A DNA stretch of 64,000 nt from Corallococcus macrosporus DSM 14697 (GTDB taxonomy: Bacteria > Myxococcota > Myxococcia > Myxococcales > Myxococcaceae), in NCBI RefSeq assembly GCF_002305895.1, contig NZ_CP022203.1:1528501-1592500 (forward strand), read 5' to 3'. Both the position numbers and the translations under genes were made by a program. Position 1 is the stretch's first letter. The number at the start of each line of letters is the position of its first letter. Below are positions 1 through 64,000 of the stretch, piece by piece. The notes under the pieces were generated by a model that had not been told where the DNA came from, searched no databases, and worked only from the letters and a program-made list of their open reading frames with translations.

Positions 1-1
1 C

Positions 2-817
2 TTCCTGGGCCGCAAGCTGTGGGACGAGACGCGGGTGGCCCTGTTCCGGCAGGCGGTGGATGACCGGGGCGAGCCCGGCGAGGGCGGCTTCCAGCCCCAC
101 GCGCGCGTGTCGTTCGGCCACGGCTGGGTGCGCGAGGGCGCCTACGAGCTGTTCGCCGAGGCGGTGGCGCTGCACCCGCCGATGTTGCCGGTGACGGGGG
201 AGGAGTCTCCGCGCGAGCGCGTGGCGGCGGGCGAGGTGCCGGGCCTGGACGAGCTGCGCCTGCACCAGAGCACGGTGTGGAGCTGGAACCGCGCCATCTA
301 CGACCCGAAGGACGGTGGCCACCTGCGCATCGAGTTCCGCGCGCTGCCCGCGGGGCCGACGACGGTGGACATGGTGGCCAACGGCGCCTTCCTGCTGGGC
401 CTCACCCTGGCGCTGGCCGAGCGCGTGGACGCGCTCCTGCCCGCCCTGCCCTTCGTCCACGCCTACGGCAACTTCATCCGCGCCGCGCGGCAGGGACTGG
501 ACGCGGAGTTGCTGTGGCCCGCGGACGCGGCGCCCAGTCCCCAGCCCGTCCTGGCGACGGAGCTGGTGAAGCGGCTGCTCCCGGAGGCCCGGCGGGGCCT
601 GGTGGGCGCGGGCGTGGACGCACGGGAGGCGGACACCCTGCTGGGCGTCATCGAGCGGCGGGTGTCGTTGCGGCGCACGGGCGCGGTGTGGCAGCGGCAG
701 GTGCTGGCGCGGCTGGAGTCACAGATGCCCCGGCGGGACGCCCTGGCGGCGATGCTGGAGTGCTACCTCCAGCACGCCGAGTCGGGCGCGCCTGTCCACG
801 CGTGGCCCGTGGAGTAG
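2..817 (+). CDS. Glutamate-cysteine ligase-like (GCS2 family) protein, 5' end cut off
   Basis: The reading frame is open from base 2, so the N-terminal part lies outside the window. About 271 residues are visible. The blocks LRLHQSTVWSWNR, HLRIEFRALPAGPT and VDMVANGAFLLGL resemble the C-terminal half of GCS2/YbdK-type carboxylate-amine ligases, which join glutamate or a similar acid to an amine using ATP. The nucleotide-binding half is not visible, so activity and substrate cannot be judged. The gene is followed after 94 bp by an unrelated lipoprotein gene. The family call comes from pattern recognition and is moderately secure. Confidence 0.6.
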   Translation, partial: FLGRKLWDETRVALFRQAVDDRGEPGEGGFQPHARVSFGHGWVREGAYELFAEAVALHPPMLPVTGEESPRERVAAGEVPGLDELRLHQSTVWSWNRAIYDPKDGGHLRIEFRALPAGPTTVDMVANGAFLLGLTLALAERVDALLPALPFVHAYGNFIRAARQGLDAELLWPADAAPSPQPVLATELVKRLLPEARRGLVGAGVDAREADTLLGVIERRVSLRRTGAVWQRQVLARLESQMPRRDALAAMLECYLQHAESGAPVHAWPVE

Positions 818-911
818 GCTGCGCACGGCGGATGGGGCGAAGGCGCGGTGTGGCATGAATATCCCGCCGCCGCGCCCGTCACCGGACACACCCACCCGCC
901 GCGACGTGACC

Positions 912-2330
912 ATGGCCCGGCTCCTCATCGTCTCCCTGTTGGTTCTCTGTGCCTGCTCCTCCCTGCGTGGGCAGGCGGACTCGATGGCGCGCAAGGGGCT
1001 GCTCGTGGAGGCCGCCGCCATCTACGACGACCTCAGCCGCCAGAACCCCAACGACGGGGAGCTGGTCCTGGTGCGTGACAACCTGCGCTTGCGCGCGCTG
1101 ACGCGGCTCTTGAGCGACGCGCGCCGGGCGCGCGTGGAAGGCCGGGACGAGGACGCGGAGGATTCGCTCCTGCGCTTCCTGAACCACCGGGCGGAGTGGA
1201 ACACGAAGCTGGACGGGGGCCTGGAGAGCTCGCTGCGGGAGGAGGTCGCGGGGACGCGCCGGCATCTCCAGAAGCTCGTCGGCGCCCCCGCGGGCAAGGG
1301 ACATGCGCTCACGGCGGAGCAGGCGTTGCTGCGCAAGCAGCCGCTGCTGGCCCACCCCGAGCTGTCCCGCGTCGCGCGGGACATGGAGTGGCTGGTGCTC
1401 CAGAGCGGCAAGGCCTCCTGCCTGCGCCTGCGCGACACCAGCACGGAGGACAGCCCGCACTGGCGCGAGCTGGTGTTCCGCTACTGCGGCCACTGGCGGG
1501 AGTACGCGCCGCGGCCCGCCTCCGCGCCCGAGCTGTTCGGACCGCCGTCGTGGTCAGGCACCGTGGAGGGGTTGGACGCGGCCCAGCAGGCGCGGCTCGA
1601 GGCCCGGCTCACCCAGGCCTTCGAGTCCTCTGCCTGGTTCTCACCGGGCGGCCCGGCGCGGCCGGAGTTCAAGCTGGGGGGACGCTTCGTCACCGAGCGC
1701 GACAGCCAGGCCGTGGCGCTGACCGCGCCGTGGACGGAGAGCGTGCCGTACACGGACCACGAGGACCGCACGGAGACCATCGAGGAGCCCTACGAGGCGG
1801 AGGAGGAGTACACCGACTCGGACGGCAAGACGAAGACGCGCACGGTGACGAAGTACACCACGCACACGCACACCTATTCGGTGCCCGTCACGCGTTACCG
1901 CGACGTCCCGCGGACCTTCGAGTACCACGCGCTGCGGCTGTCGCAGGCGCACCACCTCGCGGTGGCCTCGGCCGCCACGCTGGACGCCCGGCGCTCGCCG
2001 TTCGTCCTGGCGATGCAGGACCAGCTCTCCGAGTCCGGACACGAGCACGACGTCACCTTCGAGAAGGGCAAGGTGCGGCCCTCGCAGCCGAGCTTCACCC
2101 CCGCGGAGACCTGGCTGGACGCCAAGGTGGAGGCCCTGGCGGCGTCCTTCTCCCAGCAGCTCGCGACGTACTGGCAGGAGTCCTACTGTTCCACGCCTTC
2201 ACTCACCTTGGATGAGGCCGCGCGGTGCGCGCGCGCCGGCGCCGCGGTGCCCGCTCAGGTGGCCCGGGTCCTCTCGGACATCCTCGGCGCGGACGCGACC
2301 CAGGTTCCCATCCTCTTCGCTTCGCCATGA
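912..2330 (+). CDS. Secreted lipoprotein with TPR-like N-terminus, function unknown
   Basis: The start at 912 gives a classical lipoprotein signal (MARLLIVSLLVLCACSS, lipobox Cys near residue 15). An upstream in-frame ATG at 855 would add 19 charged and Pro-rich residues ahead of it. After the anchor there is a helical stretch (AAAIYDDLSRQNPNDGEL) like a single TPR-type repeat. A middle region has Trp and Cys residues (CLRLRDTS, FRYCGHW). A strongly charged, Thr/Tyr/His-rich segment (about residues 275-340) then precedes a helical C-terminus with a Cys pair. I do not recognise the C-terminal family. It is probably anchored in the outer membrane or periplasm and stands alone between short gaps. 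Confidence 0.7.
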   Translation: MARLLIVSLLVLCACSSLRGQADSMARKGLLVEAAAIYDDLSRQNPNDGELVLVRDNLRLRALTRLLSDARRARVEGRDEDAEDSLLRFLNHRAEWNTKLDGGLESSLREEVAGTRRHLQKLVGAPAGKGHALTAEQALLRKQPLLAHPELSRVARDMEWLVLQSGKASCLRLRDTSTEDSPHWRELVFRYCGHWREYAPRPASAPELFGPPSWSGTVEGLDAAQQARLEARLTQAFESSAWFSPGGPARPEFKLGGRFVTERDSQAVALTAPWTESVPYTDHEDRTETIEEPYEAEEEYTDSDGKTKTRTVTKYTTHTHTYSVPVTRYRDVPRTFEYHALRLSQAHHLAVASAATLDARRSPFVLAMQDQLSESGHEHDVTFEKGKVRPSQPSFTPAETWLDAKVEALAASFSQQLATYWQESYCSTPSLTLDEAARCARAGAAVPAQVARVLSDILGADATQVPILFASP

Positions 2331-2479
2331 CGCGGCGTGCGGCCACGGCGCGTCCATCCGGCGGGTAGCATTTATGACGGTCCGGGTTGTTATGGTGTTC
2401 TGACCTGGAATACCCGTGAGCGCGGCCTGTAAAACCAGTCAACCCCGCGCTGGTAGGTGGCTTCCACCCAGAGGACCGT

Positions 2480-3295
2480 ATGCATCCGACCGACGTCCGC
2501 TGCCGTAGTCCCCGTAGAACCCTTGCGATGTGGATGGCTTCTTCGCTGCTGCTCGCCGCGTGCGGTGGGGTGGAGGCGGAGTCGCTCGCGGACGCCGAGT
2601 CCCAGGCGGTGGCGTCCCAGTCGCTGGGGGGGCCGTCCGAAGAGTCCGCCGACCGGCGCATCATCGTCTACCAGACGACCTCGCTTCAGCTCATGCGCGT
2701 GGACAACCAGGGCAGGTCGCACCTGGTGGCGGAGCGCACGGGCGCGCCCGTGGTGTCTCCGGACGGCAACCGCGCGGCGTACGCGAAGCTGCCGGATGGC
2801 CACCGCCCGGGCGACCTGGTGCGGAGCTCGGATCTGTACGTGCTCAACGCGAACTCGGGCAAGTCGACCCGGGTGACACAGGGCTTCGACGACAGCGAGC
2901 CCGTCTGGACGCCGGATGGGCGCGTCGTGCTGTTCCAGTCCACGAGTCGCACGGGCGTGCCCTCGCTGTGGCGCGTGAAGCAGAACGGCAAGGACCTGAC
3001 GCAGCTCACGAACGTGGGCACCTCGCAGTTCAGCTCCGCCTACATCCCCAACCCGGCGCTGGGTGGCACCGTGGAGTGGGATGCGGACCGGCGCATCATC
3101 GTCTACACGACGACGAGCCTGCGGCAGGGCGAGGACGGCGAGGTGCGCATCATCGCCTTCGACCGCGACTACGACGTGGCGTCGGCCTACAGCCTGGGCA
3201 AGGGCTCCGAGGCGTCGTGGACGGAGCGCGGCACCGTCGTCTACTCGCGCAACGAAGGTGGGCGCGTCGTCACCGTCGAAGCGCGCGTGCCCTGA
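2480..3295 (+). CDS. TolB-like beta-propeller lipoprotein
   Basis: The 271-residue protein begins with an Arg-rich segment, a hydrophobic stretch and a lipobox (SSLLLAACGG). An internal ATG at 2528 would give a shorter signal peptide. The mature part contains WD40-like/PD40 blades of the TolB type: APVVSPDGNRAAYAKL, SEPVWTPDGRVVLFQS and ASWTERGTVVYSRN. The sequence RRIIVYQTTSL recurs as RRIIVYTTTSL, which suggests an internally duplicated propeller. TolB-like propellers usually act as protein-interaction modules in the periplasm, and the actual partner is unknown. It is convergent with the two-component operon and separated from it by a terminator hairpin. Confidence 0.75.
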   Translation: MHPTDVRCRSPRRTLAMWMASSLLLAACGGVEAESLADAESQAVASQSLGGPSEESADRRIIVYQTTSLQLMRVDNQGRSHLVAERTGAPVVSPDGNRAAYAKLPDGHRPGDLVRSSDLYVLNANSGKSTRVTQGFDDSEPVWTPDGRVVLFQSTSRTGVPSLWRVKQNGKDLTQLTNVGTSQFSSAYIPNPALGGTVEWDADRRIIVYTTTSLRQGEDGEVRIIAFDRDYDVASAYSLGKGSEASWTERGTVVYSRNEGGRVVTVEARVP

Positions 3296-3313
3296 GCCCC
3301 TGACGTGAAGCAC

Positions 3314-3345
3314 GGGCCCGCGCGGAAGCCACGGAGCGCGGGCCC
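3314..3345. terminator. Bidirectional terminator hairpin
   Basis: A perfect 10-bp stem (GGGCCCGCGC pairing with GCGCGGGCCC) around a 12-nt loop fills the gap between two convergent genes and ends one base before the minus-strand stop codon. No long T-tract is present, which is common in this GC-rich group. Confidence 0.6.
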
Positions 3346-4119
3346 TCAGCCTTCTTCCTCGACGCCACGGCGCAGGCCCAGCATGCGCCGCAGCTCGCGC
3401 GCGGACTGACGGCTCACCTCCACCGCGTGTCCCCGCAGCGTCCGCGCCAGGTAGCCGCCGGTGTCCAGCGGTTCCAGGCGCGCCACGTGCGTGAGGTTGA
3501 GCAGCGCGCGGCGGTGGACGCGGTGGAAGTGCTCGGACGGCAGCTTCTCCACCAGCTCGTTGAGGGTGAAGTCGGTGAGGAAGTCCCCCTGCGTGGTGAA
3601 CACCGTCACCAGCTCGTCCTCCAGCGCCGCGTGGGAGATGGCCTCCGGGTCCACCAGGACGATGCCCTGCCGCGTGGGGATGGGCAGGCGCCCCAGGCTC
3701 CGGGCCGGCGCGGGGGGCAGCTTCGGTGGGCCGCTGACGGAGGGCGGCGCCACCGGCGCGCGGGCGCGTGCCCGCTCCAGGGCCTTCTGGAGCCGCGCGG
3801 GCTCCACGGGCTTGAGCACGTAGTCCACCGCGCCATGTTCGAAGGCCTGCACCGCGTGCTCGGCGCGGGCGGTGCAGAGGATGACGCGGGGGCCGCCCTC
3901 GGGCAGCAGGGCCAGGGCGTCCAGGCCGCTGAGCCCGGGCATGTGGATGTCCAGCAGCACCACGTCCACGCCGCCCGCGCGCACGGCGGCGAGCACGCCC
4001 TCCGCGTCCGAGGCCTCGCCGCAGACCTGCGTGTCCGGGAGCGCCGCGAGCAGCCGCGTCAGCCGCTTGCGCGCGAGCAGTTCGTCATCGGCGATGAGGA
4101 CGCGAAGCGGGGGGCTCAC
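3346..4119 (-). CDS. LytTR-family response regulator
   Basis: Residues 1-120 form a receiver domain with the acidic pair DD at 11-12, the phosphoacceptor Asp57 in VVLLDIHMPG and the conserved Lys in YVLKPVEP. A Pro/Ala linker follows. A LytTR DNA-binding domain occupies about residues 150-250 (DFTLNELVEKLP, FHRVHRRALLNL). Such regulators bind paired direct repeats about two helical turns apart. The start is GTG at 4119, overlapping the stop of the upstream histidine kinase by 4 bp (GTGA), so the two proteins should be translationally coupled partners. A direct repeat of the expected geometry lies upstream of the operon (5414-5445). Confidence 0.92.
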   Translation of the reverse strand: MSPPLRVLIADDELLARKRLTRLLAALPDTQVCGEASDAEGVLAAVRAGGVDVVLLDIHMPGLSGLDALALLPEGGPRVILCTARAEHAVQAFEHGAVDYVLKPVEPARLQKALERARARAPVAPPSVSGPPKLPPAPARSLGRLPIPTRQGIVLVDPEAISHAALEDELVTVFTTQGDFLTDFTLNELVEKLPSEHFHRVHRRALLNLTHVARLEPLDTGGYLARTLRGHAVEVSRQSARELRRMLGLRRGVEEEG

Positions 4120-5180
4120 GTGAGGACTCCAGGTTGGGGGCCCGCGCGGGGCAGGGTGACGGCGACGCGGGTGCGCGCCTCGCGGCCGTCGAGCACGAGC
4201 CGGGCGGCGCTCCCGTAGGCCAGGGCGAGGCGGCGCTCCACGGTGGGCAGGCCCGCGCTGCCTTCCCGGGGGCCGCGCGAGGGCCCGGGATTTTCAATGG
4301 CGACCTCCACCTCGTGGCCCCGCGCGGTGACGTCCAGGGACAGAGGGCCCCGGTGGCCGGCGGCGGGGCCGTGCTTCACGGCGTTCTCCGCCAGGGGCAG
4401 CAGCACCAGCGGCGGGACGGGGATTTCGCCCACGTCGGCGGGGACATTCAACGTGAGCTGGAAGAGGTCCGGGTCGCGCAGCAGGTGCAGCTCGAAGAGG
4501 GTGCGGATGAGCTCCAGCTCCTGCGCCAGGGGCCAGGTGGCGCTGCGCACGCCCGCGAGCACGGAGCGGAGCATGGTGGACAGCCGCAGCACGGCGGCCT
4601 CGGCCACGGCGCCATCTTCCCGGCACCACTCCGCGATGGCGTTGAGCGTGTTGAAGAGGAAGTGCGGGTCCAGGTGGCTGCGCAGCGCGAGGAGCTGGGC
4701 CTGCTCGGCCTCCAGCGCGAAGCGCGCGGCGCGGGCGCGCTCCCGGCCGAGGCTCTCCTCGAAGCCGATGTCGCGCCCCAGGCCCCAGCCGCCCACCAGG
4801 AAGAGCGCGCCGCACACCGCGAGGTTGGTGGGCTGCGTGAGGAAGGTGGGCCCCAGGCCCAGGAGCTTCGGCACCACGAAGCCGGAGGTCAGCACCACGC
4901 CGCTGCCCACGGTGGCGTAGAGCAGGAGCCGGATGCCGCCGTGGCTGAAGTCCAGGCCCTCCGGGAAGAGCACCCGGTAGGAGACGGGGGCCACCGCGAC
5001 GAAGAGCAGGCACATCTGGAGGCCCAGCCCGAAGGCCACCCACAGCGGCGTGGGGCTGAAGCGCACCTGCGCGGAAATCAGCGCGACGGAGACGACCAGG
5101 ATGGGCAGCAGCCGCCGGGGCGCCACGAGGGCCCGCAGGGTGGCGCGGACGATGGAGCCTTCCGACGATGTTTCCGGCAT
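4116..5180 (-). CDS. LytS/YehU-type sensor histidine kinase
   Basis: This is an inner-membrane kinase of 354 residues. Several hydrophobic segments occur in residues 24-135 (LLPILVVSVALISA, FGLGLQMCLLFVAVAP, AVCGALFLVGGWGLG). The His_kinase domain has the H-box SHLDPHFLFNTLN (phosphoacceptor His173) and the N-box LLPLAENAVKHG. No separate ligand-sensing domain is seen, so signals are probably sensed in or near the membrane. The ATG at 5180 was chosen because the longer open frame upstream is low-complexity Ser/Pro and overlaps the preceding miniprotein. It is the cognate partner of the LytTR regulator that follows it. Confidence 0.9.
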   Translation of the reverse strand: MPETSSEGSIVRATLRALVAPRRLLPILVVSVALISAQVRFSPTPLWVAFGLGLQMCLLFVAVAPVSYRVLFPEGLDFSHGGIRLLLYATVGSGVVLTSGFVVPKLLGLGPTFLTQPTNLAVCGALFLVGGWGLGRDIGFEESLGRERARAARFALEAEQAQLLALRSHLDPHFLFNTLNAIAEWCREDGAVAEAAVLRLSTMLRSVLAGVRSATWPLAQELELIRTLFELHLLRDPDLFQLTLNVPADVGEIPVPPLVLLPLAENAVKHGPAAGHRGPLSLDVTARGHEVEVAIENPGPSRGPREGSAGLPTVERRLALAYGSAARLVLDGREARTRVAVTLPRAGPQPGVLT

Positions 5181-5211
5181 GCGCCCGCGGGAGCCTACAC
5201 CGCCGGGCGCG

Positions 5212-5334
5212 TCACCGCGCGGGCCGCTCCTCCAGCTCCGTCTCGAAGGCGTCCAGCAGCATGCTGCCGGCGAGGAGGACGGGGAAGAGGACGATGGCGG
5301 CGACGACGAGGACGGGGGAGGGGAGGGCGAACAT
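5212..5334 (-). CDS. 40-residue single-pass membrane miniprotein
   Basis: The ORF begins with ATG at 5334, preceded by AGGAG with a 9-base spacer. It encodes one hydrophobic helix (ALPSPVLVVAAIVLFPVLLA) and an acidic tail (LDAFETELEERPAR). It ends 31 bp before the histidine kinase start and is probably the first cistron of that operon. I recognise no family. A single-span peptide next to a membrane kinase could modulate or report to that kinase, but this is inference. Confidence 0.55.
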   Translation of the reverse strand: MFALPSPVLVVAAIVLFPVLLAGSMLLDAFETELEERPAR

Positions 5335-5413
5335 GGCGGGGGGCTCCTGACTCCGTGAAGCATGCACTGCCAGTCTGACGCGTCTTCCGGGTTCGCGCTG
5401 ACGCCCCCGGCCC

Positions 5414-5445
5414 GAGCGGTCGCTCCCCGACAACGAGCGGTCGCT
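5414..5445. promoter_or_regulatory. Direct repeat with 21-bp period, candidate LytTR binding site
   Basis: The 11-mer GAGCGGTCGCT occurs at 5414-5424 and again, exactly, at 5435-5445. The start-to-start distance is 21 bp, two helical turns, which is the geometry used by LytTR regulators. It lies 80-110 bp upstream of the first start codon of the LytS/LytTR operon and immediately after the hemY stop codon, so autoregulation is the simplest reading. Confidence 0.5.
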
Positions 5446-5449
5446 GACG

Positions 5450-7637
<2,188 letters not shown>

Positions 7638-7650
7638 CCGGCGGGGCCCC

Positions 7651-8232
7651 TCAGGGGTAGAGCCGCTCCGTGCGCCAGCCGCCGTCCTCGCGCAGGTAGA
7701 CGTGCCGGTCATGGAGCCGGCTCTCCTGGGCGTGCCAGAACTCGATGCGGTCCGGCACCACGCGGAGGCCGGACCAGTGCGGCGGGCGCGGCACGGGCTG
7801 GCCGGCGTACTTCTGCTCCACCTCCGCCACGCGGGCCACCAGGTCCTCGCGCGAAGGCAGCGGCTGGCTCTGCAGGCTGGCCCACGCGCCCACCTGGCTG
7901 CCGCGGGGACGGCTCTGGAAGTACGCGTCCGCCTCCGCGTCGGTGACGCGCTCCACGCGGCCCTCCACGCGCACCTGCTCGTTCAGGGGCTGCCAGTAGA
8001 AGCACAGCGCGACGTGCGGATGCGCGAGGGCCTCGCGGCCCTTGCGGCTCTCATGGTTCGTGTAGAACACGAAGCCGCGCGAATCGAAGTCCTTGAGCAG
8101 GACGACGCGCGCGCTGGGGCGCCCGTCATCCCCCACGGTGGCCACCACCATGGCGTTGGGGTCCACGGGGATGGCCTGCTTCGCCCGCTCGAAGAGCTCC
8201 GCGAAGCGCTGGATGGGGTCTGGAGGAATCAT
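7651..8232 (-). CDS. pdxH: Pyridoxamine/pyridoxine 5'-phosphate oxidase
   Basis: PdxH is an FMN enzyme that makes pyridoxal 5'-phosphate, the active form of vitamin B6. The full-length match includes PSARVVLLKDFDSRGFVFYT, the FMN/substrate region LCFYWQPLNEQVRVEGRVE, the QSRPRGSQVGAWAS block and the C-terminal dimer region RIEFWHAQESRLHDR. Length is 193 residues from ATG 8232; ATG 8247 would add five residues. Neither has a strong ribosome site. The gene converges on csgA with only 13 bp between stop codons, so transcripts may overlap. Confidence 0.93.
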   Translation of the reverse strand: MIPPDPIQRFAELFERAKQAIPVDPNAMVVATVGDDGRPSARVVLLKDFDSRGFVFYTNHESRKGREALAHPHVALCFYWQPLNEQVRVEGRVERVTDAEADAYFQSRPRGSQVGAWASLQSQPLPSREDLVARVAEVEQKYAGQPVPRPPHWSGLRVVPDRIEFWHAQESRLHDRHVYLREDGGWRTERLYP

Positions 8233-8313
8233 CACGCGGTGCAACATAAGGGGGGCGGGGGAGGTGTGCACCTTCGCGGTTGACTCGCCCGGCGCACACG
8301 TCAATGTGCGCAC

Positions 8314-9747
8314 ATGAATGTCCTCTTCATCTCCTCGGAGGTGGCCCCGTTCTCCAAGACGGGGGGCCTGGGGGATGTGGCCGGGGCCCTCCCCGCCGCG
8401 CTCGCCTCGCTGGGCCATGACGTCAAGGTCATCACCCCGCGCTACCGCGACATGCGGGGCGCGGAGCAGCTCGTGCCCACGGGCCAGTCCCTGCTGCTGC
8501 GCTTCCCCTTCGGCGAGCTGTCGGGCCCCATCCTCTCCGCCCGCGTGTCCGAGCGGCTGGAGGTGCTCTTCCTGGAGAACGCGTTCCTCTTCGGCAACCG
8601 CCACGGCCTCTACGGGGACGCGTGGGGCGCCTACGCGGACAACCACCGGCGCTTCGCCTACCTCGGCGTGGGCGCGCTCCAGGCGGCGCAGCGGCTGCGC
8701 TTCATCCCGGACGTCGTCCACGCCAACGACTGGCAGGCGGGGCTTTCGCCCGTGGCGCTGCGGCGCGGCTTCCAGGCGGGGCCGCTGGCGCAGGCGAAGA
8801 GCGTCTTCACCATCCACAACCTGGCCTACCAGGGGCAGTTCCCCAAGGACGTCATGGGGGACCTGGGGCTGCCGTGGGACTTGTTCACCGCCCACGACGG
8901 GCTGGAGTTCCACGACACGGTGAACTTCCTGAAGGCGGGGCTCGTCTTCTCCGACGCGCTCACCACCGTGTCCCCCACCTACGCGAAGGAAATCCAGACG
9001 CCGGAGCAGGGCTACGGCCTGGAGGGCCTGCTGCGCCACCGCGCGCACCGGCTCCACGGCATCCTCAACGGCGTGGACACCCACGAGTGGAACCCGGAGG
9101 ACGACGCGCACCTCCCGGCCCGCTACGGGCTGAAGGACCTGACGGGCAAGGCGGTGTGCAAGCGCGAGCTGCTGGCGCGCTTCGGGCTGGAGGACGGCCC
9201 CGCGCCGGTGTTCGGCTTCGTCAGCCGGCTGGCGTGGCAGAAGGGCGTGGACCTGCTGCTGGAGGCCCTGCCGACCGCGCTCCACGCGGACCTCCGCGTC
9301 GTCGGCGTGGGCAGCGGCGAGGGGCCCCTGGAGGAGGGGCTGCTCGCGTTGCAGGCGCGCTACCCGAAGCAGGTGGGCGTGCACCTCGGCTTCGACCCGG
9401 CGCTCTCCCACCTGGTGGAGGCGGGGGCGGACTTCTTCCTCATGCCCAGCCGCTACGAGCCGTGCGGCCTGAACCAGATGTACTCGCTGCGCTACGGCAC
9501 GGTGCCCATCGTCCGGGCCACCGGCGGGTTGGTGGACACGGTGGAGGGGGGCCTGGACGGCAACGGCATCCTCTTCGAGGCCTTCCACAAGTCCGCCCTG
9601 CTGGCGGCCATCCGCCGCGCCCTGGCCCTCTACGCGGACCCGCCGCGGCTGGACGAGTTCCGGCGCCGGGGCATGGAGAAGGACTTCTCCTGGGGCGCGT
9701 CCGGCCGCCGCTACGAGGCCCTGTTCCACGACCTGATGGCGGAATAG
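8314..9747 (+). CDS. glgA: Glycogen synthase (ADP-glucose, GT5)
   Basis: GlgA elongates alpha-1,4-glucan chains from ADP-glucose. The N-terminus carries the substrate-binding KTGGLGDV motif (Lys15). VVHANDWQAGLSPVAL and FTIHNLAYQGQFP are GT5 hallmarks, and the C-terminal GT-B half has SRLAWQKGVDLLLEALP and PSRYEPCGLNQMYSLRYGT, the nucleotide-sugar site. At 477 residues it is the normal bacterial length. It stands alone, without other glg genes in view. In myxobacteria glycogen or trehalose-type reserves rise before sporulation, so the position near csgA may be coincidental. Confidence 0.96.
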   Translation: MNVLFISSEVAPFSKTGGLGDVAGALPAALASLGHDVKVITPRYRDMRGAEQLVPTGQSLLLRFPFGELSGPILSARVSERLEVLFLENAFLFGNRHGLYGDAWGAYADNHRRFAYLGVGALQAAQRLRFIPDVVHANDWQAGLSPVALRRGFQAGPLAQAKSVFTIHNLAYQGQFPKDVMGDLGLPWDLFTAHDGLEFHDTVNFLKAGLVFSDALTTVSPTYAKEIQTPEQGYGLEGLLRHRAHRLHGILNGVDTHEWNPEDDAHLPARYGLKDLTGKAVCKRELLARFGLEDGPAPVFGFVSRLAWQKGVDLLLEALPTALHADLRVVGVGSGEGPLEEGLLALQARYPKQVGVHLGFDPALSHLVEAGADFFLMPSRYEPCGLNQMYSLRYGTVPIVRATGGLVDTVEGGLDGNGILFEAFHKSALLAAIRRALALYADPPRLDEFRRRGMEKDFSWGASGRRYEALFHDLMAE

Positions 9748-9782
9748 TGGGTGCGGACGGAAATTCGCAGTAATGTTGTGCC

Positions 9783-10697
9783 GTGGCGGATGCTCCGGAC
9801 CTGGGTGGTTACGAGGTGGTCGGCCGGTTGGCGGTGGGCGGCATGGCGGAGGTGTACCAGGCGAGAGCCCGGGTCACCACGCAGCGCTCACCGGGTGAAC
9901 CGGACGAGATTGTCATCAAGCGGCTGCACCCGTCGTTTCGGAGCGATACCGCCTACGTCAAGGCCTTCGTCGACGAAGCGAAGCTGACGGTCCGCCTGCG
10001 CCATCCGAACATCGTCCGCACCTACCGCCTGTTCAAGGCGGGGCCGGACTACCTCATGGTGCAGGAGCTCGTGAGCGGCCGGACGCTGGGCTACATGCAG
10101 GAGCTGCTGCTGAAGGCCGGCGCGGCGATGCCGCCCGAGTCCGCCTGCTACATCGCGTGGTGCCTGCTCAAGGCGCTGGACTACATCCACCGGGCCAAGG
10201 TGGGGGAGAACGGCGCCACCATCGTCCACCGCGACGTGAATCCGGCCAACCTGCTGCTGGGCATCAACGGCGACGTGAAGCTCACCGACTTCGGCGTGGC
10301 GGAGGTGGAGGGGATGATGCGCGGGGACGCTGGCGCGCTGCGCGGCACGCTGCCCTACATGAGCCCGGAGCAGGTGCTGGGGCTGCCGGTGGACGCGCGC
10401 ACGGACCTGTACGCGGTGGGCATCATCCTCTGGGAGCTGTGGTCCGGCCGGCGCCTCTTCGCCGGGGAGCACGAGGCGGAGCTGATGCACAAGGTGCGCG
10501 ACGCGCGGGTGCCGCTGCTGACGGCGTCGCCGGAGCTGCCGGACTACGCGGTGCAGGTGGCGCGCAAGGCGCTCTTCGCGGACCGGGCGCGGCGCTTCCA
10601 AACGGCGGCGGAGTTCATCAAGGCGCTGGAGTCCCTGTCCCGGCGCGCGGGCTGGCCCCTGACGGTGGAGGCGCTCCAGCCGCTGCTGGGCGGCTGA
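9783..10697 (+). CDS. Ser/Thr protein kinase, cytoplasmic
   Basis: The 304-residue protein consists almost only of a eukaryotic-type kinase domain. It has a Gly loop (GRLAVGGMAEVYQA), ATP-binding Lys46 in VIKRLHP, catalytic HRDVNPAN (His149-Arg-Asp151, Asn156), DFG at 169-171 and MSPEQVLGLPVDARTDLYAVG. There is no transmembrane helix or sensor domain, unlike many PknB-type kinases. The catalytic loop has Asn where most kinases have Lys (HRDVNP rather than HRDLKP), a variant common in myxobacteria. It starts with GTG, and the next gene begins one base after its stop, so a functional link with that lipoprotein is possible. Confidence 0.9.
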   Translation: MADAPDLGGYEVVGRLAVGGMAEVYQARARVTTQRSPGEPDEIVIKRLHPSFRSDTAYVKAFVDEAKLTVRLRHPNIVRTYRLFKAGPDYLMVQELVSGRTLGYMQELLLKAGAAMPPESACYIAWCLLKALDYIHRAKVGENGATIVHRDVNPANLLLGINGDVKLTDFGVAEVEGMMRGDAGALRGTLPYMSPEQVLGLPVDARTDLYAVGIILWELWSGRRLFAGEHEAELMHKVRDARVPLLTASPELPDYAVQVARKALFADRARRFQTAAEFIKALESLSRRAGWPLTVEALQPLLGG

Positions 10698-10698
10698 G

Positions 10699-11184
10699 AT
10701 GCGCTCGCGCCGGGCCGTCGTCTTCCTGGGGCTGCTGGCGGGCGGGCTCGCCGCGTCCGGGTGCCTGGGCTCGGTGCCCTTCCGGCCCAGGGCCTACGAA
10801 GAGGCGGTGCGCGTGGCGTCCTTCCAGGTGGACTTCCGCCAGGACGGCACCGGCGTGTTGGATTTGGACCTGCGGGTGACGAACCCCGCGTCGGACGCGG
10901 CCACGCTGGCGGCGGTGGACTTCACGCTGCGGGTGGACGGGCGCCGCGTGGCGGTGGGCACGCAGCAGGTGGCGGCGCCCCTGGCCGAGGATGGCAGCGC
11001 CCCGCTGCGGGTGCTCTTCCCGCTGGCCAGCGCACGCGCCACGGGCGGGCCGGAGCCGGTGCCCCGGCGCGTACAGGTGGAGGGCGGGGTGGTGCTGCGC
11101 TTCGGGGGCACCGAGCGGCGCGCGCCCTTCCAGGCCGAGCGCGTGCTGCCGTTGGCCTGGGTGCCGCCGCTGAGCGGCGACTGA
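10699..11184 (+). CDS. LEA14/WHy-type lipoprotein
   Basis: The 161-residue protein has a signal peptide with lipobox (LAASGCLGS). Its single domain, LDLRVTNPASDAATLAAVDF then TLRVDGRRVAVG and a later V-rich strand, is characteristic of LEA type 2/WHy beta-sandwich proteins. In bacteria these are small envelope lipoproteins of unclear role, and the plant homologues act in desiccation tolerance. It is cotranscribed with the upstream kinase (one base between stop and start). Confidence 0.7.
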   Translation: MRSRRAVVFLGLLAGGLAASGCLGSVPFRPRAYEEAVRVASFQVDFRQDGTGVLDLDLRVTNPASDAATLAAVDFTLRVDGRRVAVGTQQVAAPLAEDGSAPLRVLFPLASARATGGPEPVPRRVQVEGGVVLRFGGTERRAPFQAERVLPLAWVPPLSGD

Positions 11185-11282
11185 CGCGGCCGGCGCTCAC
11201 GTCAGTGGGGCCAGTTTCACCCATGCGGTGACACGGGAGTTGTCCGTTGCTGGCGGAGTGCAGGACGTGGCAGCGTGTGGGT

Positions 11283-11855
11283 ATGTCGCCTTTCCGACGA
11301 TATGTCCTTCCGATGTCCCTGGGGGTGCTGAGCGCCGCCAGCGCGCTGGCCGCGGCGAAGTCGCCGCCGCCCGAACCCCCGGCTCCCACGCGCAAGGTGG
11401 ACCCGACCAAGGCGCAGACGGAGGAGTGGCTGCGCGAGCACATCGAGGCGTGGAACGACTCGGAGGTGCACGTCACGGTGAAGGACTGCCGCGTCATGGT
11501 GTTGGACAAGCCCCGCGAGCGGACGGAAATCGTCGACCTGCGCGGGCTGCTGCTGCCCATCGAGGTCATCCGGCTCAACGGTGGGAACGACGCGACGCTG
11601 CGGCTCCGCGTGAAGCAGAAGCACACCGGGACGTACTCCATGTTCCGCAAGTGCAGCGCGGAGAACCGCTACTGCGCGGAGCCCACCGGCAAGTTCCAGA
11701 GCCTGCCGTACGTCGACCTCTCCGTGACGTCGGTGCGGGACTTCGTCCCCGGGCGCCAGACGGACGTGGACAAGAGCCTGCGGCTGGAGCGGGCGCTGGA
11801 GCACTACTCGAAGCTTTGTGGAGCGATGGAAGATGCGCGCAACCGGCTCTTCTAG
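11283..11855 (+). CDS. Secreted protein of unknown function
   Basis: The start at 11283 gives an Arg-containing n-region, a hydrophobic core and an AxA cleavage site (SAASALAAAKS), so it is likely exported. The 190-residue protein has a Pro-rich mature N-terminus (KSPPPEPPAPTRKVDPTKAQ). A compact domain follows with Cys residues in VTVKDCRVMVL and FRKCSAENRYCAEP, perhaps disulphide-bonded. I know no family for it. It overlaps the next lipoprotein gene by 23 bp, indicating an operon. Confidence 0.6.
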   Translation: MSPFRRYVLPMSLGVLSAASALAAAKSPPPEPPAPTRKVDPTKAQTEEWLREHIEAWNDSEVHVTVKDCRVMVLDKPRERTEIVDLRGLLLPIEVIRLNGGNDATLRLRVKQKHTGTYSMFRKCSAENRYCAEPTGKFQSLPYVDLSVTSVRDFVPGRQTDVDKSLRLERALEHYSKLCGAMEDARNRLF

Positions 11856-12699
11856 GGTGGGGGCGGTGGGGCTGGCGGCGTTGCTCCTCTCCCACGCGGG
11901 CTGCAGCACGACGTCCGAGTACGTGCGCGGCCCGCGCCTGCGAGAGGTGCCCCTGGGGGAGACGCACCGCGACGCGCTGGAGAGCGTCGTGGATGGGTCC
12001 TACGTCGGCCGCGTCGCGGTGAAGCGCACCACCTGCACCGAGGTCTCCACCGAGTTCAGCAAGAATCGCATCGACACGACGACGAGTCCGCCCATGGACT
12101 CGTTGCTCGCCGGGCTCGCGATGCTCGGGGGCGGCGGGCTCCTGATGTCGATGTCCGACGGCGAGTCCGAGGACGAGGACATCGACCTGCCGATGACGCT
12201 CGGCGTGGTGCTGGCGCTGGCCTCCATCTACCCCCTGGTGACGGCGCTCACCGACGAGGACGTCACCCGCGCGGAGGTCGCCACCGGCGAGGTCGAGGCG
12301 GAGCGCTCCCAGCGCTGCGAGGACCGGACCTTCGCGCTCTCCGGCCCGCTGCACTGGAGCGTCTCCCTGGGCGCCGCGAAGCGCACCGGGCGCACCGGCA
12401 AGGACGGCGCGGTGGCGCTGCGTCAGCCGCTCAGCGAGCTGGTGGAGCAGGCCATCACCGACGAGGCCAGCGTCCGCCGGCTCGTCGCCGGGCGGGGCAT
12501 TGGCTTCCGGCTGGAGCTGGAGCGCGCCCCGGCGGCGGACTTCCGGCTCGACTCCAAGGCGCTGCCGGACAGCTACTTCCGGCGCTTCGCGGACGCCTAT
12601 GGGCGGCAGCTGGGTGGCGGCGAGCGCGCCCGCTTCGAGAACTGCGAGCTCATTGGCAAGTCCGCGCGCGAGACGCTGGAGTGCTACTGGTCCCAGTAG
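11833..12699 (+). CDS. Lipoprotein with internal membrane-like segments, function unknown
   Basis: ATG 11833 produces an Arg-containing signal peptide ending in a lipobox (LLLSHAGCSTT). The 288-residue protein has two hydrophobic stretches, LLAGLAMLGGGGLLMSM and MTLGVVLALASIYPLVTALT, separated by an acidic loop (SDGESEDEDIDLP). Several Cys residues occur in its C-terminal part (ENCELIGKSARETLECYW). Glycine-rich hydrophobic hairpins like this occur in envelope lipoproteins with membrane-inserting loops. It is cotranscribed with the preceding secreted protein, and no family is recognised. Confidence 0.6.
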   Translation: MRATGSSRVGAVGLAALLLSHAGCSTTSEYVRGPRLREVPLGETHRDALESVVDGSYVGRVAVKRTTCTEVSTEFSKNRIDTTTSPPMDSLLAGLAMLGGGGLLMSMSDGESEDEDIDLPMTLGVVLALASIYPLVTALTDEDVTRAEVATGEVEAERSQRCEDRTFALSGPLHWSVSLGAAKRTGRTGKDGAVALRQPLSELVEQAITDEASVRRLVAGRGIGFRLELERAPAADFRLDSKALPDSYFRRFADAYGRQLGGGERARFENCELIGKSARETLECYWSQ

Positions 12700-12720
12700 C
12701 GCCTGGGGGGGGCCGGCGCG

Positions 12721-12737
12721 GGGCGGGTGTCCCGCCC
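12721..12737. terminator. Terminator hairpin between convergent genes
   Basis: GGGCGGG and CCCGCCC form a perfect 7-bp stem around a 3-nt loop, in the 42-bp gap between two convergent genes. Flanking GGCC/GGCC blocks can extend the pairing. Confidence 0.5.
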
Positions 12738-12741
12738 GGCC

Positions 12742-14094
12742 TCAGCTCTTCGCGGTGGCCTGCTCCTCGCGGCCGGGCTCGCGCGCCAGCCCGTCGCGGG
12801 CGTCCTTGGTGATGCCGGACTTCCCGCGTGACATGCGCACCCGGTCGATGCGGGGGCCTTCCTTGGACGCCACGACGAACTGCCAGCCGTTGTAGGCGAA
12901 GCGCTCGCCCACGTCGGGCAGGTGGCCCGCCATGGAGGAGAGGAAGCCGCCCAGCGTGTCGAAGTCGCCCTCGGGCAGCGGGAAGCCGAAGCTCTGGGTG
13001 AAGGCGTCCACCTCCAGCGCGGCGTCCACCAGGAAGCTGCCGTCGGCCAGCTTCTCCACCTGCTTCTCCTCCACCTCGAACTCGTCGCCGATGTCGCCGA
13101 CGATTTCGCGGAGGATGTCCTCCAGCGTCACCACGCCCATGAAGCCGCCGTACTCGTCGACGACGATGGCCATGTGAATCTTCTGCTTCTGCATGTCCCG
13201 CAGCAGGTCGCCAATGGGCTTCATCCACGGCACGAAGTGCGCGGGGCGGATGATGTCGTGCAGGACGATGAGCTCGGGGTGCTGGAGCAGGGGGATGATG
13301 TCGCGCGCGTGCAGCACGCCGATGACGTGGTCCACGTCGTCCCGGTACACCGGGATGCGGGAGTGGTTCTCCTCCGCCAGCAGGCGCAGCAGCTCGTCCG
13401 TGTCGACGGTGATGTCCACCGTCACCACCTCCGTGCGCGGCACCATGACGTCGCGGCAGCGCTTGTCGGACAGCTCGAAGATGGAGCGGATGAGCTGCGG
13501 GGCGCTCTTGTCGACCTCGTTCTTCGCCGCCTGGGCGGCCAGCAGCTTCTCCAGCTCCTCCAGCGGCGGGGGCGGCGGCTCGAAGCGCAGCGTGCGGCCG
13601 AAGGTGCGCGCCATCAGGTTGAGCAGGGCCATGGCCACGCGCATGGGCGGGTAGAGCACCGTCACCAGCAGCGCGGTGAAGCCCGACAGCCGCAGCGCCC
13701 AGCGCTCCGGGCTGCCGTTGGCCAGGCCGCGCATGGTGACTTCCATGAGCGTGGCCAGCACGCCCACCAGCAGCGCGCCCGCCGCGACGGTGGCCACCGG
13801 CAGCCACTCCGCGTCGCCATAGCGGCTGAAGTCCAGCATGCGCGGCGGGACGAAGGCGCCAATGGCCGCGGCTTGGAAGCCGCTGAGCACCATGCCCAGG
13901 CGCAGCGCCGTGGCCACGGGCTCGCGGTCCGTCTTGTGGCGGAGCACCCGGCGGGTCGCGCGACCCGGTTGCGAGTCCGCCAATTCCTGCGCGCGCAGGT
14001 CGGACACGCCGTACAGCGCGGACTCCGAGGCGGCGACAAGGGCCCTGACGAAACTCAGCGCCAGGCAGGCGACCCAGAGGGTCCAGGTAGGCAT
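12742..14094 (-). CDS. CNNM/CorC-type membrane protein (DUF21-CBS-CorC_HlyC)
   Basis: The 450-residue protein has the full architecture of 'hemolysin family' transporters. An N-terminal DUF21/CNNM membrane domain (TLWVACLALSFVRALVAASE, VATVAAGALLVGVLATLMEV) is followed by paired CBS domains (VMVPRTEVVTVDITVDTDEL, IPVYRDDVDHVIGVLHARD, MAIVVDEYGGFMGVVTLED). The C-terminal CorC_HlyC domain contains FGFPLPEGDFDTLGGFL. Homologues are linked to magnesium/cobalt efflux or homeostasis; the old haemolysin label is not supported. It is divergent from the next gene with a 54-bp shared promoter region. Confidence 0.88.
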   Translation of the reverse strand: MPTWTLWVACLALSFVRALVAASESALYGVSDLRAQELADSQPGRATRRVLRHKTDREPVATALRLGMVLSGFQAAAIGAFVPPRMLDFSRYGDAEWLPVATVAAGALLVGVLATLMEVTMRGLANGSPERWALRLSGFTALLVTVLYPPMRVAMALLNLMARTFGRTLRFEPPPPPLEELEKLLAAQAAKNEVDKSAPQLIRSIFELSDKRCRDVMVPRTEVVTVDITVDTDELLRLLAEENHSRIPVYRDDVDHVIGVLHARDIIPLLQHPELIVLHDIIRPAHFVPWMKPIGDLLRDMQKQKIHMAIVVDEYGGFMGVVTLEDILREIVGDIGDEFEVEEKQVEKLADGSFLVDAALEVDAFTQSFGFPLPEGDFDTLGGFLSSMAGHLPDVGERFAYNGWQFVVASKEGPRIDRVRMSRGKSGITKDARDGLAREPGREEQATAKS

Positions 14095-14148
14095 AGAGCC
14101 CTGTTCTTATCCCGTGCTAAGGGTCCACACCACTGCGCTGGAGCCCTG

Positions 14149-14928
14149 ATGTCCGCTCGCATGTACGTCGTTGGAGCACTCCTGGCACTTCTCGTCCCGG
14201 CGCTCGCCGGTGCGTGGCCGGTGGACCTGTCGGTCCCCCTGGAGCCGAAGAAGGAGCGCTTCCACAAGCTCGACACCGTGGACTGGGTCCAGGTGGAGGA
14301 TGCCTCCGTGGCGGAGGCGGAGCTGCTCCCCGGGAGCAACGAGCTGTTGCTCACCGGCCAGAAGGAGGGGCGCACGCTGCTCCTCCTGTACGCGGGGGGG
14401 CGCTTCGCCGTGTGGCGCCTCACCGTGGGCTCACCGCCTCCGGAAGACGCCGCGCCCCGGCTGGCCGTGGCCCGCAAGGCCTGTCCGGACCTGAACGCGA
14501 CCACCGGCGCGGAGCGCTCCCTGAGTGCTTCGGTGAAGGACTCCAAGTGCAGGCTGGCGCTGCTGGAGCTGCTGAAGACGGACGCGTTCATGGCTCGGGA
14601 CCTGGCGCTGACCTTCGACGTGGCCATCCTCCAGGAGCAGCTCGCGTCGGTGGGAGAAGGGCTCGAGCCGCTGGGGCTGGCGGCCAGCTACAGCGGCGCG
14701 GGCGTGGTGGTGTCGGGCTCGGCGTCTCCGGAGGTGCACCGCAAGGCGCTGTGGGAGCTGTTCTTCCGCTCCGTGGGCCGGGTGCCGCTGAATGACCAGA
14801 TTGAGGAGGTGAGGCCGCCCGAGCCCACCGACGCCGGCGCGCCGGACGCGGCCATGCCCGCGGTGGCGCCGGCGCGCGAGATTCCGGTGGAGGTGCTTCC
14901 TCCGCCGACGAAGCCGCGCAAGCGCTGA
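14149..14928 (+). CDS. Secreted protein with pilus-assembly/secretin N-terminal-like domain
   Basis: The protein has a signal peptide (LLALLVPALAGAWPVDLSV). Residues about 25-100 resemble the N-terminal domain of CpaC/RcpA secretins (FHKLDTVDWVQVEDASVAEA, LLLTGQKEGRTLLLLY). A second Cys-containing region (KACPDLN, KDSKCRLALLELLKTD) and a BON-like segment (ASYSGAGVVVSGSASPEVH) follow. The C-terminal tail is Pro/Ala-rich (PEPTDAGAPDAAMPAV). There is no secretin pore domain and no other pilus gene nearby, so this is a stand-alone periplasmic relative whose partner is unknown. The start at 14149 was chosen for its signal peptide; the much longer open frame upstream is the shadow of the opposite gene. 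Confidence 0.7.
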   Translation: MSARMYVVGALLALLVPALAGAWPVDLSVPLEPKKERFHKLDTVDWVQVEDASVAEAELLPGSNELLLTGQKEGRTLLLLYAGGRFAVWRLTVGSPPPEDAAPRLAVARKACPDLNATTGAERSLSASVKDSKCRLALLELLKTDAFMARDLALTFDVAILQEQLASVGEGLEPLGLAASYSGAGVVVSGSASPEVHRKALWELFFRSVGRVPLNDQIEEVRPPEPTDAGAPDAAMPAVAPAREIPVEVLPPPTKPRKR

Positions 14929-14983
14929 AGGCACGGCGGCCTCCAGCGGCCGTCTCCCCACGCCGGGGCTCGGGAGCCGCGCC

Positions 14984-16819
14984 TCAGCGGACGCTGTCCA
15001 GGTACGCGCGGTGGCTGTTGGAGAACTCGAAGTTCGTGAACGCGTCCCAGTTGATGGACCAGGTCATCAGGCCCTTGAAGCCGGGGTATCCGGCGGGCGT
15101 GCGCAGCACGTAGGTGCCGCCGAAGGACTGGCCCTTGAGCAGGTAGTCGAGCGCCCTGTGCACGTTGGCCGGCGTCGTGTACCCGCCGCCCGCCGCCTGC
15201 GGTGACGAGGGCAGGCCGATGAGCACCTGGTCCGGCCGCAGCCCCGGGAACATCGCCTGGGGATTGCCGCCGACGGGGAAGCCCAGGAGCATCATCTCCG
15301 CCATGGCCACGTGGAAGTCGGGCGTGCTCTGCGCGTAGGCCCGGCCGTCCAGCGCCATGACGGTGCCGGTGTTGTAGTGCTGCACGTGCAGGTACGTCAG
15401 CCTGTCTCGCAGCGCGTGGATGACGGGCAGGTACGCGCCCCAGGGGCCGCCGTACGCGGACATGCCGCCTTGGACGTAGGCCGTCTCGGGCGCCATGGTG
15501 AGCATGAAGCCCGGGCCGTTCTGGTTGAGGAGCTGGCGCGTGGCCTGGATGACGTTGGTGATTCGCGGCGTGGTGGGGTTGCGGAAGTCGGTGTCGCCGC
15601 CGTTGAGCGACAGCGAGCTGCCCTCCAGGTCCAGGTCCAATCCGTCGAAGCCGTAGGTGTCGATGAGGGCCTGCAGGGTGGTGACGAAGTCCTGCCGCGC
15701 GGTGGCGTCATCCAGGTGGACGGTGCCGTTCGCGCCGCCAATGGAGATGAGCACCTTGCGGCCCTGGCTCTGGAGCAGGGCGATGTCCGCCTTGAAGTCC
15801 GCGACGCTCGAGTTGTACGGCGTGAAGGCCATGCGGCCGGAGCCCGGGCCACCCACGGGCTCGGCGAAGGCGACCTGGATGACGTCGAACTTCGCGGAGA
15901 CGTCCCGCAGCCGGATGTTCGTCGAGCCGTTGTCGAAGTTGTGCCAGTAGCCCACGATGATTCTGTTCCCCGCGGGCGGCGTCCCCGTCGTCGTCGCGGC
16001 GACGCTGTTGCTCGCCGCCGAGCGGTTGCCCGCCGCGTCCCGCGCCTTCGCGGTGAAGGTGTAGGTCGTGTTCGCCGCCAGACCCGTCACCGTGACGCTG
16101 GTCGCGCCCGTGGTGGTCGCGGACGCGGTGCTGCCTCCGTTGACAAAGACCTCGTAGCCGGTGACGCCCACGTCGTCGGTGGACGCGGTCCAGGCCAGCG
16201 ACACGCTGCTGTTGCTCACGCCGGTGGCGCGCAGGGCGCCGGGCGTGGAGGGCGGGATGGTGTCCGGCGCGGGGCGTGGGGCGGTCGTCACGCTGTGCGC
16301 GCTGCTCGCCGCCGAGCGGTTGCCCGCGGCGTCCCGCGCCTTCACGGTGAAGGTGTACGTGGTGTTCTCCTGGAGGCCCGTCACCGTGACGGTGGTGGCG
16401 CCCGCCGTCGTCGCGGAGGGGGACGTGCCCGCGTTGGTGAAGACCTCGTAGCCGGTGACGCCCACGTCGTCGGTGGCGGCGCCCCAGGACAGTGACACGC
16501 TCGCGTGTGTCTTCGCGGTGGAGGTGAGCGAAGGCGGCGCGGAGGGCGCCTGCGTGTCCGGAGGGGGATTCCCGGTCCGCTCCAGCCAGAGCGCTGGCGT
16601 GTTGGGCGGCTCCCAGCCCACGAGGGAGCGATGCGACTGGCGACAGTCGTAGCCCTTGCCGCCATGAGAGACGAGGTCGCCCACGGTGTACGCGGTGTCG
16701 GGCGCCCACGCGCCCCGGTCCGCCGCCAGGACGTGCGCGGGGAGCAGGACGCTGAGCAGCGTGGTGAGGACCACCAGGGCGACGAGCCCCGCCCGGTGGA
16801 GGTGTCCTGGAAGCGACAT
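14984..16819 (-). CDS. Secreted GH18 chitinase with CBM5/12 and two FN3 domains
   Basis: The 611-residue enzyme has a signal peptide (residues 1-32). A CBM5/12 chitin-binding module follows at about 36-82 (WAPDTAYTVGDLVSHGGKGY, aromatic W38, Y44, W69, W78). Two fibronectin type III domains occupy about 93-180 and 188-278. The GH18 barrel (about 286-606) carries the catalytic DGLDLDLE (392-399), with Glu399 as the acid/base. YWHNFDNGSTNIRL and FMLTMAPETAYVQGG are typical of bacterial endochitinases. It probably degrades chitin of fungal or arthropod origin outside the cell. The two FN3 domains are near copies of each other. Confidence 0.94.
   Translation of the reverse strand: MSLPGHLHRAGLVALVVLTTLLSVLLPAHVLAADRGAWAPDTAYTVGDLVSHGGKGYDCRQSHRSLVGWEPPNTPALWLERTGNPPPDTQAPSAPPSLTSTAKTHASVSLSWGAATDDVGVTGYEVFTNAGTSPSATTAGATTVTVTGLQENTTYTFTVKARDAAGNRSAASSAHSVTTAPRPAPDTIPPSTPGALRATGVSNSSVSLAWTASTDDVGVTGYEVFVNGGSTASATTTGATSVTVTGLAANTTYTFTAKARDAAGNRSAASNSVAATTTGTPPAGNRIIVGYWHNFDNGSTNIRLRDVSAKFDVIQVAFAEPVGGPGSGRMAFTPYNSSVADFKADIALLQSQGRKVLISIGGANGTVHLDDATARQDFVTTLQALIDTYGFDGLDLDLEGSSLSLNGGDTDFRNPTTPRITNVIQATRQLLNQNGPGFMLTMAPETAYVQGGMSAYGGPWGAYLPVIHALRDRLTYLHVQHYNTGTVMALDGRAYAQSTPDFHVAMAEMMLLGFPVGGNPQAMFPGLRPDQVLIGLPSSPQAAGGGYTTPANVHRALDYLLKGQSFGGTYVLRTPAGYPGFKGLMTWSINWDAFTNFEFSNSHRAYLDSVR
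15970..16520 (-). repeat. Tandemly duplicated FN3-coding segments inside the chitinase gene
   Basis: Two blocks of roughly 270 bp encode FN3 domains that share long identical stretches, such as ENTTYTFTVKARDAAGNRSA against ANTTYTFTAKARDAAGNRSA, and DDVGVTGYEVF in both. The nucleotide sequence is also nearly identical in these parts, pointing to a recent duplication or to gene conversion. Confidence 0.65.
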
Positions 16820-17022
16820 GGAGACGGCCTTTCGGCTGAGGGGATGGGTGGGCCCGGAGGCACCGCCCCTCAGAGAGCGGCGCGAGCTATTTTTCGGGTC
16901 AAACTCGGTTTGCGGGTTTGGGGGGGGCCTTGGCGTGTCGCGGGCATGCGGTATGACGGGAGGCTCTCGTCCTTCGCCGCGGCGCGTGCGCCGGCCGCGG
17001 CCGCTTCCCGTGGAGGAGCCCG

Positions 17023-18018
17023 ATGCATCTGGTGGTCCGGTTGACGACGCAGGCCCTGGCTTGGAGCCTGACGCTGCTGCCCCTGGCGGCGTCCGCGCAG
17101 TTCGACGACGTGGATTCCTTCCCGTCCGCGGAGCCGGAGCGGGGCTGCCCGAAGCGCCCGGACATCGTGCCCTTCACGGCGCGCAACCTGGTGGGGCTCT
17201 CGGGCGCGGGTTGGCTGGCGCACCAGGCCGTCATCCCGGAAGCGAAGGACCGCTACTTCTCGGAGGCCGAGCGCGACCGCTCCGGCGTGAAGCTGGTGCC
17301 GGCGGAGGATGACGTCCGCAAGCTGGGTGCGCCGGACCCGGCCGTGCCGCTGTGGGTGTTCGGCAAGGCGGACGCGGCGCCGTGCCGCGCGGTGCCCGTG
17401 GTGTGGTGGGCGGTGCGCATGGGCACGGACGCGGACCGCAAGACGTACCTCATGTCCGAGTTGCAGGTGGAGTGTGACGTGCTGCCGCCAGGGCGCTTGT
17501 CGGGCACGCCGGTGGCGCTGCGCCAGAAGGACGCGCCCACGGGCTGCAAGCTGCGCCGCGCCGACGACAACGCCAACAGCGCGGAGGGGCGGGGGCTGCC
17601 GCTGGAGCTGGCGGACGTGCTGCCCGAGCGCGCCTGCGAGGCGCCGGAGTGCGAGCGCAAGTGGGAGATTTTCAGCAGCCGGTGGGATGACGGCAGCGCC
17701 GTGTTCGACATCGCGGCGTCATGGATGAAGCGCGACGGGAAGAAGGACCCGTGTGAGTGGGCCACGGAGGACTACACCACGCTGCTGCTGCGGCCCGCAG
17801 GGGCGCTGGCGCCGGTGCCGCTGCGCTCCGGCGGCGCCTTCTTCGGCGCGCTCTACGACAGCACCGGGCTGCGCACCGTGCTCAGCCGCGACATGGGCAC
17901 GCTCAACGTCCACGACGCCGCCAGGCCCAAGGCGGCGCCGAAGACGGTGCGTTACGGCAGCCCCACGGAGGAGGAGCTGCTGAACGCGAAGCGCACGCTG
18001 TCGCCGTGCAAACAGTAG
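17023..18018 (+). CDS. Secreted protein of unknown function
   Basis: The 331-residue protein has a signal peptide (WSLTLLPLAASAQFDD). The mature part contains many Cys residues (RGCPKRPD, PCRAVPVVWW, QVECDVLPP, GCKLRR, RACEAPECERKW, DPCEW, LSPCKQ), which suggests a disulphide-rich extracytoplasmic protein. No family is recognised. It starts 203 bp from the divergent chitinase and ends 75 bp before the DUF4150 gene. It may therefore be the last gene outside the secretion cassette rather than part of it. Confidence 0.6.
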   Translation: MHLVVRLTTQALAWSLTLLPLAASAQFDDVDSFPSAEPERGCPKRPDIVPFTARNLVGLSGAGWLAHQAVIPEAKDRYFSEAERDRSGVKLVPAEDDVRKLGAPDPAVPLWVFGKADAAPCRAVPVVWWAVRMGTDADRKTYLMSELQVECDVLPPGRLSGTPVALRQKDAPTGCKLRRADDNANSAEGRGLPLELADVLPERACEAPECERKWEIFSSRWDDGSAVFDIAASWMKRDGKKDPCEWATEDYTTLLLRPAGALAPVPLRSGGAFFGALYDSTGLRTVLSRDMGTLNVHDAARPKAAPKTVRYGSPTEEELLNAKRTLSPCKQ

Positions 18019-18093
18019 CGGCGGTTGAGTGGTATCCCCCTTGGCGCGCGCCGGGAGATGATTCCCGCTCCCGTGCGCGGGAAGGGGGGCGGC

Positions 18094-18558
18094 ATGGCCA
18101 ATACGGTCGGGGTCAACAAGATGTCCGTGGTGACCAAGGACTCCAACGGCGTCTCCGTCGCGTTTCCAGACGTCTGCAAGACGCCCAGCCCGGCGGGCCC
18201 CCTCCCCCTGCCGTACCCGAACGTGGCGCGCTCCGCCGACACCGCTCATGGCAGCAAGACGGTGACCGTGGAGGGGACCCCCTTGTGCGTGAAGGACTCA
18301 AACTTCAGCACCAGCACGGGGGATGAGGCTGGAACGGCGGGGGGCGGTGTCGTCTCTGGCAAGACGAAGGGCAAGGCCGAGTTCGTCAACTTCTCCTTCG
18401 ACGTCCAGGTCGAGGGGAAGAACGTGGCGCGGGCCCTGGACCTGATGCTGCACAACGACAAGAACACGCCTCCGTTCCCGCTGATGCAGCCGCCCGTGAT
18501 GGCGGCTGGCCTGGGCTTGGGCAGGTGCAACTGCCTGGTCTGCGAAAAGGAGCTGTAA
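18094..18558 (+). CDS. DUF4150/PAAR-like type VI secretion tip protein
   Basis: The 154-residue protein shows the DUF4150 pattern: VAFPDVCKTPSPAGPLPLPY, then NVARSADTAHGSKTVTVEGT, a conserved SNFSTSTGDEAGT block, and a tail ending in CNCLVCEKEL. DUF4150 proteins are PAAR-like: they cap the VgrG spike of type VI secretion systems and recruit effectors. ATG 18094 follows a GGGG-rich ribosome site. The gene opens a run of co-directional genes that ends with a nuclease toxin and immunity proteins, as expected for an effector-delivery module. Confidence 0.85.
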   Translation: MANTVGVNKMSVVTKDSNGVSVAFPDVCKTPSPAGPLPLPYPNVARSADTAHGSKTVTVEGTPLCVKDSNFSTSTGDEAGTAGGGVVSGKTKGKAEFVNFSFDVQVEGKNVARALDLMLHNDKNTPPFPLMQPPVMAAGLGLGRCNCLVCEKEL

Positions 18559-18576
18559 CGCGCAGGGGGGATGTCC

Positions 18577-19113
18577 ATGGCCTCACACGACCATGACGCC
18601 GGACGCACGCCTCCTCGGGCGGAGGAGCCCATCCACGGCACGCTCATTGGCCAGGTCGTCGGCCGGGGGCGAGGCGGCACGGTGCAGGTGGACTTCGAGG
18701 GCAACCGCCATGGGCCGCTGGAGGCCCGGCTCCCGCTCGTGGTGGATGAGGCCACGTTGCTTCGGGCCATCGAGGCGCGGCAGGAGGCGGTGCTCTGCTT
18801 CGAGCGGGGCTCGCCGTCGCGCCCCGTGGTCCTCGGTTTGCTGCAACCGCGCAGTGAGACACCCCTGCTGGATGCCCTGCTCGAAGCGCCCGGGGACGCG
18901 CGCCAGGACGGGGAGGTCGCCATCGTCGCCAACGGACAGCGAGTCCCCATCAAGGCGCTCCTGGACGGTGCCACCGAGGAGCTCGAGCTTCGCTGCGGCA
19001 GGTCCAGTCTGGTCCTGCGGCGCAATGGCCAGATTCTGCTTCGAGGTGAGCACGTGCTCGTCGACGCGGGCCAGGTGCTGCGCCTTCGTGGCGGCAAGAC
19101 GCAGATCAACTAG
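18577..19113 (+). CDS. DUF6484 protein, type VI secretion associated
   Basis: The 178-residue protein has an N-terminal segment (HGTLIGQVVGRGRGGTVQVD) and a domain with PLEARLPLVV and AVLCFERGSPSRPVVLGLLQ. It ends in the characteristic parallel-repeat tail RSSLVLRRNGQILLRGEHVL ... LRLRGGKTQIN. This matches DUF6484 proteins, often found beside VgrG/PAAR genes, whose tail resembles VgrG-type beta-helix repeats. ATG 18577 has AGGGGG six bases upstream; ATG 18571 is the alternative. It sits between the tip protein and the TIGR02270 gene in one transcription unit. Confidence 0.75.
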   Translation: MASHDHDAGRTPPRAEEPIHGTLIGQVVGRGRGGTVQVDFEGNRHGPLEARLPLVVDEATLLRAIEARQEAVLCFERGSPSRPVVLGLLQPRSETPLLDALLEAPGDARQDGEVAIVANGQRVPIKALLDGATEELELRCGRSSLVLRRNGQILLRGEHVLVDAGQVLRLRGGKTQIN

Positions 19114-19127
19114 GAGAGGGGCGTGAC

Positions 19128-20441
19128 GTGATGAACCCGCTGCCTCGGCACCTCGGGCTTCCCGTCTCCTGGGAGATGCTGGCGTCACACCTCGACGAGG
19201 CGGGCTTCCTGTGGAGGCAGTGGCGGCGAGCCCTCGTGGCGCCGGACCACGTCCTCGACGAGGTGGCGCGGGTGGAGGCGCGGCTGCTCGCCCATCTGGA
19301 TGCGTTGGTGCTCGCGGGGCGCGGGGCGGCGACGAGGTTGCTGATGCCCGCCCTGGTCGAAGCGGACGAGCCAGGGAGAGGGGAGTGCGCCGCGCTCGGG
19401 CTGCTGCTCCAGGAGGAGGGCCGGGAGGCGGCCGTGCGAAGCGTCCTCGAGGTGCTCCAGGCGGGGGAAGAGGGCCCGTGCTCGGCCATCCACGCCGCGC
19501 TTCTTTGTGCTCGCGGGCGAGGGCTGGAGTCCTGGCTGCGGCCCATGGTCGACGCTTCACCGTCTCCTCGGGTGCTCTCGGCGCTCCTGGAGGTCCTGGG
19601 GGTATGGCGCGTGGACCCCGGGCCCGCACTGGAGGCGTCGTTCTCACATGAGGCCATGCAGGTGCGGGCCGCCGCGTTTCGGTGTCTGCGCTCCTGGCCC
19701 GCCCGCCTGTCTGATTCCACGCTGGAGGTGGGCCTGCGCGCGTCTTCCGCCGAGGTCTCTGGCGCCGCGCTGGAGGTGGGGCTGTTGGCGGGAAGTCGGC
19801 TGGCGTGGTGGGAATGCCGCCGTCAGGTGCGGAGGGGCGGGCCGCACCGCCAGTTGGCGATGGGGGCCCTGGCCGTGGCGGGCGGGCCGGACGCCCAGAA
19901 GTCGCTGCTGGAGGGGCTGGGAGACGCCTCTCGCGGGGCGGAGACCCTGCGGGTGCTCGGGCTGTTGGGGACCTCCGAGGCGGCGCGGGCCTGTCTGGAG
20001 GCGATGCGCGAGCCGTCGTGGGCGCCGCTGGCCGCGGAGGCGTTCGCGCTGGTGACCGGCATGGACGTCCCCGCGGTGGGCCCAGGGGAGGACGGGGGCG
20101 GCATGGCGTACGAGCCGGAAGCAGACCTCCCGTTGCCCGAGGTATCCCGGGTGGAGGCGTGGTGGGCCGAGCGCGCGTCCCGGTTCAACCCGGCGTCGCG
20201 CTACGTGCGGGGGCTGCCCCTGGGGCAGGTGTCGTTGCTCGACGCGTTGCGAGACGGCGCGATGTATCGCCGCCGGTCATTGTGGTGGGCCGTGGCCCTG
20301 CGGACCCGGGGCGCGCTGGGGTTGCGCGCGGGCGCGTGGACCCGGGTCCAGCGCGCGGAAGAGGATGCCGCGAGGCGCCTGCCGCCCGCGCGCTTCGCCC
20401 AGTCGCTGGAGGGGGGCCTGGGTGCGGGGGGTGGGGCATGA
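19128..20441 (+). CDS. TIGR02270-family helical-repeat protein
   Basis: This 437-residue protein is rich in Ala/Leu helices with HEAT-like repeats (VRAAAFRCLRSWPARLSDST, LGLLGTSEAARACLEAMREP). Its N-terminal block, HLDEAGFLWRQWRRALVAPD and LARVEARL-type sequence, matches the TIGR02270 family. Members occur in proteobacterial type VI secretion neighbourhoods and their role is unknown. The start is GTG 19128 or ATG 19131, after a GGAGAGGGG site. It overlaps the next gene by 4 bp (ATGA), so the two products are probably made in equal amounts and may form a complex. Confidence 0.8.
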   Translation: MMNPLPRHLGLPVSWEMLASHLDEAGFLWRQWRRALVAPDHVLDEVARVEARLLAHLDALVLAGRGAATRLLMPALVEADEPGRGECAALGLLLQEEGREAAVRSVLEVLQAGEEGPCSAIHAALLCARGRGLESWLRPMVDASPSPRVLSALLEVLGVWRVDPGPALEASFSHEAMQVRAAAFRCLRSWPARLSDSTLEVGLRASSAEVSGAALEVGLLAGSRLAWWECRRQVRRGGPHRQLAMGALAVAGGPDAQKSLLEGLGDASRGAETLRVLGLLGTSEAARACLEAMREPSWAPLAAEAFALVTGMDVPAVGPGEDGGGMAYEPEADLPLPEVSRVEAWWAERASRFNPASRYVRGLPLGQVSLLDALRDGAMYRRRSLWWAVALRTRGALGLRAGAWTRVQRAEEDAARRLPPARFAQSLEGGLGAGGGA

Positions 20442-21556
20442 AGGTGTTTGTCGAGGCACTGGGCATGGCGTCATGTCTGGGACCGGCGATTCCCGCGTGC
20501 GCCGCGTTCCGGGCCAACCTGCTCCGCCCCTCGCCATCTCCCGATGTGGACGTCGCCGAGCCTGGCGAGGAGGTGCCTCGGCCCGTGACGGTTTGCGCCC
20601 TCCCTGCGGCGACGTTCGGTTTCTCGGGCGTCGGTCGGCTCGTGGCGCTGGCGTGCGAGGTGCTCAAGGATGTGGGCACTCGCGTGGACCTGCGGGCCCT
20701 CGGGCCGGAGACCGGCGTCTGTCTGGCGCTGCCGGACCCGTGGGAGCGAGGTCTGGACCTGGGTGAACCGGACGCCTCGGTGGCGCTGCGAGTGGAGGCG
20801 CTGGGGCGCCGTGTGTTGGACACCAGCCTGCGGAACCTGGGCCTGGAGTGGTCCGGGCCCAGGCGCTTCTTTGGCGGTGGGCACGTGGCCTTCGCGAGGG
20901 CGCTGCACGCGGCCGAGGCGGCGCTGCGGAGCGGCGGGCTTCGTTCGTGCGTGGTGATGGGGGTGGACTGCCTGGTCGAAGCGCCCACGCTCCACGCGCT
21001 GGCGGATGAACGACGGTTGAAGACGCCAGAGCAGCCCGTGGGCTTGACTCCCGGGGAAGCGGGCGCGGCCTTGTTTCTGACCACCGAGGCGCTCGTGGAG
21101 CCTTCCAGAGGGGAGGCCCAGGTGGTGCTGCATGCGGTGCGGCTCGGGGACGAGCCGCACCCGCGGGGCGCTGACAGGCCCTCGGATGGACGGGCCCTGG
21201 CGGCGTGTGCGGAGGCGGTGCTCGCGGCCGCGGGGGTCCTTCGCGCCCGGCCGCTCCTGGTGAGCGACCACAACGGTGAGGAGGGGCGGGCGCGGGAGTG
21301 GGGGATGGTGCTGCTCCACCTGCGGGCGATGGACGCCTCGTTGGAGGAACTTCAGGCCTGGTATCCCGCCATTGGCTTCGGCGACGTGGGCGCCGCGATG
21401 GGAGCGGTCAACGCGTGTGTCGCGGTCAGGGGGCTGCAGCGCGGCTATGCCCCGTCCTCCGTGAGCCTCGTCTTCGCCAGCGCGGACGATTCCGGCCGAG
21501 CCGCCATCTTGGCAGGAACCACCCCTGAGCATCCGTCCGGAGGCGCCCCGCCATGA
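20438..21556 (+). CDS. Ketoacyl-synthase-fold protein without catalytic residues (pseudoenzyme)
   Basis: The 372-residue protein has the thiolase/beta-ketoacyl synthase layout: AAEAALRSGGLRSCVVMGVD, then GLTPGEAGAALFL, then a terminal FGDVGAAMGAVNACVA block. The usual active-site residues are missing. The nucleophile position reads FFGGGHVAFARAL (144-156) with no Cys. The HGTGT site reads DHNGEE (277-282). The GH of the last motif reads GD (315-316). It is therefore probably a structural or adaptor protein rather than an enzyme. It is coupled by ATGA overlaps to the TIGR02270 gene upstream and to the AHH nuclease downstream, which suggests it helps load that effector. Confidence 0.75.
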   Translation: MKVFVEALGMASCLGPAIPACAAFRANLLRPSPSPDVDVAEPGEEVPRPVTVCALPAATFGFSGVGRLVALACEVLKDVGTRVDLRALGPETGVCLALPDPWERGLDLGEPDASVALRVEALGRRVLDTSLRNLGLEWSGPRRFFGGGHVAFARALHAAEAALRSGGLRSCVVMGVDCLVEAPTLHALADERRLKTPEQPVGLTPGEAGAALFLTTEALVEPSRGEAQVVLHAVRLGDEPHPRGADRPSDGRALAACAEAVLAAAGVLRARPLLVSDHNGEEGRAREWGMVLLHLRAMDASLEELQAWYPAIGFGDVGAAMGAVNACVAVRGLQRGYAPSSVSLVFASADDSGRAAILAGTTPEHPSGGAPP

Positions 21557-22422
21557 CGACTGGTGACACGCGGCACAATCTCAATACGGAGCTGGCACGC
21601 AGGCTCAATGGCATCTTCAAGCGCAACCTGTCTCGGAAGGACGCCGTCCGGACCGCGGCCAGGGAGGAGGCGAAGAAGCGCAAGAGCAAGAAGCAGAAGG
21701 CCGCGCCGGCTCCGGACGGGCACCTGGACCCCAACGCGCCGCTGAACGGGGTGCTGGCCAAGGGGGACAACTACGCTCGCCGGGGCTACACCTACCTCAA
21801 GGCCCAGGATGGGCGGGGCGTGTACCGCGACTTCGACCATGCGCACCTGAGCGAAATCCGGGACATGGTGAAGGAGCGGGCGGAGTTTCCGGGGGGGCCG
21901 AAGGAGAACTTCAACCCCACGTACACCCAGCAGTCTCCGTACGCCTGGGAAGCCCACCACATGCTGCCGGGCTCGGCCTTCTACTACACGATGAAGGATG
22001 GCAAGCCGGCCTTCACCTACAAGCAACTGCGGCTGTTGTTGATGTCCGAGTACAACATCAACCACGGGCACAACATCATCAATCTTCCCGCGGAAGACTG
22101 GGCCGTTCCGGTTCATTCACTCATCTGCCATCCGAGCGACCACGAGTCCTACACGATGCGAGTCATGGATGAGATGCGGAAGGTGTCCAAGCGTCTCCAG
22201 GAAGTTATCAACTCGGGAGAACCTCACGGCGATCTTCCTGAAACGGCGTTCGAGGAGTTGAAGGACCTTGAAGAAGACTTCTGGGAGTTCCTTGTTGGAC
22301 TGAGCCGGGCCATTGTCATGGCAAAGGTTACTGGAGTCAGGTTCACAGGGAGTGGCTCGGAGCACGTGCGCTACGCGAACAAGGACGGAACAACCCACTA
22401 TGAGTGGGGTAGCCTTTGGTAG
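21553..22422 (+). CDS. AHH-family nuclease toxin (probable type VI effector)
   Basis: The 289-residue protein starts with a basic region (AAREEAKKRKSKKQKAA). A toxin domain follows with the signature WEAHHMLPGSAF (AHH at 134-136) and downstream INHGHNIINLP and VHSLICHPSDHESY, which supply the expected His residues of the HNH/Endo VII-like AHH nucleases. Such domains are DNases or RNases of polymorphic toxin systems. No signal peptide or PAAR domain is fused, so delivery should rely on the upstream tip and adaptor genes. It overlaps the pseudo-ketosynthase gene by 4 bp. The base composition becomes more AT-rich towards its 3' end. Confidence 0.85.
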   Translation: MTTGDTRHNLNTELARRLNGIFKRNLSRKDAVRTAAREEAKKRKSKKQKAAPAPDGHLDPNAPLNGVLAKGDNYARRGYTYLKAQDGRGVYRDFDHAHLSEIRDMVKERAEFPGGPKENFNPTYTQQSPYAWEAHHMLPGSAFYYTMKDGKPAFTYKQLRLLLMSEYNINHGHNIINLPAEDWAVPVHSLICHPSDHESYTMRVMDEMRKVSKRLQEVINSGEPHGDLPETAFEELKDLEEDFWEFLVGLSRAIVMAKVTGVRFTGSGSEHVRYANKDGTTHYEWGSLW

Positions 22423-22432
22423 GGTGATGCTT

Positions 22433-23017
22433 ATGAACTATTGGGTGCTGAAGGCGGAGTCCGCGGATGGCGCGGTTATTGATGCATTGCCCAAGGGCAG
22501 TCCCGAAAATTGGAAAATGCATAAGGGGGAACGGCTGGAGCGACAGTTTCCGTTGGGGGGGAAGGTCTCCTTTTCAGATCATTTTCCTGACCGGCGGAAA
22601 CTGTATGACTTCGTCCGAAACACGCTGGGGGTGCTTCTGGTTTCCTCGCGAGTGCATGAGGTCCTGAAGGAATCACGCGTGGATAATGTGGAGTTTCTTC
22701 CGGTTTCCATGTGTGATCATCAGTGGAATCCCGTGTCGCAGGAGTATGGCGTCCTTAACGTCCTGGGTTCTCAAGAAGTGATTGATATGGAGAAGTCCAA
22801 GTGCCGGATGGACCGTATTACGAAGAAGGAGATCGCTCGCCTGAGCAATTTAGTGGTGGCTCATGCGCGACTGGATCCAGATGTCGGGCTGTTTCGCGCA
22901 CGAAACATGTTGGAACTCATTCTGATGTCGGACCGTGTTCATGAAGCCTTTCTAGGAGCTGGCTTGACGGGGTTTCGGGCGCATCCTGCCGAAGGTTTCA
23001 GTGACATGTTTGCATGA
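22433..23017 (+). CDS. Imm11-family (DUF1629-like) protein, copy 1
   Basis: The 194-residue protein matches the imm11 family: N-terminal MNYWVLKAES, central SFSDHFPDRRKLYDFVRNT, then FLPVSMCDHQW and LFRARNMLELILMSDRVHEA. It follows the AHH toxin gene directly, the place expected for an immunity protein that neutralises the nuclease in the producing cell. ATG 22433 was chosen because it aligns with the start of the second copy; GTG 22424 and ATG 22427 are alternatives. The gene is clearly more AT-rich than its surroundings, a sign of acquisition. Confidence 0.8.
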   Translation: MNYWVLKAESADGAVIDALPKGSPENWKMHKGERLERQFPLGGKVSFSDHFPDRRKLYDFVRNTLGVLLVSSRVHEVLKESRVDNVEFLPVSMCDHQWNPVSQEYGVLNVLGSQEVIDMEKSKCRMDRITKKEIARLSNLVVAHARLDPDVGLFRARNMLELILMSDRVHEAFLGAGLTGFRAHPAEGFSDMFA

Positions 23018-23030
23018 GTCGCACTGGTCC

Positions 23031-23612
23031 ATGAACTACTGTGTATTGAGAGCTGAGTCGTTCGATGGGGCCATCATTGATGCCTTGCCCCACGACAGTC
23101 CGACCAATTGGAAGTTCAGCACGGGAGAGCCACTTGCACGCAGCTTTCCTGCTGGAGGGAAGGTGTCGTTTTCGGACCACTTTCCGGACCGGCGGAAGCT
23201 TTACGATTTCGTACGAAACACCGTGGGCGTTTTGCTCGTGTCGTCACGTGTGAAGCAGGTGCTGGACGACCTGCAGGTCGACAATACGGAATTTCTCCCG
23301 ATTGTCATTTGCGATCATCAGTGGCGTGAGTTGACTGGTGACTATGGCATTCTGAATGTCCTGGGCTCGCAAGAGGCGATTGATATGGGGAAATCCGCTT
23401 ATGATGCCAGTGTGCTTTCGAGCGAGATAAGTCACGTTAGTAGTCTTGTTTTGACTCAGGGGAAAATCGACCCGAAGGCCGACATCTTCCGCGCCCGGAA
23501 CATGATGGAGCTCATCCTGATTTCGGACCGGGTCAAGCTGGCCTTCGAGCGGGCGGGGCTGACGGGCTTCCGCGCCCGTCCCGCCGAAGGCTTCGACGAC
23601 ATGTTCGCCTGA
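23031..23612 (+). CDS. Imm11-family (DUF1629-like) protein, copy 2
   Basis: This is a 193-residue tandem paralogue of the preceding protein. It keeps the same start (MNYCVLRAES), the identical central block (VSFSDHFPDRRKLYDFVRN) and a very similar C-terminus (GLTGFRARPAEGFDDMFA). The middle third has diverged (SAYDASVLSSEISHVSSLV), so each copy may recognise a different toxin or a different toxin face. It lies 13 bp after copy 1, and its 3' half returns to the high GC of the chromosome. Confidence 0.8.
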   Translation: MNYCVLRAESFDGAIIDALPHDSPTNWKFSTGEPLARSFPAGGKVSFSDHFPDRRKLYDFVRNTVGVLLVSSRVKQVLDDLQVDNTEFLPIVICDHQWRELTGDYGILNVLGSQEAIDMGKSAYDASVLSSEISHVSSLVLTQGKIDPKADIFRARNMMELILISDRVKLAFERAGLTGFRARPAEGFDDMFA

Positions 23613-23628
23613 ACCTGGAGGAGGCAGC

Positions 23629-24411
23629 GTGGCAAAGCTCTCGGCACTGCGGGAGGACTCCGGGCGGGCCATTGTTCGACTGATGCGTCAGGTCGAGCCC
23701 GCCGCGAACCGGGAGGTCCTGGTGCGGACCGTGGACGAACTCTGCCTCCACTTCCACGTCGTGGCGGTGGCCACCCTGCTCGTGGATGGCAACCCGCAGG
23801 GCTTCTTCCTCAACCTGTGCCGAGCCGCCGAGAACTGGAGGCGACTGCTGACGCATTGCCGGCTCAAGCAGTGGGCGCTTCCCGCTTCGCGCTACATGGA
23901 GCCGCTGCTCGGTGCCGTCGCGGCGGGGCATTGGAGTCTGGCGCGACAGGTCGCCGAATTCGCTGAAACGCGCTGGCTCCCGGACGAGGAGTACCGCTCC
24001 GAGCACGCCCGCGCCCAGCTCTTCCATGCGCTGGTCTCCCCCGGCACCCGAGACGTCGTCATCCCGAGGGTGGAGGCGCTGGAGGCACTGGAACTCGAGA
24101 CGGAGCCGGACCGGGCTGCCTGTGCCCGCGCCCTGCTCGATGGCGACGCAGCGGCCTTCTCCGACGCCTTCAGACACGCCGTGCTCGTGCATGGCGAGGA
24201 CATCGAGAAGCGCGCGAAGCTCTTCACGACCCCCGTGACACGCTTCGCGCCGAAGCGTGCCATCTGGCTGGAGGGGCTCGCCCTGCTCAGGCTCTCCGAG
24301 CGCGCGGACATCGCGAGCTTCGACGAGCACTTCCAGTACTGCCCGCCGCTGGCCCGCACACCCATGACGTCGCGGTACACCGGGGACTGGGTCGTTTCTC
24401 TCGGTCCCTGA
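23629..24411 (+). CDS. Probable immunity protein, Imm49-like
   Basis: The 260-residue, mostly helical protein begins with GTG after a strong GGAGG site. HFHVVAVATLLVDGNPQGFF, LCRAAENWRRLLTHCRL, YMEPLLGAVAAGHW and the C-terminal TRFAPKRAIWLEGLALLRLS recall the Imm49 family of polymorphic-toxin immunity proteins. The family call is less certain than for the Imm11 pair. It is the last gene of the cassette and is followed by a clear terminator hairpin, which supports membership in the same unit. Confidence 0.55.
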   Translation: MAKLSALREDSGRAIVRLMRQVEPAANREVLVRTVDELCLHFHVVAVATLLVDGNPQGFFLNLCRAAENWRRLLTHCRLKQWALPASRYMEPLLGAVAAGHWSLARQVAEFAETRWLPDEEYRSEHARAQLFHALVSPGTRDVVIPRVEALEALELETEPDRAACARALLDGDAAAFSDAFRHAVLVHGEDIEKRAKLFTTPVTRFAPKRAIWLEGLALLRLSERADIASFDEHFQYCPPLARTPMTSRYTGDWVVSLGP

Positions 24412-24440
24412 GCGCCACGGCGCGCTGCCGTCCGTGGCGC
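24412..24440. terminator. Terminator hairpin at end of effector cassette
   Basis: A perfect 9-bp stem (GCGCCACGG with CCGTGGCGC) around an 11-nt loop starts immediately after the stop codon of the last immunity-type gene and faces a convergent lipoprotein gene. Confidence 0.6.
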
Positions 24441-24455
24441 CCCTGCGTGGAGCGG

Positions 24456-25241
24456 CTATAGCTCCCGCGACTGCTCCACCTTGCGCTGCTCGTCGCGGAC
24501 CGCCAGCTCCTTGGCCAGGTAGGGCCGCAGCCTCAGGCTGGTGTACGTGAGCATCAAGCTGCGCGCCCCGGGCGACTGGCTGCCGGTGAGCCGCAGCTCG
24601 GTGTCGGCGTCCTTCCACGACCCCTGCAACAGGTAGTCGTAGTGCGCCAGGGCGGCATCGGTCCGCGCGTTGGCCTCCAGTTGCCGGCCGAAGTTGTCCA
24701 CGGCGGGGCCGCTGGGGCGCACACCCGAGCGCCACGCGTGGTAGTTCGCCGAGGCCTCGGAGAGGTTGTTGCTCATCTGCGCCAGGGCCAGGCGGCTCTC
24801 CGCGTCGCGCGCCGAGTCCTCCATGGACTCGGGCTTGCCGTACTTCCGGGTCAGCAGCTCCGCCACGGAGTCGAAGTCGCCACGAACGGCGCCGGGCGCC
24901 CGGAAGGAGAGGGTGACCGCGGCGAGCTGTCCCTCGGCGAACACGTAGTAGACGTCCGCGGGGCGGCCCGCCACGACGTCGGTGACGTGGACGTCCTCCC
25001 ACGCGCCAATGAGCCTGGCGCGGGCGGGGAGGGCGGCCAGGGTCTCGCTCCGCGTCATCCCCCAGCGGGTGTCCTGGAAGCCCGTGGCGCTGCGGTACGC
25101 CTCCCGGGCGCCCTGCTCGCGCTCGGCGTCCGCCATGCGGATGGCGTCGCGGCGTTCAATCAGCGCCTGGTGCTTCGCGGACGTGCCGCAGGCGGTGGTG
25201 GCAAGGCACAGCGGCAGCAAGAGGGTGGAGCTCCAGCGCAT
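24456..25241 (-). CDS. Lipoprotein of unknown function
   Basis: ATG 25241 was chosen because GAGGAG lies six bases upstream and the result is a clean lipoprotein signal (LLLPLCLATTACGTS). The 261-residue mature region opens with a helical segment (LIERRDAIRMADAEREQGAR). A globular part follows (GFQDTRWGMTRSETLAALP, DVYYVFAEGQLAAVTLSF, LLTRKYGKPES) that resembles the layout of periplasmic proteins in which a small sheet measures out 'WGMS'-type motifs. The C-terminus is charged. The pattern FxxxRWGMxxxE is seen in several uncharacterised lipoproteins. No partner is evident. Confidence 0.6.
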   Translation of the reverse strand: MRWSSTLLLPLCLATTACGTSAKHQALIERRDAIRMADAEREQGAREAYRSATGFQDTRWGMTRSETLAALPARARLIGAWEDVHVTDVVAGRPADVYYVFAEGQLAAVTLSFRAPGAVRGDFDSVAELLTRKYGKPESMEDSARDAESRLALAQMSNNLSEASANYHAWRSGVRPSGPAVDNFGRQLEANARTDAALAHYDYLLQGSWKDADTELRLTGSQSPGARSLMLTYTSLRLRPYLAKELAVRDEQRKVEQSREL

Positions 25242-25332
25242 GGCGCACTCCTCGGGCATGTGGGTGAGGCGGTGACGGCCCGTTGCCTCCTTTATTCAAA
25301 GGGGCTCGGCGCATTTCGAAAGCGTCAGCCGT

Positions 25333-26040
25333 TCAGGCGGGGCTGGCCGCCGCCCCTTCCGTCCACTTGCCGCGCCGCGTGGGCTCCTTCAGGGCCTTGG
25401 CGAGCGCGGCGAGGAAGCGCTTGCGGGGCCAGTTCACCGCGCCGAAGCGGGCCAGGTGCTCGGTCTCCACCTGGCAGTCGATGAGCTGGAAGCCCCAGTC
25501 CCGGAAGCGCTCCACCGAGGTGACGAAGGCGACCTTGGACGCGTCCGGCGCCAGCGCGAACATGCTCTCTCCGAAGAAGGCCGCGCCCAGGGACACGCCG
25601 TAGAGGCCCCCCTTCAGCTCGCCCTCCGCCCACGCCTCCACCGAGTGCGCGAAGCCCGCCTCATGGAGGGTGACGTAGGCCTCCATCATCTCATCGGTAA
25701 TCCAGGTGCCTGACTGCCCCGGGCGTGGGACGCGGCTGCACTCGGTGATGACGCGGCGGAAGGCCGTGTCGTAGCGCACCTCGTAGACGCCCCGGGCCAT
25801 CGCCTTGCGCAGCGAGCGGCCCGCGTGGAGCATGTCCGGCGTCAGCACGAAGCGCGGGTCCGGCGAGTGCCAGAGGATGGGGTCCCCCTCGCTGTACCAG
25901 GGGAAGATGCCGCGGGCGTAGGCCGCCAGCAGCCGCTCCGGGCGCAAGTCCCCCCCCACGGCGACGATGCCGCTCTTGTCGGCGCGCTCGGGGGGCGGGA
26001 AGAGCTCCGGGTGCTCGTCACTCAACAGGTAGATGGGCAC
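25333..26040 (-). CDS. aat: Leucyl/phenylalanyl-tRNA-protein transferase
   Basis: Aat attaches Leu or Phe from aminoacyl-tRNA to proteins with N-terminal Arg or Lys, marking them for ClpS/ClpAP degradation (N-end rule). Family motifs are complete: IVAVGGDLRPERLLAAYARG, FPWYSEGDPILWHSPDPR, SGTWITDEMMEAYVTLHEAG, SVEAWAEGELKGGLYGVSLG and FGESMFAL. The 235-residue length is typical. It lies 12 bp from the upstream LEA-type lipoprotein gene on the same strand, so the two are probably cotranscribed. Confidence 0.95.
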   Translation of the reverse strand: MPIYLLSDEHPELFPPPERADKSGIVAVGGDLRPERLLAAYARGIFPWYSEGDPILWHSPDPRFVLTPDMLHAGRSLRKAMARGVYEVRYDTAFRRVITECSRVPRPGQSGTWITDEMMEAYVTLHEAGFAHSVEAWAEGELKGGLYGVSLGAAFFGESMFALAPDASKVAFVTSVERFRDWGFQLIDCQVETEHLARFGAVNWPRKRFLAALAKALKEPTRRGKWTEGAAASPA

Positions 26041-26052
26041 AGGCGCGCCACT

Positions 26053-26883
26053 CTACCGGGAGACGTTCAGCTTCACCTCGCCCGTGAGCGAATAGGGGAC
26101 GCGCAGCAGCGGACCCGTCACCTCGCCCGTCACCCCGTAGGGCAACAGCCCCTGGGTGATGAGCGCCTTCACCTCCGGGCCCCAGGTGTCCTTCGTCACC
26201 GCCAGCTCCACCGGGTACACCCCCGTGGCGGAGGCATCCACCGTGTCCGCGTGCGCCAGCGTGCCGCTGTCCAGCGTCTTGCCGGCCACCGACGCCGTCC
26301 AGGTCAGCCCCTCCAGCCGCAGCGGGAAGGGGTTGGGGTTGCGCACGCCGATGCGGAGGTTGAGCTGGACCTCCTCATCCGAGTAGCGCGCCCCGTCCAG
26401 CTCCTCGACCACCACCGTGGGCAGCCGGGGCATCCGCGTCGCGCGGCTGGCCGCGAAGGGAATCGTCTGCTCCTGGTCTCCCGAGCGGACGACGAGGGTG
26501 CCGCGCAGGGCCAGCAGCAGCGTGCCCTGCTCGGCGCTCAGCCGCGCCAGGTCCGCCGCGTTCTTCACGTAGGGCGCGCGCTCTTCAAAGGAGATGCTCG
26601 CGGGGGCGCCGGGCGTCAGCGCCACCCCCAGCTTCGCCGTGCCCGTCTTCACCACCTGACCGTCGGCGACGAGCTCGTAGTCGGCCCGCTCCACCACCCC
26701 CTCCCCGGGGCTGCGTAGCTCGGCCTCGTAGCGCAGGGTGGCGTCGGTGAGGCCCTGGGACGCGATGACCGTCCGTTGGGCCGTGAGGGTGGCGGGACTG
26801 GAGGGCCGGGTGGGGGCGGAGGCACACCCCACACAGAGGGACAGCACCACGGCCAGTCGGAACATGGGCGAGGGCAAGCGCAT
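26053..26883 (-). CDS. LEA type 2 (WHy-domain) lipoprotein, two-domain
   Basis: The signal peptide ends in a lipobox (VVLSLCVGCASAP); ATG 26883 or 26865 could be used. The protein contains two LEA2/WHy-like beta-sandwich domains. The first has LRYEAELRSPGEGVVERADY. The second has VQLNLRIGVRNPNPFPLRLE and LTWTASVAGKTLDSGTLA, with the conserved NPNPFP of the family. It is a larger relative of the lipoprotein at 10699-11184. Such proteins may stabilise the envelope under desiccation, a plausible need for spore-forming myxobacteria, but this is inference. Confidence 0.75.
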   Translation of the reverse strand: MRLPSPMFRLAVVLSLCVGCASAPTRPSSPATLTAQRTVIASQGLTDATLRYEAELRSPGEGVVERADYELVADGQVVKTGTAKLGVALTPGAPASISFEERAPYVKNAADLARLSAEQGTLLLALRGTLVVRSGDQEQTIPFAASRATRMPRLPTVVVEELDGARYSDEEVQLNLRIGVRNPNPFPLRLEGLTWTASVAGKTLDSGTLAHADTVDASATGVYPVELAVTKDTWGPEVKALITQGLLPYGVTGEVTGPLLRVPYSLTGEVKLNVSR

Positions 26884-26951
26884 GACGCTAGACAATGTGG
26901 ACACCCCCAGGAGTCCGCTCAAGGGCTTTTCCGCTAGACTGTCCACCACCC

Positions 26952-27590
26952 GTGGCCCGACGCCGCCCCAACTTCAACAAGACACTCCGCTCCCTCATCC
27001 GGGACATCGCGGCGAAGATGCCGGAGTTCGGGCATGTGAAGGCGGGCCGCATCCTCGTCGTGGCCGGCGAGGCCCGCCGCGCCTCCCGGGGCACCGTGAA
27101 GCCCCTGTGCTTCCGGGGAGGGAAGAGCATGGACCGCAGCGGACGCCGCAAGCCCATCATCCGCATCCGGCGCAAGCGGATGCTGTACTGCATCACCCTG
27201 CGCCCGCTCTTCTTCCGGGGCTCCACCGCCCAGGCGCGCGTGGAGACGGTGATTCACGAGCTCTTCCACATGTCGCGCCGCTTCGACGGGACGCTGCACT
27301 CCGGCCGGCGCCATGACGTGCTGGGGCGCAACTTCTCCCGCAAGCTCAAGCCGCTGGTGCGCCGCTACCTCAAGCTGTGCCCCCCGGAGCTGCTGGCCAG
27401 CATGGCCCACTCCGGCGAGGTGCGCATCCTCCAGTGGCTGGAGCGGCCCGGCCCCGCGTACCTGCCCGGCGGCAGCCGCCGCGTGCGGAAGGTCTACACC
27501 GAGGACCAGCTCTACTCCGGCGTCGCCCGCATGGTGACGCCCAAGGTGCGTCTGGCTCGCGACACCTCCGCGCGCTCCAAGGTTCACTGA
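26952..27590 (+). CDS. SprT-like/putative zinc metallopeptidase
   Basis: GTG 26952 gives 212 residues. The metal site is VIHELFHMSRRF (His102, Glu103, His106) with further His in GTLHSGRRHD as likely third ligand. The protein is very basic (GRRKPIIRIRRKRMLYC) and lacks a signal peptide, so it acts in the cytoplasm, perhaps on DNA-associated substrates as SprT-family proteins do. It also resembles phage-type metallopeptidases annotated as 'putative metallopeptidase'. It is divergent from the LEA lipoprotein gene with 68 bp between starts. Confidence 0.7.
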   Translation: MARRRPNFNKTLRSLIRDIAAKMPEFGHVKAGRILVVAGEARRASRGTVKPLCFRGGKSMDRSGRRKPIIRIRRKRMLYCITLRPLFFRGSTAQARVETVIHELFHMSRRFDGTLHSGRRHDVLGRNFSRKLKPLVRRYLKLCPPELLASMAHSGEVRILQWLERPGPAYLPGGSRRVRKVYTEDQLYSGVARMVTPKVRLARDTSARSKVH

Positions 27591-27645
27591 GCGAAAGGCG
27601 CCCGCGCACCCGGATTCTCACGGGGGTGGTTTTTTCGCCAATCGT

Positions 27646-27674
27646 TTGACTTTGAAAATCAGTATCAATATCGT
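27646..27674 (+). promoter_or_regulatory. Promoter overlapped by a Fur box, heme-uptake locus
   Basis: TTGACT (27646-27651), 17 bp and TATCGT (27669-27674) form a reasonable -35/-10 pair in an AT-rich island. The 19-mer GAAAATCAGTATCAATATC (27654-27672) reads on the other strand as GATATTGATACTGATTTTC, 15 of 19 matching the classical Fur consensus GATAATGATAATCATTATC. A bound repressor would cover the spacer and -10, so iron-dependent repression of the downstream genes is expected. Confidence 0.7.
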
Positions 27675-27701
27675 TCTTGGCGTTTCGAGCCAGGAGCGGT
27701 G

Positions 27702-27890
27702 ATGCGCGACGGTTGCCACGGTGAAGGCGGGGCGCGGGAGCTGCGCTGCATGTGCGGAAGCCTGCTGGCGCGGTTGGTCCCGGAGGGCGTGGAGTTGAAG
27801 TGCCGCCGCTGCCACCGGACCCAGGTGGTGCCCCTGGAGCGGACGCCGCCGGAAGGTGGCGGTGCGCAGGTGGGCGGCTCCGGCCGCTGA
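27702..27890 (+). CDS. Small Com-like zinc-finger protein
   Basis: This 62-residue ORF begins at ATG 27702 with AGGAG five bases upstream (GTG 27699 is also possible). It contains a four-Cys cluster, LRCMCGSLLARL then LKCRRCHRTQVV, resembling the zinc-binding fold of phage Mu Com and its chromosomal relatives, which are small translational or transcriptional regulators. It is the first ORF after the Fur-box promoter and precedes the TonB receptor by 131 bp, so it may itself be iron-regulated and may regulate the receptor mRNA. That role is inference. Confidence 0.6.
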   Translation: MRDGCHGEGGARELRCMCGSLLARLVPEGVELKCRRCHRTQVVPLERTPPEGGGAQVGGSGR

Positions 27891-27976
27891 AGCGCGAGTC
27901 GTCCCCGGGCCGCGCGGGCTTGGGTGCAGTGAGGTCTTTTCCTGAGGCCCGAGGCCCTTGAGCCCAGCGCCCTACA

Positions 27977-27996
27977 GGGCCTTCCGCGGAAGGCCC
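27977..27996. repeat. Perfect 20-bp palindrome upstream of the TonB receptor
   Basis: The sequence GGGCCTTCCGCGGAAGGCCC is identical to its reverse complement and lies 25 bp before the receptor start codon, between the Com-like ORF and the receptor. It could be an operator for a dimeric regulator or fold into an RNA hairpin in the leader. Confidence 0.7.
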
Positions 27997-28021
27997 CCGG
28001 CCTTGCGCCGGAGGACGCAGC

Positions 28022-30025
28022 ATGTCGTGGCGTGGGTGTTTGCTCTTCGCGGCCTGTTCCCTGCCGTGGGCGGCGTGGGGCAGTGACAGTGAAGCGCCTG
28101 CCGGTGAGGCGGCTGCCACCGGGGTGACCTCGCCCGGCGCGCAGTCCGTTCCAGCGGATGCGCGCCAGGCGGCGCCGCTCGAGCCAGAGGAGGTTCGGGG
28201 CGCGCGGACGGTGGTGACGGCGTCGCGCTCGCCCGAGCGGCTCGAGGACTCGGCGGTAGCCACGGAGGTCATCACCCGCGCGGACATCCTGGCCAGCGGA
28301 GCGCGGGACGCGTCGGAGCTGCTCGCCGCGCACCCCGGGCTCCAGGTGACGCAGACCTTCGCGGGCGCGACGGTGCAGCTCCAGGGCCTGTCGCCGGAGT
28401 ACGTGCTGGTGCTGGTGGACGGTGAGCGCGTCGCGGGCCGCGTGGCCGGCAGCGTGGACCTCTCCCGCCTGTCCACCGAGGACATCGAGCAGGTGGAGGT
28501 CGTGAAGGGCCCCTCGTCGGTCCTCTACGGCAGCGACGCGGTGGCCGGCGTGGTGAACCTCATCACCCGCCGCGCGCGCCGGCCGCTGGGCGCCGAGCTG
28601 CGCGCGTCCTACGGCAACATGCAGCGGCTGGAGCTGGACGCCACGGGCGAGGCGAAGGGGGAGGACTGGGGCCTGCGGCTGAGCGGCGGCCTGGCGCGGC
28701 GGGACGCGTACCACCTGGACCCGGCGAGCATCGGCACCACGGGCAGCAGCCTGGATGGCATCGACGTGTCCGCGGGTGGCGATTGGCGCGCCGGCGACAG
28801 CGCCACGGTGCAGGCCAACGCCACCTACGCCCGGCGGGTGCAGCGCGGCGTGGACGTGGGCGTGACGGGCGCCATCTTCGACCGCGCCGCCCGCGATGAC
28901 TCGCTCTCCGCGCGGCTGTCGCCTCGCTGGACGCTGTCCAACGGCGCGGTGCTGCGCGTGGACGGCGCGTATGCGTGGTTCAACCGGCGCTACCTGAGAG
29001 ACCAGCGCCGCTCCAACGCGCTGGACACCATCGAGGACACCCGCGAGCAGCAGGGCCGCCTGGGCGCGCAGCTCGACGCGAAGCTGGGCCAGTCCCATGC
29101 CTTCGTGGCCGGCGCGGAGCTGCTGGGCGAGTGGCTCCAGGCGGACCGGCTGGGCGACGACGGCCGGGGCCGGCGTGGCCGCGTGTCGCTCTACGCGCAG
29201 GACAACTGGACGCTGGTGCCGCGCCTGAAGCTCACGCTGGTGCCGGGCGCGCGCGTGGACACGGACACGCAGTTCGGCACGGCGGTGACGCCTCGGCTGG
29301 CGGCGCGCATGGACCCCGCCTCCTGGCTCACGCTGCGCGGCAGCTACGGCTGGGCGTTCCGGGCCCCTGGCTTTCAGGAGATGCTGCTCGACTTCGAGAA
29401 CCCCAGCGTGGGCTACATGGTGCGCGGCAACCCCGACCTGCGTCCGGAGCGCTCGCGCAGCTTCAACCTGTCGGTGGAGGTGAAGCCCGCGGGCTCCTCG
29501 CTCCTGTGGGTGAGCGCGTTCCAGCACAACCTCCAGGACATGATTGGCGTCTCCACGGAGATGTCCGGTCCGCAGCAGCTCTTCACCTACGTGAACATCG
29601 CGCGAGCGCGCGTGCGCGGCGGTGAGGTGGGCATCCGCCAGCAGCTCCCCGGCCGCGTCTCCGCGGAGCTGGGCTACACGCTCACCGCCGGGCGCGCCGA
29701 GGAGACGGGGCTGGCGCTGGAGGGGCAGGCGCGCCACCGCCTCACGGCGCAGGCCACCTGGCGTCACCGGGTGACGGGCCTGGAGGCCTGGGTGCGCGGC
29801 GCGCTCGTGGGGCCTCGTCCCTTCTATCCGGACACGGACGGCGACGGCGTCGCCAACCCGTACGACGCGAAGACCTACGTCACCGTGGATGCCCGCCTGG
29901 GCTGGCGCATGCGCGAGGAGCTCCAGTTCTTCGTGCTGGGCACCAACCTGGCGAACGCGGGCAACCCCACCGACCTGCCGATTCCTCCTCGCGCCATCCA
30001 GGCCGGCATCTCCGCCCGGCTCTGA
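28022..30025 (+). CDS. TonB-dependent outer-membrane receptor, probably for heme
   Basis: The 667-residue protein has a signal peptide, a TonB-box-like segment (ARTVVTASRSPERLEDS) and a plug domain (LLAAHPGLQVTQTFAGATVQ, VEVVKGPSSVLYGSDAVAGV). The C-terminal beta-barrel contains SYGWAFRAPGFQEMLLDFEN and MVRGNPDLRPERSRSFNL, and the end FVLGTNLANAGNPTDLPIPP. It uses proton-motive force through TonB to import its ligand. Heme as ligand is inferred from the downstream HmuY-like, HemS-like and hemin ABC genes. A calcium-loop-like DTDGDGVANPYD occurs near the C-terminus. A GGAGG ribosome site precedes ATG 28022. Confidence 0.92.
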   Translation: MSWRGCLLFAACSLPWAAWGSDSEAPAGEAAATGVTSPGAQSVPADARQAAPLEPEEVRGARTVVTASRSPERLEDSAVATEVITRADILASGARDASELLAAHPGLQVTQTFAGATVQLQGLSPEYVLVLVDGERVAGRVAGSVDLSRLSTEDIEQVEVVKGPSSVLYGSDAVAGVVNLITRRARRPLGAELRASYGNMQRLELDATGEAKGEDWGLRLSGGLARRDAYHLDPASIGTTGSSLDGIDVSAGGDWRAGDSATVQANATYARRVQRGVDVGVTGAIFDRAARDDSLSARLSPRWTLSNGAVLRVDGAYAWFNRRYLRDQRRSNALDTIEDTREQQGRLGAQLDAKLGQSHAFVAGAELLGEWLQADRLGDDGRGRRGRVSLYAQDNWTLVPRLKLTLVPGARVDTDTQFGTAVTPRLAARMDPASWLTLRGSYGWAFRAPGFQEMLLDFENPSVGYMVRGNPDLRPERSRSFNLSVEVKPAGSSLLWVSAFQHNLQDMIGVSTEMSGPQQLFTYVNIARARVRGGEVGIRQQLPGRVSAELGYTLTAGRAEETGLALEGQARHRLTAQATWRHRVTGLEAWVRGALVGPRPFYPDTDGDGVANPYDAKTYVTVDARLGWRMREELQFFVLGTNLANAGNPTDLPIPPRAIQAGISARL

Positions 30026-30067
30026 CGCTTCCTCTTCCCCTCTCACCCACTCCTGAAAGGAGTCCCC

Positions 30068-30769
30068 ATGTCCCGTCTTGCTCCCCGCTCTTCCTTCCTG
30101 GGCCGCGCCGTCGCCGCCCTGCTGCTGGCCGGCTCGCTGTCCGCCTGCGGTGATGACCTCGAGCTGCCGCCCGACCCGCAGAACCCCGACCCGCAGAACC
30201 CCGGTGAGCAGGAGGAAGACGCGCCGGTGAATGGCACGCACACCACGCACGTGGCCAACGGCGATGGCTCGTACACCACCGCGGTGAACGCGACGGGCAG
30301 CTCGGAGTGGATTGGCCTGGACCTGGACAACGGCACGCAGGTCAGCAAGGAGACGGACGCCGCCTGGGACGTGGCCTTCCAGCGCTTCAACATCCTCTCC
30401 CGGGGAGGCGTGAGCGGCAGCGGCGACGTGGCGGTGGCGGTGCTCACCGAGACGGACTTCGCGCAGGTGACGCAGGCGCCCGCGGACGGCTACCTCGTGG
30501 ATGCCGAGGACGGCGAGGACCGGGGCACGGACCCGGACAGCGCCTTCAACGTGGGCGACGGCTGGTACGCGTACGACATGTCGACGCATGCCCTTTCGGC
30601 GCGCCGCAACGTTTATGTCGTCCGCTCGGACGAGGGCGCCTACTTCAAGATTGCGCTGCAGTCCTACTACGACGACGCGGGCACGCCCGGGATGTTGTCG
30701 TTCCGTTGGGCGAAGGTGCCCGCTCCCGCCTCCGCTGGCAGCGCCCTGGCGCAGCCGTCCCAGCACTGA
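30068..30769 (+). CDS. hmuY: HmuY-family heme-binding-type lipoprotein
   Basis: The lipobox is LLLAGSLSACGDD and the mature N-terminus carries a short repeat (DPQNPDPQNP) as linker. The remainder matches the HmuY family: WIGLDLDNGTQVS, AWDVAFQRFNILSRGG, GWYAYDMSTHALSARRNVYV and FKIALQSYYDD. HmuY was described as a surface heme-binding lipoprotein in Bacteroidetes, where it passes heme to a TonB receptor. Here the gene follows such a receptor by 42 bp, in line with the same partnership. An AAAGGAG site precedes the start. Heme ligands cannot be assigned by eye. Confidence 0.82.
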   Translation: MSRLAPRSSFLGRAVAALLLAGSLSACGDDLELPPDPQNPDPQNPGEQEEDAPVNGTHTTHVANGDGSYTTAVNATGSSEWIGLDLDNGTQVSKETDAAWDVAFQRFNILSRGGVSGSGDVAVAVLTETDFAQVTQAPADGYLVDAEDGEDRGTDPDSAFNVGDGWYAYDMSTHALSARRNVYVVRSDEGAYFKIALQSYYDDAGTPGMLSFRWAKVPAPASAGSALAQPSQH

Positions 30770-30796
30770 ATCCCTTTCCATCCCCAGGTGTCAGAC

Positions 30797-31882
30797 ATGA
30801 ATCAGACCGCGAACTCTGATGTCGTCTCCGAGCCCGTCCGCCTGCGCCAGCGTTGGCAGGCGCTTCGTGACGAGCAGCCTCGTACCCGTATCCGTGACGC
30901 CGCCGAGCAGCTCGGGGTGAGCGAAGCGCAGTTGCTCGCCACGGGGCTGGGCGAAACCGTCGTCCGGCTGGACCTCCGGCTGGACGCGCTGCTGCCCCGC
31001 ATCGAAACGCTGGGCCGGGTGATGTCCCTCACCCGCAACGCGCACGCCGTGCACGAGAAGCGCGGCACGTGGCGCAACATCGAGCTGCACGGCAAGCAGG
31101 GGCTGGTGCTGGACGAGGAGATCGACCTGCGCCTGTTCTTCTCGCGCTGGACCTTCGGCTTCGCCATCCGCGAGCCGCACGGCGACGGCCTCCGCCGCAG
31201 CCTCCAGTTCTTCGACGCGTCGGGCATGGCCATCCACAAGATCTACGTGGAAGAGGCCGGGCGCGAGGAGACCTTCGACGCCCTGGTGAAGGAGTTCACG
31301 CACGCGGAGCAGTCGCCGCGGCTCAGCGTCGTCCCGGCCACGCCGGCCGCGGCGCCGCGGCCCGACAGCGCTATTGACGTGGAGGGCCTGCGCTCGGGCT
31401 GGCGCGCGCTCCAGGACACGCACGAGTTCTTCGCGCTGCTCAGCCGCTTCAAGGTGGCGCGCACCCAGGCGCTCCGCCTGGCCGAGCCGGAGCTGGCCAC
31501 GGCGGTGAAGCCGGACGCGCTGACGTGGGTGCTGGAGAAGGCCTCCGCCGCGCAGCTGCCCATCATGATTTTCGTGGGCAACCCGGGCTGCATCCAGATT
31601 CACACCGGCCCGGTGAAGAACGTGAAGGCCATGGGGCCGTGGATGAACGTGCTGGACGCGGGCTTCAACCTCCACGTCCGCGCCGACCACGTGCACTCGG
31701 CGTGGGTCGTCCGCAAGCCCACGCGGGACGGCGTCGTCACGTCGGTGGAGCTGTTCGACGAGGCCGGGGAGAACATCGGGCTCATCTTCGGCAAGCGGAA
31801 GCCCGGGGTGCCGGAGTCGCAGGAGTGGCGGGCGCTGGCCGAGGCGCTGGCCCAGGCAATGCCCGCGCGGGAGGTGGCGTGA
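30797..31882 (+). CDS. hmuS: HemS/HmuS hemin-degrading factor family protein
   Basis: The 361-residue protein shows the duplicated ChuS/HemS fold. The first repeat has IETLGRVMSLTRNAHAVHEK, GLVLDEEIDLRLFFSRW and SLQFFDASGMAIHKIYV. The second has LPIMIFVGNPGCIQIHTGPV, MNVLDAGFNLHVRADHVHSA and SVELFDEAGENIGLIFGKRK. Family members bind cytoplasmic heme and either degrade it or hand it on, releasing iron. ATG 30797 was preferred over GTG 30788. Its stop codon shares one base with the start of the binding-protein gene, so translation is coupled to the ABC importer. Confidence 0.92.
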   Translation: MNQTANSDVVSEPVRLRQRWQALRDEQPRTRIRDAAEQLGVSEAQLLATGLGETVVRLDLRLDALLPRIETLGRVMSLTRNAHAVHEKRGTWRNIELHGKQGLVLDEEIDLRLFFSRWTFGFAIREPHGDGLRRSLQFFDASGMAIHKIYVEEAGREETFDALVKEFTHAEQSPRLSVVPATPAAAPRPDSAIDVEGLRSGWRALQDTHEFFALLSRFKVARTQALRLAEPELATAVKPDALTWVLEKASAAQLPIMIFVGNPGCIQIHTGPVKNVKAMGPWMNVLDAGFNLHVRADHVHSAWVVRKPTRDGVVTSVELFDEAGENIGLIFGKRKPGVPESQEWRALAEALAQAMPAREVA

Positions 31883-32778
31883 TGCGCCGCGCTTCCGGAC
31901 TGTCGCTGCTCTTCATGGCCATGACGTCGCTCGCCCACGCGGCGGCGCCCGCCAAACCGCGGGCGGCGGCCGCGGCCAAGGCCCCCGTCGCGGCGGCGAA
32001 GCTGGTCACCATTGGTCCCGCCATCACCGAAACCGTCTTCGCGCTGGGCGCGGGCGGCCAGGTGGTGGGCGTGGATGACACCAGCCTCGCGCTGGAGGTC
32101 GCCCGCGAGTCGCCGAAGGTGGGCTACCAGCGGGCGCTGTCGTCGGAGGCCATCATCGCCCTGGGGACGTCGCAGCTCCTGGCGTCCGAGGAGGCGGGGC
32201 CCCCGGGCGTGCTGGAGCAGCTCAAGGCCGCGGGCGTGGACGTGGTGGTGCTGCCGAACAAGCACACCGTGGAGGCCACGCGCGAGCGCATCCGGGCGCT
32301 CGCGAAGCGCCTGGGCAAGGCCGAGCAGGGCGAGGCGCTGGTCAAGCAGTTGGACGCGGACCTGCGCAAGGCCCAGGAGCGCACGGCGGCGCGCAAGGAC
32401 GCGAAGCCGCCGCGGGTCCTCGCGCTGTACGCGCGCGGCGCCAACGTCCTCATGGTGGCGGGCGCCGGGACGGCGGCGGGCGAGCTCGTCACGCTGTCGG
32501 GCGGAGTGAATGCCATCGCCGCCTACTCGGGCCACAAGCCGCTGACGGCCGAGGCGGTGGTCGAGGCCGCGCCGGACTTCATCCTCATGCCGGCCAGCTC
32601 CCTGGAGCCGGTGGGCGGTGAGGAAGGCCTGTCGCGCACGCCGGGCCTGTCGCAGGCGCGCGGCTGGCGCCTCATCACCGTGGATGACGTCCACTTCATG
32701 GGGCTGGGCCCCCACCTGGGCAAGGCCGTGAGCCGCTTGCAGGATGGGTACGCCTCCCCGGCTCGGGACAGCAGATGA
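31882..32778 (+). CDS. hmuT: Hemin ABC transporter, periplasmic binding protein
   Basis: The 298-residue protein has a signal peptide (FMAMTSLAHAAAPAKP) and the class III binding-protein fold used for siderophores and heme: KLVTIGPAITETVFALGAGG, VVGVDDTSLALEVARESPKV, the helical backbone, LYARGANVLMVAGAGTAAGE and FILMPASSLEPVGGEEGLSR. It carries heme from the receptor to HmuUV. Neighbouring genes and translational coupling (ATGA with hmuU) support the assignment to heme rather than to a siderophore. Confidence 0.92.
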   Translation: MRRASGLSLLFMAMTSLAHAAAPAKPRAAAAAKAPVAAAKLVTIGPAITETVFALGAGGQVVGVDDTSLALEVARESPKVGYQRALSSEAIIALGTSQLLASEEAGPPGVLEQLKAAGVDVVVLPNKHTVEATRERIRALAKRLGKAEQGEALVKQLDADLRKAQERTAARKDAKPPRVLALYARGANVLMVAGAGTAAGELVTLSGGVNAIAAYSGHKPLTAEAVVEAAPDFILMPASSLEPVGGEEGLSRTPGLSQARGWRLITVDDVHFMGLGPHLGKAVSRLQDGYASPARDSR

Positions 32779-33863
32779 GTGCGTCGGGGCTCGCGCCGGT
32801 CTCCGCCAACTACCGCGCGCGGGAGCGCGTCCCGCCGGCAGCCCCGCGTCCGTGGTTGCCGCTGGCGCTGCTGCTGCTGTGCGTGGCGCTCCTCTCGCTC
32901 GCAGTGGGCGCGGTGTCAGTGCCTCCGCTGGCACTGGCGGGCAGTCTCCTGGAGCAGGTGGGGCTGGACCTCGGCCCCAGGCTGGAGTCCGTGCAGCAGG
33001 CGGTGTTGCTGTCCATCCGCCTGCCGCGCGTGACGCTGGGCATCATGGTGGGCGCGGTGCTGGCCACCAGTGGGGCCGCGCTCCAGGCGTTGTTCCGCAA
33101 CCCGCTGGTGGAGCCCGGCCTGCTGGGCACCTCCAGCGGCGCGGCCCTGGGGGCGGTGGCGGCCATCGTCATGGACGTGGCCCTCAGCGCGCACCTCGGC
33201 TCGCTGCGGATGCTGGCGGTGCCGGGCGCGGCCTTCGCGGGCGCGCTGGGCGCCACGCTGCTCGCGCATCGGCTGGGCGGTGGCGGCGGCCGCACGGAGA
33301 CGGCGCGCATCCTCCTGGCGGGCGTGGCCGTCAGCGCGGGGGCGGGCGCGGGCATCGGCCTGCTCACGCAAGTCGCCACCGACGCGCAGCTCCGCTCCAT
33401 CACCTTCTGGACCTGGGGCAGCCTGGGCGGCGCGTCCTGGGACGTGGTGGGGGCGGCCACGCCGCCGCTGCTCGTCGCGCTGGGCCTGCTGCTGCGGGAG
33501 GCGCGCACCCTCAACCTGCTGCTGCTGGGGGAGCGCGAGGCCTGGCACCTGGGCGTGGACGTGGAGCGCCTCAAGCGCCGGCTCATCCTCGCGGCGGCGC
33601 TGGGCGTGGGGGCCGCGGTGTCCGTCTCCGGCGTCATCGCCTTCGTGGGCCTGCTGGTGCCCGCGCTGTTGCGGCTGGCGCTCGGGCCGGACCACCGGCG
33701 GCTGCTCGGGGCGTCCGCGCTGCTGGGGGCCTCGCTGCTGGTGGGCGCGGACCTGCTGGCGCGCACGGCGGCCATCCCCTCCGAGCTGCCCGTGGGCGCG
33801 CTCACCTCCGTGCTGGGTGTTCCCGTCTTCATCGGCCTGCTGTCGCGAAAGGGGGCCGCATGA
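32775..33863 (+). CDS. hmuU: Hemin ABC transporter permease (FecCD family)
   Basis: The 362-residue inner-membrane protein has about ten hydrophobic helices of the FecCD type. Family motifs are SIRLPRVTLGIMVGAVLATS, GAALQALFRNPLVEPGLLGT, TFWTWGSLGGASWD and SGVIAFVGLLVPALLRLALG, followed by the coupling loop GPDHRRLLGASALLGASLLV. It forms a homodimeric channel for heme with HmuV as ATPase. It overlaps both neighbours by 4 bp (ATGA at each junction). Confidence 0.93.
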   Translation: MSASGLAPVSANYRARERVPPAAPRPWLPLALLLLCVALLSLAVGAVSVPPLALAGSLLEQVGLDLGPRLESVQQAVLLSIRLPRVTLGIMVGAVLATSGAALQALFRNPLVEPGLLGTSSGAALGAVAAIVMDVALSAHLGSLRMLAVPGAAFAGALGATLLAHRLGGGGGRTETARILLAGVAVSAGAGAGIGLLTQVATDAQLRSITFWTWGSLGGASWDVVGAATPPLLVALGLLLREARTLNLLLLGEREAWHLGVDVERLKRRLILAAALGVGAAVSVSGVIAFVGLLVPALLRLALGPDHRRLLGASALLGASLLVGADLLARTAAIPSELPVGALTSVLGVPVFIGLLSRKGAA

Positions 33864-34663
33864 GCCTGGAGGTTCGTGGCATCGAGGTGTGGCGGGGCCG
33901 GGGCCGGACGCTGGGGCCCATGGACCTGGCCCTCCAGCCCGGCGAGGTGCTCGCCGTGGTGGGGCCCAATGGCGCGGGCAAGTCCACGCTGCTGTCGGCC
34001 ATGTCGGGCGAGCTGAGGTGCTCGACGGGCGAGGTGGTGCTGGACGGTGTGCCCCTGTCGCGGTGGAAGCCGCGTGAGCGGGCCCTGCGGCTGGGGGTGC
34101 TTCCCCAGGAGTCATCGCTGGGCTTCGGCTTCACGGCGCTGGAGGTGGCGCTGCTGGGGCGCAGTCCCCACGCGAGCCGCGCGGAAGGCAGCGCGGACCT
34201 GGCGGCGGCGGTGGCGGCGCTCGATGCCACCGACACGCGGCATCTGGCTTCGCGCTCCTACCTCACATTGTCGGGCGGTGAGCGGCAGCGCGTCCAGTTG
34301 GCGCGCGTGCTGGCCCAGCTCTCCGAGCCGGTGCCGTCCGGGCACCGCTACCTGCTGTTGGACGAGCCGACGGCGAGCCTGGACCTGTCCCATCAGCACC
34401 TCGTGCTGGAAGCGGCGGCACGCTTCGCCCAGGAGGGCGGCGCGGTGCTGGCCGTGCTCCATGACCTCAACCTGGCCGCGCGCTACGCCCACCGGCTGGC
34501 GGTGCTCGCCGGGGGGCACGTGGTGGAGGTGGGCGCGCCCGCGAGCGTCTTGACGCAGGAGCTGGTGGCCCGCGTCTTCGGCCTGCGCGTCCAGGTCGTC
34601 GAGTGGCCGGGCTCGCCCGGTCCCCTGGTCATCCCGGAGGGCCGCGCGCCTCTGTCGCCTTGA
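33860..34663 (+). CDS. hmuV: Hemin ABC transporter ATP-binding protein
   Basis: This 267-residue ATPase has Walker A VVGPNGAGKST, Q-loop LGVLPQESSLGFGF, signature LSGGERQRVQLARVLAQLS, Walker B YLLLDEPTASLDL and the switch His in AVLHDLNLAARYA. The insertion around LSEPVPSGHRYLLLDE is typical of HmuV-type subunits. It energises heme uptake with HmuT and HmuU and is the last gene of the coupled operon; a long stem-loop starts 27 bp downstream. Confidence 0.95.
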   Translation: MSLEVRGIEVWRGRGRTLGPMDLALQPGEVLAVVGPNGAGKSTLLSAMSGELRCSTGEVVLDGVPLSRWKPRERALRLGVLPQESSLGFGFTALEVALLGRSPHASRAEGSADLAAAVAALDATDTRHLASRSYLTLSGGERQRVQLARVLAQLSEPVPSGHRYLLLDEPTASLDLSHQHLVLEAAARFAQEGGAVLAVLHDLNLAARYAHRLAVLAGGHVVEVGAPASVLTQELVARVFGLRVQVVEWPGSPGPLVIPEGRAPLSP

Positions 34664-34690
34664 GCACAGTTGGGTTCCGCTGGCTTCAGC

Positions 34691-34766
34691 TCCCCGCGGG
34701 AAGGGTCCTGGGCACCCGGTGCCCCTCCACACCGTGGGTGATGGACCAGGACCTTTCCCGTGGGGG
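34691..34766 (+). terminator. Long stem-loop after hmuV (21-bp stem)
   Basis: Bases 34691-34711 pair with 34746-34766 along 21 continuous positions, three of them G-U, around a 34-nt loop that holds its own small hairpin (GCAC/GTGC). It lies 27 bp after the hmuV stop and 43 bp before the next start, so it may end the heme operon or control the following gene. It lacks a T-tract. Confidence 0.45.
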
Positions 34767-34809
34767 GCGCCGTCTTCGAAGCAGGTGATGGCAGACGGGC
34801 AGGGGAGCC

Positions 34810-36533
34810 ATGGCCCGGCTGGTGCTCCCACGCTTCATGGCGAGCGTGGTGTCGTGCCTTCGTGCCCCGGGTGGCGGGCGCGGAGGTGTCACGGCATTGC
34901 GTTTCAATGCGGCGGTGTTGTGCCTGGGCATCCTCGTGCTGGCGTGTGGGCCGGAGCGCGACGCGCCGCCGTGTGATGCCGCCTGCGCTCCAGAGGACGC
35001 GGTGTGCCGTGCCCGCGCGTGTGCCTCCGCGTTTCCGGACGAGGCCCTGCGCGCCGCGGTGGATTGCGCTTCGATGCCGGCAGGCGGCCGGTGCCTGGGG
35101 ACGCGCATCGTGGAGCGGTGTGTGGACGGCGTCCGGCTCCAGGAGGACTGCGGCGTCACGGACGCCTGCGTGGTGGCGGAGGGCGGCGCGCACTGCGCGG
35201 TGGGCGCGGCGTGCATGGAGGGCGGCACCCGGTGCTCGGCGGACGGGGCGTTGCAGGGCTGCGTCCAGGGGCAGTGGCGTGCCCGCGAGTGCGCCGCGGG
35301 CTGCGTGGAGACGGGCGGGCGGGGTTGGTGTGGCGCGCCCGGGCCCACGCTGAGCGGCACCGTGCGCTACGAGCGACGGTTCCCCGACGCGACGTTCAGC
35401 GGCTGGTCGGCCGAGCCGGAGTGGGTGCCGGCCGGCGGCTTCCTCGTGGCCTCCTTCCAGGGGACGGCGCTCGTGGACCTCCAGGTGTCGGGATGGGACG
35501 GGCGCTTCTCCGTGCGCGTGGCGGCACAGCCAGGGGCGGACGACCGCATCGTCGTGTACGCGGCGGGGTTGGGCGCGGCCTCACGGGTGGCCTTCGCGGT
35601 CGCGGACCCGGGGCTGCGCGGCGCGCGGCAGGTGACGGAGGCGCCTGGCGGTGGGGCGCGCCTGTGGCGGTGGTCCCTGGCCACGCGCACGGTCGCCGAG
35701 CGGGGTGTCTTCTCCATCCCGGAGGCGGAGGGCTCGGGGGCCGCCGCCGTGTTCAGCGCGCTGCGCATCGCCTGGGATGAAGCGCGACTGCGCTATGGCC
35801 GGGAGGGGCTGCCCGTCGTGGCGTGGCTCGGCTTCGGGACGACGTGGTCCTGTGGCGCCTGCTTCGCGGAGTGGCCGGTGACGGCCGCGGGGCGCACGTG
35901 GGCCTCGCAGGTGTGGCTGCCGGGGGATGGCGACGCGGCGTGGTGGTCCGAGGCCATGGTGCTGCACGAGCTGGGGCATTGGGTGATGGCCAGCCATGGC
36001 ACCAGTCCGGACGAGGGCGGGCCGCACTACCTCGGCGTGCCCACGTTTCCAGGTCAGGCGTGGAGCGAGGGCTGGGCCACCTGGTTCAGCTCGGACGTGC
36101 GAGGCAGCTCGCGCTACTACGACCGGCAGGGCGGCACGATGTTCTGGATGGACCTGGATGCGCGCAGGCCCGCGGCGGGGCGTGGACCCGGCCGCGGCCG
36201 GAGGACGGGCTGCTCCAGAAGCTGGAGGCGAGCGAGGTGGCGGCCATCCTCTACCGGCTCGGCAAGGGGACGCCGTCGCGGCAACCGCTGTACGCGGCGC
36301 TCGCGGCGCCGGAGATGAACGCGGCGCCGTGGAGACGGGGCTACCAGCGCCATCAGTGGCGCGTGGAGGCCGGGCAGGTGGTGGACGTGGCGCGGACGGA
36401 CCTTCCCTCGCCCTGCCTGGCGGACTTCCTGGACACGATGATGTGCCAGGGCTTCCCGCGTTGGGTGATGGACGCGGCCACCGAGCCGGAGTCCGCGTAC
36501 CCCTACCCCAGTCACTCACCGCTGTGCCGATGA
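34810..36533 (+). pseudogene. Secreted zinc metalloprotease-like gene with a frameshift
   Basis: The frame from 34810 encodes a lipoprotein-like signal (AVLCLGILVLACGPERD) and a Cys-rich region with about eighteen Cys (residues about 56-175). A protease domain follows with the zinc motif VLHELGHWVMASHG and a downstream Glu in WSEGWATWFS. After WMDLDAR near 36170 the frame turns into Arg-rich nonsense ending at 36318, while the -1 frame continues sensibly (EDGLLQKLEASEVAAILYRL to the stop at 36533, ending YPSHSPLCR). Adding one G to the run at 36177-36180 would restore a protein of about 574 residues. Either the gene is broken or the assembly lost one base. All likely zinc ligands lie before the break. 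Confidence 0.7.
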
Positions 36534-36579
36534 GGCAGCGGAGGACGCCGATGCGGACATCCGCTCACCGGAGGGGCGC

Positions 36580-37422
36580 ATGTCGCTGACACGCAAGCGC
36601 GTGGCGGGGGCCGTCCTGGCGCTCGCGCTGGCAGGCGCGCTTTCCACGGGCGTGGCGTCAGGCGTGGAGCGCCTTCGCGGCAAGGCACGCAAGCGCCTCG
36701 CGCCCCCGGCTCCCGCGTTTCAGGGCGAGGCCGTGCGCACGCGCGATATCGAGGACCTGGCGCGGGGACGGGGGTCGGCACCGCATCCGATGACGGCGAG
36801 CGCAGCCCCACGCCGTGCGCTCTCCGCGCCGGGGCCACGCGCCCGCATGCCGGGAGAGACACAGCGGCCCGCGCCGTGGACGGAGCGTGGTGCTCCCGCG
36901 CCTTCGGAGCCGCAGCCACGCCCGCCCGACCCTGGCGCGGCTCCCAATTCCATGGGCCATGGCGCGCATGGCGCGGGGCTGACGACGAGGCTTCCCACGC
37001 CCCTGCGCGTGGGCTGGACGGTGGTCGCGTCGTCGCCTGGGCAGGTGCGGCTCGTGGCCGACGTCGAACGGCTCGCGGGCTTCGCGGCCCCCGTCGAGGT
37101 GCGGCTCTCGCTCCCTGCGGGCGTCACGCTGATGGAGGGCGCCGCCACCTTCACCGTGCCCGCGGGCGCAGCGGAGGGCGGGTACTCCGCGACGTATGTC
37201 GTGGCCTTCGACACCGGGCGCCCGCCAATGGACGACCTCGTGTTGGTGGCGCGTTCGGAGGGGGCTGGCTTTGGTGTGCATGCGGAGGCGCGCCACGTGT
37301 TTGGCAGGGCGCTCGTGATGACTCCGCCCCAGCCTGTGCCCAGGGGGCCCGAGCTTCCGGCAGCGCTCATGACGGGAGCTGGCAGGCCTCGGGGCGCCCC
37401 GGATTCGGACGAGGAGCCCTGA
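36580..37422 (+). CDS. Secreted Pro-rich protein of unknown function
   Basis: The 280-residue protein has a basic signal peptide (RKRVAGAVLALALAGALSTG). A long disordered, Pro/Ala/Arg-rich segment lies at about residues 60-130, and one beta-sandwich-like domain at about 140-245 (VGWTVVASSPGQVRLVADVE, PVEVRLSLPAGVTLMEGAAT, YVVAFDTGRPPMDDLVLVAR). It lies 46 bp after the frameshifted protease gene on the same strand and may be its partner. No family is recognised. Confidence 0.55.
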   Translation: MSLTRKRVAGAVLALALAGALSTGVASGVERLRGKARKRLAPPAPAFQGEAVRTRDIEDLARGRGSAPHPMTASAAPRRALSAPGPRARMPGETQRPAPWTERGAPAPSEPQPRPPDPGAAPNSMGHGAHGAGLTTRLPTPLRVGWTVVASSPGQVRLVADVERLAGFAAPVEVRLSLPAGVTLMEGAATFTVPAGAAEGGYSATYVVAFDTGRPPMDDLVLVARSEGAGFGVHAEARHVFGRALVMTPPQPVPRGPELPAALMTGAGRPRGAPDSDEEP

Positions 37423-37445
37423 CAGGGGGGCCGGACCGAGGTGGG

Positions 37446-37518
37446 GAGCTCGCTCTTCGGAAATGTCGGGACTTTGGGGCGGCGCTCAAAACCCCCGACA
37501 TTTCGGAACAGCGAGCTC
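37446..37518. repeat. Inverted repeat with 25-bp arms between genes
   Basis: The left arm (37446-37470, starting GAGCTCGCTCTTCGG) and the right arm (37494-37518, ending AACAGCGAGCTC) are complementary at 23 of 25 positions. The mismatches are C-C (37455/37509) and G-G (37459/37505). The spacer is 23 nt. It follows the stop codon of the secreted protein by 23 bp and precedes the transporter start by 76 bp. Confidence 0.75.
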
Positions 37519-37594
37519 GGACAGTGCCAACGGGGGGCGCTGCGCACGGGGGACGATTGAGATAGTCACGGGGGTCGGTCGTCGTCGAGGAGCC

Positions 37595-38446
37595 GTGTTG
37601 GAGACTGTCGCCCTGGTGCTGGTGTTGTCGTCCGCGTTCCTGCACGCCGCCTGGAGCGCGCTGCTCAAGCGCCATCCCAACCCGGAGGTGGGGGTGGTGA
37701 GCGTCATCTCCGTGGTCATCCTGGCGAGTGGCCTCTGGGCGCTGGGGATGCGCGGCCCCGCGTTTCCTCGCGTGGAGGGGCTTGCCTGGGCGCTGTGGGC
37801 GGGCGTGTGTGAGAGCGTGTACCTCGCGGGGCTCGCGCGTTCATTGCGGCAGGCGCCGCTGGGGCTCGCGTACACGGTGTCCCGAGGTGGCGCGATGCTG
37901 CTCGTCTGGCCCGTCTCCGTGGCGTGGCTGGGGGAGGCGGTGTCCGCCTGGACGGTGTCGGGCGTGGCGCTGCTGTGTGTCGGGCTGGCGGTGATGAACC
38001 TGTCCCGTCCGGCCGGGCCCACGGGGGCGGGTGTGGCGTGGGCGGCCCTGTCGGCGGTGGGCATCGCGGGCTACCACCTGAGCTACAAGATGGCGCTGGA
38101 GGTGGGGGCGCAGCCGCCGGCGCTGTTCGCCACGGGCCTGCTCGTCGCGCTGCCCGTGCTCATCCTGGAGCGAGGTCGTCAGCAGGGCTGGACGGCCCTC
38201 CGCCGCGAGCTCTTGTTGGCGCCGGGGCTCGTGCTGACGGCGGGAGTCATCTCCGCGCTGTCGTTCGGCCTGTTGTTGACGGCATTGGCGGGAGGCGGGG
38301 CGGGCGCGGTGCTGACGCTGCGAAACACCTCCATCGCGTTCGCGTTGGCGCTCGCCGCGCTTCAAGGGGAGCGCCTGGGCCGGCGGCGATTGTCGGGCGC
38401 CGCGCTCGTCGCCGTGGGCGCGGTGTTGCTGGGCGTGCCGGCGTAG
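37595..38446 (+). CDS. DMT-superfamily (EamA) transporter
   Basis: The 283-residue inner-membrane protein has about ten hydrophobic helices in two EamA repeats: VLVLSSAFLHAAWSALLKRH, SLRQAPLGLAYTVSRGGAML and GVALLCVGLAVMNLSR, then a second half with ISALSFGLLLTALAGGGAGA, LRNTSIAFALALAALQGERL and GAALVAVGAVLLGVP. EamA proteins export metabolites or amino acids; the substrate here is unknown. The start is GTG 37595 or, better spaced after AGGAG, TTG 37598. The 25-bp inverted repeat lies in its leader. Confidence 0.85.
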   Translation: MLETVALVLVLSSAFLHAAWSALLKRHPNPEVGVVSVISVVILASGLWALGMRGPAFPRVEGLAWALWAGVCESVYLAGLARSLRQAPLGLAYTVSRGGAMLLVWPVSVAWLGEAVSAWTVSGVALLCVGLAVMNLSRPAGPTGAGVAWAALSAVGIAGYHLSYKMALEVGAQPPALFATGLLVALPVLILERGRQQGWTALRRELLLAPGLVLTAGVISALSFGLLLTALAGGGAGAVLTLRNTSIAFALALAALQGERLGRRRLSGAALVAVGAVLLGVPA

Positions 38447-38544
38447 GTGGGGCCAAGGCCGGGCAGCACGGGAGCGCCGCCTCGACACCGCGCATGCGAA
38501 CGCGCGCGGCCAGCCCGCCGCGAAGGGCCGGCACCGTCCGTCCA

Positions 38545-38572
38545 CTCCGCGCGGGGGGCCGCACGCGCGGAG
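38545..38572. terminator. Terminator hairpin between convergent transcription units
   Basis: CTCCGCGCG and CGCGCGGAG form a perfect 9-bp stem with a 10-nt loop, placed between the transporter gene and the end of the long minus-strand operon. Confidence 0.55.
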
Positions 38573-38585
38573 CCTGGCATGCGGC

Positions 38586-40505
38586 CTACGGCGTGGGCGC
38601 GGACGCCGTCAGCCGCTTCAGCGCGTCCTTCGCGTCTGAATGGTCCGGTTGCAACTGCACGGCCATCTTGTAGGCCGCCTTCGCCTCGTCGACGCGCTTC
38701 GTCGCCTCCAGCAACTGCCCGAGCGCGTTGTGCGGCTCGGCGAAGTTCGGGTCCACCTGCGCGGCGTCGCGGAAGGACTTCTCCGCGCCCTTCGTGTTGC
38801 CCTGCTGGTACAGCGTGTGGCCCATGTACAGCAGGCCCAGCGCGTGGCGCGGGTCCACCGAGAGCACGGACGTCAGCACCTTCCTCGCCTTCGCGCCGTC
38901 GCCGCCGCGCAGGTAGATGAAGCCCAGCTCCGCCCGCGCGTCGAGCTGCGCCGGGTCCTTCGCCACCACCGCCTCGAGCTCCGACACGGCCAGGTCCGGC
39001 CGGCCGCGCCGCGAGTGGACGATGCCCAGCCGCGCCAGCGCCGCGGTGTCGGCCTCCTCGCCGTCCTTGGGCTTGAGCAGCCCCTCCGCCGTCACATAGT
39101 CGCCCATGGCCAGCAGCAGGTCCGCGAGCGCCAGCCTCGCGGCGCGGTTGCCGGGCTCCTCATCGAGGAGGGCCTGGTAGAGCGGCCGGGCCTTCGCGCT
39201 CACCCGCTTCTGGGCATACACGTCCGCGAGCGCCAGCCGGTTCTCCGGCGTGGGCGCGAGCTTCACGCCTTCTTCGTACTCCGCGATGGCGCCATCCAGG
39301 TCGCCCTTGGCGCGCAGGGCCTCGCCATGGGCGGCGCGGGCGCTCGCGTCCTCCGGGAAGGCCTCCACGGCCGTCTTCAGGGTGGCCACCGCCTCGTCCG
39401 CCTTGCCCAGGCTGAGCCAGGCGCGGGCGAGCCCCTGGTACGCCTCGGTCGTCTTGCGCCTGTCCTCGGCGCTCTTCTCGATGGCCTTCTTGTAGGCCTC
39501 CACGGCCTGCTTCTTCTTGCCCTGCGTCAGGTACAGGTGGCCGAGCTGCGTGTACGGCCCGCTGGAGCGCCGGGGCTCCAGCACCACGGCCTTCTCGAAG
39601 GACTTCAGCGCGCGGACGTTGTCCCCGAGCTGGTAGTACGCCAGCCCCAGGTTGAAGTGCGCCTCGGCGAACCTCGGGTCCGCGGCGATGGCCTTGAGGA
39701 ACGCCTGGGTGGCCTTGCGCGGGTCGCCCTTCTCGTTGAGCGCCACGCCCATGTTGTTGTGCGCGCTGGCGTGCTTCGGGTCCGCGGCGAGCGTGCGCTG
39801 GTACTCGGCGATGGCGCCATCCAGGTCGTTCTCCCGCATGAGCAGCACGCCGAGGTTGTAGTGGGCCTCGGTGTCCCCCAGCTTCTGCCGGGTGGCCTCG
39901 CGCAGCGTCTCCTTGGCCTCGCCGTTGAGCCCCTTCTCCGCCAGGGCCTTGCCCAGGTTGACGCGGGCCACGTTGAGCTTGCCGTCCAGCTTCAGCGCCT
40001 CGCGGTAGGCCTCGATGGCGTCGTCCGTGCGGCTGGCGCGCTGCAGGGCCTCGCCCAGGTTGAAGCGCAGCTCCGCGTCCTGCGGGGACAGCTCCACGGC
40101 CACCGCGTACTGGCTGATGGCCACGTCGCGCTCGTCCAGCACGCGGGCCAGCAGGCCGCGCTCGGCCCGGAGGGTGGACTCCTCGGGGAAGGCGGCGATG
40201 GCCGTGTCCAGCACCTCGCGGGCCTGCTCCGGCTCACCGGACAGCCGCAGCGCGCGGGCCAGGGCCAGCTTGGGCGGGATGAGGTCCGGCTCCTGGGCCA
40301 CCAGCTTCTTCAAGGGCGCCACGGCCTTCTTCGGCGTGTTGAGCGCGAGGAAGGCGGTGCCCAGCCGGTACAGGGCGTCCGCGTCGTCGGGGGAGTCCTC
40401 CAGCCGCGCGCTCTCCACGGCGGCGGTGCGCTCCAGGGTCGCCGTGTCGGGCTCGGCGGCCTGTGCGGTGAGGAGCTGGAGCACCAGGAAGCTGGCTGTC
40501 TTCAT
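38586..40505 (-). CDS. TPR-repeat protein, last gene of the Glt/Nfs-like operon (AglT-like?)
   Basis: The 639-residue protein begins with a signal peptide-like segment (MKTASFLVLQLLTAQAAEPD) and is built almost entirely of about sixteen TPR units, such as AEAHFNLGLAYYQLGDNVRA and ASAHNNMGVALNEKGDPRKA. It is probably periplasmic and serves as a scaffold. TPR proteins such as AglT are known components of adventurous gliding motility in M. xanthus; orthology to AglT is suggested by context only. It starts 2 bp after the preceding stop codon. Confidence 0.8.
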   Translation of the reverse strand: MKTASFLVLQLLTAQAAEPDTATLERTAAVESARLEDSPDDADALYRLGTAFLALNTPKKAVAPLKKLVAQEPDLIPPKLALARALRLSGEPEQAREVLDTAIAAFPEESTLRAERGLLARVLDERDVAISQYAVAVELSPQDAELRFNLGEALQRASRTDDAIEAYREALKLDGKLNVARVNLGKALAEKGLNGEAKETLREATRQKLGDTEAHYNLGVLLMRENDLDGAIAEYQRTLAADPKHASAHNNMGVALNEKGDPRKATQAFLKAIAADPRFAEAHFNLGLAYYQLGDNVRALKSFEKAVVLEPRRSSGPYTQLGHLYLTQGKKKQAVEAYKKAIEKSAEDRRKTTEAYQGLARAWLSLGKADEAVATLKTAVEAFPEDASARAAHGEALRAKGDLDGAIAEYEEGVKLAPTPENRLALADVYAQKRVSAKARPLYQALLDEEPGNRAARLALADLLLAMGDYVTAEGLLKPKDGEEADTAALARLGIVHSRRGRPDLAVSELEAVVAKDPAQLDARAELGFIYLRGGDGAKARKVLTSVLSVDPRHALGLLYMGHTLYQQGNTKGAEKSFRDAAQVDPNFAEPHNALGQLLEATKRVDEAKAAYKMAVQLQPDHSDAKDALKRLTASAPTP

Positions 40506-40507
40506 TT

Positions 40508-41143
40508 TTAGAGGTTCTCCACGTAGGGACTCGCGCGCGCGTCGAAGGTCTTCTTCGCGAGCGCCGCCTTCTTCGCCTCCCACGCCTCCCGCGCCGTCTT
40601 CTCTTCCTTCTCGTCTCCGGCGAGCGAGGCGCGCTCCTCCTTCACCTCCGCCTTGCACTCGGAGACCTGCTCCTCGAACTCCTGCTGGTCCAGCCGCTCG
40701 CTGCCCTCGACCTTCGCCTTCCGGGCGGCGTGCAGGCGGGCCAGCTCGAACTCGGCGAAGGCGCAGCGCAGCGCCAGCCGCTCCACGTCCCGCAGGCCCA
40801 CGCTGAGCCGCTGCCGGGCGCGCAGGTACTCCACGCGGGCCTCGGCCTCGGCGATGGCCAGCTTCGCCACCTCGCGGGACACCTCGTCGGAGGCGCGGTC
40901 CACTTCATCCTCGGCGGCCTCCTGGCGGGAGCGGGCGCGGCGGATGTGGTCGCGGGCGCGGCCAATCTCGTTGTCGGCCTCGTCCACCTTGTCGATGGCG
41001 AGCGCGAGGTTGTTCTCCGCCTCCAGCAGCTCGATGCGCGCCTCGTAGGGGAGCTTCTTCTCCAGCGAGTCGGGCACGCGCAGGTTGTAGCTGGGGCCGC
41101 AGGCGGAGAGCAGGGGGAGGGTGAGCAGGACAAAGCGCTTCAT
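40508..41143 (-). CDS. Coiled-coil lipoprotein
   Basis: The signal peptide ends in a lipobox (LLTLPLLSACGPS). The rest of the 211-residue protein is one long, highly charged helix or coiled coil (DKVDEADNEIGRARDHIRRA, DEVSREVAKLAIAEAEARVE, EEQVSECKAEVKEERASLAG). It could reach from the outer membrane into the periplasm as a spacer or tether. It is coupled to the upstream lipoprotein gene by an ATGA overlap and sits between lipoprotein and TPR genes in the operon. Confidence 0.8.
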   Translation of the reverse strand: MKRFVLLTLPLLSACGPSYNLRVPDSLEKKLPYEARIELLEAENNLALAIDKVDEADNEIGRARDHIRRARSRQEAAEDEVDRASDEVSREVAKLAIAEAEARVEYLRARQRLSVGLRDVERLALRCAFAEFELARLHAARKAKVEGSERLDQQEFEEQVSECKAEVKEERASLAGDEKEEKTAREAWEAKKAALAKKTFDARASPYVENL

Positions 41144-41640
41144 GGGACCGTCGCCTCGAAGCTTCCGAAGATGGTGCGCCCGGAATAGGTGTGGGTGCCG
41201 TTTTCGAACGTGACGTGGAGCTCGCCGGAGATGCGCTGCCCCTGCTGGCTGGGGAGGGCCTTCACCTTCAGCCCGCCCACCCGGAGCGCCGGGAAGGTCC
41301 GCGCCGGCTCATCCAGCACGTTGCGGCCAATGGCGCCGCGCTGGGCGCCGCTGTCCAGGACTTCCGCCAGGTTGACGTCCAGCGAGCCGGTGTAGCCCTC
41401 CGGAATCATGTCCGCCACCCGGGCGCTGACCTTCAGCACCGTGTTGGTGCCGGTGCCCTGCTGGGTGACGAAGTTCACCGCCAGCTCCCCCTCGGCGAGC
41501 TGCGCCTCCGCGCGGTCGTAGCGCAGGTCGAGCAGCGACGTGACGCTGCCCTCCAGCCGCCCGCCCTCGCCCCCGCAGGCGCAGAGGGCGGCGGCGAGCA
41601 GCACGCCGAACCACGATGCACGCGCGGGCCTCACTTGCAT
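41140..41640 (-). CDS. Lipoprotein of the Glt/Nfs-like operon
   Basis: ATG 41640 gives 166 residues; GTG 41649 is an alternative. The lipobox is VLLAAALCACGGE. The mature part is a small beta-rich domain (TSLLDLRYDRAEAQLAEGEL, GTGTNTVLKVSARVADMIPE, GELHVTFENGTHTYSGRTIF) of unknown family. It overlaps the large TPR gene upstream by 10 bp and the coiled-coil lipoprotein downstream by 4 bp. Confidence 0.75.
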   Translation of the reverse strand: MQVRPARASWFGVLLAAALCACGGEGGRLEGSVTSLLDLRYDRAEAQLAEGELAVNFVTQQGTGTNTVLKVSARVADMIPEGYTGSLDVNLAEVLDSGAQRGAIGRNVLDEPARTFPALRVGGLKVKALPSQQGQRISGELHVTFENGTHTYSGRTIFGSFEATVP

Positions 41641-44600
41641 GCCTTCCACCCGCCGTCCACGTCGTTGCCGGCCAGCGAGGCCACGTCCTTGAGCACGGCC
41701 AGCTCGCGCCGGGCGCCGTCCACGTCGCCGAAGCGGCAGCGCAGCGCGGCCAGGTTGAGGCGCGCCTTGCCGAAGGTGGGGTCGGAGTCCATGGCGCGGC
41801 CGTAGGCCTCGCGCGCCCCCATGGCGTCACCCATGTGGAGCAGCGCCAGGCCCAGCGCGGAGTGCGCCGAGGCCCGCGTGTCCTGCAGCTCCGTGACGCG
41901 GCCGAAGGTGAGCTGCGCCATGCCGTACTGCCGCGCGTCCAGGTAGGCCAGGCCCAGCGCCTCCAGCGCCTCCACGTTGAGCGTGCGCTCGGCCTTCTTG
42001 CGCAGCTCCTCCAGGGACGCCGGCTGCGTGGGCGCGCCCGGCTGCGGCACCGGCAGCGCCGCCGTCTCCGCGCGGGCGCGGCAGCCCACCACCGCGGCGC
42101 TGAAGACCTCCAGGGACTCGGCGCGGGACAGGCAGGCCTTGAAGGCCTCCTCCGAGCGCGCCTTCAGCGGGGCCACCTGCTCCTTCACCGCGGCCCTGAA
42201 CTGCTGGGCCTCCGCGGAAGACAGGCCGGCGGGAACGGCCGTGCCCTCCACCACGTCCGCGATGTGGCCGTACGCGAGCGCCAGCTTCCACAGCGAGGCC
42301 ACCGCCCACTCCGCGTAGCCCAGCGACGCGGCCTGCGTGTAGATGCCCTCCATGCTCTGGAGCGCGGCGACCTTCTCCTCCACCTGGTCCGCGGGCAGGT
42401 CCTTGTAGCCGCGGTAGAGGATTTCGCCCAGGTACCACAGGCCCTTCGCCGCCTCCTCGGTGCCGCCGTTGGGGCCCTGCACCGCGGTGGTGAGGGTGGC
42501 GATGAGCGCGTCGGCGGGGGCGGTGGGCGCGGTGGTGGCCTGCACCTCGGCCAGCACCGCCGCCGCGGCCGCGCTGTGGCGGTCCAGCTTCAGCGCGGCC
42601 TCGGCCGCCGTCTTCGCGCGGGCGTAGTCCTTCTGCTTCAGTCGCGTCTCCGCCAGCAGGACCAGGATCTCCGCCTTGCGCGCGCCCGCGATGTCGGTGG
42701 CGGCCTCCAAGTCGCGCGCCGCCTCCTTGTACTCGCCCAGCGCCAGGCGCAGCCGCGCGCCGGCCAGCCAGCCGTCCACCGCGGCGAAGTCGCCGCCCAG
42801 CTTCTGGCCCACCTGCTCGAACCAGCCCGCCGCCTCGCCGAACGCCGCGGCCTCCGCCGCGTGCCGGCCCAGCGTCAGCAGCACGTCCGACAGGTACTGG
42901 CTCTTGGGGTAGTCCTTCACCAGCTTGGCGCCCAGCTCGCGCTCGGCCTGCATGTCGCGCTTCTCGCGCGCCGCGGTGAACGCGCCGTAGAGCGCCTTCT
43001 CGCCGATGTCGGAGTTCTTGTTCTCGTCCGCCACCTTCACCAGGCCCTGGATGACGTCGCCCGTCTCCTGGGCGCTCTGGAGGGCCAGCTCGTCCAGCGC
43101 CTCGGCGCGGCTCTGGGTGAGGATCTTCTGCACGTCCGCGCGGAAGCTGGCCGGCAGCGGCGCGCCCAGCAGCTTCTTGCCCGTCGCGTCCAGGCCCTTG
43201 AAGTCGTTGAGCTGCCGCAGGCTGTCCAGCGCCAGGTTGCCCGCGACGGGGGCGTCCTTGTGCTGGGGGTGGCTCAGCGCGAAGGCGGTGAACAGCTCCG
43301 CGGCCTTCGGGTACTCGCCGTCCTCGTAGTAGGCGCGGGCGATGTTGAACTTCACCACCAGGGCGTTCCCGCTGCGGGGGTAGCGCGACACGAACTCGGC
43401 GCCCAGCAGCTTCATGGCCTGGCGCGCGTCCGCCACCTCGAAGGCGTTGCGCTTCTGCGCCTCCTCCGGCTTGAGGGTGGAGAAGTGCGCCAGCAGCGCG
43501 GCGTTGAGGGCCTCCTCCTCGCCCTTCGCGTCCTTCGCCTTCACGTGGTAGCGGGCCAGCTCCTCGAACTGGCGCGCGGCCTCGGGGTATTCGTTGGCGG
43601 AGAACAGCGCGTCCGCGCGGTTCTTCATCATGGTGCGCACGTGCTGCTGGGGCCGGAAGAGGCCCAGGTACGTCTGGTACGCGTCCGCCGCGCTCACGTA
43701 GAGCGCCTTGTCGTTCTTCTTCTGCGCCTCCACGTGGAGCAGCGTGGAGAGGTCTCTCGCCATCTCCTCCAGCTCCACCAGGTGCTTCTTGCGCTCGGCC
43801 TCCGTCAGCTCGGGGTCCTTCTTGCTCTGCACCGCGGCGCGCACCAGGATGCGCAGGTCCTCCGGGTCCGGCAGCACCTTGCCCTTGGAGGCCTTGATGG
43901 CGTCGTAGAGCTTCTGGCCGCGCTCCAAATCCAGCTCCGGGTCGTGCTGGAGCTCCATCAGCTTGCGCAGCGCGGGGATGGCCCACTCGTACTGCTGCTT
44001 GATGAAGTAGCGGTTGCCCAGCTTGTCCAGCGCGAGCGCGTAGGTGGCGCGGCTGTCGCTGAGCTTCTCGAAGTAGTTGAGCGCGCCCTTGGGCGGCTTG
44101 GCCTCGGTGTAGCTGTAGACGAGGTCCAGCAGGGCCTCGCGCTTGACGTTGAGCGCCTTCTTCACGTCCACGCCGGGCAGCGGCGCGCTGGCGGCGGCGG
44201 CCTCGAAGAAGGTGACGGCCTCCGCGTGCTTGGCCTGGTTCACCCGAATCCAGCCCATCTTGTAGCGGGCCAGGTCGTGCACCGGCGAGGGCGGGGCCTC
44301 CAGGATGGCCTGGTAGTGCTTCTCCGCCTCGCCCAGCTCGGCCTTGTCGAAGAAGTGGTCACCCAGGATCTGCTCCGCCTCCAGGCGCAGCGGGCTGCCG
44401 GGGAACTTGCGCGTCAGGTCGCCGAGCGTCTTGAGCATCTCGTCGAACTGGCCCAGCTCGCGCTGCTCGTGCGCCAGGTAGAACGTCACCTGGTCGCCGT
44501 CCTTGAAGTCCGGGTACTCGCGCAGCAGCCGGTGGTACATCTGCACGGCCTTCTGCTTCATCAGCCGCGTCTCCGGGGAGACGATGGCGCCGCTGGCACC

Positions 44601-44900
44601 CTCCGGGCGCGACTCCGCCTGGAGGTAGTACACGTAGCGGCTCTTCTCCACGTAGAGCTCGGCCAGCCGGAACTGCAGGTCCGGCAGGTAGGGCGCGTTG
44701 CGGCTCTTGGAGATGAGGCGCTCCGTCTCGCCGATGGCGCGGTCCACCTTGAAGATGTCGCGCTTGAGCTTGGCGATGAGCTCCTCGCGCTCCTTCGCCT
44801 TGGAGACAATCGGGTTGACGCCCGGGCCAGGGCGCCCGGCCCCGCCCGGGGCGGCCGCGAGCAGGGCGGCGGCAATCAGGCCCGTCAGGTGCCCGGTCAT
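41631..44900 (-). CDS. Large TPR-repeat protein of the gliding-machinery type
   Basis: The 1089-residue protein has a signal-like N-terminus (LTGLIAAALLAAAPGGAGRP). TPR-related helical repeats follow throughout (LPDLQFRLAELYVEKSRYVY, GDHFFDKAELGEAEKHYQAI, SAHSALGLALLHMGDAMGAR). Length and layout resemble the large periplasmic TPR proteins GltD/AgmU and NfsD of the M. xanthus motility and spore-coat machines, though repeats alone do not prove orthology. It overlaps both neighbouring genes, which implies stoichiometric production. Confidence 0.85.
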   Translation of the reverse strand: MTGHLTGLIAAALLAAAPGGAGRPGPGVNPIVSKAKEREELIAKLKRDIFKVDRAIGETERLISKSRNAPYLPDLQFRLAELYVEKSRYVYYLQAESRPEGASGAIVSPETRLMKQKAVQMYHRLLREYPDFKDGDQVTFYLAHEQRELGQFDEMLKTLGDLTRKFPGSPLRLEAEQILGDHFFDKAELGEAEKHYQAILEAPPSPVHDLARYKMGWIRVNQAKHAEAVTFFEAAAASAPLPGVDVKKALNVKREALLDLVYSYTEAKPPKGALNYFEKLSDSRATYALALDKLGNRYFIKQQYEWAIPALRKLMELQHDPELDLERGQKLYDAIKASKGKVLPDPEDLRILVRAAVQSKKDPELTEAERKKHLVELEEMARDLSTLLHVEAQKKNDKALYVSAADAYQTYLGLFRPQQHVRTMMKNRADALFSANEYPEAARQFEELARYHVKAKDAKGEEEALNAALLAHFSTLKPEEAQKRNAFEVADARQAMKLLGAEFVSRYPRSGNALVVKFNIARAYYEDGEYPKAAELFTAFALSHPQHKDAPVAGNLALDSLRQLNDFKGLDATGKKLLGAPLPASFRADVQKILTQSRAEALDELALQSAQETGDVIQGLVKVADENKNSDIGEKALYGAFTAAREKRDMQAERELGAKLVKDYPKSQYLSDVLLTLGRHAAEAAAFGEAAGWFEQVGQKLGGDFAAVDGWLAGARLRLALGEYKEAARDLEAATDIAGARKAEILVLLAETRLKQKDYARAKTAAEAALKLDRHSAAAAAVLAEVQATTAPTAPADALIATLTTAVQGPNGGTEEAAKGLWYLGEILYRGYKDLPADQVEEKVAALQSMEGIYTQAASLGYAEWAVASLWKLALAYGHIADVVEGTAVPAGLSSAEAQQFRAAVKEQVAPLKARSEEAFKACLSRAESLEVFSAAVVGCRARAETAALPVPQPGAPTQPASLEELRKKAERTLNVEALEALGLAYLDARQYGMAQLTFGRVTELQDTRASAHSALGLALLHMGDAMGAREAYGRAMDSDPTFGKARLNLAALRCRFGDVDGARRELAVLKDVASLAGNDVDGGWKACK

Positions 44901-46489
44901 GGCGTCTCCTCGATGCAGCGGCTGTCGATGCGGACCCGGTAGGAGCGCAGCTCGTCGTTCCAGTACTCGCCGTCGAAACGGTAGGCCGTTTGCGTGGGCG
45001 ACAGAATCTGCTCGTCCTCCGGCGCGACAATCCGCGCGCCCTTCTTCACGCGCTCGTACAGCTTCAGGCCCACTTCGTACTCCATCAGGCGCACCTGCTC
45101 GGCGGCGCGCAGCAGGGTGTCCGCTTCCTGGCGGACGGCCTCGGCCAGCCGCGCGTCATGGACGCGGACCGCCTCGGCGCGGGACAAGTCGTAGAGCTTC
45201 GTCAGGTGCGAGAAGAGCCGGTCGCCGAAGCTGCCGGCGTAGCGGCCCAGCCGCTCGCCCTCCAGCTCCAGCGTCTGCAGGAAGCGCGCGGCGCGCTGGG
45301 TGCTTCCATGGGCGTTGGCGGCGCGGCGCAGGCGCACGTCCTGCGTGAGGTCCTCGCGGTTGCGCACCGCCTCCAGCGAGTCCGCGAAGCGCCGCGTCAG
45401 CTCCTTGGCGGCGCGCTTGGCCGGCAGGTAGTGGCACAAATCCCGGTAGATGAGCGAGCGCAGCAGGTACTTGTCCGGCAGGAACTCGTCGCGGAAGGAC
45501 GGCGCGTCCAGCGTGGTGAGGATGCCCAGCGACGCGCGCAGCTCCCCCAGCTTGTAGCGGGTCCACGCCTCCTCCAGGTAGAGGCTGGCGCGGCCCGGGT
45601 CCAGCTCGGGCAGCTTCACGCGGTCATACGCCTCCAGCGCGCCCTGGAAGTCCTTGCGCTCGTAGCGCAGGCGCGCCACCGCCAGCGCCGCCTCGTTGCG
45701 GGCCTCGCGGGTGAGCTTCTCGTCCTCGGACAGCGCGAGGAAGTCGGCGATGATTTCGTCCGTCGGCTCCTTGACGTGCTTCAGGCGGGTGACGAGCAGC
45801 GCGAACTTCGCGTGGCTGGCCTCGGCGCTCGTCTCCGGCAGCTTGGCGAAGTGGGTGTTGGCCCAGCGCTCGTTGCCCACGCGCAGGTCCACCAGGCCCT
45901 GCTGGTAGTGCGCGTAGGCGCCCGTCTCCTCCGGGAGGAAGCCCAGGTCCAGCGCGCCGAACACCTGCTCGTCGATCATCACCTCGTCGTGCGGCCGGTC
46001 CGTCAGCGCCTTGAGCGCGTCCAGCGCGCGGGGCAGCACGTTGGGGTTGGAGCGCTCGCGCGCGATGCGAGCCAGGTACGAGGCCCCCGCGTGCGTCAGC
46101 CCCAGGTCGATGAGGCTGCGCGCGAGGAAGTACTGACCCCAGGCGTAGTTCTCATCCGTCCTGGGCGCGGCCTGGAGCCAGGCGTAGAGCGGCTCGGCGG
46201 CGTCGCGCGGGTTGCCATCGAAGTAGGCCTGGAGGGCCTGGTCGAAGACGGCCGGGTCCACCTTCTCGGGCGCGGGAGGCGGGGCCTCCGCGGGCTTGCT
46301 GGCGCCTTGCGCCGCGGGAGCCTGGGCGTCCGGGCTGGCGGGCGCCTTGCCGTCCGTGGCGGGCGGCGAGCCCTGCTCGGGCGCGGGGGACGTGGGCTGC
46401 GCGCCGCCCGCGGACTGCGCGGCGGCGGGCGCTGGAGACACGAGGAGCGCGGCGCTGGTGAGCGCGGCGATGAGCGAGCGGGAGGTCAT
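44897..46489 (-). CDS. TPR-containing periplasmic protein of the Glt/Nfs-like operon
   Basis: The 530-residue protein has a signal peptide (LIAALTSAALLVSPAPAAAQ). A disordered Pro/Ala/Gln linker (about residues 27-75) leads into a TPR-like region (VFDQALQAYFDGNPRDAAEP, AGASYLARIARERSNPNVLP, HYQQGLVDLRVGNERWANTH). The C-terminal half is helical with ETLRDAEQVR-type coiled segments and ends with a small beta-rich part. Both ends overlap neighbours by 4 bp (ATGA), so it is probably made together with the outer-membrane barrel upstream. Confidence 0.8.
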   Translation of the reverse strand: MTSRSLIAALTSAALLVSPAPAAAQSAGGAQPTSPAPEQGSPPATDGKAPASPDAQAPAAQGASKPAEAPPPAPEKVDPAVFDQALQAYFDGNPRDAAEPLYAWLQAAPRTDENYAWGQYFLARSLIDLGLTHAGASYLARIARERSNPNVLPRALDALKALTDRPHDEVMIDEQVFGALDLGFLPEETGAYAHYQQGLVDLRVGNERWANTHFAKLPETSAEASHAKFALLVTRLKHVKEPTDEIIADFLALSEDEKLTREARNEAALAVARLRYERKDFQGALEAYDRVKLPELDPGRASLYLEEAWTRYKLGELRASLGILTTLDAPSFRDEFLPDKYLLRSLIYRDLCHYLPAKRAAKELTRRFADSLEAVRNREDLTQDVRLRRAANAHGSTQRAARFLQTLELEGERLGRYAGSFGDRLFSHLTKLYDLSRAEAVRVHDARLAEAVRQEADTLLRAAEQVRLMEYEVGLKLYERVKKGARIVAPEDEQILSPTQTAYRFDGEYWNDELRSYRVRIDSRCIEETP

Positions 46490-47121
46490 TCCGTGGCGCC
46501 GAAGTTGAACGCGGTTCCGAACTGGATTTGCGGGACCTGGATGACGCGCGTGGCGCCGGTGAACACGGTGTTGTTCGTCACGTCCAGGCGCAGGGAGAGC
46601 GTCTTGCCGGTGAAGAGGCGCAGGCCGAGCCCCACGTTGACGCCGGGCCGGAAGCCGCCGTCGCGGTCGAGCTTCACCACCGTGCCGCCGCCCAGGAGGA
46701 AGGCCTCGATGTGCAGCACGGACTCGTTGAGGAAGGCCATCTTCCCGTAGAGCGGGCTCCAGATGAGGTCCGAGCCCACCATCCACTGCACCTGGTCCTG
46801 GAAGGCGGCGGCGTTGGGGGAGGTGTTGAAGTCGCGCTCCAACTGGCGGCGCAGGCTCGTCTGGAGGTTGTAGCTGTACGTGCCGCGGCCGACCTGCCAC
46901 GCGAAGGTGTCACTGAAGTGGTACGTGTACCCGACGCTGCCCACCAGGCCCTTGTAATAGGCGTTGGCCGGCAGCACGCCCACGCCGAGCAGCAGCTCGT
47001 GGTGCATCCGGAATCGCCGCTCCTGGATGGCGGACACTGCGCCGGGATTCTCCAGCGCCTCGGCCTGCGCGCGGACGAGTCCGGGCGTCAGCAGCAAGAG
47101 GATGAGCAGGGCGTATCGCAC
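46486..47121 (-). CDS. Outer-membrane beta-barrel protein (OMP_myx_plus/GltH-like)
   Basis: GTG 47121 gives 211 residues with a signal peptide (LLILLLLTPGLVRAQAEALE). Alternating strands follow: HHELLLGVGVLPANAYYKGL, GSVGYTYHFSDTFAWQVGRG, HIEAFLLGGGTVVKLDRDGG and FRPGVNVGLGLRLFTGKTLS. This pattern matches the myxobacterial outer-membrane barrel family found in Glt and Nfs clusters. It probably forms the outer-membrane end of the complex encoded here. Confidence 0.82.
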   Translation of the reverse strand: MRYALLILLLLTPGLVRAQAEALENPGAVSAIQERRFRMHHELLLGVGVLPANAYYKGLVGSVGYTYHFSDTFAWQVGRGTYSYNLQTSLRRQLERDFNTSPNAAAFQDQVQWMVGSDLIWSPLYGKMAFLNESVLHIEAFLLGGGTVVKLDRDGGFRPGVNVGLGLRLFTGKTLSLRLDVTNNTVFTGATRVIQVPQIQFGTAFNFGATE

Positions 47122-47171
47122 GGTGGGGGCTTCCTGGGGGAGGGCGGGAACAGGCGCGCGCAGGCGGCGCG

Positions 47172-49628
47172 TCAGTAGCCGACCGAGTTGAAGAGGAACG
47201 GGTAGGTGATGATGACGACGCCCCCCTTGGGGGCGGGGAACTTCCACGACTTCAGTCTGGAGAGGATGCAGGACTCGACGGAGGCATTGCGCAGCGTGGA
47301 GGACTTCGTCTTGGCGGCCACCACGCGTCCGCTGGCGCCGATGGTCCACTCCAGCACCACCTTGCCGGCCAGCCCCGGGTCCTTGAGCAGCCCGCGCTCA
47401 TAGCAGCCGTGGACCTCGTTGAGGTGGCTGTTGATGACGCGCGCCACCGCCTCGCGGTCCACGGTGCCCTGCGTGGAGGCGATGCTGCGGGCCGTGGCGC
47501 GGGTGACGGTGCCGCCCACCTTGCCCTTGCCCACGCCGCCCGCGCCCAGCGCGCCGATGCCGCCGCCGCCCTTGCCGCGCAGCAGCTCCTTGCCCAGCGT
47601 GGCGCCGCCGCCCTTGCCGCCGCCGCCCAACCCGAAGGTGCCCAGGCCCGCGTTGGCGATGGGCGCCTTCCCGATGAGGCCGGACAGCTTGTAGTTGGAG
47701 TTCTTCACGTTCTTGCTGCCGGGCCCGCTGCCGAGCTTGTCCACGGCGGCGAGCAGGTTGTTGGTGGCCGGGCCCGCGGCGGACAGCTTGGCCAGCGCCT
47801 TGAGCGCCTTGTTCTGCGGCGCGGCGGCGGCCACCGCCCGCTCGGGCTGCTTCGGCGGCGGCGTCTTCTCCACCGGCTTGGGCGGGGCCTTCTCCGCCAC
47901 CTTCTCCTTGGTGGGCTTCTTCGCCTGCGCCTTGATGGCCTCCAGCTTCTTCTTCGCCTCCTCCTTCTTCTTCGGTTCGGGGGCGATGAGGCGCAGCGCC
48001 ACGGGCGGCAGGCTCTTCTGCTGGAAGTCCGCCACCTCCGGCCGGTGCGGCTTCATGACCAGGAAGGCGCCCAGGGCGGAGGCGAAGAGGCCGAGGAAGG
48101 TCAGCGTCAGCCAGGGCAGGCCCTTGAGCGGGTTGACGAAGACGCGCGCGGGCTTGGGCGCGGCGTAGGCCACCAGCGACATCTGCCCCTGCGTCAGGCG
48201 CGCGGCGGTGCCCTCGCGCAGCGTGAGGAAGCGGCGGCTGCCGTCGGACTCCAGGGCCGCGCCGGTGACGGGCGTGAAGCGGCCGTCATTGCCGCTCTTC
48301 TCCACGTCGGTGCCCGGCGGCACGAAGAGGCGGAAGGCGTTGTTGACCGACTCGGCCAGCGTGAAGGGCGCGCCGTCCGGCAGCGTGAAGCCCCACAGGG
48401 GCATGGCCCCCTCGAGGTCCAGCGAGGCCTGCACCGGCTTCTTCTTGTCCGGCGCGAACCGGCGCGCGTCGCGGCGGATGGCGCCCCAGTACAGGTCCAG
48501 GTAGAGCTGCGCGGCGCCCTTGCCGGTCGCGATGCGCGGCGCGTGCGTGGGCCGCGCCAGCGTGCGCTGCTCTTCCAGCAGCGGCCCGGTGGGCTCCGGG
48601 AGCGGATCGATGGCGAGGTCCGCCATCAGCTCGTCCGCCAGCCGCATGCCCGTGTTGGCGCTGGGCGCGGGCTCCGGCGCGGCCCTGCGGCGGGCCGACG
48701 GCACCGTGCTGGCCGGCACGCCCGCGGGGGCCTGCTGCGCGGGCCACGGCGCGCCGGGGGACGCCGGGATGGCGGCGGGCTGCGCCTGCGCGACGACGTG
48801 CGCGTGGCCACCGGCGTGGACCTGGGCCTGGGGCGCCTGCGCGACGACGTGCGCGTGGCCACCGGCATGGGCGTGGGCCTGGGGCGGCTGCGCGGCGGTG
48901 TGCGCGTGGCCACCGGCATGGGCGTGGGCCTGGTGCGGCTGCGCGTGGGCCTGGGGCGCCTGCGCGACGACGTGCGCGTGGCCACCGGCATGGGCGTGAG
49001 CCTGGGGCACCTGCGCCACGGGTGGGACCATGGCCACGGCGGGCACGGGCTGCGCCGGCGTGGGGTAGGCCACCTGGGTCGCCACGTGCTGCACGGGTGG
49101 GGCGACGGGCACGCGCGCGGCCGGCAGGGTGGCGGAGTTGGGCGGAACAGCCGTGGCCGGGCGGAGCTGGTGCGCGGGCGCGGCGGAGGGCGGCGGAGCG
49201 GCGGCCTGCGGAGGCGGCGCGGCGAACGGCGAGGGCGCCTGGGCCGCGCCGAGCAGCGCGGCGACCTCGGGCGGCGGCTGCGGCTTGGCCTCCTGGGGCT
49301 TCTGCGACAGCACGCGCGTCTTCAGGATGAAGGGCCCGCAGAGGACCTCATCCACCGGCCGGATTTCACAGGCGGAGACGCGGTGCCCGTTGACGAAGAG
49401 CCCCCCCGCGGAGCCCGCGTCCTGTACCGCGGCGCGGCCGTTCTGGAAGTAGAGCAGCGCGTGCCGCGGCTCCACGGACGGGTCATCCAGCCGCAGGTCG
49501 GAGGCCGGGTCCGAGCCGAGCGCATAGGTGCCCGGCACGAACACCTCGGTGCCCACGAGGAGACCGTCGCGGAGGATGACGACTTGCAGGACGCTGGGCT
49601 GACCGCTCAACGGTGACGCTCCATTCAA
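47172..49628 (-). CDS. FHA-domain protein with TonB-like AgmX/PglI C-terminal tail
   Basis: The 818-residue protein has an N-terminal FHA phosphothreonine-binding domain (residues 14-100, GSDPASDLRLDDPSVEPRHA), a Pro/Ala- and His-rich linker and a second cytoplasmic domain. One transmembrane helix (about 506-526, WLTLTFLGLFASALGAFLVM) leads into a Lys/Pro-rich periplasmic stalk. A Gly-rich region (FGLGGGGKGGGATLG) precedes the C-terminal domain with NSHLNEVHGCYERGLLKDPG and GKVVLEWTIGASGRV, shared by AgmX/PglI-type motility proteins and related to TonB. It should link a cytoplasmic phospho-signal to the periplasmic TPR proteins. The start is TTG 49628, with no clear ribosome site. Confidence 0.88.
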   Translation of the reverse strand: MNGASPLSGQPSVLQVVILRDGLLVGTEVFVPGTYALGSDPASDLRLDDPSVEPRHALLYFQNGRAAVQDAGSAGGLFVNGHRVSACEIRPVDEVLCGPFILKTRVLSQKPQEAKPQPPPEVAALLGAAQAPSPFAAPPPQAAAPPPSAAPAHQLRPATAVPPNSATLPAARVPVAPPVQHVATQVAYPTPAQPVPAVAMVPPVAQVPQAHAHAGGHAHVVAQAPQAHAQPHQAHAHAGGHAHTAAQPPQAHAHAGGHAHVVAQAPQAQVHAGGHAHVVAQAQPAAIPASPGAPWPAQQAPAGVPASTVPSARRRAAPEPAPSANTGMRLADELMADLAIDPLPEPTGPLLEEQRTLARPTHAPRIATGKGAAQLYLDLYWGAIRRDARRFAPDKKKPVQASLDLEGAMPLWGFTLPDGAPFTLAESVNNAFRLFVPPGTDVEKSGNDGRFTPVTGAALESDGSRRFLTLREGTAARLTQGQMSLVAYAAPKPARVFVNPLKGLPWLTLTFLGLFASALGAFLVMKPHRPEVADFQQKSLPPVALRLIAPEPKKKEEAKKKLEAIKAQAKKPTKEKVAEKAPPKPVEKTPPPKQPERAVAAAAPQNKALKALAKLSAAGPATNNLLAAVDKLGSGPGSKNVKNSNYKLSGLIGKAPIANAGLGTFGLGGGGKGGGATLGKELLRGKGGGGIGALGAGGVGKGKVGGTVTRATARSIASTQGTVDREAVARVINSHLNEVHGCYERGLLKDPGLAGKVVLEWTIGASGRVVAAKTKSSTLRNASVESCILSRLKSWKFPAPKGGVVIITYPFLFNSVGY
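48783..49001 (-). repeat. His-rich tandem repeats within the FHA protein
   Basis: Residues 210-282 consist of imperfect repeats built on AGGHAH (four copies), for example HAHAGGHAHVVAQAPQ. The segment contains about seventeen His residues in 73 positions, in the cytoplasmic linker between the FHA domain and the membrane helix. Confidence 0.85.
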
Positions 49629-49649
49629 GGGCTGGTGGGCGGTGCTGCC

Positions 49650-50060
49650 TCAGGGGTCGTACACCGTGGAGAGCGTTTCGGAGCGGAAGCTCTCGCGCTC
49701 GCGGATCATCGACCGCGTCTTCAGCTCCTTGCGGTCGTAGAGGTACACGGCCCCGGACTTGTTCGTCTGTCCCTGGATGAGCCGGTCATCGAAGTCGATG
49801 CGGGCCGGGCCCCGCTGCGGCAGCGCGGTGGTGGCGGTGGTGGCCGTGTCACCCGTCACCGGGTCCACCGCTGAGGAGCCCTTGGTCTCGATTTTCGGCG
49901 GGACCTTGGAGGCCGCCTTGGCCGCCCGCTTTGCGGTCCTGGACTTCGCCTTGCGCGAGGAGCGGCTGCGGCTCTGGGCCCAGGTGTCGGTCGGGGCGAT
50001 CAACGTACCGATTCCGAGGAGCTGGGCGACAGCCATGCAAAGAAGGAAGCGTCGCATCAT
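49650..50060 (-). CDS. Small basic secreted protein, first gene of the Glt/Nfs-like operon
   Basis: The 136-residue protein has a signal peptide (LLCMAVAQLLGIGTLIAPTD ending near WAQS). A very basic Ser/Arg/Lys segment (SRSRSSRKAKSRTAKRAAKA) and a short conserved-looking C-terminus (DFDDRLIQGQTNKSGAVYLY, MIRERESFRSETLSTVYDP) follow. It begins with ATG 50060 or 50057 and ends 21 bp before the FHA gene. The basic region could bind peptidoglycan, nucleic acid or acidic polysaccharide. No family is recognised. Confidence 0.7.
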   Translation of the reverse strand: MMRRFLLCMAVAQLLGIGTLIAPTDTWAQSRSRSSRKAKSRTAKRAAKAASKVPPKIETKGSSAVDPVTGDTATTATTALPQRGPARIDFDDRLIQGQTNKSGAVYLYDRKELKTRSMIRERESFRSETLSTVYDP

Positions 50061-50324
50061 CAACAGGTTAAGCGATGCGTGTACCGAGCTGTCAACGCAC
50101 ACTCCGGCGTGTGCATGTGACGCTGTGCGCGCCCAGGTGTGGAGGGCACTCCACCCCATGTGGGGCGCATGCACCACGATGAGGCGGCGTGTTGCCGGGA
50201 CGCTGGAAAGATGGCGTGCGATGCTGCGTTCCTCGCTCGCTGGGCTGATGGGGAGCCGAGACATGAATTCATCCCCGCACCGTGGGGGATGGGGGATGCT
50301 CCACGCTGGAGGCGACTGGCGCGG
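50061..50324. promoter_or_regulatory. Divergent regulatory region with small hairpins
   Basis: This 264-bp gap separates the Glt/Nfs-like operon from the cytochrome gene and must contain both promoters. It holds several short inverted repeats, the clearest being GTGGAG/CTCCAC around a 4-nt loop (50139-50154) and GCACAC/GTGTGC near 50098-50114. No consensus promoter is obvious. Confidence 0.4.
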
Positions 50325-52622
50325 ATGAGCAGGAATGGCAGGCGTGCGTTGCTCGCGGTACTGGGCGCGTTGTGGGTGGCCGCGGGCGTGGTGGCGCATC
50401 GCCTCGGCGGCGCATCGCCGGCCGCTCCGGAGGCGCCCGCCGCGCGTCCCAGGCTGGTGTCGGTGGGGCCTCGGCTCACGAGCAATGAGACCTCCCAGCC
50501 GCTCTCCATCCAGGGGGAGCGCCTGGTGCCGGGCCTGTCGCTCTCGCTGGGGCCTCCGCTGTCGCTTCGGCTTCCCTTGACGGTGGTGGATGCCACGCAT
50601 GCCTACGCGCGGCTGCCCGCGGGCCTTCGCCTCCCGGAGGACGTGCCGCAAGCGGTGGTGGAGGCGCGGCTCGCCGGGCCCGCGGGCGGCGAGTCCGAGG
50701 GCGCCGCGCGGCTCACGGTGGTGAACGACGCGGCCTTCGCCGACCTGACCGCGATGGTGGGCTCGCCGGACGGGCGCACGCTCTACGTGGCCTCCGCGCC
50801 CACCGACACGGTGTTCGCGCTGGACGTCGAGAGCGGGCGCGTGGAGCGGCTGTCCACGGGGGATGGGCCCTCCGCGCTGGCGGCCTGGACGGATGGGGAC
50901 GGCAGGCCCTGGCTGGGGGTGGCACACCGCTATCAGCCGGAGCTGTGGCTGTACGCCCTGGACGCGCCGGGCGCGGCGCCCCGGGTGCTGCCCGCGCCGC
51001 TGGGGGCGGAGGGGGTGGTGGTGGATGGCCGGGGCGGCGTGGCCTTCGTGGCCGAGCGCGTGGGAGACCGGGTGCATGCGCTGTCGCTGGCGGACGGCCG
51101 GGCACGGTGGTCGGCGCCGGTGGACCCCAACCCTCGGGCGCTGGCGCGTTGGAAGGGCGTGCTGGCGGTGGGCAGTCTCCAGACGGGGCAACTGGAGCTG
51201 CTGCGGCAGTCGGACGGGACGCTGGTCTCCACGGTGGTTCCAGGCCCTGGTGTGCCCATCATCGGGGGAAACACCGAGCGCTTCCGGGAGCAGGTGATGG
51301 GCGGCAAGGCGCCCCGCTTCCTGGTGGCGAGCGAGCGGCTGGGCCACGTCTTCATGTCGAGCCTGGGGCCGAACGTGGGGCCCAATCCACAGCGCATGGA
51401 GGTGAGCGCGAACAGCGGGGTGTCGGTGGTGGAGCCCTCGCGGGGCGTCTACGTGCGGCACCGGGGCTTCGGCGCGGGCGGGACGGAGGGGCTGGCGCTG
51501 GATGACGGCGCGGGGTTGCTCTACGCGGCGGACGTGGGGCTGGGGCTGGTGCGGGTGCTGGACGCGCGAGCGCTCGTCGCGGGTGACGCCACGGCGCGGC
51601 GCGCGGTGCTCCAGGAGGTGGCGGTGACGCCGCCCCAGGGCACGCCGCGCATCCGGCCCGCGGGGGACTTCGGGGTTCGGGGCAGGGCGGGCGAGGCGCT
51701 CCATTCAGGGCCGAGCGCGCTGGCGCTGGCTCCCGACGCGCGCACGCTCTACGTGCTCAACCGCTTCACCCGGACGGTGGCGGTGGTGGACGTGCGCGAG
51801 GCGAAGGCGGGGCGGGCGGTGGTGGTGCGTCAGCTCCCCGTGGAGACGTCTCGCGCGCAGGCCAAGCGGCGGTTGGGGCAGGTCCTCTACTACGCGGACC
51901 TGGGACGCACGGGCATCACCTGTGACGGCTGCCACCTGGAGGGCCACACCGGGGGCGTCTTCTATGAGAAGACGCAGCCGAATCGCATCTACCGCTCCAC
52001 GACGCTGCGAGGCAGCCGCGACACGCCGCCGTACTTCACCCCCGCGAGTCACATCAGCCTCGTGGACACGGTGCGCTTCGTGGGCGCGCGCAACCGCTTC
52101 CACAACCCGGACCCGTCGCCCTCGGAGGTCGAGGCGCTGGCCCTCTACAACGCGCTCCTCGTCACGCCGCCCAATCCCTTCCGGGGCGAGGACGGCGCCC
52201 CGCTGGAGACGGTGACGCTCCCGGATGGAAGGGTGGGTCGCCCGGCGCCGGGGCGCGCGCTGTTCGAGGGGAAGGGCGCCTGTGTGACGTGTCACCCGGC
52301 GCCGCTCTACACGCTGGACCAGGACCTGGAGACGCGGGGGCGGTACCTCGACGTCGGGACGCCGGTGGCGCTGCCGCTGCGGCTGGAGCAGCAGGACCTG
52401 GTGCCTGGCGCGGCGACGCCCTCCCTAGTGGGCGCGTGGGACGTGTGGCCCCTGCTGACGAGCGCCACCGCGGGCTACGGGGTGAAGGACGGCCGGCTCG
52501 TGGTGGCGTCGCGCTTCGCGCTGCGCGCACTGTTGGAGACGTCCGGTCCCCGGCATGGCCACGCCAGCGCGCTCACGCCGGAGGAGCGTGACGACCTGCT
52601 GGCGTTCCTGCTCACGCTGTAG
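50325..52622 (+). CDS. Beta-propeller/di-heme c-type cytochrome
   Basis: The 765-residue protein has a membrane-anchor or signal segment (LLAVLGALWVAAGVVAHRLG), then an IPT/TIG-like domain (PRLVSVGPRLTSNETSQPLS). A YVTN/PD40-type propeller runs to about residue 500 (MVGSPDGRTLYVASAPTDTV, LALAPDARTLYVLNRFTRTV). The C-terminal region has two heme-binding motifs, CDGCH (533-537) and CVTCH (653-657), similar to cytochrome c peroxidase/MauG-like proteins. It probably transfers electrons in the periplasm, but its substrate is unknown. ATG 50325 was chosen because it directly precedes the anchor; the longer frame upstream covers the divergent region. Confidence 0.8.
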   Translation: MSRNGRRALLAVLGALWVAAGVVAHRLGGASPAAPEAPAARPRLVSVGPRLTSNETSQPLSIQGERLVPGLSLSLGPPLSLRLPLTVVDATHAYARLPAGLRLPEDVPQAVVEARLAGPAGGESEGAARLTVVNDAAFADLTAMVGSPDGRTLYVASAPTDTVFALDVESGRVERLSTGDGPSALAAWTDGDGRPWLGVAHRYQPELWLYALDAPGAAPRVLPAPLGAEGVVVDGRGGVAFVAERVGDRVHALSLADGRARWSAPVDPNPRALARWKGVLAVGSLQTGQLELLRQSDGTLVSTVVPGPGVPIIGGNTERFREQVMGGKAPRFLVASERLGHVFMSSLGPNVGPNPQRMEVSANSGVSVVEPSRGVYVRHRGFGAGGTEGLALDDGAGLLYAADVGLGLVRVLDARALVAGDATARRAVLQEVAVTPPQGTPRIRPAGDFGVRGRAGEALHSGPSALALAPDARTLYVLNRFTRTVAVVDVREAKAGRAVVVRQLPVETSRAQAKRRLGQVLYYADLGRTGITCDGCHLEGHTGGVFYEKTQPNRIYRSTTLRGSRDTPPYFTPASHISLVDTVRFVGARNRFHNPDPSPSEVEALALYNALLVTPPNPFRGEDGAPLETVTLPDGRVGRPAPGRALFEGKGACVTCHPAPLYTLDQDLETRGRYLDVGTPVALPLRLEQQDLVPGAATPSLVGAWDVWPLLTSATAGYGVKDGRLVVASRFALRALLETSGPRHGHASALTPEERDDLLAFLLTL

Positions 52623-52804
52623 GCCGTCACCCGGCGGCCCATACGCGCAGGGCGCCGGGCTTCACGGGCCCTCCGGGTGGCTCGGCGCCCGTTCCACGGG
52701 GGGCCGAATTCTTGGTCCGTGCTGTGCCACTTGCTCGGCGCTTGCGGGCTTCGTGTCACGAGCGCTTGCGTTATCACCGGGGCCTAAGGTGTAGAATCGG
52801 ACTG

Positions 52805-54394
52805 ATGCGCGCCCTCACGCGGTCCGTCTGGCTCATTCCCGTGCTGTTGCTGTCGTGTTCCGACGCGGGCCTCTACGCGCTCAACGGGCGCGGCCCTGGC
52901 GGGAAGGACCGCGCCAGCTTCTCCGGCACCGTCTGCGTGCCGCTCGCGGGTGGCGAGGCGTTCCCCACCAAGGTGATCTTCGCCCTCCAGGGCGGCGAGG
53001 GCGTCGAGCGCGAGGTGGTGGGCTTCGCCACCGAGGCGCTGTCCACGCTCTCCAGCCGCTTCTCCGGCCCCTTCGTCCAGTTCAGCCTGGTGGCGTACCA
53101 CACGGTGGCCACCGGCCTGTTGGGCAGCTTCTCCGACGCCTCGGACTTCCAGGCCGCGCTGCCGCGCTACGCCACCTATCAGGAGTCCGGTCCGGTGAGT
53201 GTCCGCGCCGCCCTGCGCCTGGCCAAGACGCTGCTGTCGGGCGACATGCAGACGTCCTGCCGCGGCGAGGTGGCCCGCACGCGCTACGTCATCGTCGTCA
53301 TGGTGCGCAGCCAGGACACGAGCTGCGCCAACCCGGCCTTCAACGTGGGGCTCGACTCCCGGTGCAGCGCGCTGGGCAACACCACGGCGTGCAGCCAGTG
53401 TGAGCTCACCGCCATCACCGGCGAAATCAAGGCGCTGACCTCGCAGTTCAGCGCGGGTGAGGTGGTGGTGCAGCCCATCTACGTGCGCGGCGAGACGCCA
53501 GACCCCGTCACCCGCCAGCACGTGGCCGCCATCGCCGCCGCGGGCGGCACCGAGCCGCTGGAGACGGACGCGGCGGGCCTGTCCGGCACCCTCACCAACA
53601 TCCCGTACGCCGCGCGGACCAACACCCTCAAGCTCAAGCGCTTCTTCGCCTACAACCGCAACGTGGTGGTGCGCGCCGGCCAGGTGCTCGTCGACAGCGA
53701 CGGCGACGGCCTGCCCGACACGGACGAGGAGCTGCTCGGCACCGACCCCACGCGCCAGGACACCGACCAGGACGGGCTGATGGACGGCGTCGAGGTCCGC
53801 ATGGGCCTGGACCCGCTGGCGCCGGACCTCATCAACGGCTGCAACGTGTCCCTGGACGAGGACGGCGACCGCCTCAACACCTGCGAGGAGCGCGTGCTCG
53901 GCACCAACGCCTGCATCGGCGACACGGACGGTGACGCGCTGCCGGACCTGGTGGAGGCGCTGGCCATGACGAACCCGCTCATCTCCGAGGACCTGCTGGA
54001 CTCGGACCGCGACGGCATCACCAACGTGTCGGAGGTGGAGGCGCACGGCGACCCGCTCAGCGCCGACCTCGACTTCCACCGCGAGCGCGGCTACGGCTAT
54101 GAGCTGGTGGAGACCACGCCCACCGTGGATGGCCGCACCTGCTACCAGGTGCGCGTGGAGAACGTCACCGTCGTCCCCACCCGCGAGCGCCCGCACCCCT
54201 TCATCCCGGGCGAGGTCATCCCGGCGGGCACCAACGAGGTGTACCTCTACCTCCAGGCCGGCCGGGACAATGATCCGCGGGGCGCGGGCATCGGCTCGCT
54301 CCTCATCCAGGACATCCACTACAGCGAAGAGGGGGGCCGCCTGCCCGCGGGCATCATCCCCCTGGAGCCCGACACCTTCATCACCGGGACTTGA
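52805..54394 (+). CDS. vWA-like/TSP3-repeat surface lipoprotein 1 (no MIDAS)
   Basis: The 529-residue protein has a lipobox (LIPVLLLSCSD). A vWA-like domain follows (about residues 53-265: TKVIFALQGGEG, RYVIVVMVRSQDT, VVVQPIYVRGETP) that lacks the metal-binding DxSxS of its paralogues. Calcium-type TSP3/EF-like repeats (about 295-420) include DSDGDGLPDTDEELLGTDP and DTDQDGLMDGVEVRMGLDP. The C-terminal domain contains GYGYELVETTPTVDGRTCYQ and VRVENVTVV, shared with two downstream proteins. It is likely surface-exposed and calcium-stabilised. A 170-bp gap follows before the next gene, and the previous gene is 182 bp upstream. Confidence 0.8.
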   Translation: MRALTRSVWLIPVLLLSCSDAGLYALNGRGPGGKDRASFSGTVCVPLAGGEAFPTKVIFALQGGEGVEREVVGFATEALSTLSSRFSGPFVQFSLVAYHTVATGLLGSFSDASDFQAALPRYATYQESGPVSVRAALRLAKTLLSGDMQTSCRGEVARTRYVIVVMVRSQDTSCANPAFNVGLDSRCSALGNTTACSQCELTAITGEIKALTSQFSAGEVVVQPIYVRGETPDPVTRQHVAAIAAAGGTEPLETDAAGLSGTLTNIPYAARTNTLKLKRFFAYNRNVVVRAGQVLVDSDGDGLPDTDEELLGTDPTRQDTDQDGLMDGVEVRMGLDPLAPDLINGCNVSLDEDGDRLNTCEERVLGTNACIGDTDGDALPDLVEALAMTNPLISEDLLDSDRDGITNVSEVEAHGDPLSADLDFHRERGYGYELVETTPTVDGRTCYQVRVENVTVVPTRERPHPFIPGEVIPAGTNEVYLYLQAGRDNDPRGAGIGSLLIQDIHYSEEGGRLPAGIIPLEPDTFITGT

Positions 54395-54564
54395 GGCCCG
54401 CCTCGGGTGTGGGGTCCACCCCTCGGCCCCACTGAGGAGTCCCCCCCACACTCTTTGTTCGACGTGTCCCCACTCGTGCCCAACCCACTGACATTCCAGG
54501 GTTTATCCCAAGTGTCTGGTACGGATCGTTCCTTGCTAGGCGTCCGGCGTTGAAAGGAGTCACC

Positions 54565-55893
54565 ATGACACGCGCTCGTTTCGCTTCGGCCCTCACGCTG
54601 GGGGCCTTCCTCGTTCTCTCCCCCGCGGGGGCGCTGGCCCAGTCCAACAACAACCCCGACAACCCGGAGTGCCTGGGGGACCGGTGCGGCATGCCGCTCG
54701 AGCAGGGCGGCGGCTGTGGCTGCGGCGCGGGCGGCAGCGTGTGGGTGAACTACACGGACGACGGCGACACGCTGTCGTACACGGACGACGCGGACGGCGA
54801 CGGCCGCGCGGATGACCGGGACAACTGCCCCTTCGTCTCCAACCGCGACCAGGCGGACGATGACGGCGACGACGTGGGCAACGCCTGCGACAACTGCGCG
54901 TCGCTCTCCAACTTCCAGCAGCGCGACGCGGACGGCGACGGCATCGGCGACGACTGCGACCCGGACCAGGACAACGACGGCCACAACAACGATGTAGACA
55001 ACTGCCCGCTGGTGCCCAACACGAACCAGGTCGACCTGGACGAGGACGGCCTGGGCGACGTCTGCGACCTGGACGACGACGGTGACGGCATTTCGGACGG
55101 CGAGGACAACTGCCCCCTCGTCTACAACCCGGACCAGGTTCTGCCGGAGGACGTCACCGTGTGCCGCGTGGACGCGGACAACGACAACATCTCCGACAGC
55201 AGCGACAACTGCCCCGGCGTGCCCAACCCCGACCAGCGCGACACGGACGCTGACGGCGTGGGCGACGCGTGCGACCCCGACATGGACGGCGACAGCGTGC
55301 TCAACACGCAGGACAACTGCCCCGCCGTGGACAACCGCGACCAGCGCGACGATGACCGCGACGGCATTGGCGACGCGTGCGACACGCGCTACTGCCTGGT
55401 GACGAACTCCGAGCGCCCCGACGACTGCCTGGACCCGAAGGCGCCCTTCACCGTCAGCGCCGGTGGCCTGTTCCGCACCGAGAAGGCCGGCATCACCATC
55501 CGCCCGCCGCTGTTCGCCAACCGCAACGGCGCGGCCATGGAGTACGAGTGGGCGGTGGTGAAGCGCCCCTCCGGCTCCACGGCGGTGGTGGAGCGCCCGC
55601 AGGGCGCGGTGACGCTGAGCCGCGACTGGCAGTACATGTACGTCGACGGCAGCGTGCCCACCTTCGTCCCGGACAAGAAGGGCGAGTACCAGCTCCAGCT
55701 CACGGCGCGCCTGGCCTTCTCCGACCGCGTCTTCCCCGACCAGCGCGTGTCCACCTCCACCCTCACGGTGTTCGTGGGGGATGAGTCGGAGGGGGGCACC
55801 AACTGCAGCTCCGTGCCCGCGGGCTTCAGCGCCACCGCCCTGGGCGCCGCGCTGCTCAGCGTGCTGATGCGCCGCCGCCGCTCCCAGCAGTAA
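54565..55893 (+). CDS. TSP3-repeat protein with MYXO-CTERM-like anchor
   Basis: An AAAGGAG site precedes ATG 54565. The 442-residue protein has a signal peptide ([20 protein letters not shown]). About seven TSP3 repeats with Cys pairs ([38 protein letters not shown]) bind many calcium ions in homologues. A PKD/Ig-like domain follows ([36 protein letters not shown]). The C-terminus, [20 protein letters not shown] then MRRRRSQQ, has the Cys, hydrophobic helix and Arg cluster of MYXO-CTERM sorting tails. It is probably processed and anchored on the cell surface, alongside the vWA lipoproteins. Confidence 0.85.
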
Positions 55894-55927
55894 CCTCGCC
55901 GTCCCCCCGCCAGGAGGTCCCTTCCGC

Positions 55928-57907
55928 ATGCGCCGCCTCGTTCGTACCTCGCTGCTCGCGGCGGGCCTCCTGGGCTCGGGCCTGTGGTCCTGTTCGGACG
56001 CCATGCTCGAGTCGCGCGTGGACGCGCTCTCCAACCTGGATGACCGGCTGACGCTCCAGGGCCGGGTGTGCACGCGCCCGCCCAACCCCTCCGGCTTCCC
56101 GGTCAAGGTGGTGGTGGTCATCGACGAGTCGGGCAGCATGTGTGTGTCCGACCCGCCGGGCGCGCAGCTCGACAGCGGCTTCTGCCAGCGCCGGGAGATT
56201 CTGGACATCATCCCGGAGGGCGTCACCGAGCCCGCGCGCGTGCGCGCCCTCAAGCGGCTGGTGCAGCAGTTCCGGGAGGTGAACGCGCAGGGCGGCAACG
56301 TGCAGGTGTCCGTCGCCCCCTTCGAGACGAACGTGCGCAACGTCTGGCCGCCCGCCACCACGGGCGACCGCTTCGCCCGGCCGGACAACAACATCGACAG
56401 CTACATCGAGGGCCTGCAGAGCCAGCTCGGCAAGGGCACCGACTACCAGGGCGCGCTGTCCTACGCGTACAGCCTCATCGCCAGCGACATCAACGCGGTG
56501 GCGCAGTCCAACCCGGAGCTGCTGCCGCGCACCCGCTACGTCGTCGTGTTCCTCACCGACGGCACGCCCTATCCGCGCTGCTCGGCCACCGACAACCTCA
56601 GCGTCTACGCGGACCCGGACAACCCGGACCTGACGTGGGCGGACTCGCTGACGGACTTCTGCAACCTCACCAACACCACGGACCAGATTGACGGCTTCGA
56701 GGTGGGGACGGACCGCAACCAGAACTACCAGTTGTTCAGCTACGTGCGGCGGCTGATGGAGCTGAAGGACCAGTACAACGTGGGCGACTTGCGCATGCAC
56801 ACGGTGCTGCTCTTCAACCAGGAGGCGGTGCGGGCGTGCGGCCCCATCTGCCAGGACATCTACGGCGTGTACCCGGGCGTGGAGCAGGCGCGCTACCCGG
56901 AGGCGGCGAAGAAGATCGCCGCGTGGCTGCTGCGGCGCTTCGCGGACATGGGCAACGGCGTGTACCAGGAGTTCAACGACACGGGCGAAATCTCCAACCT
57001 GGGCCTGGGCGCGCTGGACTACTCGTCGTTCGCCTCGCGCAACGTGATGAAGACGCTGATGGTGGAGTCGCTCAGCTCCGCGCCGGGGGACACCGGCCGT
57101 GTGCTGGACAGCGACGGGGATGGCGTCCCGGACGCCATCGACAACAGCTTCACGCTGAAGACCAACACCTTCGTGGCGGACAGCGACGGGGACTGCCTGG
57201 ATGACGGCTTCGAGCACCGCCGCGAGGACCAGGGCTTCAAGGCCGCCAATGACCTGGACGCGCGCGGGTGCGACCCGGCCTCGCCGCTGACGCCCAACTG
57301 CGTCTGCCGCGACACGGACGGTGACGGCCTGTCCCAGTTCGCCGAGGACTACCTGCGCACGCGCACCGGCATCGTGGACAGCGACGGCGACGGCGTGCCG
57401 GACGGCCTGGAGTCACGCTGGGGGCTCGACCCGCTGGAGAACAGCGTGGCGGGCCTGGACACGGACGGCGACGGCATCCCGGACTACCAGGAGCTGCGCG
57501 CGGGCAGCGACCCCACGCGCCGCGACAAGGCCTTCCACGAGCGCTTCGGCTACCAGTACGAGACGCGCATCGCCGAGGTCCGCCCGGACGGCAGCCTCTG
57601 CTACGACTTCACCATCTCCAACCTGCAGCTCGTCACGCCGCCGGACCGCGCGGGCGTGAAGCAGGGCTACAACCTCTTCAAGGTGTGGTTCGCGGAGGCG
57701 CCGGAGAGTGGCGTGAGCACCGACTACGGCGTGTGGCGCACCGCCTGCGCCTGGGCGCAGTACGCGCCGCCCAGCGTGCGCGTCCCGCTGGGGCCGGAGC
57801 TGACCTTCGAGGACGGTGACTTCCGCCGGCCCGACACCTTGAGCAACCCGTGGAACAACCAGAACGACTGCGTCGGAATCCCGCCTTCGGGGAGCGCCAA
57901 TCCGTGA
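55928..57907 (+). CDS. vWA/TSP3-repeat surface lipoprotein 2
   Basis: ATG 55928 follows AGGAGGT. The 659-residue protein has a lipobox (LLGSGLWSCSD) and a vWA domain with an intact metal site (VVVVIDESGSM, DESGS 66-70; RYVVVFLTDGTPYPR). TSP3/EF-like repeats follow (DSDGDGVPDAIDNSFTLKTN, DTDGDGLSQFAEDYLRTRTG, DSDGDGVPDGLESRWGLDP). The C-terminal shared domain begins FGYQYETRIAEVRPDGSLCY. vWA domains with MIDAS bind protein ligands, and gliding adhesins such as CglB use one. Its stop overlaps the start of the next paralogue (GTGA). Confidence 0.88.
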   Translation: MRRLVRTSLLAAGLLGSGLWSCSDAMLESRVDALSNLDDRLTLQGRVCTRPPNPSGFPVKVVVVIDESGSMCVSDPPGAQLDSGFCQRREILDIIPEGVTEPARVRALKRLVQQFREVNAQGGNVQVSVAPFETNVRNVWPPATTGDRFARPDNNIDSYIEGLQSQLGKGTDYQGALSYAYSLIASDINAVAQSNPELLPRTRYVVVFLTDGTPYPRCSATDNLSVYADPDNPDLTWADSLTDFCNLTNTTDQIDGFEVGTDRNQNYQLFSYVRRLMELKDQYNVGDLRMHTVLLFNQEAVRACGPICQDIYGVYPGVEQARYPEAAKKIAAWLLRRFADMGNGVYQEFNDTGEISNLGLGALDYSSFASRNVMKTLMVESLSSAPGDTGRVLDSDGDGVPDAIDNSFTLKTNTFVADSDGDCLDDGFEHRREDQGFKAANDLDARGCDPASPLTPNCVCRDTDGDGLSQFAEDYLRTRTGIVDSDGDGVPDGLESRWGLDPLENSVAGLDTDGDGIPDYQELRAGSDPTRRDKAFHERFGYQYETRIAEVRPDGSLCYDFTISNLQLVTPPDRAGVKQGYNLFKVWFAEAPESGVSTDYGVWRTACAWAQYAPPSVRVPLGPELTFEDGDFRRPDTLSNPWNNQNDCVGIPPSGSANP

Positions 57908-59652
57908 GCCGCGCCGTGAGAGTGCTGGCGGGCGCGCTGGTGTCCGTGGTGCTGGTGATGGCGTGTACGGATTCCTATCTGTACGACCCTCGCCGGGACA
58001 CGGACGTGCCGGTGGACCGGGCGGTGGCCCTGGACGGCCGCTTCTGCACCGTGGGCAGCAACGAGGTGGTGCGGCCCATCAAGCTGGTGGTCGCCATGGA
58101 CGCCTCGCAGTCCATGCGGGTGAGCGACCCGGACGGCGCGCGCGCCACCGCGCTGGTGGAGCTCATCCAGAACCTGCCCAGGGACCCCGAGGTGTCCCTG
58201 GCGGTGATGCTCTTCGCGGGCAGCACCACCGCCTTCCTCACGCAGCAGCCGGGCAACCCGCCCCAGGACGGCTTCGTGCAGGTGTCCTCCATGGATGACG
58301 CCGCGCTGCGGCGCCTGACGGAGCAACTGCTCACCTTCCGCAACCCCGACACCTCGCCGAACCGCGACTCGACGGACTTCGTCAAGCCGCTGTCGGACAT
58401 CTACTCGCTCATCAACACGGACATCGCGCGCAGCCGCCTGGACCCGGGCGGCCCGCAGGCGCTGGCGCAGGCGCGCTACTCCGTCATCTTCCTGTCGGAC
58501 GGCAAGCCCACCAACGACCAGGACGACGAGCTGCTCCGCGGCGACGCGGTGGTGCGCATCCGCCAGTTGCGCGATTTGGTGGAGGAGGTGCGCGTCAACA
58601 CCGTGCACGTCTTCAACCCCACGCAGCCGGTGTCCTCGGTGTGTGACCTGACGGGGGACGGGGGCTGCCCCATGCTCATCATCAACCAGAACGCGGACCG
58701 GCTGGAGCAGATGGCCACGCTGGGCGGCGGCAACTTCCGCGACTTCCGCAACAACGAGCCCATCAACTTCCTGGACTTCACCTTCGGCCAGGTGCGCCGC
58801 GCGTTCATCATGAAGGAGCTGGTGGCCTTCAACTTCTCCGCGCCGCCGGGCAGCCCCGTGGACGAGGCGGACTCGGACGGGGACGGCCTGACGGACGCGC
58901 GCGAGCTGGAGCTGGGCACGGACCCGCATAAGGTGGACACGGACGGGGACGGCTTCAGCGACGGCGTGGAGGTGTACTTCCGCGACCGGGGCGTGGACTT
59001 CAACCCCACGCAGGAGGCCCTGCCGGACGGCGGCGGGCTGGACCGCGGCTGCCCGCCGGCGCTGCGCGGCGTGGACTCGGATTGTGACGGCCTCCTGGAC
59101 TGCGACGAGCAGTTCGTGGGCACCAACGCGACGCTGGCGGACAGCGACCGGGACGGCGTGCCGGACGGCGTGGAGTGGCTGGGCGGCACGCAGGGCGCCA
59201 GCAATGACTTGGACGAGGACCCGGACAACGACGGGCTGACGAACCGCATGGAGCTGAGGATGCACACCCGGCCGCTGGAGGTGGACACCGCGGACCTGTC
59301 GGTGAATGGCTACCGCTACGCCTTCGAGGCGGACGGCCCGCCGGACGACCTGGGCCGCCAGTGCTACCGCTTCCGCGTGGAGAACGTCCTGCTGGCCCCC
59401 ACGAGCGCGTCCACGGATGACGCGGGCGTGGTGCAGCGCGGGGCGGGCTTCAATGACATCGCCATGTCCGTGGCCATGGTGCCCGGAGACGACCCCACCG
59501 CCCGGACCCTCATCCGCACCTTCCGCGTGAATGACGTGCGCTACCCCGTGGGCGGCATCAAGTCGCCCGCCGACGGCGTCATCCGCGTGGAGCCCGAGCA
59601 GTTCGTCGACGGCTGCCCCGGCCGCCCCGACGACGTGCCCCCGACGCCTTGA
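57904..59652 (+). CDS. vWA/TSP3-repeat surface lipoprotein 3
   Basis: The GTG start at 57904 overlaps the preceding stop. The 582-residue protein has a lipobox (VSVVLVMACTD), a vWA domain with intact MIDAS (LVVAMDASQSM, DASQS 66-70, the same position as in paralogue 2; RYSVIFLSDGKPTNDQ) and TSP3 repeats (DSDGDGLTDARELELGTDP, DTDGDGFSDGVEVYFRDRG). The shared C-terminal domain (NGYRYAFEADGPPDDLGRQC then YRFRVENVLLAPT) follows. The three proteins are clear paralogues made from one locus and may form a hetero-complex at the cell surface. Confidence 0.88.
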   Translation: MSRAVRVLAGALVSVVLVMACTDSYLYDPRRDTDVPVDRAVALDGRFCTVGSNEVVRPIKLVVAMDASQSMRVSDPDGARATALVELIQNLPRDPEVSLAVMLFAGSTTAFLTQQPGNPPQDGFVQVSSMDDAALRRLTEQLLTFRNPDTSPNRDSTDFVKPLSDIYSLINTDIARSRLDPGGPQALAQARYSVIFLSDGKPTNDQDDELLRGDAVVRIRQLRDLVEEVRVNTVHVFNPTQPVSSVCDLTGDGGCPMLIINQNADRLEQMATLGGGNFRDFRNNEPINFLDFTFGQVRRAFIMKELVAFNFSAPPGSPVDEADSDGDGLTDARELELGTDPHKVDTDGDGFSDGVEVYFRDRGVDFNPTQEALPDGGGLDRGCPPALRGVDSDCDGLLDCDEQFVGTNATLADSDRDGVPDGVEWLGGTQGASNDLDEDPDNDGLTNRMELRMHTRPLEVDTADLSVNGYRYAFEADGPPDDLGRQCYRFRVENVLLAPTSASTDDAGVVQRGAGFNDIAMSVAMVPGDDPTARTLIRTFRVNDVRYPVGGIKSPADGVIRVEPEQFVDGCPGRPDDVPPTP

Positions 59653-59663
59653 GAAACGACGCC

Positions 59664-62060
59664 ATGCCCACCTCTGTCCGTCTGCTGCCGCTCACGCTGC
59701 TCGTCCTCGCCGCCTGTTCGTCCGGAGGAGGCGAGACACCGGACGCGGGGACTCCCGCGGTGGAGGACCTGTGCAACTCCCGCGAGGACGCGCTGACGCG
59801 GCCCGAGTGCGAGCTCAAGCCGGGCGAGCCGCTGGAGCGCTTCCTGGCGCTGGACAGCGAGCCGCGCGCCGGGGACCAGGACTGGTACCGCATCGTCCTG
59901 CCGGCCGGCACCAACGCCCGCACGCTGCTGAACGTCAACGGCGCGTACCTGGCGGCCAGCACCGCGGTGAACCTGTCCGTCACCATCCTGGGGCCGCTGC
60001 CGAATGGGGAGGAGGGCGCGCTGGCGAAGAAGGAGGACAAGCACGCCCAGGGCGCGCCCCGGCCGGTGGACATCGTGCTGCCGCTGCGCGACGGGCTGGA
60101 GAACCAGACGCTGCTGGTGCTGGTGCAGGACGCGCCGGACGTGCCGTCGCGGCCCAACTACGACGCGCGCAACAAGTACCGGTTGTCGGTGCGCATCGAC
60201 CAGAACCCGGACGAGCAGGAGCCCAACGACACGCATGAGACGGCCACGCCGCTGGTGCTGACGCAGTCCGGGGAGCTGCTGATGGGCGCCTCCACCGGCT
60301 ACCTGGCCACGGACAACGACGTGGACCACTACGCCTTCGACCTGGAGGCGGGGAAGATTGTCTACGTGCGCGTCGTCGCGCCCAACCTGGACTTCGTGCC
60401 CAACTGGCGCCTGTCCTATGAGCTGTGGCGCCCGGGCTTCACGGAGAAGGAGGACGAAGGCGTCGTGCTGCCCCAGGTGCGCGGCGGCGAGCTGGCCACC
60501 GCGCGCAAAATCAAGGTGGGGCACGCGGGCCGCTGGACGCTGGTGGTGAAGGGCTACCGCGGCACCAATGACCGGGACACCGCGCAGGGCGACCTCACGC
60601 AGCCCTACGAGGTGGAGGTGCGCGTGCTCGAGGAGGAGGACCCGCAGGACCAAACGACGCCAGACGTCCCAGACGACCACGACGACAATGACAAGGTGCA
60701 GTGGGCCACCACGCGGAACCTGAGCGCCGCCACGCCCGGTGGCACGGGCTCCGCCGTCTCCTTCACCGGCCGCCTGGGCTACATCTCCGACCGGGATTGG
60801 TACGCGGTGCAGCTGCCGGCCTTTGGCACGTCCTCGCTCTTGCGCTACCGGCTGGTGCCGCTGGACTCCGGGGGCCGCTTCCCTACGCTGCCGGTGACGG
60901 CGTCGCGCGTGTTGCATGTGTTCACCCTGAGCGCCGTCGGTGACAACCTGAACGAGTGGCGGGAGAACTGCGCCACCAGGCCGGAGGTCTGTCCGCGCGA
61001 CTTCTCCGAGAACCCAGACGCCCGGGCCCTGGTGGACGGCTTCTGCCGCCGCACGGACCTGCCCGCGCCCATGTGCGTGCACTCCTCGCGTGAGGAGGCG
61101 GTGGACAACGCGCGCTTCACCGGGCTGAGCAACTTCCGGGGCGTGATTCCCGTCCCGGCGCACGCCGGCGTGGTGACGTACTACTTCCTGGTGCAGGACA
61201 ACGGCTCGTGGGTGGATGACCGGGACTATCACCTGGAGGTGAGCTGGGACGCGGAGGACGCGGACGAACTGGCCCGCTACGTCGACGGCGCCGAGGCCCC
61301 CGTCCAACGGCCCATGGCGTCCACCACCGCCTTCCCCGCGCCGCCGGACACGGCGGAGTTCTCCGTCTCCGGCCAGCTCTCGCATGGCCACGGCCGGCTG
61401 CGCAGCGGCACCGACCGCCTCAACGGGCTCGGCGTGCGCGGGCCGCTGGACTACGACGCGGTGCCCTCGGACGTGGACTCGTACGTGTTCGACCTGCCCA
61501 CGGTGCCGCCGCCGGAGGACCGGACCTGGCTGCTCCAGTGGGAGGTGCAGAAGCTGGCGGATGGCGGCACGCCGCATGGCTTGGCGCTGGACCTCACCTT
61601 CTGTGACGCGGACGCGCCGGACGCCGGCACCGGGAGCTGCGTGCCGGTGCGCGCGGGCAACCGGGGGCCGCTGACGCTGGGCTACCGCTCGGACGCGCTG
61701 CGGGCCTGGCACACGCCGGCCAACGCGGGCACCAGCAGCCTGCAGCCGCTCTACCAGTTGGAGGACCGGCCTGGCTCCACCGTCGTCACCCTGGCGCCCT
61801 ATGCCTGCGGCTGCCTGGAGCGGCGCTTCATCCGCGGCGGCACCCTGCGCGTGGACGTGACGGCGTCGGAGCGGCTGGACTACGAGCGCGTGGACTACAC
61901 GCTGCGCACCGGCCACGGGGACTATCCCCAGAGCTACCCGGTGGACGGCGGGACGACGGTGGCGTGCCCGGCCGTCACCGACGGTGGGACGACGCCGGAC
62001 GGGGACGGCGGCGTCATCCAGAACTACGCCGGGGGCTGCAACTTCACCTACCAGCCGTGA
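59664..62060 (+). CDS. PPC-domain lipoprotein of the vWA/TSP3 cluster
   Basis: ATG 59664 gives 798 residues and a lipobox (LLVLAACSSGG). Several bacterial pre-peptidase C-terminal (PPC)-like beta domains follow. One is marked by QEPNDTHETATPL and DNDVDHYAFDLEAGKIVYVR, others by SDRDWYAVQLPAFGTSSLLR and DVDSYVFDLPTVPPPEDRTW. Asp-rich linkers (VPDDHDDNDK) and several Cys pairs occur. PPC domains are non-catalytic surface modules. It starts 11 bp after vWA lipoprotein 3 and ends at a strong terminator, so it belongs to the same unit. Confidence 0.82.
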   Translation: MPTSVRLLPLTLLVLAACSSGGGETPDAGTPAVEDLCNSREDALTRPECELKPGEPLERFLALDSEPRAGDQDWYRIVLPAGTNARTLLNVNGAYLAASTAVNLSVTILGPLPNGEEGALAKKEDKHAQGAPRPVDIVLPLRDGLENQTLLVLVQDAPDVPSRPNYDARNKYRLSVRIDQNPDEQEPNDTHETATPLVLTQSGELLMGASTGYLATDNDVDHYAFDLEAGKIVYVRVVAPNLDFVPNWRLSYELWRPGFTEKEDEGVVLPQVRGGELATARKIKVGHAGRWTLVVKGYRGTNDRDTAQGDLTQPYEVEVRVLEEEDPQDQTTPDVPDDHDDNDKVQWATTRNLSAATPGGTGSAVSFTGRLGYISDRDWYAVQLPAFGTSSLLRYRLVPLDSGGRFPTLPVTASRVLHVFTLSAVGDNLNEWRENCATRPEVCPRDFSENPDARALVDGFCRRTDLPAPMCVHSSREEAVDNARFTGLSNFRGVIPVPAHAGVVTYYFLVQDNGSWVDDRDYHLEVSWDAEDADELARYVDGAEAPVQRPMASTTAFPAPPDTAEFSVSGQLSHGHGRLRSGTDRLNGLGVRGPLDYDAVPSDVDSYVFDLPTVPPPEDRTWLLQWEVQKLADGGTPHGLALDLTFCDADAPDAGTGSCVPVRAGNRGPLTLGYRSDALRAWHTPANAGTSSLQPLYQLEDRPGSTVVTLAPYACGCLERRFIRGGTLRVDVTASERLDYERVDYTLRTGHGDYPQSYPVDGGTTVACPAVTDGGTTPDGDGGVIQNYAGGCNFTYQP

Positions 62061-62076
62061 GGCGGGGAGCGGCGCG

Positions 62077-62099
62077 GCGGGAGCCGGAGCGGCTCCCGC
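62077..62099. terminator. Strong bidirectional terminator hairpin
   Basis: A perfect 9-bp stem (GCGGGAGCC with GGCTCCCGC) around a 5-nt loop lies 16 bp after the PPC-gene stop codon and faces the convergent lipoprotein gene. Confidence 0.7.
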
Positions 62100-62113
62100 G
62101 CGCCACGCGTGCT

Positions 62114-62551
62114 TCAGGGCGCCACGCCCAGCCCGTTGAGGGTGATGACCTGCTGGGGGGTGTTGGCGGCGTTGGACTCGATGGTCACCGTGCCGTCGTA
62201 TTCCGTGTCGTCGGTGGGCCGGAAGGCCACCGTGAGGAAGGCGCGCTCATACGTCTCCAGGCGCAGCGGCGTGCCCGGGGTGAAGCCTTCCGGGAGCTGG
62301 AGGGTGAAGACGCCTGGGGCGGACAGGGTGATGGCGGTGATGTCGAGCGGATCCAGGCCACGGTTCTGGATGGCCAGCGAGTTGAAGGTCGTCTGCCCGA
62401 CGTAGGTGCCGTGTTCGAACTCGCGGTTGAACGTCAGCGCCGCGCGGTCGATGAAGAGGGTCGGCGCCTGGGGAAGCTCCACCTCGTTCCCACAGCCAGC
62501 CAGGGCGAAGAAGATGAAGGGGAGCCAACGGGTACGCAGTCGCATGGACAT
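62114..62551 (-). CDS. Small lipoprotein with choice-of-anchor-D/ASH-like Ig domain
   Basis: The 145-residue protein has a lipobox (PFIFFALAGCGNE). A single Ig-like fold of the ASH/choice-of-anchor D type follows: LFIDRAALTFNREFEHGTYV, FNSLAIQNRGLDPLDITAIT, FTLQLPEGFTPGTPLRLETY and VAFRPTDDTEYDGTVTIESN. ATG 62551 and 62545 are both usable. It is divergent from the next gene, with only 25 bp between start codons, so the two promoters must overlap the genes themselves. Confidence 0.75.
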   Translation of the reverse strand: MSMRLRTRWLPFIFFALAGCGNEVELPQAPTLFIDRAALTFNREFEHGTYVGQTTFNSLAIQNRGLDPLDITAITLSAPGVFTLQLPEGFTPGTPLRLETYERAFLTVAFRPTDDTEYDGTVTIESNAANTPQQVITLNGLGVAP

Positions 62552-62576
62552 ACACGCCTCGCATGAGGGTCTGAAG

Positions 62577-63083
62577 ATGACGCCGGTTGTAACAGTGTTT
62601 GGTCGCAAGTCACAGGCAGCAGCGGTGCTGCTCTTCGCATCGCTTTGGGGGGCCTGCGACGGCACGCGCGAGGACTTCATCGGCGCGCGTGTGCAGGACA
62701 CCTGCGGCGCGGCCTGGCCTGTGTGCGACCGCGTGGCGGGCTGTATTCTCGGCTCGGAAAGTTATTCGGAAGGCCGCTTCCCTGGACGACAGCAGCTCAT
62801 CGTCCAGTTGAAGGAGGCCTCCACGGTGAAGGTGAGCTTCTTCCTGGAGGACGTCAGCGCGGCGGGCAGTGAGACCGTCGTGCAGTTCCACGAGGAGGGC
62901 TGCCGGGCGCGCATCCGCCGCGCCACGGAGGGCCGCGCGGTGTTGGACTTGATGGAGCGGCAGGGCGCCTTCACGGAAGAGGCGGAGCTCACCGGCGTGG
63001 GAGACCACCTCATCGAGTTCGAGTCCGACATGCAGGCGCGCTACATCGTCAAGGTGGACGTGGCGCCGCTGCGCAATCGCTAG
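62577..63083 (+). CDS. Small lipoprotein-like secreted protein of unknown function
   Basis: ATG 62577 produces a signal with a lipobox (LLFASLWGACDG) and a mature part of about 135 residues. Four to five Cys (VQDTCGAAWPVCDRVAGCIL, EEGCRARIRR) and a beta-rich domain (RQQLIVQLKEASTVKVSFFL, GVGDHLIEFESDMQARYIVK) suggest a disulphide-stabilised surface protein. It may belong to the same surface apparatus as the preceding cluster. Its TAG stop and the TAG stop of the convergent oxidoreductase share the palindrome CTAG. Confidence 0.65.
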   Translation: MTPVVTVFGRKSQAAAVLLFASLWGACDGTREDFIGARVQDTCGAAWPVCDRVAGCILGSESYSEGRFPGRQQLIVQLKEASTVKVSFFLEDVSAAGSETVVQFHEEGCRARIRRATEGRAVLDLMERQGAFTEEAELTGVGDHLIEFESDMQARYIVKVDVAPLRNR

Positions 63084-64000
63084 CGTCCGCCCTTCAGCTT
63101 GCGCACCAGGTGGTCCGCCACGCGGAAGCTGTTGGCGCTGATGGTGAGCGTGGACGGCACGCTGCCGCCGGTGGGCATGAAGCTGCCGTCCACCACGTAG
63201 AGGTTGGGCACCTCGTGGGCGCGGCAGTGGCGGTCCAGCACGGACGTGGCCGCGTCGTTTCCGAAGCGGCAGGTGCCGTGCTGGAGGATGGACGTCTCCC
63301 CGGTGGTGGTGCCGCGGCGGACGTCGTCCGGGTCCAGCCGCAGGAGGACTTCTTCTCCGCGCTCCACCAGGAAGCGCGTGGCCGCCAGGTCCATGGGGTG
63401 CCGGTCCACGGTGATGGCCGCCACGGGGATGCCGTAGCGGTCCTTCACGCCGCCCTCCACGCTGACGTAGGTGCCCGCCGTCGGGAGGAACTCGGCGTAG
63501 ACCTCGAACTGGAGGATGCGCGAGTCGCGGTACTCCCGCATCTTGTCCTTCAGCGCCTTGCCGAAGAGGGCCGTCGGGCCCTTGCCCGCGAGCCCCACCG
63601 CCGCGTGGATGGGATTGGGGTGCGCCCACATGAAGCCCAACGTGCCGCCCTTGCGGAAGCCGAACCGGGCGTCCGGCATCAGGTAGAAGTCCTGGAGGCT
63701 GCGGTTCACGAAGGGCGACGGGTCCTTCAGCCACGGCCGCGCGGCGGCCTGCCTGGACAGCCGGAAGGTGGCGTGGGACTCGCCGAACGAGCTGAAGGTG
63801 AGGTTGCGCCCCACCAGCCCGTTGCCGTTGGCCAGGCCCCTGGGGAATCGGCTGGAGGTGGAGTTGAGCAGCAGGCGCGCGCTCTCCACGGCGGTGCAGG
63901 ATACGACGACGACTTTCGCGGGCTGCTCGCGCGTCACGCCGTCCGCGTCGAGGTAGACGACGCTCCGCGCGCGGCCCTGCTTGTCCACCTCCACCGTGCG
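63080..64000 (-). CDS. GMC-family oxidoreductase, 5' end cut off
   Basis: The gene runs off the right edge, leaving 306 residues of the C-terminal part. Visible blocks are AKVVVVSCTAVESARLLLNS (FAD-domain segment), LVGRNLTFSSFGESHATFRL and the GMC C-terminal domain (VDRHPMDLAATRFLVERGEE, SILQHGTCRFGNDAATSVLD, VPNLYVVDGSFMPTGGSVPS, NSFRVADHLVRKL). The His in QHGTCRFG and the later Asn are the expected active-site positions for alcohol or sugar oxidation with FAD. The Rossmann motif lies outside the window, so substrate and cofactor binding cannot be checked here. Confidence 0.85.
   Translation of the reverse strand, partial: RTVEVDKQGRARSVVYLDADGVTREQPAKVVVVSCTAVESARLLLNSTSSRFPRGLANGNGLVGRNLTFSSFGESHATFRLSRQAAARPWLKDPSPFVNRSLQDFYLMPDARFGFRKGGTLGFMWAHPNPIHAAVGLAGKGPTALFGKALKDKMREYRDSRILQFEVYAEFLPTAGTYVSVEGGVKDRYGIPVAAITVDRHPMDLAATRFLVERGEEVLLRLDPDDVRRGTTTGETSILQHGTCRFGNDAATSVLDRHCRAHEVPNLYVVDGSFMPTGGSVPSTLTISANSFRVADHLVRKLKGGR

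Follow-up and report, generated by a model that had tools for sequence, protein, structure and literature searches.

A putative type VI spike-loading cassette in Corallococcus macrosporus that pairs a TIGR02270 protein with TvpD and has no DUF2169 gene in its neighbourhood

Here we describe eight genes of Corallococcus macrosporus DSM 14697 that, judged by their sequence, make up a cassette for loading type VI secretion spikes, akin to Class II Tvp systems. In our preferred reading, to which we give a probability of about 0.7, a scaffold of a TIGR02270 protein and the ketosynthase-fold protein TvpD, together with TvpC, would hold a PIPY spike tip and an AHH nuclease ready to be loaded onto a VgrG encoded far away. 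An already published locus is probably orthologous to this cassette. Two features of the cassette were not found in the literature searched, namely the near-constant presence of TIGR02270 as a partner predicted to pack with TvpD, and the absence of DUF2169 (TvpA), which is supposedly defining for such systems.

The window is the whole stretch of DNA analyzed, 64 kb of an 8.97 Mb genome assembled as one contig, and coordinates are counted from its first letter. An earlier note had proposed eight co-directional genes here, and all of them (8/8) are present as open reading frames on the + strand:

18094..18558, + strand: PAAR-like (DUF4150/PIPY) spike-tip protein, stand-alone, 154 aa, with the PLPY variant of the PIPY motif (PF13665, E=3.7e-40)
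18571..19113, + strand: DUF6484 protein, TvpC; alternative start at 18577 possible (PF20093, E=6.1e-13)
19131..20441, + strand: TIGR02270 HEAT/ARM-repeat protein, 436 aa; alternative GTG start at 19128 possible (TIGR02270, 465 bits, E=1.9e-139)
20438..21556, + strand: TvpD-like, catalytically dead ketosynthase-fold protein (pseudo-KS), 372 aa (NF004798 / PRK06147-like, 148 bits, E=2.9e-43)
21553..22422, + strand: AHH nuclease (HNH/EndoVII superfamily), 289 aa (PF14412, E=1e-6)
22427..23017, + strand: Imm11 immunity protein, first copy, ATG at 22427 or 22433 (PF07791, E=4.2e-11)
23031..23612, + strand: Imm11 immunity protein, second copy (PF07791, E=6.4e-14)
23629..24411, + strand: Imm49-like protein, 260 aa (PF15575, E=0.072, sub-threshold)
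22200..23600, + strand: island of divergence and low GC over the C-terminal third of the nuclease and both Imm11 genes (drop in identity and GC)

The proposed families held for DUF4150, DUF6484, TIGR02270, the ketosynthase fold, AHH and the two Imm11 proteins; membership in Imm49 did not, with 13.1 bits against PF15575 and a Pfam gathering threshold of 30.1. The TIGR02270 protein scores well above the curated cut-off of 206.8 bits and covers positions 2-410 of the 410 in the model. The TvpD-like protein covers nearly the full length of NF004798, at a score below the 342-bit equivalog cut-off. The nuclease translation carries an EAHH motif, and the Imm11 genes come after it. Tip and nuclease are encoded separately, rather than as the PAAR-effector fusion by which Class II Tvp systems are recognized.

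The TIGR02270 and TvpD genes overlap by four bases (ATGA, 20438-20441), as do the TvpD and nuclease genes (21553-21556), and the second overlap (gap -4) is kept in 8/8 of the closest orthologues examined. From these overlaps the earlier note had suggested that the three products are made as a unit, and natural fusions, the packing modelled for one of them and the gene neighbourhoods described below support the view that the three genes behave as a unit. TIGR02270 and TvpD domains are fused in 33 ORFs, equal to 22 non-redundant loci, and the fusion state changed at least 3 times on the TIGR02270 tree. AlphaFold2 modelled a natural 834-aa fusion from another genome with a pLDDT of 92.2, a pTM of 0.91 and a disordered linker at residues 447-457. 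Since this pTM was reached for domains of ~440 and ~370 residues, the model confidently places the two relative to each other, in one predicted compact body; the fusion tether and the alignment could favour such packing. The C-terminal domain of the fusion has a ketosynthase fold (Z 35.8 against ketosynthases). Modelled alone, the cassette's own TIGR02270 protein is a HEAT/ARM-type solenoid (pLDDT 93.3, pTM 0.91), and the matches listed for it among solved structures are HEAT/ARM-type helical repeats only, with YibA the best (Z 14.9). The unfused pair of the cassette presumably binds in a similar way. As had been proposed, the ketosynthase is by its sequence a pseudoenzyme: the triad reads H/D/D in the cassette protein, not Cys-His-His, and among the family members a nucleophilic Cys occurs in 0/143 and a complete C-H-H triad in none.

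We collected TIGR02270 loci from many myxobacterial genomes and annotated them with purpose-built HMMs; counts refer to 121 non-redundant loci on contigs of at least 14 kb, with neighbours taken within 8 kb. A pseudo-KS gene accompanies TIGR02270 at 115 of them and a PAAR-like gene at 114, with DUF2169 at 80, DUF6484 at 59 and VgrG at 16. By chance, TvpD would be expected within 8 kb at ~3% of loci (14 copies in 9 Mb). The genes therefore keep company rather than occurring in unrelated contexts, and the conserved order that the earlier note had asked about was found as well. The order PIPY-TvpC-TIGR02270-TvpD-AHH-Imm11-Imm49L recurs in other Myxococcaceae, mostly without TvpA within 8 kb, and close variants occur in other proteobacteria. 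The same gene set is present in Caballeronia, Robbsia, Mesorhizobium and Rhodobacter, mostly as DUF6484-TIGR02270-DUF2169-PRK06147-DUF4150 and often right behind VgrG. A plasmid tblastn search with distant queries gave few matches, with informative gene contexts. Pseudomonas aeruginosa PA7 has a TIGR02270 protein (607 bits) within a VgrG1b-type cluster. On these gene contexts, TIGR02270 nearly always accompanies the Class II genes, and the partnership extends to Burkholderiaceae, alphaproteobacteria and P. aeruginosa. In 93 of 134 cases, the gene directly 3' of TvpD codes for a tip of the PIPY type (52) or for an AHH nuclease (41); in some cassettes Imm49L, rather than a toxin, comes next.

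The cassette had also been described as lacking its own VgrG and sheath. HMM searches found no VgrG in the 64-kb window, and the two full-length VgrGs and one main sheath locus of the genome lie ~4.3 Mb or more away. The genome holds 13 PAAR-like, 12 TIGR02270, ~14 pseudo-KS, 8 DUF2169 and 4 clear DUF6484 genes, and every PAAR-like gene stands in a cassette with TIGR02270 and pseudo-KS, the sole exception being a lone PIPY gene (L070). Cassettes of one kind (L068, L069, L071, L072, L073) carry the toxin covalently on the tip, with DUF2169 adjacent. Those of the other kind encode tip and toxin separately, in most cases together with Imm11 and Imm49-like proteins; three have DUF2169 (L062, L063, L065), and the cassette studied here, L064, L066 and L067 have none. 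In L067, TIGR02270 and pseudo-KS form a single 840-aa protein. Two further loci, L074 and L075, contain a pseudo-KS without a PAAR-like gene.

Neither HMM nor tblastn searches of the window found DUF2169 or a TvpA relic, an absence on which the earlier note does not comment. Published work in Vibrio and Pseudomonas describes DUF2169 as essential for PIPY tips. About a third of the TIGR02270 loci lack TvpA, for the most part loci whose PIPY is stand-alone. Loci whose tips have a C-terminal extension contain DUF2169 in 39/40 cases and Imm11 in 0/40; for stand-alone tips the figures are 41/74 and 63/74. The association of covalent toxin with TvpA (39/40 vs 41/74, Fisher p 8e-7) is absent after phylogenetic pairing (5 pairs, p=1), and because it is not phylogenetically independent we use the contrast descriptively, with no causal claim. 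A cassette of the same type in another genus (L089) carries a DUF2169 pseudogene, in several frames, directly before the tip gene, so the ancestral cassette probably had DUF2169. On the TIGR02270 tree the presence of cis TvpA changed at least 20 times, with the remaining cassette intact.

These losses allow two views of how the tip is held. With a chance somewhat short of even, this is a conventional Class II Tvp system in which a TvpA paralogue encoded in another cassette acts in trans, and the missing gene is mechanistically nothing new. Eight DUF2169 genes elsewhere in the genome are in keeping with this, as is the presence of DUF2169 in 51/52 genomes with strong TIGR02270 matches (E <= 1e-30). 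G011 was considered as a genome with TIGR02270 cassettes but zero DUF2169, the only such case in 52, and was dropped for its far weaker best match and lack of PIPY. The PIPY/PLPY motif gripped by DUF2169 is also kept in 33/35 TvpA-less stand-alone tips; its loss, which was looked for, was not seen, and its retention does not separate a DUF2169 that was replaced from one acting in trans. However, each of the eight paralogues (8/8) sits in a cassette with a PIPY of its own and none is free-standing, some genomes encode far more tips than DUF2169 proteins (G121, for instance, has 2 DUF2169 genes for its 6 PIPYs), and the repeated changes in cis TvpA and the L089 pseudogene also speak against supply in trans. 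Tentatively, at roughly one chance in three, the cassette would instead represent a fourth, TvpA-independent Tvp class. Here the TIGR02270-TvpD scaffold would replace DUF2169 in shielding PIPY and also capture a free-standing nuclease, so that the toxin needs no covalent link to the tip, and the toxin tail and immunity genes could be swapped within a conserved chassis.

It is unlikely that the pseudo-KS serves as a cargo-specific nuclease adaptor and TIGR02270 handles the tip, with the two not forming one unit. Such a division would suit L074, where TvpD still precedes genes for an AHH nuclease and Imm11 with no PIPY or TIGR02270 near, and it would suit the frequent position of TIGR02270 next to PIPY or TvpC. 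In mirror-tree comparisons of whole-protein divergence, TvpD follows Imm11 (rho 0.46) more closely than TIGR02270 (0.28), a value that lies below those of PIPY-TvpD (0.51) and PIPY-TvpA (0.63) and counts against one unit; all of these correlations are weak, and assigning neighbours by nearest gene confounds them. The TIGR02270-TvpD fusions and their confident packing argue for one unit. Natural fusions of PIPY with TIGR02270, TvpD or TvpA were also sought, and none was found.

We consider it improbable that TIGR02270 is an immunity protein rather than a loader. It has a helical-repeat fold, HEAT-like repeat proteins are known as candidate immunity factors, and in P. aeruginosa its gene lies 3' of the effector, the usual place of an immunity gene. 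Yet many genomes encode it as a fusion with TvpD, its gene is usually found 5' of the effector gene, it occurs alongside unrelated effectors, and its divergence matches that of the chassis rather than that of the segment with the toxin tail and Imm11. That the island is decaying or inactive and persists only through its neighbourhood, as the loss of TvpA and the lack of a nearby VgrG might suggest, is highly improbable: the ORFs are intact, all cassette genes evolve under purifying selection (dN/dS 0.05-0.36 where dS was measurable; 0.09-0.15 for the tip gene), and the apparent orthologue in M. xanthus is functional (PMC5996272, PMC12077131). Selection and conserved gene order likewise ruled out a reading as orphan debris.

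Nuclease orthologues of 287-291 aa occupy the same place in the locus, including orthologues of 288 aa (867 bp) followed by an Imm11 of 194 aa (585 bp), and the locus lies at ~1.54 Mb in G121 and 1.55 Mb in the DSM 14697 genome. In M. xanthus, PMC5996272 gives MXAN_1307 (867 bp) and MXAN_RS36575 (585 bp) as the SI04/SI05 colony-incompatibility genes. Gene lengths, order and approximate position suggest that the nuclease and Imm11 genes are orthologous to the Toxin2/Imm2 locus (MXAN_1307/MXAN_RS36575); these same features and the spacing of gene IDs make it most likely that Toxin2/Imm2 of PMC12077131 is that locus. The nuclease and immunity part put forward in the earlier note is real, but an orthologous locus appears to have been published already. 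According to PMC12077131, PAAR deletion abolishes the Toxin1-4 phenotypes, including deletion of the PAAR linked to Toxin2, and the variable N-terminal 40-70 residues of the M. xanthus nucleases are required for delivery and dispensable for toxicity. The apparent orthologous locus is described in both papers (PMC5996272, PMC12077131) as mediating PAAR-dependent, nuclease-based kin discrimination. The copy in M. xanthus AM003 (L082) has no DUF2169 within ~8 kb either side of the TIGR02270 gene; if DK1622 is like AM003, a DUF2169-less cassette is functional.

Across the orthologous loci, identity is ~0.9 in the chassis and chromosomal flanks and falls to ~0.7 in the island, where GC drops from 0.72 to 0.54; the first Imm11 gene is within this hypervariable segment. 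The toxin tail and Imm11 therefore look exchangeable, judging from the divergence pattern. The Imm49-like gene diverges like the chassis (dS ~0.3), unlike the toxin tail, and its product may be a general partner rather than an allele-specific immunity protein. Imm49-like genes are found near many AHH/Imm11 loci. A 2026 paper independently describes a single nuclease on which two unrelated immunity proteins act (PMC13392607).

In the preferred TIGR02270-TvpD scaffold reading, the two proteins would bind each other to give a single scaffold, and TvpC, as a short substitute for VgrG, would hold the stand-alone PIPY tip. The scaffold would shield the tip and capture the AHH nuclease, the capture being made by TvpD or by the scaffold as a whole, probably via the variable nuclease N-terminus. 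We propose recognition of the N-terminus because the TvpD gene is positioned 5' of the PIPY or nuclease gene and because this region is needed for delivery in M. xanthus (PMC12077131). One of the two distant VgrGs would then receive the loaded tip, and the main T6SS would fire it. Protection of the producer and its kin would fall to Imm11 and perhaps also to the Imm49-like protein. Binding to PIPY and the nuclease, and the hand-over to VgrG, are steps that we infer.

Most of the parts are known from other systems. Monlezun et al. 2026 named DUF6484 TvpC and PRK06147 TvpD, modelled both around the Tse7 PAAR domain, described TvpC as a short VgrG mimic in the Class II scheme and took DUF2169/TvpA as the defining feature of all Tvp classes (PMC13373197). 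The Class II system of P. aeruginosa (VgrG1b-PA0096-PA0097-PA0098-Tse7; PMC13373197) has TvpC, TvpD and the DUF4150/PIPY tip in common with the cassette, and also TIGR02270, as found in the PA7 cluster. Unlike that system, the cassette has no cis DUF2169 or VgrG and keeps tip and nuclease separate. Sachar et al. 2025 reported that DUF4150 (PIPY) tips need DUF2169, and listed DUF6484, "thiolase-like" and "armadillo-like repeat" genes as conserved DUF2169 partners, with function unassigned (PMC11883445). Such genes surround a DUF4150 effector in synteny type A DUF2169 clusters (PMC11883445), for example Proteus mirabilis pef (PMC5714391), as they do here, and in pef effector function needs operon genes beyond the toxin-immunity pair (PMC5714391). 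In those clusters DUF2169 is the anchor, whereas it is absent here, and the armadillo-like gene is assigned neither to TIGR02270 nor to a function. The earlier note's view that the combination is undescribed thus holds in part: TvpC and TvpD had been modelled and the partners listed, but a role for TIGR02270 is absent from the literature searched. The text of PMC13373197 mentions none of TIGR02270, PA0100 and PA0101, and a full-text search for TIGR02270 found no paper in the literature collection covered. The Class III Tvp system of Serratia marcescens (VgrG1-Paar1) also has a small stand-alone tip without a toxin domain, but uses a DUF3540 TvpC and a pentapeptide-repeat TvpB where the cassette has DUF6484 and TIGR02270. 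The M. xanthus Toxin1-4/Imm1-4 loci likewise comprise a single-domain PAAR-like gene, an AHH nuclease and an Imm11-sized immunity gene; in the available parts of PMC12077131 and PMC5996272, PAAR is treated as the loader and the TIGR02270, TvpD and DUF6484 genes lie outside the study.

If the scaffold reading is true, the Class II Tvp complex includes an overlooked TIGR02270 protein, and a genetically tractable social bacterium has a version without DUF2169 that apparently works. Which accessory proteins hold the PIPY tip would then become a directly testable question. The cassette ties the genetics of Myxococcus kin discrimination, so far at the level of toxin and immunity, to a defined loading machinery.

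The cassette of the window lacks a DUF2169 gene (TvpA). At two other cassette loci, L103 and L104, DUF2169 precedes a stand-alone gene for the PAAR-like tip protein PIPY (DUF4150). The order displayed by these two loci, DUF2169-PIPY-(DUF6484)-TIGR02270-TvpD-AHH-Imm11-Imm49L, is likely ancestral. In another genus, an intact window-type cassette (L089) has a DUF2169 pseudogene, spread over several frames, directly 5' of it (L089:6325-7288).

Within the window, a sharp island of low GC and high divergence (22200-23600) spans both Imm11 genes and the C-terminal third of the nuclease, in a locus that is otherwise about 90% identical. This island looks like an allelic exchange of the toxin tail together with immunity. 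At 14984-16819 (-) lies a secreted protein with fibronectin-III-like repeats and a DGLDLDLE motif, read off the translation, of the type characteristic of GH18 chitinases.

The source genome also contains variant loci. At L074 (G000:C1:103025-106192), the gene for the pseudo-KS protein TvpD stands ahead of one for an AHH nuclease and a pair of Imm11 genes, with PAAR-like, TIGR02270 and DUF2169 genes all absent from the vicinity; this is possibly a payload cassette that borrows its tip. L064 (G000:C1:331259-334258) is a 999-aa ORF with a C-terminal TIGR02270 domain; its start codon is uncertain, and its first approximately 560 residues matched no Pfam family. Myxococcus-type cassettes were also found under the label "Comamonas sp. 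KCTC 72670" (BNCN01, loci L218 and L232), probably a mislabelled record.

Gene counts in myxobacterial genomes indicated that many Myxococcaceae have more PAAR-like than DUF2169 genes; the numbers were, for instance, 6 versus 2 in genome G121 and 9 versus 4 in genome G104. This surplus differs from the 1:1 ratio described for most bacteria (Sachar et al. 2025, PMC11883445).

Follow-up and report, generated by a model that had tools for sequence, protein, structure and literature searches.

The mts cell-cell cohesion locus of Corallococcus macrosporus: three paralogous lipoproteins with a common C-terminal domain, inherited together with the Glt-like cluster G5

We analysed a window of 64,000 nucleotides on contig NZ_CP022203.1 of Corallococcus macrosporus DSM 14697 (forward-strand positions 1,528,501-1,592,500; coordinates given below are positions in this window), and found that its plus strand carries the mts locus at 50325-62060. 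Two of the genes are named MtsC and MtsD, 'cell-cell cohesion', by NCBIfam, and because both score above the cut-offs of these equivalog models, the three-lipoprotein locus is the mts cell-cell cohesion locus and as such is not new. The mts locus of Myxococcus reportedly was described by Zhang et al. 2007 (J Bacteriol 189:7937), with a role in cell-cell cohesion. The letters mtsA, mtsB, mtsE and mtsF were inferred by us, that of mtsA from gene order. A synteny comparison showed the order A-B-C-D-E-F in the Myxococcaceae and the order C-D-E phylum-wide, and M. xanthus AM003 has the same gene order with an MtsD that is 97% identical. An earlier note on this DNA, made from the sequence, had drawn the locus at 52805-62060. 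All five genes of that interval are confirmed as open at their positions, but its start misses the first gene as well as a linked cluster on the minus strand.

The first gene, mtsA (50325..52622, plus strand), encodes a protein with a signal or transmembrane start, a beta-propeller-like part and two CxxCH haem motifs towards the C-terminus. Both motifs are present in 22/22 orthologues, and there are weak propeller and cytochrome c matches in Pfam and NCBIfam. The gene was found in 80 of the 174 genomes surveyed, all of which also have the C-terminal domain of the mts lipoproteins. MtsC (54565..55893, plus strand) has a Sec signal, ten TSP3 motifs of the form DxDxD and a MYXO-CTERM sorting tag, in agreement with its first description as a TSP3/MYXO-CTERM protein; it matches NF047638 over its full length (600.5 bits, cut-off 350) and TIGR03901 with its tag (21.3 bits, cut-off 20). 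The large lipoprotein MtsF (59664..62060, plus strand) lies downstream of mtsE, a position that is conserved. Its previous designation as a PPC lipoprotein was not confirmed, since no Pfam family was found for the whole protein at E<=0.1 or for four pieces of it at E<=10. By eye, stretches of D-x-D-x-Y in MtsF look PPC-like. The flanking gene on the minus strand (62114..62701), a conserved neighbour, encodes an ASH/choice-of-anchor-D-like lipoprotein with matches to Cep192_D4 (32 bits) and choice_anch_D (27 bits), both below cut-off.

The three lipoproteins MtsB (52805..54394), MtsD (55928..57907) and MtsE (57904..59652), all on the plus strand, do have the common order of lipobox, vWA-type domain, TSP3 repeats and C-terminal domain that had been proposed for them; the start of mtsE overlaps the stop of mtsD (GTGA). 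The lipoboxes, read directly, are LLSC-SD, LWSC-SD and VMAC-TD, respectively. Pfam TSP3_bac scores above cut-off in each protein, with five DxDxD motifs apiece; the calcium type of the repeats is read from these motifs, and calcium binding by the Mts proteins is predicted. The vWA domains have diverged. MtsD is the sole one of the three with a Pfam VWA_2 match above cut-off; its MIDAS is intact (DESGSM), with DxSGS in 52 of 53 orthologues. MtsE reaches 14-16 bits against the VWA_2 cut-off of 27 and has the MIDAS DASQS, a slot that is kept as D-x-[ST]-x-S in 51/51 orthologues. In MtsB no vWA is detected by Pfam, and it is the predicted structure that matches vWA and integrin I domains (Z 18-20, pLDDT mostly >80 within the domain). 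Here the MIDAS is lost, its slot reading GG.G, and DxSxS occurs in 0/32 orthologues. With the MtsD model NF047639 (cut-off 800) MtsD scores 1353 bits, MtsB 90 and MtsE 150; judged by sequence, the latter two are paralogues and not MtsD.

The C-terminal domain (CTD), of about 105 residues, is homologous among MtsB (54089..54391, starting GYGY), MtsD (57548..57904, GYQY) and MtsE (59308..59649, GYRY), again on the plus strand. The starts read by eye in the earlier note were 54088, 57543 and 59302, and the profile matches lie at 1582571-1582885, 1586030-1586377 and 1587793-1588128 of the source contig. Pairwise scores were 15.7, 5.6 and 5.0 SD above shuffles. Moreover, family HMMs built without the window sequences and then searched against the window paralogues link all three: the HMM of the MtsB family finds MtsE with an E of 4.8e-15, the best of the cross-family matches, and that of the MtsD family finds MtsE with an E of 0.0038, the weakest, while the reverse profile finds MtsD with an E of 1.4e-6. 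On the strength of the shuffles and the cross-family matches together, the likeness is beyond chance. Unrelated folds of the C-termini, which the note had considered as the alternative, were not seen in the two of the three paralogues that were modelled (full MtsB and the CTD of MtsE).

The idea that the domain is undescribed holds in part. No relative was found in Pfam, among stand-alone NCBIfam domains or in the PDB, yet the locus has already been published, and the CTD falls within the full-length MtsD model of NCBIfam; this model alone covers it there and is matched by 35 of 37 CTDs. Pfam gave isolated matches, each for no more than one or two members, which we take as chance (best E 0.001, EHD_N with one member), and the best PDB match by sequence had an E of 0.79. 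An AlphaFold2 model of the MtsE CTD (mean pLDDT 83.6) found no structural counterpart in the PDB (Foldseek best E 1.2; VIA-align no row with Z>=2), which is no proof of a new fold. None of the libraries searched names the CTD as a domain in its own right. The source genome has exactly three copies, all at mts; the domain is present in 107 of 174 Myxococcota genomes, 82 of which have exactly three. Scanning genome contigs with MtsD as query returned Myxococcota-type records, plus one oddly labelled and one titled Deltaproteobacteria. The CTD can serve as a clean sequence marker of the mts system.

Divergent from mts, on the minus strand at 38586-49628, lies a cluster that we assign to G5, the orphan paralogue of two trans-envelope complexes, Glt for gliding and Nfs for the spore coat. 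It starts with a GltG-like protein of G5 type (47172..49628) with an FHA domain, a transmembrane segment and an AgmX/PglI (TonB-like) tail (NF033760 207 bits, below the cut-off of 650; myxo_SS_tail 120 bits), followed by an outer-membrane beta-barrel in the GltH position (46489..47127; TIGR04565 OMP_myx_plus 115 bits, cut-off 60), a GltC-like protein (44897..46489; NF033756 90 bits, below 450) and a GltD-like protein with TPRs recognised by Pfam (41631..44900). Two lipoproteins come next. The first (41140..41649, lipobox ALCAC) belongs to no Pfam or NCBIfam family, and its place in the G5 order is kept in two other loci; the second, a coiled-coil protein (40508..41143, lipobox LLSAC), keeps its place in three. 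A TPR protein in the GltE position (38586..40580; TPR families, GltE model 99.5 bits, below 225) completes the cluster. G5 thus has the same kinds of parts as Glt (G1/G2) and Nfs (G3), the GltG-, H-, C-, D- and E-like set being clustered in a similar order, whereas it stays below the GltG, GltC and GltE cut-offs and its GltD falls in a separate clade: in the GltD tree, 17 G5-type rows form one clade with support 100 against 29 paralogues.

The source genome has four full-length GltG homologues, true GltG being the one at 6007940 (1093 bits). The four GltG and four GltD paralogues lie at 1.57, 2.33, 3.96 and 6.01 Mb, an order that fits MXAN_1327, 1922, 3374 and 4870. The cluster probably corresponds to MXAN_1327/G5, judging from how many paralogues there are, which genes it contains and where it lies in the genome relative to the others, rather than from a locus-tag match. 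In M. xanthus, a polar mutation in MXAN_1327, the G5 gltD homologue, caused no appreciable motility defect (PMC3169522), a further difference from Glt and Nfs, and the function of G5 was stated as unknown in the literature of 2011. One paper labels MXAN_1327 as part of a Tad-like pilus; nothing in the present data speaks for this.

Using the mts CTD and G5-type GltD as markers, we found both in 105 of the 174 Myxococcota genomes and neither in 66, with 2 genomes having only the CTD and 1 only the GltD; both markers therefore occur in 105 of the 108 genomes that hold either. Gaps in the assemblies seem to account for the three exceptions, and in the two CTD-only genomes the G5 GltG gene lies beside mts, near a contig end. 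Presence and absence are concordant inside seven families. The two clusters are closely linked in seven families and unlinked or on separate contigs in five others, and the association survives both within-family losses and unlinked clusters. The G5 nature of the divergent cluster and its co-inheritance with mts are new. Neither this tie nor the shared CTD, the MIDAS loss in one paralogue or the haem-motif gene was found in the literature searched, to which Zhang et al. 2007 did not belong; the search returned no paper for MXAN_1330-1335, nor for MtsC with MtsD.

Two loose ends meet here, G5 without an assigned job and mts without an envelope link described in the literature searched. We consider it somewhat more probable than not that mts encodes a cohesion complex which is stabilised by calcium at the cell surface, and that G5 is its dedicated envelope scaffold. 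MtsB, MtsD and MtsE are diverged paralogues combining a lipid anchor, a vWA-type domain, a calcium-type TSP3 stalk and the CTD, and together with the TSP3-rich, MYXO-CTERM-tagged MtsC they may build an adhesive layer at the cell surface. With their metal-binding MIDAS, MtsD and MtsE could bind ligands; MtsB is more likely structural. The most likely role of the CTD, of which each paralogue has one (a 1:1:1 set), is to join the three in a single assembly or to attach them to MtsC, and G5 might place or anchor this assembly as Glt does for gliding. The calcium-type surface adhesion complex suspected in the earlier note is supported as a reading by the MtsC and MtsD cohesion equivalogs and by a 2025 paper which credits the cohesion role to Zhang et al. 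2007 (PMC11980579; spelling there 'MstC'). The literature ties mts to cohesion, S-motility and development, and social motility is reported to need mts; since the G5 mutant reportedly has no motility defect, a strict dependence of Mts on G5 is disfavoured. The unlinked state of the two clusters in five families also counts against the scaffold role.

The same mutant fits a different account, in which Mts works by itself as a calcium cohesion complex, G5 has a separate job, and joint inheritance reflects a common lifestyle or a genomic block, adjacent clusters being easily lost together. We regard this as unlikely, though worth serious attention. Mts and G5 are still co-present in seven genomes where they are unlinked, one genome lacks both while its relatives hold them unlinked, and other Glt paralogues occur without mts in three genomes. 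Returning to G5 as the scaffold of the cohesion complex, the almost complete joint inheritance over 174 genomes suggests that machines of the Glt/Nfs type serve a third purpose as well, that of keeping cells together, and opens the function of G5 to direct testing. More tentatively, and with the chances somewhat against it, G5 and mts may belong to a single system that is ancient in the Myxococcota, with a third trans-envelope machine of the Glt/Nfs type devoted to displaying or tensioning calcium adhesins between neighbours. This would be a bacterial counterpart of cell-cell junctions with a connection through the envelope; MtsA, as a haem protein, would aid its maturation or loading, and the CTD would be unique to the system.

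Cohesion of M. xanthus depends on exopolysaccharide, and vWA MIDAS domains bind many types of ligand. It is conceivable, but rather improbable, that the ligands of the Mts proteins are the exopolysaccharide matrix or prey instead of neighbouring Mts proteins, the cohesion phenotype then being indirect; no sugar-binding family was present among the Pfam and NCBIfam matches. That the locus encodes an adhesin for gliding like CglB/CglD, a kinship in concept which the earlier note had seen in vWA and TSP3 lipoproteins and to which the adjoining Glt-like cluster would lend itself, is very improbable, as likeness to CglD (NF033765), the one of the two compared by sequence, does not extend beyond the TSP3 region (32-43 bits, cut-off 400), no CglB family was among the NCBIfam matches of the locus proteins, the GltG-like gene and GltD of G5 are set apart as described, the G5 mutant glides normally, and the published role of mts is cohesion, not gliding. 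The system differs as well from TraAB outer-membrane exchange, whose TraB combines a beta-barrel and an OmpA-like domain, whereas mts uses vWA lipoproteins.

The locus examined here is mts, which is already known. We found that the genes at 54565-55890 and 55928-57904 score over the NCBIfam cut-offs for MtsC and MtsD, both of which are named there as cell-cell cohesion proteins. From the position of C and D, third and fourth in a conserved six-gene run, we infer the letters mtsA, mtsB, mtsE and mtsF for the genes starting at 50325, 52805, 57904 and 59664 (plus strand). The same genes are found in M. xanthus AM003, where MtsD is 97% identical. Zhang et al. 2007 reportedly found mts to be important in both M. 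fulvus HW-1 and M. xanthus, for motility, fruiting and cohesion. A 2025 paper, citing Zhang et al. 2007, attributes cohesion, S-motility and development to 'MstC' (PMC11980579). The same paper links the MYXO-CTERM tag to myxosortase processing and thereby to surface display (PMC11980579); MtsC carries this tag together with ten DxDxD motifs. The mts locus is also complete in L059 (BNCN01000002.1), where MtsD shares 95% identity with that of the window; the record's label, Comamonas sp. KCTC 72670, is probably wrong.

The five genes described in the earlier note are present in the order it claimed, and its three lipoproteins with a vWA-type N-terminus, TSP3 repeats and a common C-terminal domain (CTD) were confirmed by Pfam, predicted structure, a conserved MIDAS slot and profiles. 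In Pfam, TSP3_bac is above the cut-off in all three, vWA solely in MtsD (55928-57904). MtsB (52805-54391) is read as vWA because its predicted structure (mean pLDDT 80.6) has an N-terminal domain matching vWA and integrin I domains with Z ~20, and MtsE (57904-59649) because of sub-threshold Pfam matches and the conserved MIDAS slot. DxSGS is kept in 52 of 53 MtsD orthologues and D-x-[ST]-x-S in 51/51 of MtsE; MtsB has GG.G in this slot, and DxSxS was not found in its 32 orthologues, 8 of which the pattern left unplaced. These motifs predict that MtsD and MtsE can hold a MIDAS metal and that MtsB probably does not.

The CTD reflects real homology. Local scores of the three pairs lie 15.7, 5.6 and 5.0 standard deviations over shuffles. 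Moreover, the profile of each orthologous family, built with the window sequences left out, recovers both remaining families in other genomes and both remaining window proteins; the weakest link has E 0.0038 one way and 1.4e-6 the other. The motif reads [GA]Y.Y, C[YF].F.V.N...L..T, G.N and a P/G-rich end, with one Cys and one Gly invariant in a 37-row alignment. Modelled alone, the MtsE CTD gave fair confidence (pLDDT 83.6, pTM 0.65), and its predicted helix-strand order agrees with that of the CTD in the MtsB model. The domain had been called apparently undescribed. This holds in so far as it has no entry of its own: 37 members searched found no Pfam family, and NCBIfam matched 35 of the 37 only through its MtsD model. 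It does not hold for the locus. Sequence, Foldseek and VIA-align searches of the PDB found no relative. Some distant lineages have a third paralogue with a long extension past the CTD, and a B-like paralogue with an insert ahead of the CTD's second half. In the distant family f11, the MtsE-like protein extends ~500 residues past the CTD, Cys-rich where read (L043 9658-13182; L044 9137-12517; L045 10094-13282; L055 10252-13542).

Among 174 Myxococcota genomes, 107 are positive for the CTD. The copy number is exactly three in 82 of the 107, the same number as in the window's genome. Scores above the respective cut-offs occur in 104 genomes for MtsC and 76 for MtsD. C-D-E synteny recurs in families across the phylum, and B lies upstream, as in the window. 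MtsA, with two CxxCH motifs in 22/22 orthologues, occurs in 80 genomes, all 80 with the CTD.

Divergent from mtsA, a minus-strand cluster (38586-49628) encodes GltG-like, OM-barrel, GltC-like, GltD-like, two lipoprotein and TPR genes, under the GltG, GltC and GltE cut-offs. Four full-length homologues of GltG and four of GltD lie at 1.57, 2.33, 3.96 and 6.01 Mb in the window's genome. In Luciano et al. 2011, the GltD homologues are MXAN_1327 (G5), MXAN_1922 (G4), MXAN_3374 (G3/nfs) and MXAN_4870 (G1), and the function of G4 and G5 is given as unknown (PMC3169522). By order and content the cluster fits G5, an orphan paralogue of the Glt (gliding) and Nfs (spore coat) complexes, and is putatively assigned to it. 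In contrast to this GltD assignment of MXAN_1327, PMC10196010 places the gene in a Tad-like pilus cluster. Between its FHA domain and TM segment, the GltG-like protein carries a repeat rich in His and Ala (48600-49000, minus strand), with units like QAHAHAGGHAHVVAQAP; this may be a metal-binding or variable-length linker.

We found that mts and G5 are inherited together. In a 21-genome test, G5-type GltD was cleanly separable, the best match per positive genome lying far over all other paralogues. A tree built from 46 GltD proteins splits off all 17 G5-type rows at a single branch whose support is 100. G5-type GltD and the CTD are both present in 105 of the 174 genomes and both missing from 66; two have the CTD only and one GltD only (Fisher p 1.7e-44, relatedness ignored). 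Close to a contig end, both CTD-only genomes (G094, G014) carry the G5 GltG gene beside mts; the genome with GltD only has a completeness of 86% and is split into ~1050 contigs. Families f1, f2, f6, f8, f9, f16 and f24 each include members with both and members with neither. Linkage is tight in f1, f8, f9, f10, f11, f14 and, through GltG or MtsA, f16; in G010, G139, G149, G161, G162, G168 and G171 both are present, non-adjacent. Glt paralogues of other types occur in genomes lacking mts (G028, G049, G077), and the co-inheritance is therefore not general to Glt-like genes. Within the window's family, mts, MtsA and G5 are all absent from the large genomes G049, G050, G052, G053 and G077-G080, but all three are retained in G051 and G054, which share a genus code with the first four of these. 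This pattern is one of joint loss or gain. The tie between mts and G5 appears to be new within the literature that could be searched.

Most likely, the Mts proteins would form a calcium-stabilised surface assembly serving cohesion, in which the vWA domains of MtsD and MtsE would bind ligand, MtsB would be structural, and the CTD would link the three or dock them onto MtsC; G5 would hold or display this assembly across the envelope. What the analysis shows is homology, motifs, synteny and co-inheritance, and the proposal builds on these. The strongest objection to a role of G5 is that the MXAN_1327 polar mutant moves normally, according to Luciano et al. (PMC3169522), yet social motility is reported to involve mts. 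Perhaps G5 is required just for cohesion, development or an untried condition, or else it is independent.

Elsewhere in the window, 18025-24411 looks like an effector-type island: 18025-18558 encodes a short protein that by eye is DUF4150/PAAR-like, and the genes after it lie where GC is lower (0.645 for 20-24 kb).
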